From positions 1-29,912 of IMG/VR virus record IMGVR_UViG_3300011115_000008: a DNA stretch of 29,912 nt; one strand, written 5' to 3'. Below the pieces are notes generated by a model, which saw nothing but the letters and a program-made list of their open reading frames with translations, made no database searches and was not told the origin of the DNA. The translations under genes were made by a program, and so were the position numbers. Of this stretch, positions 1-29,912 are shown in pieces. How positions within the stretch are numbered: the first letter of the stretch is position 1; every line of letters begins with the position of its first letter. Source of the DNA: a virus.

Positions 1-348
1 GACTTCCAAGCTTTTGCAGATATACAACAGGCCCGCACATTTATTACAAATAAGTTAGTCAGCATGACAGACTGCGGTGATCCCAAGATTGAGATCAAAG
101 CCCTTGAGCTTTTGGGCAAACATTCCGACATTGGCCTGTTCACTGAACGCAGTGAGATTACTGTGCACCACACCACAAGTAAAGGTTTGGAAGACTCTAT
201 TAAAGAGCGCATCAAACGGCTCATGAATGCAGAAGTTACAGACGTCACTCCTTTGGATGATCTGGATACGCTACTAGGCCCAGCAGAAGAAACCCGCGAA
301 GACGTACCTGATGTCCAGCAACCTTCCCCCGAGCAAAGCTCGTCGTAA
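1..348 (+). CDS. terS: Terminase small subunit, 5'-truncated by window edge
   Basis: The reading frame is open from base 1 and ends with TAA at 346-348, so the true start lies upstream and 115 codons are visible. The first ATG at 64 is internal: the upstream in-frame residues (DFQAFADIQQARTF...) continue without a stop. The segment KIEIKALELLGKHSDIGLF, followed by a polar acidic tail ending in SSS, is typical of the C-terminal half of phage small terminases, which recognise the packaging site and feed DNA to the large subunit. The DNA-binding N-terminal part is missing from the window. It overlaps the large-terminase start by one base (TAATG), the usual terS-terL arrangement. The call rests on the tail motif and the neighbour. 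Confidence 0.75.
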   Translation, partial: DFQAFADIQQARTFITNKLVSMTDCGDPKIEIKALELLGKHSDIGLFTERSEITVHHTTSKGLEDSIKERIKRLMNAEVTDVTPLDDLDTLLGPAEETREDVPDVQQPSPEQSSS

Positions 349-1871
349 TGAGTACATTGACGCTTAAAGAGATCGAAGCGGCAATAAGTACCGGCAAACT
401 GTCGGATTCAGATTTGCGCGTGCTTGAAGCCTCACTTATTAAACTAGAGAAGCTCAAAGATCGTGAACTATGCCAAGAAAAATTTATCAAGTTCGTTGAG
501 CGCGTATGGCCAACCTTCATTTCGGGAGCCCACCACAAGAGAATGGCTGACGCGTTTGAACGGGTGGCAAATGGTACTTGCAAGCGGCTTATTATTAATA
601 TGCCTCCCCGTCATACTAAGTCTGAGTTTGCTTCTTACCTGCTGCCAGCTTGGTTTTTGGGTAAGTTTCCACATAAAAAAGTCATTCAGGCATCTAACAC
701 GGGCGAATTGGCGGTAGGTTTCGGTCGAAAAGTGCGAAATTTGGTGGATTCCGAGGTCTATAACAACATTTTCCCCAATTTAGCGCTCCAAGCTGACTCA
801 AAAGCAGCCGGAAGGTGGAATACCAGCAAGGGTGGTGACTATTTTGCGATTGGTGTGGGCGGTACAGTGACCGGTAAGGGTGCTGACGTGCTAATTATTG
901 ACGATCCGCACTCAGAACAAGAGGCTGCAATGGCAGCTAGCAACCCAGACATCTACGATAAGGTGTTTGAGTGGTATACATCTGGCCCTCGTCAGCGTTT
1001 GCAGCCGGGCGGAGCGATTGTTGTAGTTATGACACGCTGGGCACAGCGGGATTTGACCGGCCAAGTGCTTAAAAGTGCAGCACAACGCAGTGGAGAAGAG
1101 TGGGAAGTGATTGAATTCCCCGCTATTTTACCCTCTGGACGCCCACTTTGGCCCCAGTTTTGGAGTCTTGAAGAACTCTCAGCACTGCGTGAAGAACTGC
1201 CAAATTCCAAGTGGCAAGCGCAATATCAGCAAAATCCTGTAGGAAATGAGTCCGCAATTGTCAAACGAGATTGGTGGAAGTGGTGGGATAAAGACGCTCC
1301 GCCTATCTGTGACTATATCCTCCAGTCATGGGACACAGCTTTTGAAAAAACTCAGCGTGCTGACTATTCAGCCGGTACTACATGGGGCATCTTTAACTGT
1401 GAAGAAGACAACTTTGCGCCGAATATTATCCTCCTCAACACATATAAGAAACGAGTCGAGTTCCCAGAACTTAAGCGAGACGTATTACGTGAGTACAAAG
1501 AGTATGAACCTGACTCATTGATTGTGGAGAAGAAGGCGTCTGGTGCGCCACTGATCTATGACCTAAGAGCGATGGGTATACCGGTGCAGGAGTACACGCC
1601 TAGTAAGGGCCAAGACAAAATTGCCCGCTTGAACTCAGTCTCAGACATAATTGCAAGTGGAAAAGTGTGGGTTCCACAAACCCGCTGGGCAGAAGAGTTA
1701 GTGGACGAGATCGCGGCGTTCCCATCTGGGGAGCATGATGACTTGGTTGATGCAACAACACTTGCATTAATGCGCTTTCGTCAGGGTGGGTTTCTTCGTT
1801 TACCAAGCGATGAGCCTGAAGAGATTCAATGGTTTAAGAGCCACCGCCGTGAGCGGTTCTATACAGTTTAA
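348..1871 (+). CDS. terL: Terminase large subunit (packaging ATPase/nuclease)
   Basis: This 507-aa protein is the motor that pumps DNA into the prohead and cuts the concatemer. The ATPase domain shows a Walker A-like MPPRHTKSE at about residues 85-93, a Walker B VLIIDDPHS at 181-189 and a motif III-like VVVMTRW at 225-231. The RNase H-like nuclease domain shows the first acidic residue in SWDTAF (D329), then VEKK (E394) and the terminal EHDDLVDA (D464/D465/D468). The PPRHxKS form is typical of the TIGR01630-like terminase group found in many proteobacterial phages. Length is normal. The start at 348 overlaps the preceding stop. The gene is intact and no key residue is missing. Confidence 0.97.
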   Translation: MSTLTLKEIEAAISTGKLSDSDLRVLEASLIKLEKLKDRELCQEKFIKFVERVWPTFISGAHHKRMADAFERVANGTCKRLIINMPPRHTKSEFASYLLPAWFLGKFPHKKVIQASNTGELAVGFGRKVRNLVDSEVYNNIFPNLALQADSKAAGRWNTSKGGDYFAIGVGGTVTGKGADVLIIDDPHSEQEAAMAASNPDIYDKVFEWYTSGPRQRLQPGGAIVVVMTRWAQRDLTGQVLKSAAQRSGEEWEVIEFPAILPSGRPLWPQFWSLEELSALREELPNSKWQAQYQQNPVGNESAIVKRDWWKWWDKDAPPICDYILQSWDTAFEKTQRADYSAGTTWGIFNCEEDNFAPNIILLNTYKKRVEFPELKRDVLREYKEYEPDSLIVEKKASGAPLIYDLRAMGIPVQEYTPSKGQDKIARLNSVSDIIASGKVWVPQTRWAEELVDEIAAFPSGEHDDLVDATTLALMRFRQGGFLRLPSDEPEEIQWFKSHRRERFYTV

Positions 1872-1880
1872 GGATAAATT

Positions 1881-4376
1881 ATGGCAACGAGTTCTATGGA
1901 CAAAGGTTTGTACGCAGCCCCCTTGGGTATTGAAGAAGAGATGGGCATGGCTCCTCCATTGGAGATTGAGATTGAAGACCCCGAAAGCGTGCGAATCGGC
2001 ATGGGTGATATTGAGATTGATTTATCCCCGGTAGATGACACCGAAGGCGGTGAAGACTTTGATGCCAACCTTGCTGACTTCATGTCTGACAGTGCGCTTG
2101 ATTCTTTGGGTGGTGAATTGGTTGCTGACTTTGACAAGGACATTAATGACCGCAAAGATTGGATCAGAACCTACGTCGAAGGTTTGAAGTTATTGGGCTT
2201 AAAGTACGAGGAAAGAACAGAGCCATGGAACGGTGCTTGTGGTGTATTCCACCCCATGTTGACTGAGTCTGTTGTGCGCTTTCAGTCCGAGGGAATTATG
2301 GAGACGTTCCCCGCCGCTGGCCCCGTGAAGACGCAGATCTTGGGTAAAGATACTCCTATTAAAGAGGAAGCATCTGCTCGCGTAAGAGAAGACATGAACT
2401 ACCAACTCACTGAGGTGATGGTTGAGTATCGTCCAGAGCATGAGAAGTTGTTGTGGAATTTGCCTCTATCTGGCTCTGCGTTTAAGAAGGTCTACTACGA
2501 CCCAAGCATTGGACGTCAAGTTGCAATGTTTATTCCCGCAGAAGACATTGTTGTTCCCTATGGCGCGTCTAACTTAGAGCGTGCCGAGCGGGTCACGCAC
2601 GTGATGCGTAAGACTGAGAACGAGATTCTTAAACTGCAAGAAGCTGGGTTCTACAGCGACGTAGATTTGGGTGAGCCATCCGGTGAGCTTGATGATATTG
2701 AGAAGCAGAAAGCTGAAGAGACTGGCATGTCAGCCCTACAAGATGAGAGGTTCCGCATACTTGAGATGCACGTTGACCTTGACTTGAAGGGATACGAGCA
2801 CAAGGATAAGAATGGTGAGATGACGGGCATAGCACTGCCGTATGTTGTGACTGTTGAGAAAGCGACAACTAAGATTCTTGCCATTCGCCGCAATTGGTAT
2901 GAAGATGATGAGTTGCACATCAAGCGTCAGCACTTTGTACATTACCAATACATACCGGGGTTTGGATTCTATGGATATGGTCTTATTCACCTTATCGGCG
3001 GATATGCGAAGAGCGCGACCATGCTCATCAGGCAACTCGTTGATGCAGGTACGCTATCTAACTTACCGGGTGGCCTCAAGTCCCGAGGACTCCGCGTCAA
3101 GGGCGACGACACGCCTATCGCACCGGGAGAGTTTCGTGATGTTGACGTACCAAGCGGATCCATCCGAGACAACATTCTGCCACTGCCGTACAAAGAGCCC
3201 AGTCAGGTTCTCTTCGCCTTGTTCCAGAACATTGTGCAAGAGGGTAGACAGTTCGCATCCGCAGGAGACATGAACGTCAGTGACATGAGTGCGCAAGCAC
3301 CCGTGGGTACAACACTGGCTATTCTTGAAAGAACGTTGAAGGTGATGGGTGCCGTACAAGCGCGTATGCACTACTCGATGCGTCAAGAGTTCCGTCTCTT
3401 GAAAGCCATCATCGCTGACTACACACCAGAAGAGTATGACTACGAGCCAGTAGATGGTTCACGTCGTGCTAAGAAGTCTGACTACGACATGGTCGCTGTG
3501 ATTCCAGTGAGTGATCCAAACGCTGCAACGATGGCGCAGAAGATTGTGCAATACCAAGCTGCACTACAACTTGCACAAACAGCGCCCCAGTTGTACAACT
3601 TGCCACTCTTACACCGCCAGATGATTGAGGTGTTAGGCATTAAGAACGCAGCCAAGTTAATCCCAATTGAGGACGATGCAACAGCTACAGACCCAGTGCA
3701 AGAGAACCAGAATGTTCTTACTGGCAAACCCGTTAAAGCGTTTATTGAACAAGACCACCAAGCTCATATTGCAGTGCATACAAGCATGCTTCAGAACCCC
3801 AAGATCATGGGTTTAATTGGGCAGACCCCGCAAGGTCAGGCGCTTACTGCCGCAATGATGGCTCACATCAACGAGCACTTGGCATACGCATACCGTAAAG
3901 AAGTTGAACAGACAGTTGGCTTGCTGTTACCAACAGAGGAGCAAGAAAAGAACATGGCTCCAGAAGTGGCAGCACAAGTTGCACAACTTGCTGCACAAGC
4001 ATCGACTCGTATGACTCAGCAAGCGCAATCAATGGCGGCTCAGCAGCAAGCACAGCAACAAGCCCAAGACCCGCTCATCCAAATGCAACAGCAAGAGTTG
4101 CAAATCAAGATGCAAGAACTGCAGCTTAAACAACAGAAGCAGCAAGTTGATGCCGCAGCTAAAGCAGATCAACTACGTATCGAAGAGTCACGTATCGCGG
4201 CTCAGAAAGAAATCGCGGCTATGCAAGTTGGTGCAAGTGCAGCCGCTGCAAAAGACAAACTTCAAAAGCAACAACTTATTGAAGGTGCAAAACTTGGCGT
4301 TGATATTGCCAAAAACCGCGCTCAGATGGCCATGCAAACGGCACAAAGAGCATATCAAAAACCTAAGAAGGAGTAA
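1881..4376 (+). CDS. Portal protein, long P22-like type
   Basis: At 831 aa this is larger than most portals and in the size class of P22-type portals. The portal is a dodecameric ring at one capsid vertex that docks terminase and later the tail. An acidic N-terminus (about 1-85) precedes the conserved core, which contains EPWNGACGVFHPM and ESVVRFQSEGIMETFPAAG, then NLPLSGSAFKKVYYDP. The last ~140 residues are rich in Gln and Ala with a long predicted coiled coil (QMQQQELQIKMQELQLKQQK), matching the barrel extension of P22-like portals. The SD AAGGA lies at about 1870-1874, upstream of the ATG. It directly follows terL, as is standard. Recognition is from recalled family motifs. Confidence 0.9.
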   Translation: MATSSMDKGLYAAPLGIEEEMGMAPPLEIEIEDPESVRIGMGDIEIDLSPVDDTEGGEDFDANLADFMSDSALDSLGGELVADFDKDINDRKDWIRTYVEGLKLLGLKYEERTEPWNGACGVFHPMLTESVVRFQSEGIMETFPAAGPVKTQILGKDTPIKEEASARVREDMNYQLTEVMVEYRPEHEKLLWNLPLSGSAFKKVYYDPSIGRQVAMFIPAEDIVVPYGASNLERAERVTHVMRKTENEILKLQEAGFYSDVDLGEPSGELDDIEKQKAEETGMSALQDERFRILEMHVDLDLKGYEHKDKNGEMTGIALPYVVTVEKATTKILAIRRNWYEDDELHIKRQHFVHYQYIPGFGFYGYGLIHLIGGYAKSATMLIRQLVDAGTLSNLPGGLKSRGLRVKGDDTPIAPGEFRDVDVPSGSIRDNILPLPYKEPSQVLFALFQNIVQEGRQFASAGDMNVSDMSAQAPVGTTLAILERTLKVMGAVQARMHYSMRQEFRLLKAIIADYTPEEYDYEPVDGSRRAKKSDYDMVAVIPVSDPNAATMAQKIVQYQAALQLAQTAPQLYNLPLLHRQMIEVLGIKNAAKLIPIEDDATATDPVQENQNVLTGKPVKAFIEQDHQAHIAVHTSMLQNPKIMGLIGQTPQGQALTAAMMAHINEHLAYAYRKEVEQTVGLLLPTEEQEKNMAPEVAAQVAQLAAQASTRMTQQAQSMAAQQQAQQQAQDPLIQMQQQELQIKMQELQLKQQKQQVDAAAKADQLRIEESRIAAQKEIAAMQVGASAAAAKDKLQKQQLIEGAKLGVDIAKNRAQMAMQTAQRAYQKPKKE

Positions 4377-4381
4377 CGTTG
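4368..4381 (+). promoter_or_regulatory. Ribosome binding site selecting a TTG start
   Basis: AAGGAG at 4368-4373 overlaps the last codons of the portal gene and sits 5 bases before TTG at 4379. The frame has no ATG in a suitable place, so TTG is the best start. The 10-mer AAGGAGTAAC seen here recurs before the scaffold gene (4978) and the capsid gene (7309). Confidence 0.7.
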
Positions 4382-4576
4382 AACGACTACAAACTGTTGG
4401 CGCACGTAGCCAAAGAGATTGAGAAGTTGAAGGAAGAGCAAGCTTTTCATGTTGCAAGTGGTAGAGCCGCTGACATTGAAGAGTATCGAAGTATCTGTGG
4501 GGTGATCCGAGGCCTTAACCTAGCAGAAAACATTATTAATGACCTCGTGCAAAAACTGGAGAAATCTGATGACTGA
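4379..4576 (+). CDS. Small helical protein of unknown function, TTG start
   Basis: This 65-aa protein looks almost wholly alpha-helical and charged: KLLAHVAKEIEKLKEEQ, then a REYRSICGVIRGLNLAEN-like stretch and INDLVQKLEKSDD. Short proteins of this shape, with a '[IV]RGL..A...I.DLV' pattern, occur in the head modules of short-tailed phages, but I do not know their function. The start is TTG, supported by the AAGGAG just upstream. The gene is translationally coupled: its last 8 bases overlap the start of the GroES-like gene. The position between portal and scaffold makes a head-assembly role plausible, which is inference only. Confidence 0.75.
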   Translation: MNDYKLLAHVAKEIEKLKEEQAFHVASGRAADIEEYRSICGVIRGLNLAENIINDLVQKLEKSDD

Positions 4577-4979
4577 ATTTGACGTCGCTGCCGTAGACCT
4601 GTCTGGCATTCTTAATAAGCCATCTGAAGACAAAGCTAAGCAGTTGCCTGACCCACGTACATTTCACATTTTGTGTGTGGTGCCGGAAGCTATGCAAGAG
4701 TACGCAGATAGTGAAGTTGGGATTATTAAATCCAGCCAATCTATGCACTTTGAGGAAGTACTCACTCCCGTTCTATTTGTCGTCAAGCTTGGGCCTGACT
4801 GCTATAAAGATAACACTCGTTTCCCTAGCGGGCCGAGTTGCAAGGAAGGTGATTTCATCATCTGCCGCCCAAATTCAGGCACCCGTCTGAAGATCCATGG
4901 CCGTGAATTCCGCATCCTTAATGATGATTCGGTTGAAGCAGTTGTGGAAGACCCCCGTGGTATTACACGTGCAGCATAA
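4569..4979 (+). CDS. GroES-like co-chaperonin
   Basis: This 136-aa protein probably acts as the lid of host GroEL and helps fold a phage protein, as T4 gp31 does for its capsid protein. The C-terminal two thirds follow the GroES plan: a strand FHILCVV (32-38), a flexible loop with GII (51-53) where GroES has its hydrophobic mobile-loop triad, a strand VLFVVKLGPD (68-77), then CKEGDFIICRP (91-101), GTRLKIHGREFRIL (104-117) and the closing DDSVEAVVEDP (119-129). About 30 extra residues precede the fold. An earlier in-frame ATG at 4539 is possible, but GGAGA at 4558-4562 is spaced 6 bases from 4569. It lies between portal and scaffold. No GroEL gene is visible, so it would use the host chamber. 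Confidence 0.78.
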   Translation: MTEFDVAAVDLSGILNKPSEDKAKQLPDPRTFHILCVVPEAMQEYADSEVGIIKSSQSMHFEEVLTPVLFVVKLGPDCYKDNTRFPSGPSCKEGDFIICRPNSGTRLKIHGREFRILNDDSVEAVVEDPRGITRAA

Positions 4980-4989
4980 GGAGTAACTA

Positions 4990-5994
4990 ATGGCACAAAC
5001 TGAGTTTCAAGATGACTTTAAGTTTCCTCACGAAGCAGAGGAAGAAGCTAAGGGTAAACCCGAGGCAGAAGAGGATGATGGCGGCTTTGATGTAGAAATC
5101 GAAGACGATACACCTCGTAAAGACCGTGGCCGCAAGCCAGATGACACACCACCTGAAGACCCCACTGAGGATGAACTCGCCACTTATGACGAGAAAGTCC
5201 AGTTGCGGCTAAAGAAATTTACACGTGGATACCACGATGAGCGCCGTGCAAAAGAAGAAGCACTGCGTGAACGCGAGGCGGCTGAGAAGCTGACCAAGCA
5301 ATTGTGGGAGCAGAACCGCAAGCTACAGGAACAAGTATCGCTTGGGTCAAGAGCGTACATTGAGCAGTCAAAGAGTTCCGCAGAGATGGAATTTGAGAAC
5401 GCTAAGAAGAAGTACAAAGAGGCTTATGAGTCCGGAGATTCCGATGCTGTGGTAGATGCACAAGCAGAAGTTTCACGGGCTACGCTGAATCTTGACAAGG
5501 TTCAGAACATGAGGCCTTTACAAGTCGAAGAAAATAATGTACAAATACAACAACGTAGTACAAATCAACCTTCTGTTACTCCAAAAGATGAAAGTTGGAT
5601 GCAGAAAAACACTTGGTTTGGTACCGATCCTGAAATGACAGCTTCCGCCCTCGGGTTGCATCAAAAGCTGGCAAAGGAACACGGTGCTAACTTTGTGGGC
5701 TCTGACGAGTACTACAAACGAGTAGACGCTACAATGCGTCGACGATTTCCTGAGTACTATGACGGTGCTCAGAGCTATGAAGATGATGCTCCTTCGAAAA
5801 AGGCATCAGAACCGGCTTACGAGGATGAACCTCCGCGCCGTGCAACAAAACCCGCTACTGTTGTGGCTCCGGCCTCACGTAGCACTCCGCCTAATCGTAT
5901 TAGGCTGAAGGCATCCGAAGCAGCGATCGCTCGCCGTCTTGGGGTTCCTTTGGAAGAATACGCTAAACAGGTTGCTCAACTTAAAAGAGGTTAA
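4990..5994 (+). CDS. Head scaffolding protein
   Basis: This 334-aa protein probably directs capsid assembly and leaves or is expelled before DNA fills the head. The first ~60 residues are highly acidic (EEEAKGKPEAEEDDGG). A long charged helical region with coiled-coil character follows (about 70-180: YHDERRAKEEALREREAAEK, LWEQNRKLQEQV). The middle holds QKNTWFGTDPEMTASALG, a segment I recognise from scaffold-type proteins of short-tailed phages. The C-terminus is basic (RIRLKASEAAIARRLGVPLE), as expected for the capsid-binding end of scaffolds. It lies just before the capsid region and has an AAGGAGTAAC ribosome binding site. No protease domain is visible. Confidence 0.82.
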   Translation: MAQTEFQDDFKFPHEAEEEAKGKPEAEEDDGGFDVEIEDDTPRKDRGRKPDDTPPEDPTEDELATYDEKVQLRLKKFTRGYHDERRAKEEALREREAAEKLTKQLWEQNRKLQEQVSLGSRAYIEQSKSSAEMEFENAKKKYKEAYESGDSDAVVDAQAEVSRATLNLDKVQNMRPLQVEENNVQIQQRSTNQPSVTPKDESWMQKNTWFGTDPEMTASALGLHQKLAKEHGANFVGSDEYYKRVDATMRRRFPEYYDGAQSYEDDAPSKKASEPAYEDEPPRRATKPATVVAPASRSTPPNRIRLKASEAAIARRLGVPLEEYAKQVAQLKRG

Positions 5995-5996
5995 TT

Positions 5997-6470
5997 ATGG
6001 ATCAAGTTTTATCGTCTGGAAAGACACAAAATCGCACTGCACGTGAACTAGACACTCGGGAAACATTCGCTCGCCCAGAAGCGTGGCGTCCTCCTGAGAC
6101 ACTACCTATGCCTAACGACCGTCCCGGTTGGACTCATAGGTATGTACGTACTAGCACACTGGGCACTGCTGATCCAAGTAACATCTCTTCAAAGTTACGC
6201 GAAGGATACGAACCCTGCAAAGCAGAAGATTATCCTGAGCTCATGATGCACGCTTCCACTGAAGGTCGCTTTAAAGGCAACATTGAAGTGGGCGGTTTAT
6301 TGCTTTGCCGTATTCCAACCGAGTTCATGGCTCAACGAGCCAAGTACTATGAGAACCTAAACAAGTCTCAGGTGGATTCAGTAGACAATAATTTCCTTCG
6401 TGAAAATGATCCTAGGATGCCTCTTTTCTCAGAGAAGAGAACCAAGGTCACTTTCGGTTCTGGTACTTAA
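5997..6470 (+). CDS. Conserved head-region protein of unknown function
   Basis: This 157-aa soluble protein lacks a signal peptide and membrane segments. Its central segment (THRYVRTSTLGTADPSNISS, then LREGYEPCKAEDYPELM) and the later EVGGLLLCRIPTEFMAQRAK resemble a small phage protein family that I recall next to scaffold and capsid genes, without a defined role. The C-terminus is polar (LFSEKRTKVTFGSGT). The start at 5997 follows the scaffold stop by two bases, with AGAGG upstream. A minor head component or an assembly factor is plausible from position, but nothing in the sequence shows which. Confidence 0.8.
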   Translation: MDQVLSSGKTQNRTARELDTRETFARPEAWRPPETLPMPNDRPGWTHRYVRTSTLGTADPSNISSKLREGYEPCKAEDYPELMMHASTEGRFKGNIEVGGLLLCRIPTEFMAQRAKYYENLNKSQVDSVDNNFLRENDPRMPLFSEKRTKVTFGSGT

Positions 6471-6485
6471 ATATAGGAGTCTTTT

Positions 6486-7310
6486 ATGGCTTATCCGGTT
6501 GTTGACGCCCCTTACGGGCTAAAACCGATCAATTTGATCGGGGGTCAGGTATTTGCGGGTTCTACTCGTGAATATCCGATTACTAACGGTTACAGCACAG
6601 CAATTTTCTACGGCGATTACGTAGGATTGTCTCGTGGTGAAATCGTTCGTCTGTCTGTGTCTACTGGCACAGCAGGCAATCAAACAGGTGTCTTTTTGGG
6701 ATGCCGTTACACAAACCCTGTCACTAAACAGTTGACTTTCTCGCAATACTGGCCCGCATCTACTGCGGCTGGTGATGCAGTAGCCATTGTCAGTGATGAT
6801 CCTGATGCAGTCTTTAAGGTTGTGGTTTGCTCTGCAACTACGGCTGTTGCTTCTGGTGCCCGTGCAATGATTGGTCAGAATTTGGCCATGATTAACAACA
6901 CAGGTAGCACTGCAAGTGGCGACTCTAAGAACGCAGCATTGGCTCCTAGTGCAACACCCGCTACTACATCATCCTTGCCCGTTCGCGTGCTTGGTTTGGT
7001 GCCTGATACGGCTGTTTCGCTTGGAACTGTGACGTATTCCAGCATTTCTACCGCTACTGTCACTTGCTCGGCTTTGCCAAGCGCGTTGGTTGTTGGTACT
7101 GACGTTGGTTCGCTGGATTCAAACGGTCAATACGTTTCTTCCGGTTCTTTTGTTACCACCGCCGCAGCCGCCGGTGCTACATCGTTTGTTTTGAATCAAG
7201 CTCCTGTTGCTACATTGAACACTACTATTGTGTTGATGCAGTACCCAGAGATTCTGGTCAAAATCAACTTTGGCCAGCATCAGTACTATGCTGGCACCAG
7301 CATTGCTTAA
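6486..7310 (+). CDS. Probable virion protein upstream of capsid (decoration-like)
   Basis: This 274-aa protein is rich in Ser, Thr, Ala and Val and looks all-beta. The N-terminus AYPVVDAPYGLKPINLIGGQ is a pattern I recall from conserved phage proteins encoded immediately before the major capsid gene. A low-complexity linker (about 140-165) is followed by a second beta-rich segment (TVTYSSISTATVTC...). The C-terminus has EILVKINFGQHQYY. The location between scaffold and capsid suggests a head decoration or stabilising protein. That role is inferred from position and composition, not from a catalytic or binding motif. It has its own AGGAG site before the ATG. Confidence 0.78.
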   Translation: MAYPVVDAPYGLKPINLIGGQVFAGSTREYPITNGYSTAIFYGDYVGLSRGEIVRLSVSTGTAGNQTGVFLGCRYTNPVTKQLTFSQYWPASTAAGDAVAIVSDDPDAVFKVVVCSATTAVASGARAMIGQNLAMINNTGSTASGDSKNAALAPSATPATTSSLPVRVLGLVPDTAVSLGTVTYSSISTATVTCSALPSALVVGTDVGSLDSNGQYVSSGSFVTTAAAAGATSFVLNQAPVATLNTTIVLMQYPEILVKINFGQHQYYAGTSIA

Positions 7311-7323
7311 GGAGTAACTTAAA

Positions 7324-8235
7324 ATGGCAATTTCACGCGCACAACTACTTAAGGAACTCCTCCCCGGCCTGAACGCTTTGTTCGGCATGGAGTATGCTCG
7401 TTACGGTGAAGAACATAAAGAAATTTATGAAACTGAAACCTCTGAGCGTTCCTTCGAAGAAGAGACCAAACTGTCTGGCTTCTCTGCTGCTCCTGTTAAG
7501 AACGAGGGCTCTGCCATCGCTTATGACAATGCACAAGAGGCATGGACAACTCGCTACAACCACGAGACTATCGCTTTAGGCTTCTCCATCACGGAAGAAG
7601 CTGTAGAAGATAACTTGTATGACTCACTGTCTGCTCGTTATACCAAAGCTTTGGCTCGTGCTATGGCATACACCAAGCAGGTAAAAGCTGCCGCCGTTAT
7701 CAATAACGGTTTCAGCGCAGCCTATCCCGGTGGCGACGGCGTTGCTTTGTATAGCACTGCCCACCCATTGGTTTCTGGTGGTACCAATAGCAATCGTCCT
7801 TCTACAGCCGCTGACTTGAACGAGACTTCTTTGGAAGCCGCCGTTATTCAGATCGCTGCTTGGACAGACGAGCGTGGTCTTTTGATCGCTGCTAAGCCTA
7901 AGAAATTGATTGTTCCCCCAGCTCTGCAATTCGTTGCTACTCGTTTGTTGGAAACCAGCCTCCGTGTTGGTACAACTGACAACGATATCAATGCGTTGAA
8001 GAACAACGGTTCAATCCCTGAAGGCTACACCATTAATCACTACCTGACCGACACAAACGGCTGGTATTTGACTACTGATGTGCCTAACGGTCTGAAGCAT
8101 TTCATCCGCTCTCCTTTAGAGAACAAGATGGACGGTGACTTTGACACAGGTAACGTTCGTTATAAGGCCCGTGAGCGTTATAGCTTTGGCTGGTCTGATC
8201 CATTGGGCACATACGGTTCACCCGGTTCGTCCTGA
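7324..8235 (+). CDS. Major capsid protein (HK97-fold, gpT-like group)
   Basis: This 303-aa protein is the probable shell subunit. The N-terminal helix carries LLKELLPGLNALFGMEYARY, followed by an extended, E-loop-like acidic segment (KEIYETETSERSFEEETKL) and TTRYNHETIALGFSITEEAVEDN. The central part has YSTAHPLVSGGTNSN and LIVPPALQFVATRLLET. The end has HFIRSPLENKMDGDFDTGN and YSFGWSDPLGTYGSPGSS, which matches capsid proteins of the Mu gpT-like type. An AAGGAGTAAC site precedes the start. It is the last gene before the strong terminator at 8265-8288, so the head operon is insulated from what follows. Confidence 0.9.
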   Translation: MAISRAQLLKELLPGLNALFGMEYARYGEEHKEIYETETSERSFEEETKLSGFSAAPVKNEGSAIAYDNAQEAWTTRYNHETIALGFSITEEAVEDNLYDSLSARYTKALARAMAYTKQVKAAAVINNGFSAAYPGGDGVALYSTAHPLVSGGTNSNRPSTAADLNETSLEAAVIQIAAWTDERGLLIAAKPKKLIVPPALQFVATRLLETSLRVGTTDNDINALKNNGSIPEGYTINHYLTDTNGWYLTTDVPNGLKHFIRSPLENKMDGDFDTGNVRYKARERYSFGWSDPLGTYGSPGSS

Positions 8236-8242
8236 TAGATTA

Positions 8243-8262
8243 AATATTTCTTCGGAAATATT
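8243..8262 (+). other. UUCG-capped hairpin after the capsid gene
   Basis: AATATTTC (8243-8250) pairs perfectly with GAAATATT (8255-8262) around the loop TTCG, giving a C(UUCG)G cap, which is known to be unusually stable. It begins seven bases after the capsid stop and ends two bases before the terminator stem. With no T-run of its own, it is more likely an end-protecting or pausing hairpin than a terminator. Confidence 0.7.
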
Positions 8263-8264
8263 GG

Positions 8265-8288
8265 AAGGGGGCCTTGTGCCCCCTTTTT
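8265..8288 (+). terminator. Rho-independent terminator downstream of capsid gene
   Basis: AAGGGGGC (8265-8272) pairs with GCCCCCTT (8278-8285) across a five-base loop (CTTGT), and the stem runs into T at 8284-8288. This is a textbook intrinsic terminator. It ends the head operon right after its most highly expressed gene and implies that the next gene either has its own promoter or depends on readthrough. Confidence 0.88.
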
Positions 8289-8311
8289 ATTTGGTGTATA
8301 TTGACTTTAAT

Positions 8312-8378
8312 CCGGGCTTCCGGTGCATCAAACAGTCCCGGCTGACGACATACAGATTGATGCACTTAACTTGTATGT
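8312..8378 (+). promoter_or_regulatory. Structured leader, possible kissing-loop RNA
   Basis: Between the terminator and the next gene three interlocked complementary pairs occur: CCGGG 8312-8316 with CCCGG 8337-8341; GTGCATCA 8323-8330 with TGATGCAC 8358-8365; and ACATACA 8348-8354 with TGTATGT 8372-8378. The first and third make two hairpins, and the second is loop-to-loop, so the RNA could fold as a kissing-loop pair. The last strand ends one base before the AAGGA ribosome binding site (8379-8383). This could control translation or protect the 5' end. Complementarity is seen directly; folding and function are inference. No convincing promoter was found in the same stretch. Confidence 0.35.
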
Positions 8379-8389
8379 AAGGAAACATC

Positions 8390-8872
8390 ATGGGATTCGC
8401 AACTCACCTTGGCCCTTGGCTCTTGGGCACTGTCAAAAACACTACCGGCACTACCGCTGGCACTATCCGCAACATGGGCGCAACTGTTGTTTCACAAACA
8501 GGCGCAACAACTGTTAGCGACACTACTGCTACTACATTGTTTGTCTTGCCTGCTGGCGCAATGATTAACAACTTTATCGTGAACATTACCACTGCCTACG
8601 CAGGTACAACCGGTAACACAATCACTGTGAAGATCGGCTCTACAACTCTGGGTACTGTTGGTGGTGCTACCACTACACCTTTGTCTGTTGGCCGCGCAAC
8701 ATTCACCATTACTGATGCAAGTATTGCTACCTATGAAAACGTAGGCGCAACTGACGCAATCGTTACAGTGACTTACGCTTGTGCTGGTACAGCCAGCGGC
8801 GGTGCAGCTAGCGTAACTTGCTTGTACACAGTTCGCGGTTCTGATGGTGCTGCTAACCCCAGCCAAGTCTAA
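8390..8872 (+). CDS. Thr/Ala-rich beta protein, probable virion component
   Basis: This 160-aa protein begins GFATHLGPWLLGTVKNTTG and continues as Thr-, Ala- and Val-rich beta-strand sequence (TTLFVLPAGAMINNFIVNIT, NTITVKIGSTTLGTV). It has no signal peptide or catalytic motif. N-termini of this type are familiar from small structural proteins downstream of phage capsid genes, but I cannot name a family. It is isolated transcriptionally: a strong terminator and structured leader lie upstream and a GC hairpin lies downstream. This suggests a dosage different from the genes around it, as expected for an abundant decoration or fibre protein. Its 16-base start context TAAGGAAACATCATGG is repeated exactly at 14810-14825. 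Confidence 0.75.
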   Translation: MGFATHLGPWLLGTVKNTTGTTAGTIRNMGATVVSQTGATTVSDTTATTLFVLPAGAMINNFIVNITTAYAGTTGNTITVKIGSTTLGTVGGATTTPLSVGRATFTITDASIATYENVGATDAIVTVTYACAGTASGGAASVTCLYTVRGSDGAANPSQV

Positions 8873-8880
8873 TTAGTCTA

Positions 8881-8899
8881 GGGGGCTTCGGCCCCCATT
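8881..8899 (+). terminator. GC hairpin with UUCG loop, weak or leaky terminator
   Basis: GGGGGC (8881-8886) pairs with GCCCCC (8891-8896) around TTCG. Only ATTTA follows, so the T-run is short. It may attenuate transcription or protect the 3' end of the upstream message rather than stop synthesis fully. Confidence 0.55.
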
Positions 8900-8915
8900 T
8901 ACAAGGAGATTAATT

Positions 8916-9209
8916 ATGATGCAGACAGACGTTAAGTCAGCGCACTTGAGTGCTGCAGGTTCGTTTTGTGCGGGGCGCACGCGCCTTAGAGGTATTGTGG
9001 TAAGCCCTAAAGCAACCACGGCGGCAACGTTTGAGATTCGTGATGGTAGCTCCACTGCTGCGGTGCTATATACAATGGATCTTGCTAGTGTAACTACACC
9101 TGTAAATTTTTGTATCACAATACCCGGTGAAGGTATTGTGGCAACTACAGGGCTGTATTTAACAACCAGCACAGGTACTGTTACAGGTATCGAAGTGTTT
9201 TATGGCTAA
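8916..9209 (+). CDS. Small beta-type protein of unknown function
   Basis: This 97-aa protein has alternating polar and hydrophobic residues typical of a beta sandwich (RTRLRGIVVSPKATTAATFE, LYTMDLASVTTPVNFCITIP, GLYLTTSTGTVTGIEVFYG). It has no membrane segment or signal peptide. AAGGAG at 8903-8908 favours the first of two adjacent ATG codons. The gene's end overlaps the next gene by eight bases. Similar compact beta proteins occur among head or tail accessory proteins of aquatic phages, and a virion role is inferred from position only. Confidence 0.7.
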   Translation: MMQTDVKSAHLSAAGSFCAGRTRLRGIVVSPKATTAATFEIRDGSSTAAVLYTMDLASVTTPVNFCITIPGEGIVATTGLYLTTSTGTVTGIEVFYG

Positions 9210-9447
9210 GTCCCCCGCATGGCAGAGGAAAGAAGGCAAGAACCCCAAGGGTGGCTTGAATGCCAAGGGGCGAGCCTCCGCCAAAAAGCAAGGGATGAAC
9301 TTGAAACCCCCCCAGCCAGAAGGCGGCTCCCGCAAAGACTCTTTTTGTGCGAGGATGGAAGGGCACAAGAAGAAGAATACCAGCGCAAAAACCGCAAAAG
9401 ACCCAAACTCACGCATAAATAAGGCTTTACGAGCATGGAATTGCTAA
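9202..9447 (+). CDS. Small basic phage protein (DUF6321-like)
   Basis: This 81-aa, very basic protein begins SPAWQRKEGKNPKGGLNAKG, contains SFCARMEGHKKK and ends DPNSRINKALRAWNC. I recognise this plan as a conserved phage family that I recall as DUF6321; the name is from memory and was not checked. No function is known. The final residue is cysteine, which I recall as a family feature, and nearby small proteins also end in Cys. The gene overlaps both neighbours (8 bases upstream, 13 downstream), so it is translationally coupled. Nucleic-acid or capsid-lumen binding would fit its charge but is not shown. Confidence 0.75.
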   Translation: MAKSPAWQRKEGKNPKGGLNAKGRASAKKQGMNLKPPQPEGGSRKDSFCARMEGHKKKNTSAKTAKDPNSRINKALRAWNC

Positions 9448-9845
9448 ATTGCACTAAATGCAAAACAGAAAAGCCAGCTACTGCTGAGTATTTCCCTTTG
9501 CATAACAAAAAGCGCAACGGTTTGGATAGCTGGTGCCGTGCTTGCCGTTCTGAATACCGCAATGCTAATTGCCGTGGTGCATACAGAAATGCCATTACTG
9601 ATGAAGCATTGGCTGAATTAAAAGCCACAGTAACGCAATGTGTTATTTGTGGAAATGAAGAGAAGTTAGTAGTTGACCACGATCACCAAACAGGTAAAGT
9701 GCGTGGTCTATTATGTAACCATTGCAATCGTGGGTTAGGCCATTTTAAAGATGACCCTACGTTGTTAGAATTTGCAGCGCAGTATTTGTACGCCTCAGCA
9801 GACCACCCTGCTTGGGAAAAATACAAAGAAGGTGTGAAATGTTAG
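9435..9845 (+). CDS. Endonuclease VII-type HNH protein
   Basis: This 136-aa protein shows a C-terminal endonuclease VII-like centre: CVICG (about residues 73-77), VVDHDHQTGKVRGLLCNHCN (about 83-102) and GLGHFKDDPTLLEFAAQYL. It has the two CxxC zinc pairs and the DHDH catalytic signature. A further zinc-like segment, CTKCKTEKP...WCRACR, lies at the N-terminus. The family includes T4 gp49, which resolves branched DNA before packaging, and many free-standing HNH enzymes of mobile character. Either role is possible here: debranching in a structural module, or a homing-type insertion among small genes. It overlaps both neighbours, which argues for stable integration in the operon. Confidence 0.88.
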   Translation: MELLNCTKCKTEKPATAEYFPLHNKKRNGLDSWCRACRSEYRNANCRGAYRNAITDEALAELKATVTQCVICGNEEKLVVDHDHQTGKVRGLLCNHCNRGLGHFKDDPTLLEFAAQYLYASADHPAWEKYKEGVKC

Positions 9846-10081
9846 ACGTAAATATGATTTGGACAGCAATTTTGACCCTGTTTACAGGGCTTTTGACGTT
9901 TACCGCCAGAGAAAAGTTTGCCGAAATCAAGCGCCTTGACATCCTGCTCAACAAAACCCGAGAGGAGTTAGCCCGTGATTACACTACTCAAGCAGAAGTG
10001 CAAAGAATTACTGACCACATTGACCAACGTTTTAACCGGTTGGAAGCAAAAATTGACCAACTTATTCAAGCGGGGAAATGA
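9839..10081 (+). CDS. Membrane-anchored coiled-coil protein
   Basis: This protein has 80 residues from the ATG at 9839 and overlaps the endonuclease stop. AGAAGG at 9827-9832 supports this start over an upstream in-frame ATG at 9812. Residues about 6-21 (MIWTAILTLFTGLLTF) form one membrane helix, followed by a charged coiled coil (REKFAEIKRLDILLNKTREE ... QRFNRLEAKIDQLIQ). The topology resembles small phage membrane proteins and, loosely, inner-membrane spanins. It is however shorter than usual Rz proteins and sits 12 kb from the lysozyme, so I do not call it a spanin. Function unknown. Confidence 0.72.
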   Translation: MLDVNMIWTAILTLFTGLLTFTAREKFAEIKRLDILLNKTREELARDYTTQAEVQRITDHIDQRFNRLEAKIDQLIQAGK

Positions 10082-10533
10082 TGCCGAGCACAAGTAAAAA
10101 ACAGCACAACTTCATGGCAGCAATTGCGCATAACCCCGCATTTGCTAAGAAGGTTGGCGTGCCCCAAAGCGTTGGAAAAGATTTCAATGAGGCTGATAAA
10201 GGCAAGAAGTTTGGCTATGGTGGGATGGCCCGCCCCGATCTTCAAAAGATTAACAAACCCAAGACACTTCATGGGAAGATGTCAATCATGAAAGGTGGCG
10301 GTATGGCTAAGAGCGACATGAAAGAAGACATGGCAATGGACAAGAAACAGGACGTTGCAATGATTAAGAAAGCCTTTAAACAGCACGATATGCAAGAGCA
10401 TAAAGGCGGTAAGGGCACATCCTTGAAGTTAGCTAATGGCGGTTCCGCCTCTAGCCGTGCTGATGGCTGCGCTACAAAAGGCAAAACCAAAGGCACAATG
10501 ATTAAAATGGGCATGGGCGGAATGTCCTGCTAA
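10081..10533 (+). CDS. Small basic protein with C-terminal RADG/GKT motif
   Basis: This protein has 150 residues from the second of two adjacent ATGs (10078 or 10081). 10081 is chosen because GGGG at 10072-10075 is better spaced and PSTSKKQHNFMAAIAHNP looks like a family N-terminus. It is Lys-, Gly- and Met-rich with no membrane segment. The C-terminus carries SSRADGCATKGKTKGTM (about 124-140), a motif shared with three other genes nearby, and ends in Cys. The N-terminal part resembles short phage proteins of the DUF3008 kind that I recall, which have no known role. The charge and small size would fit DNA or capsid-interior binding, but that is speculation. Confidence 0.72.
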   Translation: MPSTSKKQHNFMAAIAHNPAFAKKVGVPQSVGKDFNEADKGKKFGYGGMARPDLQKINKPKTLHGKMSIMKGGGMAKSDMKEDMAMDKKQDVAMIKKAFKQHDMQEHKGGKGTSLKLANGGSASSRADGCATKGKTKGTMIKMGMGGMSC

Positions 10534-10762
10534 GGAACACTATGGCTGATCCAATCTACACTGCTGAAATGGGTAAACCACCCATGGATCCCGAGGGCGT
10601 ACCAGCTTCTAAGAAGTCCGCGCCTAAGACCCCGCCCCCCAAAAAACCTGTGCCTAAAGATACAGTTTACCGTGAAGGTATGCCTGTACCGCAAGACATT
10701 GATGGCGCATCCGTGAGCAAAAAAGCTAAAGGCGGCATGACTGCTTCTAGCCGTGCTGATGG
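10450..10762 (+). repeat. 17-bp direct repeat inside two motif-coding genes
   Basis: TCTAGCCGTGCTGATGG occurs at 10450-10466 and at 10746-10762, in the same reading frame of two neighbouring genes, where it encodes SSRADG. Codon-level identity over 17 bases means recent duplication or recombination of the motif rather than distant protein similarity. The third protein-level copy (11399 onward) uses different codons. Confidence 0.8.
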
Positions 10763-10832
10763 TATTGCTGTTCGCGGTAAAACTCGTGGCACTATGGTTA
10801 TGTGCGGCGGTGGAATGACCAAAAGGAAATAA
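10542..10832 (+). CDS. Small Pro/Lys-rich protein with RADG/GKT motif
   Basis: This 96-aa protein starts DPIYTAEMGKPPMDPEGVPA, has a Pro/Lys-rich low-complexity stretch (about 22-40: SKKSAPKTPPPKKPVPKD) and then YREGMPVPQDIDGASVSKKA. The motif SSRADGIAVRGKTRGTM occupies 69-85 and the tail is MCGGGMTKRK. Most of it is probably disordered. The SD AAGGA precedes the ATG. It is flanked on both sides by genes carrying the same motif. Function unknown. Confidence 0.72.
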   Translation: MADPIYTAEMGKPPMDPEGVPASKKSAPKTPPPKKPVPKDTVYREGMPVPQDIDGASVSKKAKGGMTASSRADGIAVRGKTRGTMVMCGGGMTKRK

Positions 10833-10834
10833 TC

Positions 10835-11455
10835 ATGGCTACAAGATGGGATAACCTACCCGGACTCAATGACGATGTTCTTGAGCGTGCTAGAGAAGAT
10901 TTTCAAAAAGGCGCAAAAGGCCGTAACGTAGACTCTTCTAAGCTTACTGGCGGTGCTAAAGAAGCCGTTCGAGAAGCTGGCAAACGTGCGGATAATCGTA
11001 ACGTTGGTCGGGCTGGTGCTGGTCAAGCTATGTTTGAACTTGGATACATGGCTGGCCGTAAACTAGATGAGAAAACCGGTCTTGGTAAGAAGATGGTTGA
11101 TAAGTCTGGTCTTGGCGGTGCCGCTGAAAAAGCAGCCAATATGCGCGATAAAGTTGAGCTGTCCAAAGATGCTAGAGCTCGTTTAGATGAAGAAGAAGTT
11201 GATAACTATCGACGTGAAACTGAAGCCGAGGATAAAGAACGTAAAGCTTATTCTGGCAAAGACGAAGAAAACTACAAAGGCGATGGAATGAAAAAAGGCG
11301 GCGCAGTTAAGGCGGCTAAGTTCATGTCATTTTCTAAAAAGGGTAAGCCTGCGGGTATGAAGTCTGTTACAAAGATGGCTTCTGGTGGTGTAACCGCTTC
11401 CCGTCGCGCTGACGGTATCGCTCAGCGGGGTAAAACCCGTGGAAAGATGTGCTAA
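10835..11455 (+). CDS. Basic, helical protein with C-terminal RADG/GKT motif
   Basis: This protein has 206 residues from the ATG at 10835. An upstream in-frame ATG at 10802 would overlap the previous gene by 31 bases, while AAAAGG at 10821-10826 fits 10835. It begins ATRWDNLPGLNDDVLERARE and is largely helical and charged, with internal look-alike segments TGLGKKMVDKSGLGGA. The last residues are ASRRADGIAQRGKTRGKMC (about 188-206), the third copy of the shared motif, again ending in Cys. No enzyme motif is visible. It is probably a conserved phage protein of unknown role. Confidence 0.72.
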   Translation: MATRWDNLPGLNDDVLERAREDFQKGAKGRNVDSSKLTGGAKEAVREAGKRADNRNVGRAGAGQAMFELGYMAGRKLDEKTGLGKKMVDKSGLGGAAEKAANMRDKVELSKDARARLDEEEVDNYRRETEAEDKERKAYSGKDEENYKGDGMKKGGAVKAAKFMSFSKKGKPAGMKSVTKMASGGVTASRRADGIAQRGKTRGKMC

Positions 11456-11458
11456 ATC

Positions 11459-11692
11459 ATGATGGCATCCCGTGGAATGGGTGATATTCGCCCTAGCAAA
11501 ATGCCCAAGGGCAAGCGTAAAGCTCGTCGGGATGACACTGACTTCACACAGTACGCTGAAGGTGGGCCTGTTGGCCTTTATGACAACATTAACGCTAAAC
11601 GCAAGCGCGGTGAAAAGATGCGTAAACCCGGGCAAAAAGGCGCTCCTACAGCCCAAGATTTTATTAACTCTGCAAAAACGGCTAAAAAATGA
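11459..11692 (+). CDS. Small basic conserved phage protein
   Basis: This 77-aa protein is strongly basic: MPKGKRKARRDD, YAEGGPVGLYDNINAKRKRG, then EKMRKPGQKGAPTAQDFINS and AKTAKK. The 'YDNI.AKRKRG...EKMRKPG.KGAP....F..SA' pattern is one I recall from many short-tailed and aquatic phages, always without a known function. The start could be 11459 or 11462 (two ATGs), and neither has a strong ribosome binding site. Its end overlaps the connector gene start by four bases (ATGA), so it is coupled to head-tail joining genes. Confidence 0.75.
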   Translation: MMASRGMGDIRPSKMPKGKRKARRDDTDFTQYAEGGPVGLYDNINAKRKRGEKMRKPGQKGAPTAQDFINSAKTAKK

Positions 11693-12618
11693 CTACTTCT
11701 GGAGTTGCAGCGTTTAATCTTGACCTCACGGAGATTGTTGAGGAAGCGTTTGAGCGTGCGGGCTCTGAACTTCGCACAGGCTACGACTTACGTACAGCCC
11801 GTCGTTCATTGAATTTATTGTTTGCTGATTGGGCAAACCGTGGCATTAACATGTGGACGTTTGAGCAAGGTACGCTTACCTTTACTCAAGGCTTAGCTAC
11901 ATACGCGCTACCAAACGACACTGTGGATTTGCTAGAACATGTAATCCGTACTGGTGCCGGTAACTCTTCTACGCAGTCTGACCTGACAATTACCCGTATT
12001 AGTGTTTCTACCTATGCAACTATCCCCAATAAAATGCAGCAAGCCCGCCCAATTCAGGTGTGGTTTCAGCGTTTAGACGGCCAAACATCGTCAGTAGGAA
12101 CTACATTAAATGGTGGAATCTCAGCCACCGCCACTACAATTACATTGACTTCTGTTGTAGGTTTAGCTACCACTGGTTTTGTCTTAATTGAAAATGAGAC
12201 TGTTCAGTACGGCTACATTAGCGGTAATCAGTTGATGAATTGCTTCCGTGGCCAAAATAATACAACTGCAGTGGCGCACTCAACTGCCGCCGCTGTTTAC
12301 TCACAAAACTTGCCATCCGTAACTGTTTGGCCGACTCCCGATGGATCACAAACCTATCAATTCGTTTACTGGCGCATGCGCCGTATTGATGACGCAGGTG
12401 GCGGCACTAGGACTATGGATGTACCTTTCCGTTTCCTGCCCTGCTTGGTTGCTGGACTCGCCTACTATCTTGCACTTAAGGTAGAGAATGGCGCTCAGCG
12501 TCTGGACGTCCTTAAAGCTCAGTATGATGAAGCTTGGCAGTTAGCCGCTGGTGAAGATCAAGAACATGCTTCTTTACGGTTTGTACCGAGGCAAATGTTT
12601 ATTGGAAGCGGTACGTAA
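11689..12618 (+). CDS. Head-tail connector / tail-tubular-type protein
   Basis: This 309-aa protein begins with a helical part (LTEIVEEAFERAGSELRTGY, LRTARRSLNLLFADWANRG, residues ~12-52), followed by INMWTFEQGTLTFTQGLATY, the layout of ring proteins that bind under the portal (P22 gp4 or T7 gp11 functional class). A Thr/Val-rich beta segment (about 137-204: ISATATTITLTSVVGLATTG) looks inserted before the second conserved half (VTVWPTPDGSQTYQFVYWRM). The C-terminal helices RLDVLKAQYDEAWQLA complete it. Assignment is from these recalled patterns and its position. It may be the ring next to the 224-aa adaptor. Confidence 0.75.
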   Translation: MTTSGVAAFNLDLTEIVEEAFERAGSELRTGYDLRTARRSLNLLFADWANRGINMWTFEQGTLTFTQGLATYALPNDTVDLLEHVIRTGAGNSSTQSDLTITRISVSTYATIPNKMQQARPIQVWFQRLDGQTSSVGTTLNGGISATATTITLTSVVGLATTGFVLIENETVQYGYISGNQLMNCFRGQNNTTAVAHSTAAAVYSQNLPSVTVWPTPDGSQTYQFVYWRMRRIDDAGGGTRTMDVPFRFLPCLVAGLAYYLALKVENGAQRLDVLKAQYDEAWQLAAGEDQEHASLRFVPRQMFIGSGT

Positions 12619-13047
12619 ATGGGCAATAGGTTTGCTTCCGGTAAGAACAGTATCGCCATGTGCGATCGCTGCGGCTTCCAGTTCAAACTAACGGCGCTTC
12701 GTAAAGAGATTCAGAAGACTAAGATTTACAATCTACTTGTGTGCCCTCAGTGTTGGGATCCCGATCAGCCGCAGTTGTTATTGGGTATGTACCCAGTTGA
12801 CGACCCACAGGCTGTGCGTAACCCCCGTAGAGATACGACTTACTACACTGCCGGTACGAATGGATTGCAAACAGTTAACTCAACTAGCAATGCACCCGAT
12901 GCTGCTGGTTACGTTACAGGTGGTTCTCGGGATATTCAATGGGGCTGGGCTCCGGTTGGTGGGTCGAGTACTTTTGATGCGTCTTTAACACCAAATTATT
13001 TGGTGGCAACGGCATATGTTGGTACAGTTACGGTAACAGTTACTTAG
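12619..13047 (+). CDS. Cys4 zinc-ribbon-like structural-module protein
   Basis: This 142-aa protein starts immediately after the previous stop. Two pairs, CDRC (C15, C18) and CPQC (C42, C45), separated by a basic helix (LTALRKEIQKTKIYN), look like a zinc ribbon. The rest is polar and beta-rich, with RDIQWGWAPVGG and a Val/Thr tail. Small zinc proteins of this type occur among connector genes of short-tailed phages, and their role is not known to me. Metal binding is inferred from the cysteine spacing. Confidence 0.75.
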   Translation: MGNRFASGKNSIAMCDRCGFQFKLTALRKEIQKTKIYNLLVCPQCWDPDQPQLLLGMYPVDDPQAVRNPRRDTTYYTAGTNGLQTVNSTSNAPDAAGYVTGGSRDIQWGWAPVGGSSTFDASLTPNYLVATAYVGTVTVTVT

Positions 13048-13056
13048 GAGATTAAA

Positions 13057-13251
13057 ATGGGATTCAGAAAAGCAGCAGATGGCATTACCAAGTCAGGCAA
13101 AACTAAGGGTACAAACCTTGGTGATAGCGGCCCAACCGTCGGTATTGAAAGCGGTGCTAAAGGCGGCAAAGGCAAGGGCGGCAAGACCAATGCAGACATG
13201 ATGTCTATGGGCCGTAATTTGGCTAAAGTCGCTAATCAGAAACGAGGTTAA
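13057..13251 (+). CDS. Small Gly/Lys-rich protein with ADG/GKT motif at N-terminus
   Basis: This 64-aa protein starts GFRKAADGITKSGKTKGTNL, so the motif seen at the C-termini of three upstream genes is here at residues 6-19. A Gly/Lys-rich segment (GAKGGKGKGGKT) and NADMMSMGRNLAKVANQKRG follow. It is very basic and likely disordered in the middle. An AGGAG-type site precedes the ATG, and the next gene begins two bases after the stop. Function unknown. Confidence 0.7.
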   Translation: MGFRKAADGITKSGKTKGTNLGDSGPTVGIESGAKGGKGKGGKTNADMMSMGRNLAKVANQKRG

Positions 13252-13253
13252 TC

Positions 13254-13532
13254 ATGGCTACACAAGTTAAACCAACTACAAAGAATAGCCCCCCAATTAA
13301 AACTGGGTCTAATCGCAACAATAAACCCGCTTCAGCTTACGTTGACCGCGCTAAAGAGGCTACAAGCCAGCTTGCCGCACGCCCAAACAAAAGCAAGCTT
13401 GACGAGTACGATGTGACTATTGGCAATATCAGCAAGTCCGCTGGTAATGAGCCTGTTAAAACAACCGGCATCAAGATGCGTGGTACAGGTGCAGCTACTA
13501 AAGGTCTTATGAGCAGAGGCCCAATGGCATGA
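13254..13532 (+). CDS. Small basic protein ending in KMRGTGAATKG segment
   Basis: This 92-aa protein is mostly disordered at the N-terminus (NSPPIKTGSNRNNKPASAY), then helical, and closes with TTGIKMRGTGAATKGLMSRG and PMA. The closing segment is a pattern I recall at the C-terminus of small phage proteins. It resembles the ADG/GKT motif of the neighbours in its Gly, Lys and Thr spacing but lacks ADG. It overlaps the adaptor gene by four bases (ATGA). Function unknown. Confidence 0.7.
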   Translation: MATQVKPTTKNSPPIKTGSNRNNKPASAYVDRAKEATSQLAARPNKSKLDEYDVTIGNISKSAGNEPVKTTGIKMRGTGAATKGLMSRGPMA

Positions 13533-14203
13533 ATTACACCGAGTTAAAAGCTGCTATCCAAGCCTACACGGAGAACACGGAGACAAACTTCGTGGCGGAG
13601 ATTCCTGTCTTCGTGACTCAGGCTGAGCAGCGCATTTATAACTCGGTGCAGTTCCCATCTATTCGCAAGAACGTTACCAGTACAATTGCGGTAAACACAA
13701 AGTATTTGGATTGCCCCCTTGACTTCTTAGCTGTGTACTCTATGGCGGTCATTGATGGTAGCGGTAACTACGAATACTTACTTAACAAAGACGTTAACTT
13801 TATTCGTCAGGCATACCCTAACCCTACAACAGATACAGGTACGCCTAAGTACTACGCGTTGTTTGGCCCAACGGTATTGAGTTCTACAATCTATGACGAG
13901 CTTTCGTTCATAATTGGCCCAACAGCCGACGCAAGTTACGGCGTTGAGTTGCACTATTACTACTACCCCGAGTCTATTACTGTAGCGGCAGACGGCCAAA
14001 CATGGCTCGGTGATAACTTTGACACGGTGCTTTTGTATGGTTCATTGGTTGAGGCTTACACCTACATGAAGGGTGAGCAAGACATGATGCTGCTGTATAA
14101 CACCAAGTACCAAGAAGCGCTTGCACTTGCTAAACGTTTGGGCGATGGTATGGAGCGCCAAGACGCTTATCGTTCTGGTCAGTTCCGTCAGAAGGTAACT
14201 TGA
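13529..14203 (+). CDS. Head-tail adaptor (SU10/T7 gp11-like)
   Basis: This 224-aa protein has the typical N-terminus YTELKAAIQAYTENTETNFV followed by IPVFVTQAEQRIYNSVQFPS, the pattern of phage adaptor proteins related to the SU10 adaptor and T7 gp11. Such proteins form the ring linking portal to nozzle. A central beta part (YLDCPLDFLAVYSMAV, ELSFIIGP, VELHYYYYPESI) and C-terminal helices (LVEAYTYMKGEQDMMLLYNT, KYQEALALAKRL) complete the expected fold. It is the second connector-like gene in this module after 11689-12618. The start overlaps the previous stop. Confidence 0.82.
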   Translation: MNYTELKAAIQAYTENTETNFVAEIPVFVTQAEQRIYNSVQFPSIRKNVTSTIAVNTKYLDCPLDFLAVYSMAVIDGSGNYEYLLNKDVNFIRQAYPNPTTDTGTPKYYALFGPTVLSSTIYDELSFIIGPTADASYGVELHYYYYPESITVAADGQTWLGDNFDTVLLYGSLVEAYTYMKGEQDMMLLYNTKYQEALALAKRLGDGMERQDAYRSGQFRQKVT

Positions 14204-14204
14204 T

Positions 14205-14624
14205 ATGGCGATTGTCCAAACCCAAACTACCAGCTTTAAGGCGCAGTTGTACCAAGGTATTCATGACCTGACAACTGACGTTATAAAGATCGCTTTGTAC
14301 ACAGCCAATGCTAATTTGAATGAAGACACAACCGTGTACAGCACAGATAATGAAGTAGCTAATACAGGTACTTACTCTGCTGGCGGCTCGCAATTAACAC
14401 CTATTACAGTCAGTACTTCTGGTTCTACGGCATATGTAGGCTTCCCCAATATTGCTTGGACAGGCGCAATCACAGCTAGATGCGCGTTGATTTATAACGT
14501 TACCCAAGGTAACAAGTCCGTTGCTGTTTTGGATTTTGGCTCAGACAAGACTTCTACGACCACATTCACAATTACCATGCCGACCAACGGCGCAACCACT
14601 TCGTTGATTAGGAGTTCAAATTGA
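14205..14624 (+). CDS. Beta-rich virion protein, paralogue A
   Basis: This 139-aa Thr-rich protein contains FKAQLYQGIHDLTTDVIKIA, LYTANANLNEDTTVYST, EVANTGTYSAGGSQLTPITV and the end FTITMPTNGATTSLIR. The same landmarks recur in the same order in the gene at 14822-15298, so the two are paralogues. No signal peptide or enzyme motif is visible. Probably a tail- or fibre-associated structural protein. This is inferred from location right after the adaptor and from composition. Confidence 0.75.
   Translation: MAIVQTQTTSFKAQLYQGIHDLTTDVIKIALYTANANLNEDTTVYSTDNEVANTGTYSAGGSQLTPITVSTSGSTAYVGFPNIAWTGAITARCALIYNVTQGNKSVAVLDFGSDKTSTTTFTITMPTNGATTSLIRSSN
14611..14623 (+). promoter_or_regulatory. Ribosome binding site selecting a TTG start
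   Basis: GGAG at 14611-14614 lies six bases before TTG at 14621, which overlaps the TGA of the previous gene (TTGA). No ATG or GTG is available at the expected place, so TTG is the likely start. Confidence 0.65.
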
Positions 14625-14812
14625 TTGTTACTACTACCAAAGGTGATATGGATGAATCTCTGCTTGAGAAAAGAGAGGGAGTCGTCGATAATGAGAACGA
14701 ATACACCACTTGGGTGGAGTATTGGTTAGAGGGTGAGTTGGTGCATCGTTCAGCCCATGTCGCTCTAAAGAAAATGCCCCCAATTGTTGCTGAAGCAGCA
14801 TCTCTTACATAA
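14621..14812 (+). CDS. Small acidic protein, TTG start
   Basis: This 63-aa protein reads IVTTTKGDMDESLLEKREGV, then NEYTTWVEYWLEGELVHRSA and HVALKKMPPIVAEA. The 'TTKG.MDESLL.KREG......TTWVEYWLDGELVHRS' pattern is one I recall as a small conserved phage protein of unknown role. It starts at TTG with GGAG at ideal spacing and overlaps the stop of paralogue A. Position between two paralogous structural genes hints at a linked role, which is inference. Confidence 0.75.
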   Translation: MIVTTTKGDMDESLLEKREGVVDNENEYTTWVEYWLEGELVHRSAHVALKKMPPIVAEAASLT

Positions 14813-14821
14813 GGAAACATC

Positions 14822-15298
14822 ATGGCTAATACCCAAGCAATGTGCACTTCGTTCCTAGGCGAAGTTCTTACTGCAACTCATAATTTTGGTGTAGCGCCTA
14901 TTCGTGCTGCTACCACTGCTGATACGTTCAAAGCAGCTTTGTATTTGACAAGTGCAACGATTAATGCGTCAACAACTGTGTATTCTTCTTCTGGTGAAGT
15001 GTCCGGTACAGGTTATTCGGCTGGCGGTGTTACGGTAACAAATGCGACTGCGCCTTTGGCTTCTAATACATCGACAACTGCCGGTACAGCTTATTGGACG
15101 CCTTCAGCTTCAATCACGTACACAACCGTGACTTTAACGACTGCATTTGACACAGTATTTATTTATAACTCTACTCAGAGTAATAAGGCTGTCAGCGTAC
15201 ATACCTTCGGTTCACAAACAATTACCGCCGGTACATTTACATTGACTATGCCTGCTAATACCACTGCTGCTGCGTTGTTGCGTATCGCTACAACCTGA
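14822..15298 (+). CDS. Beta-rich virion protein, paralogue B
   Basis: This 158-aa protein shares with the 14205 gene the segments TFKAALYLTSATINASTTVY, SGTGYSAGGVTVT, FIYNSTQSNKAVSVHTFGS and GTFTLTMPANTTAAALLRIA, in the same order. It has a longer N-terminus (ANTQAMCTSFLGEVLTATHN). Its start context TAAGGAAACATCATGG is identical to that of the 8390 gene. Probably a tail or fibre component. Duplication followed by divergence of sequence explains the pair. Confidence 0.75.
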   Translation: MANTQAMCTSFLGEVLTATHNFGVAPIRAATTADTFKAALYLTSATINASTTVYSSSGEVSGTGYSAGGVTVTNATAPLASNTSTTAGTAYWTPSASITYTTVTLTTAFDTVFIYNSTQSNKAVSVHTFGSQTITAGTFTLTMPANTTAAALLRIATT

Positions 15299-15307
15299 AA
15301 GTAGGGT

Positions 15308-16147
15308 ATGGCTCTCGGGTGGGGCGATAATGCGTGGGGCGACTATGGTTGGGGCGGCGCAATTGCTCTTACAGGCAATCAAGCTGTTTCAGCCATTGGT
15401 ACGGCCTCGCCTATCGTTTCTGTAGCGCTTACAGGTGTAGGTGCTTCAGGGGCAGTTGGTACAGTTGTTCAGAGTCAGTCAGCCGCTGAGATTGGTGATT
15501 TAGCAACTGCATCAGTTGGTACGGTTGGCACTTTGGTTACGGTTGCGTTGACTGGTGTTGGTGCGATAGGTTTAAATGGTACGCCTTGGGGTTACGACAC
15601 TTGGGGTAGCGGGGTTTGGGGCGGTACTAATGTAGGGTTTGGTTACGGATTTGGGATTACGGGCGTAGGCGCTACAGGCGCGGTTGGTGATGTATCTGTT
15701 GCGGGGCGTTCATTTGCGTTAACAGGAGTTGGAGCTTCTGGTGCAGTTGGGTCTGTAGTAAATGACAGCAGCAAAGCTCTAACAGGCGTTGCGGCAGCGG
15801 GTAGTGTAGGTACAGTTGGGGTTACACGTAGCACTGGGATAACAGGCAACTTTGCACAGGGTGAAGTTGGTGGGCCAATTGTGCCGTTGAACTCTAACCA
15901 AGCGCAGGCTTATGTTGGTACGGTAACTCCGGGTAAAACAGTTGGGTTGACTGGTGTAGGTTCAACAGGTGCTGTAGGAACAATGGGTACGCCTAGAACG
16001 CTAGGTTTGACTGGTAATGGCGCAACGGGTAGTGTTGGAAATGTAGTGGCTGTTTATTGGAAGCTCATCGACGACAAACAATCAAATGTTTGGCAATTAA
16101 TAGATGACAAACAGTCAACAGTTTGGCAGAATATAAATACTTCGTAA
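15308..16147 (+). CDS. Tail protein with ALTGVGASGAVGTV-type repeats
   Basis: This 279-aa protein opens with a Trp/Gly segment (LGWGDNAWGDYGWGG) and then carries about ten imperfect units built on [AG]LTGVGASGAVGTV, spaced about 18-30 residues and interrupted by a second Trp/Gly patch (TPWGYDTWGSGVWGG). The C-terminus (250-279) has a tandem W[KQ]LIDDKQS[NT]VW repeat. Short Gly/Val repeats with regular periodicity suggest an elongated beta structure such as a fibre shaft. The ribosome binding site is weak and lies close to the ATG. The repeats make the gene prone to unit gain or loss. Confidence 0.72.
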   Translation: MALGWGDNAWGDYGWGGAIALTGNQAVSAIGTASPIVSVALTGVGASGAVGTVVQSQSAAEIGDLATASVGTVGTLVTVALTGVGAIGLNGTPWGYDTWGSGVWGGTNVGFGYGFGITGVGATGAVGDVSVAGRSFALTGVGASGAVGSVVNDSSKALTGVAAAGSVGTVGVTRSTGITGNFAQGEVGGPIVPLNSNQAQAYVGTVTPGKTVGLTGVGSTGAVGTMGTPRTLGLTGNGATGSVGNVVAVYWKLIDDKQSNVWQLIDDKQSTVWQNINTS

Positions 16148-16156
16148 GGAACGAAC

Positions 16157-16702
16157 ATGGCAGCTACAACGACTCTTCTGGGTTTAGTCACCCCCACACA
16201 GGGAACGCTCTCTGGTACGTGGGGCGACACAGTCAACTACGGTATTTCTGACTACGTGGACATTTCCATCGCAGGCACGTTGTCTTTTGCGGGTGATGGC
16301 GCTATTACTTTGGCTAACACCACAGGTAGTGCATCAGGAAACAATATTGGTAGCACAACAGCCCAATACATGGTGATTCGTATCACCGGCACACAAACTG
16401 TTACCAAAGTAATTACAGGCCCCAGCTACAGCAAACTGTACATGGTGGATCACGCAGGCGCTACCAGCGCAGTAACTTTTAAAGCAGCCGGTCAGACAGG
16501 TGTCTCGGTTGCTGTTGGTGAAAAAGTATTCGTGTACTATAACGGTACAGACTATGTCAAAGTAGCTCCATATTTTGTAAGTGGTGTTTTGCCAATTGCA
16601 AATGGCGGTACAAATGCTACAACGGCAGCAGCAGCACTATCCAATCTTGGCGGTGTATCAACAGGTAAATCCATCGCAATGGCGATGATTTTTGGATTCT
16701 AA
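16157..16702 (+). CDS. Fibre-type structural protein with Phage_fiber_2-like segment
   Basis: This 181-aa protein is beta-rich, beginning AATTTLLGLVTPTQGTLSGTWGDTVN. Near the end it has GVLPIANGGTNATTAAAALS and NLG, the short repeat found in phage tail fibres (Phage_fiber_2 type), followed by STGKSIAMAMIFGF. This end, with its hydrophobic tail, is one I recall in many phage structural proteins. A strong AAGGA site precedes it. Probably a tail or fibre component. Receptor binding is not shown. Confidence 0.78.
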   Translation: MAATTTLLGLVTPTQGTLSGTWGDTVNYGISDYVDISIAGTLSFAGDGAITLANTTGSASGNNIGSTTAQYMVIRITGTQTVTKVITGPSYSKLYMVDHAGATSAVTFKAAGQTGVSVAVGEKVFVYYNGTDYVKVAPYFVSGVLPIANGGTNATTAAAALSNLGGVSTGKSIAMAMIFGF

Positions 16703-16711
16703 GGAGCTAAC

Positions 16712-17083
16712 ATGGCAAACCCAAACATAGTTAATGTAACGAGTATTTACGGCAACACATCGTATTTAATCCCAGCTACTACGGGGGCTACGACATGGAC
16801 GGCTCTAACTCCTGCGTCTGGTACGGTTAACAAGATTGACAACATTGTTGCGTCTAATGTGACTTCTAGCGCGGCGACTGTAACGGTGTCTGTTAATAGT
16901 GCAACGGGCGGCGGCGGTACAGCGTATCGAATTGCATACCAAGTCAGCGTTCCTCCTAATGCTTCATTGATCGTTGTAGATAAAACCACGGCGTTTTATT
17001 GCGGTGAAAGCCAATCAATAGTAGTGACTGTTGGAACATCCAGCGCCATTGAAATGACAGCATCATTTGAAGCAATCACCTGA
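16712..17083 (+). CDS. Small beta-sandwich virion-type protein
   Basis: This 123-aa protein begins ANPNIVNVTSIYGNTSYLIP and runs through alternating strands (NKIDNIVASNVTSSAATVTV, YRIAYQVSVPPNASLIVVDK, SIVVTVGTSSAIEMTASFEA). The opening 'NPNIVNVTSIYG' is one I recall from small proteins in tail regions of cyanophages and other aquatic phages, described only as structural. Located between a fibre-type gene and the glycine-rich adhesin genes, it is probably a tail accessory protein. Confidence 0.75.
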   Translation: MANPNIVNVTSIYGNTSYLIPATTGATTWTALTPASGTVNKIDNIVASNVTSSAATVTVSVNSATGGGGTAYRIAYQVSVPPNASLIVVDKTTAFYCGESQSIVVTVGTSSAIEMTASFEAIT

Positions 17084-17095
17084 TCGGAGGTTCTT

Positions 17096-17953
17096 ATGGG
17101 ACTTCGATATACGGGCGGGATTCTCTCAGCCGGTTTAAACGGCATTAACTACCCTGTCACAACGGTGGAATACTTATGTGTGGCTGGCGGGGGTGGTGCT
17201 GGTTATTCAGCGGCGGCTGGCGGCGGTGCGGGTGGTTTATTAACTGCAACAGGATTTGCTGTAACTATTGGGTCTGCAATAACCATTACTGTTGGTGCTG
17301 GTGGAACGGCTGGAACTGGTTCTGGAACCGCTACAAATGGCGTAAATTCAAGTATTGCTGGAGGCACAACCATTACTTCTACAGGTGGCGGTAAGGGTGC
17401 AGAAGGTTCTAACGCAAGTTCCTCTGGTGGTTCTGGTGGTGGCGGTGCGGGTGGTACTTCAAATGCGGGTGGCGCAGGAACTTCTGGGCAAGGATTTGCT
17501 GGTGGTGCAGGACAGGCATCTGCTCCTTATGGCGCTGGAGGCGGTGGAGGTGCTGGTTCTGTAGGATTACAAGGTGTCAGCACAGGCGGTAATGGTGGAA
17601 CGGGTTTAGCCTCATCCATATCGGGCGCACAAATCTTTTATGCTGGCGGTGGAGGCGGTGGTATTGGTTCAAATAACATTGCTGGTTTGGGCGGTGGCGG
17701 TGGCGGTGGTAATGGTGGTTCAGGCGCAGATACTGCAGGTTCAGCGGGGTTAGCCAACACAGGCGGTGGCGGTGGTGGAGGTAGAAACTCAACAGTTGGA
17801 ACAGCAGGCGGCGCAGGCGGCTCAGGCATCGTAATCCTACGCTACCCATCTTACTTAGCCCCTGCTACATCAACAACTGGATCACCAGAAACTTATGTCA
17901 CAGGCCCGTGGCGTGTTTATCGCTTTGTGGCAAGTGGCACTATTACATTCTGA
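17096..17953 (+). CDS. Glycine-rich adhesin-like tail protein, module 1
   Basis: This 285-aa protein has a short leader (residues 1-23) and then a glycine-rich module opening VEYLCVAGGGGAGYSAAAGG and closing GSGIVILRYPS at about 240-250, with an aromatic end WRVYRFVASGTITF. Between these lie runs of Gly separated by short Ser/Ala/Asn loops. Such patterns build polyglycine-II sandwich folds in the T-even gp38-type tail-tip adhesins, where the loops contact receptors. The similarity here is in pattern, not traceable sequence. Three further genes carry the same module. The gene likely helps determine host range, which is inference. Confidence 0.8.
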   Translation: MGLRYTGGILSAGLNGINYPVTTVEYLCVAGGGGAGYSAAAGGGAGGLLTATGFAVTIGSAITITVGAGGTAGTGSGTATNGVNSSIAGGTTITSTGGGKGAEGSNASSSGGSGGGGAGGTSNAGGAGTSGQGFAGGAGQASAPYGAGGGGGAGSVGLQGVSTGGNGGTGLASSISGAQIFYAGGGGGGIGSNNIAGLGGGGGGGNGGSGADTAGSAGLANTGGGGGGGRNSTVGTAGGAGGSGIVILRYPSYLAPATSTTGSPETYVTGPWRVYRFVASGTITF

Positions 17954-17959
17954 GGATAT

Positions 17960-18838
17960 ATGGCTACAGGACTTTTTACTCTCAGACAACAAAACCAAGC
18001 ATTAAGACAAGGTGCATGGAGTGGTACGCAAAAAACTAACTTTGTTGAATATTTAGTTGTTGCTGGTGGTGGTGGTGGCGGTTATTTGGATGGCGGTGGC
18101 GGTGGTGCGGGTGGACTTTTAACGGGCATATTGTCTGTTGCTATTGGCTCATCTATTACCGCTACTGTTGGTGGTGGTGGTGCTGGTTCAACATCGTCAT
18201 CAGCAAAAGGTGTGAGTGGAATTGATTCTGTATTTGGCAATATTACCGCTACAGGAGGCGGTGGTGGTGGAAGCCATAACGTGGCACAAGATGGTGCTAA
18301 TGGCGGTTCTGGCGGTGGCGGTTCTCACGGCAATCCAACTGTAGGTGCGGCTGGTTCTGGCACATTTGGTCAAGGCAATGCGGGTGGCATTGGTTTTCTT
18401 GGCGGTAGTGGCATAAACGCTGGAGGCGGTGGCGGTGGTGCAGGGACTATTGGGAACGCTGGTAAATCAAATGGCGGTGCTGGCATAGCGTCTGCTATCA
18501 ATGGAACTGTAACCACATACTCAGGCGGTGGTGGTGGCGGTCAAGAACAAAATGGTGGTACTGGCGGTGAAGGTGGCGTTGGTGGCGGTGGTCACGGCTC
18601 ATACAATTCTGCGGGTGCTGGTGGTACTGCTGGTAGCACAAACACAGGCGGTGGTGGAGGCGGTGGTGGATATTACGCTGGCCTTGCAGGAAATGGTTTT
18701 GCAGGCGGCTCTGGCATTGTCATCATCCGCTACCCAAGCACATTTGCTGATGCTGCAAGCGTGACTAACGGCACAAAGACAACTGCTAACGGCTACACGA
18801 TTTACACATTCACATCTAGCGGAAGTATCACACTATGA
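17960..18838 (+). CDS. Glycine-rich adhesin-like tail protein, module 2
   Basis: This 292-aa protein has a different leader (MATGLFTLRQQNQALRQGAW) and the shared module from VEYLVVAGGGGGGYLDGGGG (about 29) to GSGIVIIRYPSTFADA, ending YTIYTFTSSGSITL. Intervening Gly-run loops differ from module 1 in sequence and length. GAGGA precedes the ATG. It overlaps the next gene by four bases (ATGA), so modules 2 and 3 are made in coupled amounts. Same role as module 1 is inferred. Confidence 0.8.
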   Translation: MATGLFTLRQQNQALRQGAWSGTQKTNFVEYLVVAGGGGGGYLDGGGGGAGGLLTGILSVAIGSSITATVGGGGAGSTSSSAKGVSGIDSVFGNITATGGGGGGSHNVAQDGANGGSGGGGSHGNPTVGAAGSGTFGQGNAGGIGFLGGSGINAGGGGGGAGTIGNAGKSNGGAGIASAINGTVTTYSGGGGGGQEQNGGTGGEGGVGGGGHGSYNSAGAGGTAGSTNTGGGGGGGGYYAGLAGNGFAGGSGIVIIRYPSTFADAASVTNGTKTTANGYTIYTFTSSGSITL

Positions 18839-19704
18839 GTGCAAATCTTGGTGGTTTCATTAGCGCAACCTTTAACCCTTTGAGTGGCGCACCTACTGCT
18901 GTTGAATACCTTGTGGTTGCTGGTGGTGGTGGGGGTGCGGGTTATTGGGGTGGCGGTGGGGGTGCTGGCGGTTTATTAACTGCTTCTAACTTTTCTGTAA
19001 CTACTGGTTCTGCAATTACTGTCACTATTGGTGCGGGTGGTACTGGTGGAAACACTGTATCTGGAAGCAATGGCGCAAATTCTGTTTTTAGTTCTATAAC
19101 TGCAACTGGAGGTGGTGGTGGTGGTTATGGCGCAGGTGGAAATAATGGTGGCTCTGGGGGTGGTGGTGGCTGGCAAAATACTGGTGGTACGGGCGTATCT
19201 GGACAAGGTTTTGCTGGCGGTAGTTCTGATGGCACTTCAAGCCAATATGCTACTGGTGGAGGTGGTGGCGCAGGGTCGGCTGGTGGCTCTGTAGCATCAG
19301 GAATTGGAACAAGTGGAAGCGGTGGCACAGGATTATGCTTAACCATAACTGGACAAAGGGTTTTTTATGCTGGCGGTGGTGGTGGTGGTGGTAGAAGTGC
19401 TAGTTCTAATATTGCGGGGTTAGGCGTTGCTGGTGGCGGTGGTGGTGGTTCAGGCAATGGGACAAGCACACTTTCTAATGGTCAGACAGGAACGGCAAAT
19501 ACAGGTGGCGGTGGTGGTGGTTGCATGAGTAATGCGGCTGGCGTTGATTCTGGCGGCAACGGAGGTTCTGGCATCGTAATCATCAGATACCCTGCTTCAC
19601 AAAGCCCTCCCACATCATTTGGCGGTGCAAGTACACCTCAAGTCAGCTATGCTGACGGCTATCAGATTTATACTTGGACATCTTCTGGCACTATTACTTT
19701 TTAA
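18835..19704 (+). CDS. Glycine-rich adhesin-like tail protein, module 3
   Basis: This 289-aa protein has the leader SANLGGFISATFNPLSGAP, then the module from VEYLVVAGGGGGAGYWGGGG (about 23) to GSGIVIIRYPASQSPPTSFG, and the end YQIYTWTSSGTITF. The centre includes NSVFSSITATGGGGGG, a line also found in the tandem protein at 20079-21773. It starts within the stop of the previous gene. It probably contributes to the tail tip or fibre surface as its paralogues do. Confidence 0.8.
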   Translation: MSANLGGFISATFNPLSGAPTAVEYLVVAGGGGGAGYWGGGGGAGGLLTASNFSVTTGSAITVTIGAGGTGGNTVSGSNGANSVFSSITATGGGGGGYGAGGNNGGSGGGGGWQNTGGTGVSGQGFAGGSSDGTSSQYATGGGGGAGSAGGSVASGIGTSGSGGTGLCLTITGQRVFYAGGGGGGGRSASSNIAGLGVAGGGGGGSGNGTSTLSNGQTGTANTGGGGGGCMSNAAGVDSGGNGGSGIVIIRYPASQSPPTSFGGASTPQVSYADGYQIYTWTSSGTITF

Positions 19705-19713
19705 GGAGCAAAC

Positions 19714-20067
19714 ATGAGCCATTTCGCAAAAGTAGAAAACGGTGTAGTGACGCAAGTCATCGTCATCGAGCAGGACGTTTTAAACCTTGGTCACTGGGGT
19801 GATCCAGCTTCCTATGTACAAACTTCATACAACACTTCTGGTGGAGTTCACTCACAGGGCGGTACGCCACTGCGTAAGAATTTTGCTGGTATTGGATACA
19901 CATACGATGCAGGTCGTGATGCGTTTATTCCCCCCAAACCATTTGCGTCTTGGTTGTTGGATGAAGCCACTTGCCATTGGAATGCGCCTACACCCATGCC
20001 CGTTGTAGAAGGCAAAATGTTTAAATGGGACGAACCCACAACATCTTGGGTTGAAGTAACCGCCTAA
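19714..20067 (+). CDS. Conserved phage tail-region protein (SHFAKVENG family)
   Basis: This 117-aa protein reads SHFAKVENGVVTQVIVIEQD, then VQTSYNTSGGVHSQGG, NFAGIGYTYDAGRDAFIPPK, PFASWLLDE and MFKWDEPTTSWVEV. I recall this exact plan as a widespread small protein in tail regions of cyanophages and pelagic phages, where it is listed as a structural or hypothetical protein. It interrupts the glycine-rich series, lying between modules 3 and 4. No signal peptide. A tail-fibre accessory or assembly role is possible but unproven. Confidence 0.8.
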   Translation: MSHFAKVENGVVTQVIVIEQDVLNLGHWGDPASYVQTSYNTSGGVHSQGGTPLRKNFAGIGYTYDAGRDAFIPPKPFASWLLDEATCHWNAPTPMPVVEGKMFKWDEPTTSWVEVTA

Positions 20068-20078
20068 TAGGAATAATC

Positions 20079-21773
20079 ATGGCTCAATACAGTGGAATGT
20101 GGACGCTAAGTCAGGTCAGTCAAGCCGTAAAAGACTTGAATTGGACGGGCATTCCTCCGTCTGTTGTTGAGTATTTGATTGTTGCTGGTGGTGGATCAGG
20201 TGCTGGTAATAGAGGTATTGGTGGCGGCGGCGGTGCGGGTGGGTTACTTGCAGGATATGCAGGTATTACATCTGGGTCTTCTTATTTTGTGACCGTTGGT
20301 GCTGGCGGTGTTGATTCTGGCTCCGCAAATGGCGGTGTTGGAAATAACTCTGTTTTTGATTCAACAACTTCTGCGGCTACTACTGGACGAATTGTTGCAT
20401 CTGGCGGCGGTACTGGCGGTGAAGCGGGTGTAGCTGGCTATGCTGGTGGCTCTGGTGGCGGTGGCAGTAGAGGATGTTCGGGTGGCTCTGGTATATCAGG
20501 GCAAGGAAATGCAGGGGGTTCTGGACAAGCATCAGTTGCAAGTCCATATAAAGGTGGCGGCGGTGGCGGTGCGGGAACTGTTGGCTTACAACCAGATGAT
20601 AGTGGCGGTGGCTCTGGTGGTAATGGAGGTGCGGGGATTGCAAGTGCCATTTCTGGAACAGTAACCACATACGCTGGCGGCGGCGGCGGCACATCAATTA
20701 CTCCTAGTGGCGGTGCTGGTGGCGTAGGTGGTGGAGGTGCTGGTTCATCTTCAACTGCTGGAACTGCTGGAACTGTCAACACAGGCGGTGGCGGCGGCGC
20801 AAGTTATGGCGTTAATGGTGGCTCTGGCGGTAGCGGTATCGTCATCCTCCGCTACCCCGGCTCAATTCAATATTTCACTGGTGGCACAGTAACCTACGCC
20901 GCTGGTAATGTCGTTCATACGTTTACATCTTCAGGCACATTGGCTCCAACAACGCCAACTAATTTCCTTGCGGCTAACGTAGTTGTATTCTTCTCGTCCA
21001 ACACATGGACAGCCCCTGCTGGCGCAACTCAAGTTGAATACTTAGTTGTAGCTGGCGGTGGTGGTGGTGGTGGAACAGACGCTGGTAACTATTCTGCTGG
21101 TGGAGGTGGTGCTGGTGGATTTCGCACTGCCACAGGACTTTCTGTTACTGCTGGCACAACTTACACAGTTACTGTTGGTGCTGGTGGAAATGGCGGTGTT
21201 GGCGGAGGCGCGTCATATTATGTAAACCCTTCCTCTGGTGTTGATTCTGTGTTTAGCAGTATTACTGCAACTGGCGGTGGGCGCGGTAGTAATCAAGCTA
21301 ATGAGTCTGGCGCTAGTGGTGGTTCTGGTGGGGGCGGTAGGAATACTGGCACTGGTGGTGCTGGCAATACCCCAAGCACATCCCCCTCTCAAGGTAATAC
21401 TGGAGGTAATGGAGGTGCTGGCGCAGGAGGCGGCGGTGGCGGCGCAAGTGCGGTAGGTGGAAATCCAACTAGTAGCAATACTATTGGCGGTGTTGGTGGC
21501 GCAGGAACGGCTAACAGTATTACGGGTACTTCTACAACCTATGCAGGTGGCGGTGGCGGTGGCGGATTTACGGGTGCTGGTGGAGCAGGTGGTTCTGGAG
21601 GTGGCGGTGCAGGTGGCATTGGCACAGCAAGTGCTTCAACTCCAGCACCGGGTACAAACGGAATTGCATTTACTGGTGGTGGCGGTGGAGGTGCTGGCAC
21701 ACAAGCCTCGCCTTATGCACCAAGTAACGGCGGTAACGGCGGCTCTGGTATCGTAATCATCAAGTGGAGCTAA
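20079..21773 (+). CDS. Tandem glycine-rich adhesin-like protein, modules 4 and 5
   Basis: This 564-aa protein contains two copies of the module that is single elsewhere. Copy one runs from VEYLIVAGGGSGAG (about 30) to GSGIVILRYPGS (about 262), with HTFTSSGTLAP at 280-290. A linker (about 291-318) contains NTWTAPAGATQVEYL, and copy two then runs to the C-terminus and stops at GSGIVIIKWS, lacking the usual aromatic tail. The leader is AQYSGMWTLSQVSQAVKDLN. The arrangement looks like a fusion of two former single-module genes or internal duplication. It is the largest candidate host-contact protein in the window. Confidence 0.8.
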   Translation: MAQYSGMWTLSQVSQAVKDLNWTGIPPSVVEYLIVAGGGSGAGNRGIGGGGGAGGLLAGYAGITSGSSYFVTVGAGGVDSGSANGGVGNNSVFDSTTSAATTGRIVASGGGTGGEAGVAGYAGGSGGGGSRGCSGGSGISGQGNAGGSGQASVASPYKGGGGGGAGTVGLQPDDSGGGSGGNGGAGIASAISGTVTTYAGGGGGTSITPSGGAGGVGGGGAGSSSTAGTAGTVNTGGGGGASYGVNGGSGGSGIVILRYPGSIQYFTGGTVTYAAGNVVHTFTSSGTLAPTTPTNFLAANVVVFFSSNTWTAPAGATQVEYLVVAGGGGGGGTDAGNYSAGGGGAGGFRTATGLSVTAGTTYTVTVGAGGNGGVGGGASYYVNPSSGVDSVFSSITATGGGRGSNQANESGASGGSGGGGRNTGTGGAGNTPSTSPSQGNTGGNGGAGAGGGGGGASAVGGNPTSSNTIGGVGGAGTANSITGTSTTYAGGGGGGGFTGAGGAGGSGGGGAGGIGTASASTPAPGTNGIAFTGGGGGGAGTQASPYAPSNGGNGGSGIVIIKWS

Positions 21774-21780
21774 CCAATGT

Positions 21781-22071
21781 ATGCGCTGGCTCCTTCTGCT
21801 ACTGTTGCTGTTGGGGCTAGTTGGAGCCGTAGCCAAGAATGGCTGTCATGTGCGAGAGTTCTACGGGATCGGCTACACAGTTCACGATCCAACCCAGCGG
21901 CACAGAGAAATGATGGCGTGGCTGGATCAGAACGCAGATCATTGCAAGTCAACGGATTACGTAGTCATCTGGAACAGTCTAGCGGAGTGGGCGGGCGCAG
22001 CAGATTCCACATGGCTTAGAGCCAAAGTTGTACATGGATACAAAGACGCACTTGAGAGGGAGAAGAAGTGA
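21781..22071 (+). CDS. Exported small protein of lysis region
   Basis: This 96-aa protein starts RWLLLLLLLLGLVGAVAKNG, a signal peptide with probable cleavage after AVA (about residue 18). The mature part is ~78 residues with two cysteines (C22 and C54) and the segments YTVHDPTQRHREMMAWLDQN and WNSLAEWAGAADSTWL. No lipobox is clear. I recall related small exported proteins next to phage lysis genes, without known function. It could be periplasmic and contribute to lysis. The best-spaced GGAG (21766-21769) points as well to an out-of-frame ATG at 21777, so the start choice rests on the signal peptide and recognisable family sequence. Confidence 0.7.
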   Translation: MRWLLLLLLLLGLVGAVAKNGCHVREFYGIGYTVHDPTQRHREMMAWLDQNADHCKSTDYVVIWNSLAEWAGAADSTWLRAKVVHGYKDALEREKK

Positions 22072-22331
22072 TGGACAACAACCCAGACGTAGTAGGTAAG
22101 CTAACGTATTCTGTAACCCTGATGGTAGCGTCCACGCTTTGCCTGTCGGTACTGGGTATGGTTGCCGCATTCCTGCTCGGTCTATGGGCTAAGGAAGTGG
22201 ACAACGCAGAAATCTTCAGTATGCTCCACCCAGCTTTCCAAACCATCATCGGTGGCTTCATTGGCCTGTTAGCGGGGGTAAAACTCTCGCACGGGGACAG
22301 CCATCACAAATGTAAACACTGCGGAGAATAA
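22071..22331 (+). CDS. Two-helix membrane protein, holin candidate
   Basis: This protein has 86 residues from the ATG at 22071; a GTG at 22068 is an alternative. Two hydrophobic segments, about 11-39 (SVTLMVASTLCLSVLGMVAA) and 52-72 (HPAFQTIIGGFIGLLAG), are joined by a short acidic loop, and the tail is HGDSHHKCKHCGE with a CxxC. Two-helix topology and location two genes before lysozyme fit a class II holin, but the CxxC/His tail is not usual. The start overlaps the preceding stop (TGATG). Confidence 0.65.
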   Translation: MDNNPDVVGKLTYSVTLMVASTLCLSVLGMVAAFLLGLWAKEVDNAEIFSMLHPAFQTIIGGFIGLLAGVKLSHGDSHHKCKHCGE

Positions 22332-22333
22332 CC

Positions 22334-22828
22334 ATGTTTGAACTACTTGGCGGCGGTATTTTGGGTTCTGTGCTCGGTGGCGTGTTTCGCCTTGCCCCCG
22401 AAGTTTTAAAGTATTTTGATAAAAAGAATGAACGTCAACATGAGCTTAGTATGTTTGCTCGGCAGTGCGAGTTGGAAACGCTCCGTGGGCAACAGAAGCT
22501 GGCTGAGATTGGCGCACAGCGGGAAGCGGCTGTTGACGTAGGTGTAATGGATGCGTTCAATGCGGCAATCAACCAACAAGCTGAAATGGTCAAGGCGGCT
22601 GGCGGCTGGGCGGCTAGTTTGTCTGCATCGGTTCGTCCTGTAATGACATACTATTTGTTGGTAATGTACGGAGCCGCCAAGACTGCGGCAATGGTTTTGG
22701 CGTATTACCACGGGCAAGCGTTGACGGAAGTTCTTGCTAAATCTTGGGGTTCTGACGACATGGCGCTTTTGACTGGTGTAATTAACTACTGGATGATCGA
22801 CAGAAGTTTGGCTAAGAGGGGTTTATGA
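22334..22828 (+). CDS. Holin-like membrane protein (3TM type)
   Basis: This 164-aa protein has an N-terminal Gly-rich amphipathic segment (ELLGGGILGSVLGGVFRLAP), a charged helix (FDKKNERQHELSMFARQCEL), then membrane segments around 103-127 (MTYYLLVMYGAAKTAAMVLA) and 143-157 (LLTGVINYWMIDRSL). The pattern 'SVRPV.TY.....Y...K.......W...D......I.NYW..DR' matches a phage holin-like family related to 3TM holins that I recall. The following lysozyme starts inside its stop (ATGA), a tight holin-endolysin pair. Whether this or the 86-aa protein is the timer holin cannot be told. Confidence 0.7.
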   Translation: MFELLGGGILGSVLGGVFRLAPEVLKYFDKKNERQHELSMFARQCELETLRGQQKLAEIGAQREAAVDVGVMDAFNAAINQQAEMVKAAGGWAASLSASVRPVMTYYLLVMYGAAKTAAMVLAYYHGQALTEVLAKSWGSDDMALLTGVINYWMIDRSLAKRGL

Positions 22829-23283
22829 ACCTAGACCTAGCCGCTGAACTGTGCCGCCGGTTTGAAGGGTATCGCTCCAAGCCTTACCTTTGTCCGGCAG
22901 GCGTAGCCACTATTGGTTACGGCTCTACCTATTACGCAGATAAGCGCAAGGTGACTTTAGAAGACGCACCGATGGACGAGCCAACAGCCCGCACCCTCTT
23001 GATGGTAGAGCTTATGCACACCTATGCGCCCGGCGCAATAAGGCATTGTCCAAACCTACTGGTGTTGGCGGCTCAAGGTGATCCAAGAAAGCTAAATGCC
23101 ATCGTGGATTTCTGCTATAACTTGGGCATCGGACGCTTGCAAACATCCACGTTAAAGAGGAAAATCAACGCCAATGATTGGGATGGGGCAAAAGAACAAC
23201 TAATGCTCTGGACTAAAGGGGGCGGCAAGGTATTGCCCGGACTACTTAAACGGCGCACTGCTGAGTGCGCTTTACTGGATTGA
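22825..23283 (+). CDS. Phage lysozyme, GH24-type endolysin
   Basis: This 152-aa muramidase cleaves the glycan backbone of peptidoglycan at the end of infection. The active site reads FEGYRSKPYLCPAGVATIGY, giving E14, then C23 at the place of the T4 catalytic Asp20 (+9) and T29 at that of Thr26 (+15). The E-C-T form is a known variant of the family. The C-terminus has ALIVDFCYNLGIG-like AIVDFCYNLGIGRLQ and GGGKVLPGLLKRRTAECALL, both family landmarks. There is no signal peptide or anchor, so release would need a holin. Normal length. The start overlaps the holin-like stop by four bases. Confidence 0.92.
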   Translation: MNLDLAAELCRRFEGYRSKPYLCPAGVATIGYGSTYYADKRKVTLEDAPMDEPTARTLLMVELMHTYAPGAIRHCPNLLVLAAQGDPRKLNAIVDFCYNLGIGRLQTSTLKRKINANDWDGAKEQLMLWTKGGGKVLPGLLKRRTAECALLD

Positions 23284-23286
23284 CCG

Positions 23287-25395
23287 ATGCCATTACAAAA
23301 AGTTTTATTCAAGCCGGGCGTCAACCGTGAAAATACTCGCTATACCACCGAGGGAGGTTGGTATGAGTGCGACAAGGTGCGTTTTCGTCAAGGCACTCCA
23401 GAAGTTATTGGCGGCTGGCAACCCATTTCAAGCTTTACATACCAAGGCGTTTGCAGGTCACTGTGGAATTGGGCGTCTCTTGCTGGCGCTAACTATATCG
23501 GCGTAGGTACAAACCTTAAGTTCTACATTGAGCAAGGTGGTGCGTACTACGACATTACGCCTATCCGGTCTACAACTGCCGCTGGTGATGTTACGTTTGC
23601 TGGAAATGGCACGACCACTGTTACGGTTACAGACACAAATCATGGCTGTTTAACGGGTGATTTTGTTACGTTTTCTGGGGCTACTGGCACATATGCTACG
23701 ACCCTTAATGCACAGTTCCAAGTCACGGTTTTAACAGCCAATACATACACAATTTCAACTTCCCCAACGGTGGTTGCATCAGGCGCTACAGGCGGTGCTT
23801 CTGTTGTTGGAACGTACCAAATTGGTGTTGGCCCTGCTACTCCTGTTCCACTTCTTGGCTGGGGCGCAGGGTCTTGGGGTAGCCCTCCTCCGGCATCTGG
23901 AACCATTGGTACATGGGGGTATGGATTACCCTCGACATCAGCCCTGCGTTTGTGGAACCAGATTAACTACGGCCAAGATTTAGTGTACGGCCCGCGTGGG
24001 TATGGTATTTACTATTGGACTGCGGCAAACGGAGTAAGCACTCGAGGTGTGTTGCTTAATTCCTTGGGCGGTACGGTATCTTTTACAAACGCTTCGCCGA
24101 CTGTAGTGACTTCTACAATTGAGTACACAGAAGGCGCGGCACTTCAGTTTGCGGCCACCACATCGCTACCTACAGGTATCTCTGCAGCAACTACGTACTA
24201 TGCGTTTAACGTTAATGGTTTGACTTTTAACTTACTAGATAGCGCTGGTAACGAAGTCAATACGTCTTCTACAGGCACAGGTGTGTATGTCTCTAGTATT
24301 GTTGACTGCCCTGTTGTACAAAACAACTTAACGGTATCAGACTCATCGAGGTTCATCATTGCGTTTGGTTGTAATGATTACGGGCAGTCATCTATTGACC
24401 CTATGCTAATCCGCTGGTCTGGACAGAACGATCCTTACAACTGGACACCTGACCCCACCAATCAAGCAGGATTTGCTCGCCTTTCTCATGGCTCACAGAT
24501 CGTGACGACTGTGCAAACCCGCCAAGAGATTGTTGTGTTTACTGACTCAAGCGTGTATTCGCTCCAATACCTTGGCCCTCCATACGTCTGGGCACCGCAG
24601 TTGCTAGGCGACAATATCTCAATCATGAGTCCTAACTCGGCTGTGATTGCATCGGGCATTATTTACTGGATGGGCGTGGATAAGTTCTATGCCTACGATG
24701 GCCGCGTGCAAACGCTTAACTGTGACCTGCGCCGCTACGTGTTCCAAGACCTAAACCAAGAGCAAGCACTGCAAGTATTCTGCGGCACCAATGAAGGCTT
24801 CAATGAGGTCTGGTGGTTCTATTGCTCTGCCGGTAGCAGTGCTATTGATAAGTATGTAATTTATAACTACCTTGAAAAAGTCTGGTACTACGGCACTATG
24901 AACCGCACAGCTTGGTTGGATTCTGGATTATTACCGTTTCCTGTAGCTGCGCCTTACAACAGTTCAACACTTACCGGCAACTTGGTCTTCCATGAGGACG
25001 GGTTAAATGACAATACAACAGGTACAAACGCTGCGATTTCTGCTTATATTAGTTCGTCTGAGTTTGATATTGGTGACGGCCATAACTTTGGCTTCGTCTG
25101 GCGCGTGCTGCCGGACTTAACGTTCTCTGACTCTTCTAACGCTCCTAGCGGTGCAGTACCCGTAGTAACCATGACGCTGTACGGCCTAACCAACTCCGGC
25201 TCTGGTAGAACAAGCAGTGCCAGCCAACCCGTATCTAGTAGCAGTGCATACGACATTACCGAAGAGTTCACAGGGCAAATCTTCACCCGCATGCGTGGTC
25301 GCCAGATGATCTTTAAGGTTGAGTCAAATCAAGTTAATACAGCTTGGCAACTTGGCGCACCCCGTATTGATATTAGACCGGACGGCAGACGCTGA
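23287..25395 (+). CDS. Tail nozzle / tail stabilisation protein
   Basis: This 702-aa protein begins PLQKVLFKPGVNRENTRYTT, then GGWYECDKVRFRQGTPEVIG, the standard opening of large beta-structured tail proteins that form the nozzle under the adaptor ring in short-tailed phages (functional class of P22 gp10, T7 gp12 and the SU10 nozzle). The core has DQNDPYNWTP-like SGQNDPYNWTPDPTNQAG and RQEIVVFTDSSVYSLQYLG. Two Thr/Val-rich beta segments (about 101-176 and 263-337) look inserted into the core. It lies after lysis genes and opens the last structural block. Recognition is from memory of these patterns. Confidence 0.8.
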   Translation: MPLQKVLFKPGVNRENTRYTTEGGWYECDKVRFRQGTPEVIGGWQPISSFTYQGVCRSLWNWASLAGANYIGVGTNLKFYIEQGGAYYDITPIRSTTAAGDVTFAGNGTTTVTVTDTNHGCLTGDFVTFSGATGTYATTLNAQFQVTVLTANTYTISTSPTVVASGATGGASVVGTYQIGVGPATPVPLLGWGAGSWGSPPPASGTIGTWGYGLPSTSALRLWNQINYGQDLVYGPRGYGIYYWTAANGVSTRGVLLNSLGGTVSFTNASPTVVTSTIEYTEGAALQFAATTSLPTGISAATTYYAFNVNGLTFNLLDSAGNEVNTSSTGTGVYVSSIVDCPVVQNNLTVSDSSRFIIAFGCNDYGQSSIDPMLIRWSGQNDPYNWTPDPTNQAGFARLSHGSQIVTTVQTRQEIVVFTDSSVYSLQYLGPPYVWAPQLLGDNISIMSPNSAVIASGIIYWMGVDKFYAYDGRVQTLNCDLRRYVFQDLNQEQALQVFCGTNEGFNEVWWFYCSAGSSAIDKYVIYNYLEKVWYYGTMNRTAWLDSGLLPFPVAAPYNSSTLTGNLVFHEDGLNDNTTGTNAAISAYISSSEFDIGDGHNFGFVWRVLPDLTFSDSSNAPSGAVPVVTMTLYGLTNSGSGRTSSASQPVSSSSAYDITEEFTGQIFTRMRGRQMIFKVESNQVNTAWQLGAPRIDIRPDGRR

Positions 25396-26042
25396 TGGCT
25401 TCTAGTGGCCGCATCATTAACCCTGCAGTTCCTAGCTTGCCGCTTGGGACGAAAGAGTATGAGCAACGCTACCAAGATCAGTTTACCAACATCTTGCGTT
25501 TGTACTTTAACCAACTGCGTAACTCTTTGGCTGAACTGTTTGGCGGTGCTGGCGGTAAGTACATTGCGTTTCCTTACGGGGCGTTTTCCAGCTATACCAC
25601 CCAGACTGCAACAGCTAATACCGCTACATTGCTGACGCTATCTAACACAGACTTTTCTAATGCGGTATCGCTTGAAACAGGGTCAAAGATAACGGTAGAA
25701 AACGCTGGTATTTACAACTTGCAATTTAGTGTTCAAGTACAAAACTTAGATAACGCACCGCAAGACATGTATATTTGGCTAAAGCAAAACGGTACAGATA
25801 TTGTGGGTTCTACGGGAGTGTTGGGCCTACCTGCCCGCAAAAACCCCGGTGATCCAGCGCACGACATCAAAGGCTGGAATTACTTTTTGTCCATGAACGC
25901 CAACGACTACGTGCAAATCTATTGGTCGCCCACTATTGCAACATTTAATATTCCGACCTACGCGGCTTCAGGCACGCCGACTAAACCGTCAACTGCTTCT
26001 GTCGTAGCCACACTTTCATTTGTGTCTGCGCTCCCACCATGA
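25395..26042 (+). CDS. Virion protein with C1q-like jelly-roll domain
   Basis: This 215-aa protein has an N-terminal helical part (PLGTKEYEQRYQDQFTNILR, LYFNQLRNSLAELFGG) that could trimerise or attach to the nozzle. A beta domain follows (about 100-215: SKITVENAGIYNLQFSVQVQ, DMYIWLKQNGTDIVGSTG, NYFLSMNANDYVQIYWSPT), the strand order and 'GIY.L.FS.Q....' pattern of C1q/TNF-like domains found in phage fibres and spikes. The start overlaps the nozzle stop by one base (TGATG), so the two are probably made and used together. Confidence 0.78.
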   Translation: MASSGRIINPAVPSLPLGTKEYEQRYQDQFTNILRLYFNQLRNSLAELFGGAGGKYIAFPYGAFSSYTTQTATANTATLLTLSNTDFSNAVSLETGSKITVENAGIYNLQFSVQVQNLDNAPQDMYIWLKQNGTDIVGSTGVLGLPARKNPGDPAHDIKGWNYFLSMNANDYVQIYWSPTIATFNIPTYAASGTPTKPSTASVVATLSFVSALPP

Positions 26043-26076
26043 TATTATCCAATAACCCCCATTTTGAGAGGCAACT

Positions 26077-29000
26077 ATGAGCCTTGCAGTACTAGCCGAC
26101 CACATGGCATCCAAGGGTCGCGGCCCTGACTCGATGCTTATCCACATGTCCCCACGTGAAGTGCAGGGGCTACAAGCCTTGGCCGAAAAACATGGTGGCT
26201 CGTTGACTATTAACCCACATACGGGTTTACCCGAGGCAGGCTTTTTAGATAAGTTACTACCAGCTATTATTGGTTTTGCTATTACAGCGACTACTGGTAT
26301 CCCCGCATGGCAAGTTGGTTTGGGTGTTGGTGCAGTTGAGACTGCTCGTACTGGTGATTTAGGTAAAGGCATTTCTGCCGGTCTCGGCGCTTATGGTGGT
26401 GCTGGTTTAGGTGCTGGTCTTACAGCAGCCCCAGTAGCGGAAATGGCGGGTTCTCAAATTGCATCTCAAGCTGTGGATCAAGCCGCTCTAGAGGGTATTC
26501 AACTTCCATCAAATTACGCAGAAATGGCAGCAAAGACAGCCACCCCTGACCAGCTTGCTGCAGCTAGGGATTCAATGTCGATTGGGGACTTAGCAAGTAA
26601 AACTGCTACTAATATTGGTAACAATCCTTCAAGTTTACTAACTAAAGACAATTTTAAATATTTAGCTGCTGGCGCTGCTCCTATCCTTGCAGACCAAGCA
26701 GTTAAGTCTAATATGCCGACGACTACAACAAAGCCCGGCATGATTCGTCCGTATTCTTACGACCCTTATGGCGGTACATACACTGCGGGTACACCATACG
26801 AGGTGCCTGTTAAATCTGCCGCAAGTGGCGGCATCATGGGTTTTGATGAAAGTGCAAACTCGCCTATGTCTCGCCAAAGTTTAAGCAATATGGAAAATAC
26901 AGGTGGTATGTTTAACTACGCCCAAGACGGCGGCGGTGTTATGCGCATGGCTGAAGGTGGTATTGCAGGTTATGCACTTGGTGGAGACATCAAAACAGCA
27001 ATTGATGATGCCTATGCAGCGGGTGATTATGCTAAAGTAAACGAGCTCGCCCAAACAAACAAAGTTACTGCCGCTGACGTAGCTGATACATACAAAGGTT
27101 TTGACACTTCTGGTTTGGCTGGTTTGGGTATTAATTTGTTTACACCCCCCGCACAGCAAGCCGCCGCGCAGCAAACTGCTACTACTACTACTACAGAATC
27201 ACCTGCCGACGCTATAGCCCGTATTGGTCGAGAGCAGGCAGAACGCGCAAGAATTGCAAACGCCAACTTAGCCGCGTTACAACCCACAAATACAACTGCG
27301 ACTACCGGTGGTGGTTTAGCTACTTTGGCTAATGCAACGGGTGCAACTACGACAGACGCAACTGGGGCTGGAACTACAACAGGTGGTGGTTTAGCTACTT
27401 TGGCTAATGCAACGGGTGCAACTACAACCGGGGCCACAACTACAGGACGCCCAACTGCCGAACAAGCCGCAGCTACCGTTGCTACCGTTTATCGCAATGT
27501 ACTGGGACGTGATCCTGATCCCAACGGTATGGCTTATTGGACACAGCAACTTACTTCGGGAAATCAAGACAGCGCCACTATGTATGCTGACTTCATTAGA
27601 GGGGCGCAAGCAAACAAAGAAACAGGAAACTTTGGCCTATCCCTTGAAGATGCGCAAAAAGGGTACACAGGGTATTCTTCCGCAGATGCTAGCAACATTG
27701 CTGATGAATGGGTACGAAATGTTCTTGGCCGCGAGGTAACTGATGCTGATCGTAAAACCCAATGGTACAAGGATGCAGTCAACAAAGACGTAATGAATAC
27801 ATACGCCAAGGCTGAAAATATTTACAATAACTTTAGAGACTATGCGGCACTGCAAACAGGATCACCAGCAGCTAATTTAGACTTGTACCAAGCTTCTAAG
27901 TTAATGGGGCCGCAAGCAAAAACCACAGTTACAGGCGGTGGTGGTAACGACGTAATCGTACCGTCTGGCTACCACTTAGAAAATGGCTTAATTGTTAAAA
28001 ATGTAGACGCAACACAGCATACGTCCACTGTTGTAGATACACCCACTAGTATTTCTACAGCAGACAGAACAGCGCTCCCAGTTGGCGTTAGTGGCGCGGG
28101 TATAACTACAATCAATCCCAACGGCACGATTTCAACCCGCCCTGATTTAAGTTTGCAAATGCAGGATGTACGCGACGCCTATACCAAAGGCGGCGGTAGT
28201 TTAGGCGTTAACAAAAACCTTTTTGTTCCTAAAACGCAAGATGAACTTTTTGCAAGATACAAAAATACTGGTGGTTCCAAAGCCGCGTTTGACTATTTGA
28301 TGGGTAAGACGCCTTATTCACCCGTGCCTGTTACACCTACTGGTGAAATTCAAAAACCATATTGGGAGTCTGTTGGTAAAGCTCCAGTTAACTTAGCTAC
28401 CAAAAAATACATTTTCAAAGATGGGAAGTATGAAATTAACCCAGCTTATGTAAAACCTTCTTACGTACAAGCCGCCGAAAAAGCTGAAGCAGACAAAAAA
28501 ACCGCGATTGACACTACAACTGGAACTGGGGTTAAAACTGCGACAATTGGTGGTGTTAACTTTGATCTAAAGAACAGAAATCTTCAGCCAGCAGGCGATA
28601 ACAATGGTGATTGGACATGGTCAGATTCAGCCCAAGAATGGATTCAAATGGGTCGTTATGCCGTAGGTGGGTTAGCTGCGTTAACTATGGCTCGTGGTGG
28701 TACTACGCACATGCCATTCTTCTCAAAGTCAACTGGCAAATTTACTTCACGTGGCCCACAAGTTTATGGGGGTGGTGGCATGGCAGCAGGCGATCAGTTT
28801 GATCTTGGCAGTTACTCTGATGGTGGCCGACTCCTACGTGGCCCCGGTGATGGTGTATCTGATTCCATACCTGCAACTATTGGCAACAAGCGTCCTGCTC
28901 GTTTAGCCGACGGTGAATTTGTAGTACCTGCACGCATTGTGTCTGAGTTGGGTAATGGCTCAACTGAAGCTGGTGCACGCAAGCTATACGCAATGATGGA

Positions 29001-29085
29001 CAGAGTTCAAGCTGCCCGCAAAGGCTCAATCGGTAAAGGCAAAGTGGCTAATAACAGCCGTGCCGACAAATATCTTCCCGTATAA
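26077..29085 (+). CDS. Large internal-virion-type protein with DUF4214-like repeats
   Basis: This 1002-aa protein opens SLAVLADHMASKGRGPDSML and IHMSPREVQGLQALAEKHGG, an opening I recall from conserved phage structural proteins. Hydrophobic Gly/Ala stretches follow (about 58-115: KLLPAIIGFAITATTG, GLGAYGGAGLGAGLTAA) that could insert in membranes. The middle is Thr/Ala-rich with an internal repeat, then DUF4214-like units (about 465-515: VYRNVLGRDPDPNGMAYW; about 543-570: WVRNVLGREVTDADRK). The end (about 920-985) has GDGVSDSIPATIGNKRPARL, ADGEFVVPARIVSELGNGS and RKLYAMMDRVQAARKG, conserved in large phage tail or ejection proteins. Role as ejection or internal protein is inferred. No transglycosylase motif was seen. 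Confidence 0.75.
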   Translation: MSLAVLADHMASKGRGPDSMLIHMSPREVQGLQALAEKHGGSLTINPHTGLPEAGFLDKLLPAIIGFAITATTGIPAWQVGLGVGAVETARTGDLGKGISAGLGAYGGAGLGAGLTAAPVAEMAGSQIASQAVDQAALEGIQLPSNYAEMAAKTATPDQLAAARDSMSIGDLASKTATNIGNNPSSLLTKDNFKYLAAGAAPILADQAVKSNMPTTTTKPGMIRPYSYDPYGGTYTAGTPYEVPVKSAASGGIMGFDESANSPMSRQSLSNMENTGGMFNYAQDGGGVMRMAEGGIAGYALGGDIKTAIDDAYAAGDYAKVNELAQTNKVTAADVADTYKGFDTSGLAGLGINLFTPPAQQAAAQQTATTTTTESPADAIARIGREQAERARIANANLAALQPTNTTATTGGGLATLANATGATTTDATGAGTTTGGGLATLANATGATTTGATTTGRPTAEQAAATVATVYRNVLGRDPDPNGMAYWTQQLTSGNQDSATMYADFIRGAQANKETGNFGLSLEDAQKGYTGYSSADASNIADEWVRNVLGREVTDADRKTQWYKDAVNKDVMNTYAKAENIYNNFRDYAALQTGSPAANLDLYQASKLMGPQAKTTVTGGGGNDVIVPSGYHLENGLIVKNVDATQHTSTVVDTPTSISTADRTALPVGVSGAGITTINPNGTISTRPDLSLQMQDVRDAYTKGGGSLGVNKNLFVPKTQDELFARYKNTGGSKAAFDYLMGKTPYSPVPVTPTGEIQKPYWESVGKAPVNLATKKYIFKDGKYEINPAYVKPSYVQAAEKAEADKKTAIDTTTGTGVKTATIGGVNFDLKNRNLQPAGDNNGDWTWSDSAQEWIQMGRYAVGGLAALTMARGGTTHMPFFSKSTGKFTSRGPQVYGGGGMAAGDQFDLGSYSDGGRLLRGPGDGVSDSIPATIGNKRPARLADGEFVVPARIVSELGNGSTEAGARKLYAMMDRVQAARKGSIGKGKVANNSRADKYLPV
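27307..27425 (+). repeat. 44-bp perfect direct repeat within the 1002-aa gene
   Basis: The segment at 27307-27350 recurs exactly at 27382-27425, 75 bases downstream and therefore in frame, encoding GGGLATLANATGATT twice. Spacer and flanks are similar Thr/Ala-rich sequence (TTDATGAGTTT, TGATTTG). This is a recent in-frame duplication of a 25-codon unit in a likely flexible linker before the DUF4214-like region. Confidence 0.92.
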
Positions 29086-29094
29086 GGAATAGAC

Positions 29095-29912
29095 ATGGCT
29101 GACCAAACCCTATATCAAACCACGCTAAATCAACAAGGTTTTGCGCCCGAAATTGCACCTTACGCACAAGGCTTATTGGGTCAGGCACAAGCACTAACTG
29201 ACACAGAGTACAACCCATACATGCAGTATCAGGGAGAGCGTCAAGCACAGTTCTCTCCGTTGCAGCAGATGTCTTACGAAAATGCAGGTTTAATGCAACC
29301 TCAAGGTCAGCTACAGGATGCAACTGCTTTAGCTGGTCAAGCTGGTCTCGGTGCGCTAAATACTAGCTACACGTATAACCCGTACCAAACTAAATCATTC
29401 ACTAGCCCCGGCATGGCCGAGAGCTACATGTCACCATACATGAACAATGTGGTGGCACGCCAGCAACAAGATGCGCAACGTCAAGCCCAGATTGCTCAAC
29501 AAGCCCAAGGCGCTCAAGCTGCTCGTTCGGGTGCTTATGGTGGTAGTGGTGATTACTTAATGCGCGGTCAGGCTGCAGGTAACTTAGCCCGTCAAAAGGG
29601 CGACATTATGGCGCAAGGTCAACAAGCCGCATACCAACAGGGTATGGGTCAGTTTAATACTGAACAAGCTGCTACACACAATGCCGCACAGTTAAACGCA
29701 CAGCAAGGTCAGTTTGGTGCGGGTCTAGGTCTTCAAGGTCTTCAAACAGCGATGACTGGCGCAAACACACTTGGTACTTTGGGTAATCAGCAGTACCAAC
29801 AAAACATGGGTATCAATGCGTTGCAAAACCAATATGGCTTGCAACAACAAACACAGATGCAGACTGATATAAACAATAAATATCAGGACTACTTGAACGC
29901 ACAGAACTACCC
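29095..29912 (+). CDS. Gln-rich virion protein, 3'-truncated by window edge
   Basis: The frame from ATG 29095 is open to the last base (272 codons), so the end lies outside. The protein reads ADQTLYQTTLNQQGFAPEIA, then LLGQAQALTDTEYNPYMQYQ, FTSPGMAESYMSPYMNNVVA, RQQQDAQRQAQIAQQAQGAQ, AARSGAYGGSGDYLMRGQAA and QQAAYQQGMGQFNTEQ. This order (SFTSPG.A..YMSPYM..V, then a Q-rich coiled coil, then SGAYGGS) is one I recall from conserved phage virion proteins encoded near the end of the structural block. The long Q/A helix suits an internal or ejection protein. AAGGAA precedes the start at about 29084-29089. Confidence 0.82.
   Translation, partial: MADQTLYQTTLNQQGFAPEIAPYAQGLLGQAQALTDTEYNPYMQYQGERQAQFSPLQQMSYENAGLMQPQGQLQDATALAGQAGLGALNTSYTYNPYQTKSFTSPGMAESYMSPYMNNVVARQQQDAQRQAQIAQQAQGAQAARSGAYGGSGDYLMRGQAAGNLARQKGDIMAQGQQAAYQQGMGQFNTEQAATHNAAQLNAQQGQFGAGLGLQGLQTAMTGANTLGTLGNQQYQQNMGINALQNQYGLQQQTQMQTDINNKYQDYLNAQNY

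Follow-up and report, generated by a model that had tools for sequence, protein, structure and literature searches.

An array of four glycine-rich genes at positions 17096–21773 of a 29,912-bp stretch of viral DNA (hereafter the window, which covers positions 1 to 29,912 of the IMG/VR record IMGVR_UViG_3300011115_000008) probably equips a tailed phage with a set of receptor-binding tips, which would have position-specific leaders, a shared chaperone encoded by the gene y, and exchangeable loop sets.

The glycine-rich array and its flanking genes

The genes of the array and the two genes preceding it are all located on the forward strand:

16157–16702, forward: fibN, short fibre N-terminal/adaptor protein with the C-terminal end ...STGKSIAMAMIFGF
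16712–17083, forward: x, small protein just before the array, a putative virion part
17096–17953, forward: G1, type A leader, glycine-rich module (17165–17845) and C-terminal hairpin; PF21722 score 79.7 bits
17960–18838, forward: G2, type B leader, glycine-rich module (18044–18733) and C-terminal hairpin; PF21722 score 85.0 bits
18835–19704, forward: G3, type C leader, glycine-rich module (18901–19590) and C-terminal hairpin; PF21722 score 85.5 bits; the protein modelled in this work
19714–20067, forward: y, likely fibre chaperone, PHROG 7759 (no function assigned there)
20079–21773, forward: G4, type D leader and two modules (20166–20855 and the tandem second module T, 21033–21767); PF21722 score 154.9 bits in two stretches

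The first-pass annotation had described five glycine-rich modules in four neighbouring genes, and all five are present, three genes possessing one module each and the fourth possessing two. The genes do lie close together but are not directly adjacent, as y is located between the third and the fourth of them; y was absent from that earlier reading of the array.

All five modules start with VEYL[VIC]VAGGG and end with GSGIV[IL][IL][RK][YW], have a length of 227–245 aa and contain 38–42% glycine. Their pairwise identity is 54–62% overall and 36–53% at the columns where neither residue is glycine, and since identity persists at these columns the modules share more than composition. Products of all four genes belong to the Pfam family PF21722 (Gly_rich_2), with scores well above its curated cut-off of 24.3 bits, and fall in PHROG 2295. 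The names of Gly_rich_2, PHROG 2295 and PHROG 7759 carry no function. The proposal that a constant frame holds variable loops was borne out by a held-out test, in which the frame columns were picked on three gene types and scored on the fourth, giving identities of 0.87–0.90 for the glycine frame, 0.79–0.87 for the non-glycine frame and 0.35–0.38 for the rest.

The N-terminal part of fibN, which has a weak match to PHROG tail fibres, is common to relatives with other fibres. The median length of the protein is 240 aa in the 37 loci with glycine-rich genes downstream vs 372 aa in the 75 loci without them, and the C-terminal peptide GK..AM.. was found in 19 of the former and two of the latter. 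The gene x immediately precedes the type-A gene in all 50 testable loci, with four more situated at a contig edge; its product has no Pfam match above the cut-off and no PHROG match. In a near relative with no glycine-rich genes (L003, 84% in the gene at 23287–25395), the slot is occupied by another fibN fibre, a DUF7483 protein and a Phage_tail_APC protein, that is, by another fibre plus a tail-assembly-chaperone gene.

Predicted folds of the glycine-rich proteins and y

The AlphaFold2 model of G3, a monomer prediction, has a pLDDT of 90.4 and a pTM of 0.89. Its best match in the PDB is the tail-tip protein of mycobacteriophage Bxb1, named so by the record title (9d93 chain Q; Z 13.3, 170 aa, 3.6 Å), followed by the fibre gp24 of cyanophage Pam3 (7ypx_A; 166 aa, 2.7 Å), with Z values of 12.8 and 12.3 for the two gp24 structures 7YPX and 7YFW, respectively. 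The TNF-like glycine-rich (TG) domain of ALK/LTK, an animal receptor with no functional relation implied, matches more weakly (Z 4.7–5.1 over 102–108 residues). A match to the helical bundle of a springtail antifreeze protein (Z 3.8) was set aside as shared packing of extended helices. S16 gp38 (6F45) is not among the listed Foldseek and VIA-align matches, which is no sign of a different fold. The model predicts the head architecture of Pam3 gp24, namely a TNF-like base with a glycine-rich bundle, and contains no helix, so a long N-terminal helical trimerising domain of the Pam3 type is lacking from it; the leaders comprise 22–29 residues and are the low-confidence part of the G3 model (blocks 48 and 68).

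Against PDB sequences, neither phmmer with G3 nor hmmsearch with the five-module profile gave a match, and a 94-row module profile reached Pam3 only at E-values of 0.77–0.81, worse than a spurious pilus ATPase match at 0.22. The fold assignment therefore depends on the model. TBLASTN with G3 against annotated phages also gave no match, a result that carries no weight because this search masks low-complexity sequence.

The model of y has a pLDDT of 95.3, and its top PDB match is to residues 3–56 of 7ypx_a, Pam3 gp25 (Z 5.7, 53 aligned residues, 2.2 Å), the only chain with Z of at least 5 among the 97 aligned. This match is weak on its own (Foldseek E-value 0.18, with a Z of 5.7 lying within the range of common arrangements) and takes in only residues 1–73 of y. 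At 162 residues, 7ypx_a has the published length of gp25, which partners gp24, and residues 3–56 are described as the gp25 domain gripping gp24 (PMC9608196). The C-terminal helical trimerisation domain of gp25 is missing from the y model, whose only helices, of four and three residues, both lie in its first third. No Pfam match to y was found at E-values up to 0.1, hence no chaperone family, and a y profile gave only chance-level matches to PDB sequences; the protein is assigned to PHROG 7759 by its PHROG match. A glycine-rich gene is located directly upstream of y in 65 of the 74 testable loci and is not in the other nine; y with no such gene directly upstream also occurs in the annotated phages phiPsal1, S-SSM5 and DSL-LC04. 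Cultured phages possessing both glycine-rich genes and y include Roseobacter phage CRP-143, in which the glycine-rich gp39 and gp41 flank the y homologue gp40, and Pelagibacter phages HTVC025P and HTVC023P. Judging from the models, y is most likely one chaperone folding all the glycine-rich tips.

The glycine-rich modules themselves are most likely phage adhesin heads, as the predicted fold suggests. The adhesin reading proposed earlier gains support from the modelled G3 fold, from the refilling of the slot in the relative with other fibre-plus-chaperone genes, and from the chaperone-like neighbour y.

Position types and exchange of loops between phages

Other phage contigs show the gene order A-B-C-y-D as well. 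The survey covered 407 modules from 130 non-redundant loci (229 modules with an A–D leader, 146 with no recognised leader and 32 tandem second modules), and leader-type patterns were written after the leaders had been seen, with gene position not used. All 229 modules with an A–D leader follow the same arrangement, with A, B and C preceding y and D following, and the 296 within-locus order pairs contain zero violations. All four types are present in 41 of the 130 loci. The typed array is not universal, a recognised A–D leader being absent in 60 of the 130 loci with modules and y; many of the contigs surveyed are cut.

The leaders had been described as differing among the genes, which holds for the positions of one phage (identity 0.178), but between phages they prove position-specific, more so than any other part (0.664 within the same type). 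For the modules the corresponding values are 0.640 for the same type, 0.588 for the same phage and 0.587 for unrelated ones. In a tree of 100 module rows, six type changes were counted vs 55.8 after shuffling, and 94 changes by phage. The modules sort by position and not by phage, so the glycine-rich genes are, on sequence grounds, old paralogs.

G1 has the leader, the C-terminus and part of the base of type A, with loops 92–94% identical to those of C-type genes from two other phages (L332 and L193). Three of its segments, with coordinates counted by hand, are as follows:

17252–17293, forward: base segment r1 (GFAVTIGSAITITV), amino-acid log-odds weakly A, +2.7
17348–17386, forward: segment r3 (SSIAGGTTITSTG), unlike SVFSSITSTG and SVFSSITATG of the type-C partners; no type score
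17606–17638, forward: base segment r8 (LASSISGAQIF), A-type, with exchanged loops on either side

The log-odds of r8 for A against C is +16.8, and its ten nearest neighbours at the DNA level are all of type A; the DNA-level neighbours of r1 are a mixture of A and C, and r1 is also mixed in two of the four D-type partners. By sequence comparison, retention of the base in this event thus appears clear at r8 and mixed at r1.

Five cross-type exchange events were found, all of them between phages, among 620 unique modules (173 with no recognised leader were left out and 66 partial matches dropped) and 54,020 pairs, in which mistyped leaders may remain; the cut between event and background (0.78 vs 0.74) was chosen visually. 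One pair, A_L468/C_L085 (0.79), was not counted, as the A_L468 leader is actually C-type. Only one short motif, SSITATG, was identical between types among the 40 of 227 rows listed, and it was not used as evidence. The first-pass suggestion that the modules can exchange parts is supported between phages, G1 being one case, but a recombination store within one genome is not. Between the type-C genes of L332 and L193, which have the same loop set, dN is 0.015 and dS is 0.42, and thus the loops are under purifying selection. The exchanged part of G1 is 86% identical in DNA over 173 codons, with a pS of 0.385.

No two modules of one locus were found to have loops in common: of 1,891 pairs (949 distinct) none is identical and the highest value is 0.70. 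This zero is weak, because the rate seen between phages predicts almost no such pair, and for the same reason it is not claimed that a phage avoids carrying duplicate loops.

Alternative readings and the proposed design

It could be argued that the cross-position exchange reflects convergence or misassembled metagenomic contigs, as every partner comes from such a contig and glycine-rich repeats are hard to assemble. Nevertheless, the partner loops occur on two separate contigs with a dS of 0.42 between them, the exchanged part of G1 carries many synonymous differences where a chimeric assembly of current reads would yield nearly identical DNA, and the leader and r8 of G1 are both A-type; convergence, for its part, would not produce the DNA identity seen over 173 codons. 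An explanation of this kind has very little probability. Hardly more credible is a silent store in which a single copy is displayed while the rest serve as gene-conversion donors, as in antigenic variation. The first-pass annotation had raised a recombination store, and five related modules do lie side by side with cross-position exchange known to exist, but the comparison did not support the idea: leader and C-terminus are conserved separately at each position, the copies sort by position, modules of one phage are no more alike than unrelated ones (0.588 vs 0.587) and hence show no sign of intragenomic gene conversion, all five exchange events are between phages, and loops in common within a locus were not found, with the weight of that zero limited as stated above.

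Virion decoration or fibre-shaft parts making no receptor contact, whose loops vary under little constraint, would also suit the low complexity of glycine-rich repeats, the lack of a known receptor and the record titles of the solved matches, which say just tail tip or fibre. This is improbable given that the loop sets are under purifying selection and nearly whole sets are common to different phages, that the slot in L003 is refilled by other fibre genes, and that related glycine-rich adhesins are described as setting host range (PP01 gp38, PMC12892980; Hafunaviridae, PMC8651126). A single composite fibre fibN-x-G1-G2-G3-G4, in which each leader binds the preceding protein and only the last head meets the host, fits the fixed gene order and the way leaders and C-terminal hairpins differ from position to position, and deserves somewhat more credence, though it is still unlikely: loop identity at non-frame columns is 25–28% in all four types, so none of them looks like a buried shaft.

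Among known systems, Pam3 gp24 with gp25 resembles the array in the predicted TNF-like base with a glycine-rich bundle, in variable distal loops on a conserved glycine stem (PMC9608196), and in a separate small chaperone-like gene. In Pam3 there is a single fibre gene, whose product has a helical domain at its N-terminus, whereas the array has four paralogs with short leaders and one y lacking the helical domain. Mass spectrometry detected gp24 in Pam3 virions, and the authors of that work assign host contact to the variable distal tip (PMC9608196). For polyglycine domains like that of the Bxb1 tail-tip protein, the term ‘brush’ domain has been used (PMC13243795). In gp38 of T2, S16 and PP01, glycine-rich motifs alternate with hypervariable loops that have been connected with the choice of receptor (PMC12892980, PMC6851490, PMC12529663), and the same alternation is found in the array modules; however, gp38 has a beta-helix base and attaches singly to gp37, while the array comprises several heads per genome and the G3 model resembles the TNF-like plus glycine-rich kind of Pam3 gp24 and Bxb1. 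In Hafunaviridae, likened here by description, a glycine-rich adhesin gene with a small gene is presented as a host-range determinant, much like the glycine-rich genes with y, with one adhesin gene per virus vs four here (PMC8651126). Literature searches, whose coverage left out most subscription journals, returned no report of this array.

If the array is indeed a set of receptor-binding tips, each leader, as its conservation suggests, would dock a tip at a virion site of its own, with fibN as a putative virion-side adaptor. The tip body would consist of the beta-strand base and the C-terminal hairpin, the glycine-rich bundle would carry the variable loops touching the host surface, y would fold all tips as a single chaperone, and the phage would display four or five different tips at once. 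The loop sets would act as alleles that are kept by purifying selection, common to different phages and sometimes found at another position, with the leader, the C-terminus and some or all of the base keeping their own type when a set moves. More tentatively, and with the odds somewhat against it, this may be a widespread design for plug-in host recognition, with four to six different receptor-binding heads per virion at fixed addresses, one shared chaperone, and loop sets circulating as stable alleles between addresses and phages while leader, base and C-terminus stay.

The receptor-binding reading, if right, would point to a likely function for PHROG 7759 (y) and for PHROG 2295 (the glycine-rich heads) and would explain how uncultured phages could combine several host specificities. 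By means of the conserved leaders, the base and y, heads of this kind could be identified and counted simply in metagenomic data, while the loop sets would serve as markers for following their spread between phages. Specificity would then move as a unit, independent of its mounting place on the virion.

Glycine-rich genes and their setting

The IMG/VR record of the window comprises 29,912 bases and is classed as linear, and such records are often fragments. With its family matches to terminase, portal, capsid, SU10-type adaptor, phage lysozyme and virion structural protein, the window resembles the structural half of a tailed phage. The five glycine-rich modules placed by the first-pass annotation in four neighbouring genes (G1-G4) were confirmed at those positions, and Pfam Gly_rich_2 and PHROG 2295 (unknown function) both take in all four genes. 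The leader, i.e. the segment before the module, is of a different type (A-D) in each.

16157-16702, fibN, short fibre N-terminal part or adaptor, upstream of the Gly-rich genes
16712-17083, x, upstream of the Gly-rich genes
17096-17953, + strand, G1, type A
17960-18838, + strand, G2, type B
18835-19704, + strand, G3, type C
19714-20067, y, likely fibre chaperone between G3 and G4 (PHROG 7759, unknown function)
20079-21773, + strand, G4, type D module and a tandem second module

A gene with a recombination endonuclease VII domain (PF02945, 9435-9845) lies within the structural gene block, two nearby genes (14205-14624 and 14822-15298) belong to PHROG 644 (unknown function), and the long DUF4214 gene at 26077-29085 aligns best to the phage loci L003 and L004 towards its ends and diverges in the middle. 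The 279-aa protein encoded at 15308-16147 is built of repeated ALTGVGASGAVGTV-like units and has no Pfam or PHROG match within the limits used; the gene in the same place in L003 (4071-4889) is similar in size and start (MAYAWGDGAWGDAGWGG), with repeats unlike those of the window.

The AlphaFold2 model of G3 (93 relatives) has a pLDDT of 90.4 and a pTM of 0.89; its first 20 residues, which make up most of the leader, are poorly placed. Foldseek matched it in the PDB to 9d93_Qb from the tail tip of mycobacteriophage Bxb1 (E 1.5e-4) and to 7ypx_A, the cyanophage Pam3 fibre (E 4e-4), with low TM-scores of 0.30-0.41 for Bxb1, 7ypx and 7yfw. VIA-align on Foldseek's top chains gave Z of 13.3 for Bxb1, of 12.8 and 12.3 for the Pam3 pair, of about 5 for ALK/LTK and of 4.2 or less for the remainder. 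The predicted Gly head is of a known kind, that of Pam3 gp24 and Bxb1, and is gp38-like in behaviour.

Array order and paralogy

Leader type matches position in the 130 non-redundant loci that carry both modules and y (modules taken from 6 kb before to 4 kb after the best y). The 54 type-A modules stand third or fourth ahead of y and the 55 of type B second or third; type C (41, and 17 more of a C variant) comes immediately before y and type D (62) immediately after it, the 407 modules also including 32 tandem second modules and 146 without a recognised leader. None of 296 within-locus order pairs is out of order, and type A is immediately preceded by x in 50/50 testable loci. All four types occur in 41 loci and four or more modules in 62; 60 have no recognised A-D leader, partly owing to cut contigs.

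Among 204 genes, identity at the same position across phages is 0.664 for leaders, 0.640 for modules and 0.623 for C-termini, compared with 0.178, 0.588 and 0.388 across positions of one phage and 0.180, 0.587 and 0.396 for unrelated genes. In a tree built from 25 phages and four types (100 modules), type changes 6 times (minimum 3) versus 55.8 when shuffled, and phage identity needs 94 changes; with many inner branches weak (47 of 97 open), this is claimed for clustering only. Since identities and tree sort by type and not by phage, the four genes are old, distinct paralogs.

Compared with L242, the window is 92-100% identical in four genes (fibN 99%, x 100%, capsid protein 92%, gene 23287-25395 95%) but has a divergent array (G1-G3 66, 61 and 62%, y 60%, and G4 47%, with one module in L242 and two in the window). 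The heads are not the sole divergent genes, as some small backbone genes stand at 45, 36 and 61%.

In five loci (L221, L222, L281, L085, L087) an extra stretch starting PDVYAA, lectin-like in look by eye, comes after the type-B module, and the type-C leader lies inside a longer sequence ending R-A-F/L-N-P-Y-A-G-A-P.

Loop exchange between positions

As the first-pass annotation had noted, the module keeps its frame while the remaining columns vary; this holds when frame columns are chosen from three types and applied to the one left out. By eye, three type-specific segments, r1, r3 and r8, overlap beta-strands that the G3 model predicts at 47-54 and 60-64, 83-90, and 167-178, a region that would form the base of the head; the variable segments are mostly coil, with two short strands among them (186-188 and 206-208, by eye). 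The type of the leader correctly predicts that of r1 in 82/87 and that of r8 in 82/91 A genes (74/83 and 78/87 in C genes), and that of r1 in 67/68 B and 59/60 D genes; r8 has no power to tell B from D.

The suggestion that modules exchange parts was supported between phages. Across 620 unique complete modules (54,020 cross-type pairs), identity averages 0.584 (s.d. 0.037, 99.9th percentile 0.702), and five cross-type events, exclusively A-C or B-D, rise clear of this background above 0.77. The A-C event joins window G1 to type C of L332 (0.88) and of L193 (0.88). The B-D events pair L329 (B) with L182 (D) at 0.86, L228 (B) with L188 (D) at 0.85, L425 (D) with L361 (B) at 0.82 and L209 (B) with L129 (D) at 0.78; the L228 and L188 loops also occur in a tandem module of L086 (0.79 and 0.78). 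Within single loci no two modules have common loops in 1,891 pairs (highest 0.70), where few were expected.

The best A-type match of window G1 reaches just 0.73. The gene is A-type in its leader, C-terminus and r8 (log-odds at r8 +16.8 for A, ten nearest DNA neighbours all A) and r1 is weakly A by amino acids (+2.7) and mixed by DNA, whereas the loops flanking r8 on both sides match type C; in the C partners both r1 and r8 are C-type, by amino acids and DNA alike. Because an A-type r8 sits between C-matching loops, the origin of G1 needs more than one crossover, or a transfer with later refitting. In the B-D events r1 is of its own type by amino acids in 7/7 genes scored (D of L425 outside the set), and by DNA neighbours in 4/4 B and 2/4 D genes.

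Between window G1 and L332, amino-acid identity is 94% outside the base segments (pS 0.385, pN 0.040) and 67% inside them (pS 0.558, pN 0.214). pS is lower outside in 5/5 cross-type pairs computed, which represent four events (all but the L425-L361 one), single values being noisy with just 50-51 base codons; in the control, type C of L332 against L193 with the same loops, pS is near equal (0.320 and 0.362). The loops' common ancestor is therefore younger than that of the underlying base, and, as the control loops show (dN 0.015, dS 0.42), a given loop set is kept by purifying selection.

Gene y and the fibre slot behind fibN

The AlphaFold2 model of y (85 relatives) has a pLDDT of 95.3, and its top Foldseek chain is 7ypx_a, from the same Pam3 entry as the G3 match (E 0.18, probability 0.85; Z 5.7, next chain 2.5). 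This chain is taken as gp25, its 162 residues being the gp25 length given in an excerpt of PMC9608196, where the gp25 domain at residues 3-56, the part spanned by the y match, is described as holding gp24 by its TNF-like and Gly-rich parts. Modest one by one, these results make the predicted chaperone role of y stronger because the products of two neighbouring genes each independently pick a different chain of a single two-chain complex.

A search with y alone gave 80 loci, with any duplicates retained, six of them with y at a contig edge; a Gly-rich gene lies immediately upstream of y in 65 of the other 74 (63 by profile, two by composition) and is absent from that place in nine. Among 37 phage records with a y homolog, 11 were examined and nine annotated ones scored: six have such a gene (CRP-143, CRP-207, Melnitz-2, HTVC025P, HTVC023P, ctn9Y15), which the other three lack at that place (phiPsal1, S-SSM5, DSL-LC04). 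Outside this set, the unannotated zth2-2 has a frame with 27% Gly upstream of y, and in Greip y starts the record. The y family also has a second context, as homologs lie near 2OG-Fe(II) oxygenase genes in S-SSM5 (L501) and DSL-LC04 (L499). In L500 (MW202674.1), two Gly-rich genes flanking y (3037-3984 and 4361-5290) match the module profile and are annotated as baseplate wedge protein gp6, probably a misannotation.

Relatives were collected independently of the array through gene 23287-25395; 52 of the best 80 loci were too short for scoring, and the 28 with at least 6 kb upstream include three with modules and y, one with modules only (L047), one with y only (L053) and 23 with neither. L003, the closest relative among these 80, retains the N-terminal part of fibN, at 71% over 140 aa, and genes flanking the slot on both sides. 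Its slot encodes three proteins, namely a fibN fibre (381 aa), a DUF7483 protein (672 aa) and a member of the tail assembly chaperone family Phage_tail_APC (158 aa), so that this cassette likewise has its own helper gene. Of the best 80 loci collected via fibN, 47 were short; the 33 with at least 5 kb downstream include seven with modules and y, none with modules only, one with y only (L255) and 25 with neither (Fisher p 1.9e-6, relatedness ignored). Because slot contents differ among relatives in both sets, the array is one among various fibre cassettes that can replace each other behind a common putative adaptor.

At the fibN C-terminus, STGK[SA]IAMAMIFGF or near forms occur in 19/37 loci with downstream Gly-rich genes and in 2/75 without; in other Gly-gene loci fibN ends in different but similar peptides (GQAVAMALVFG, AKATMISFIFGF). 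The peptide is a possible docking signal.

An excerpt of PMC3909814 places host-recognition genes, three of them annotated as gp38 adhesin, among the most variable in marine phage populations. In the literature searched we found no report of a conserved multi-head array with position-specific leaders, of y as chaperone of a Gly-rich array, or of loop sets moving between positions. The sequences show gene order, paralogy, loop exchange and selection, and the folds are predictions. We infer an arrangement on the virion in which fibN would be the adaptor, the leader would dock each tip at its own address, y would serve as a chaperone common to all heads, and a conserved base would carry a plug-in tip that may contact the receptor.
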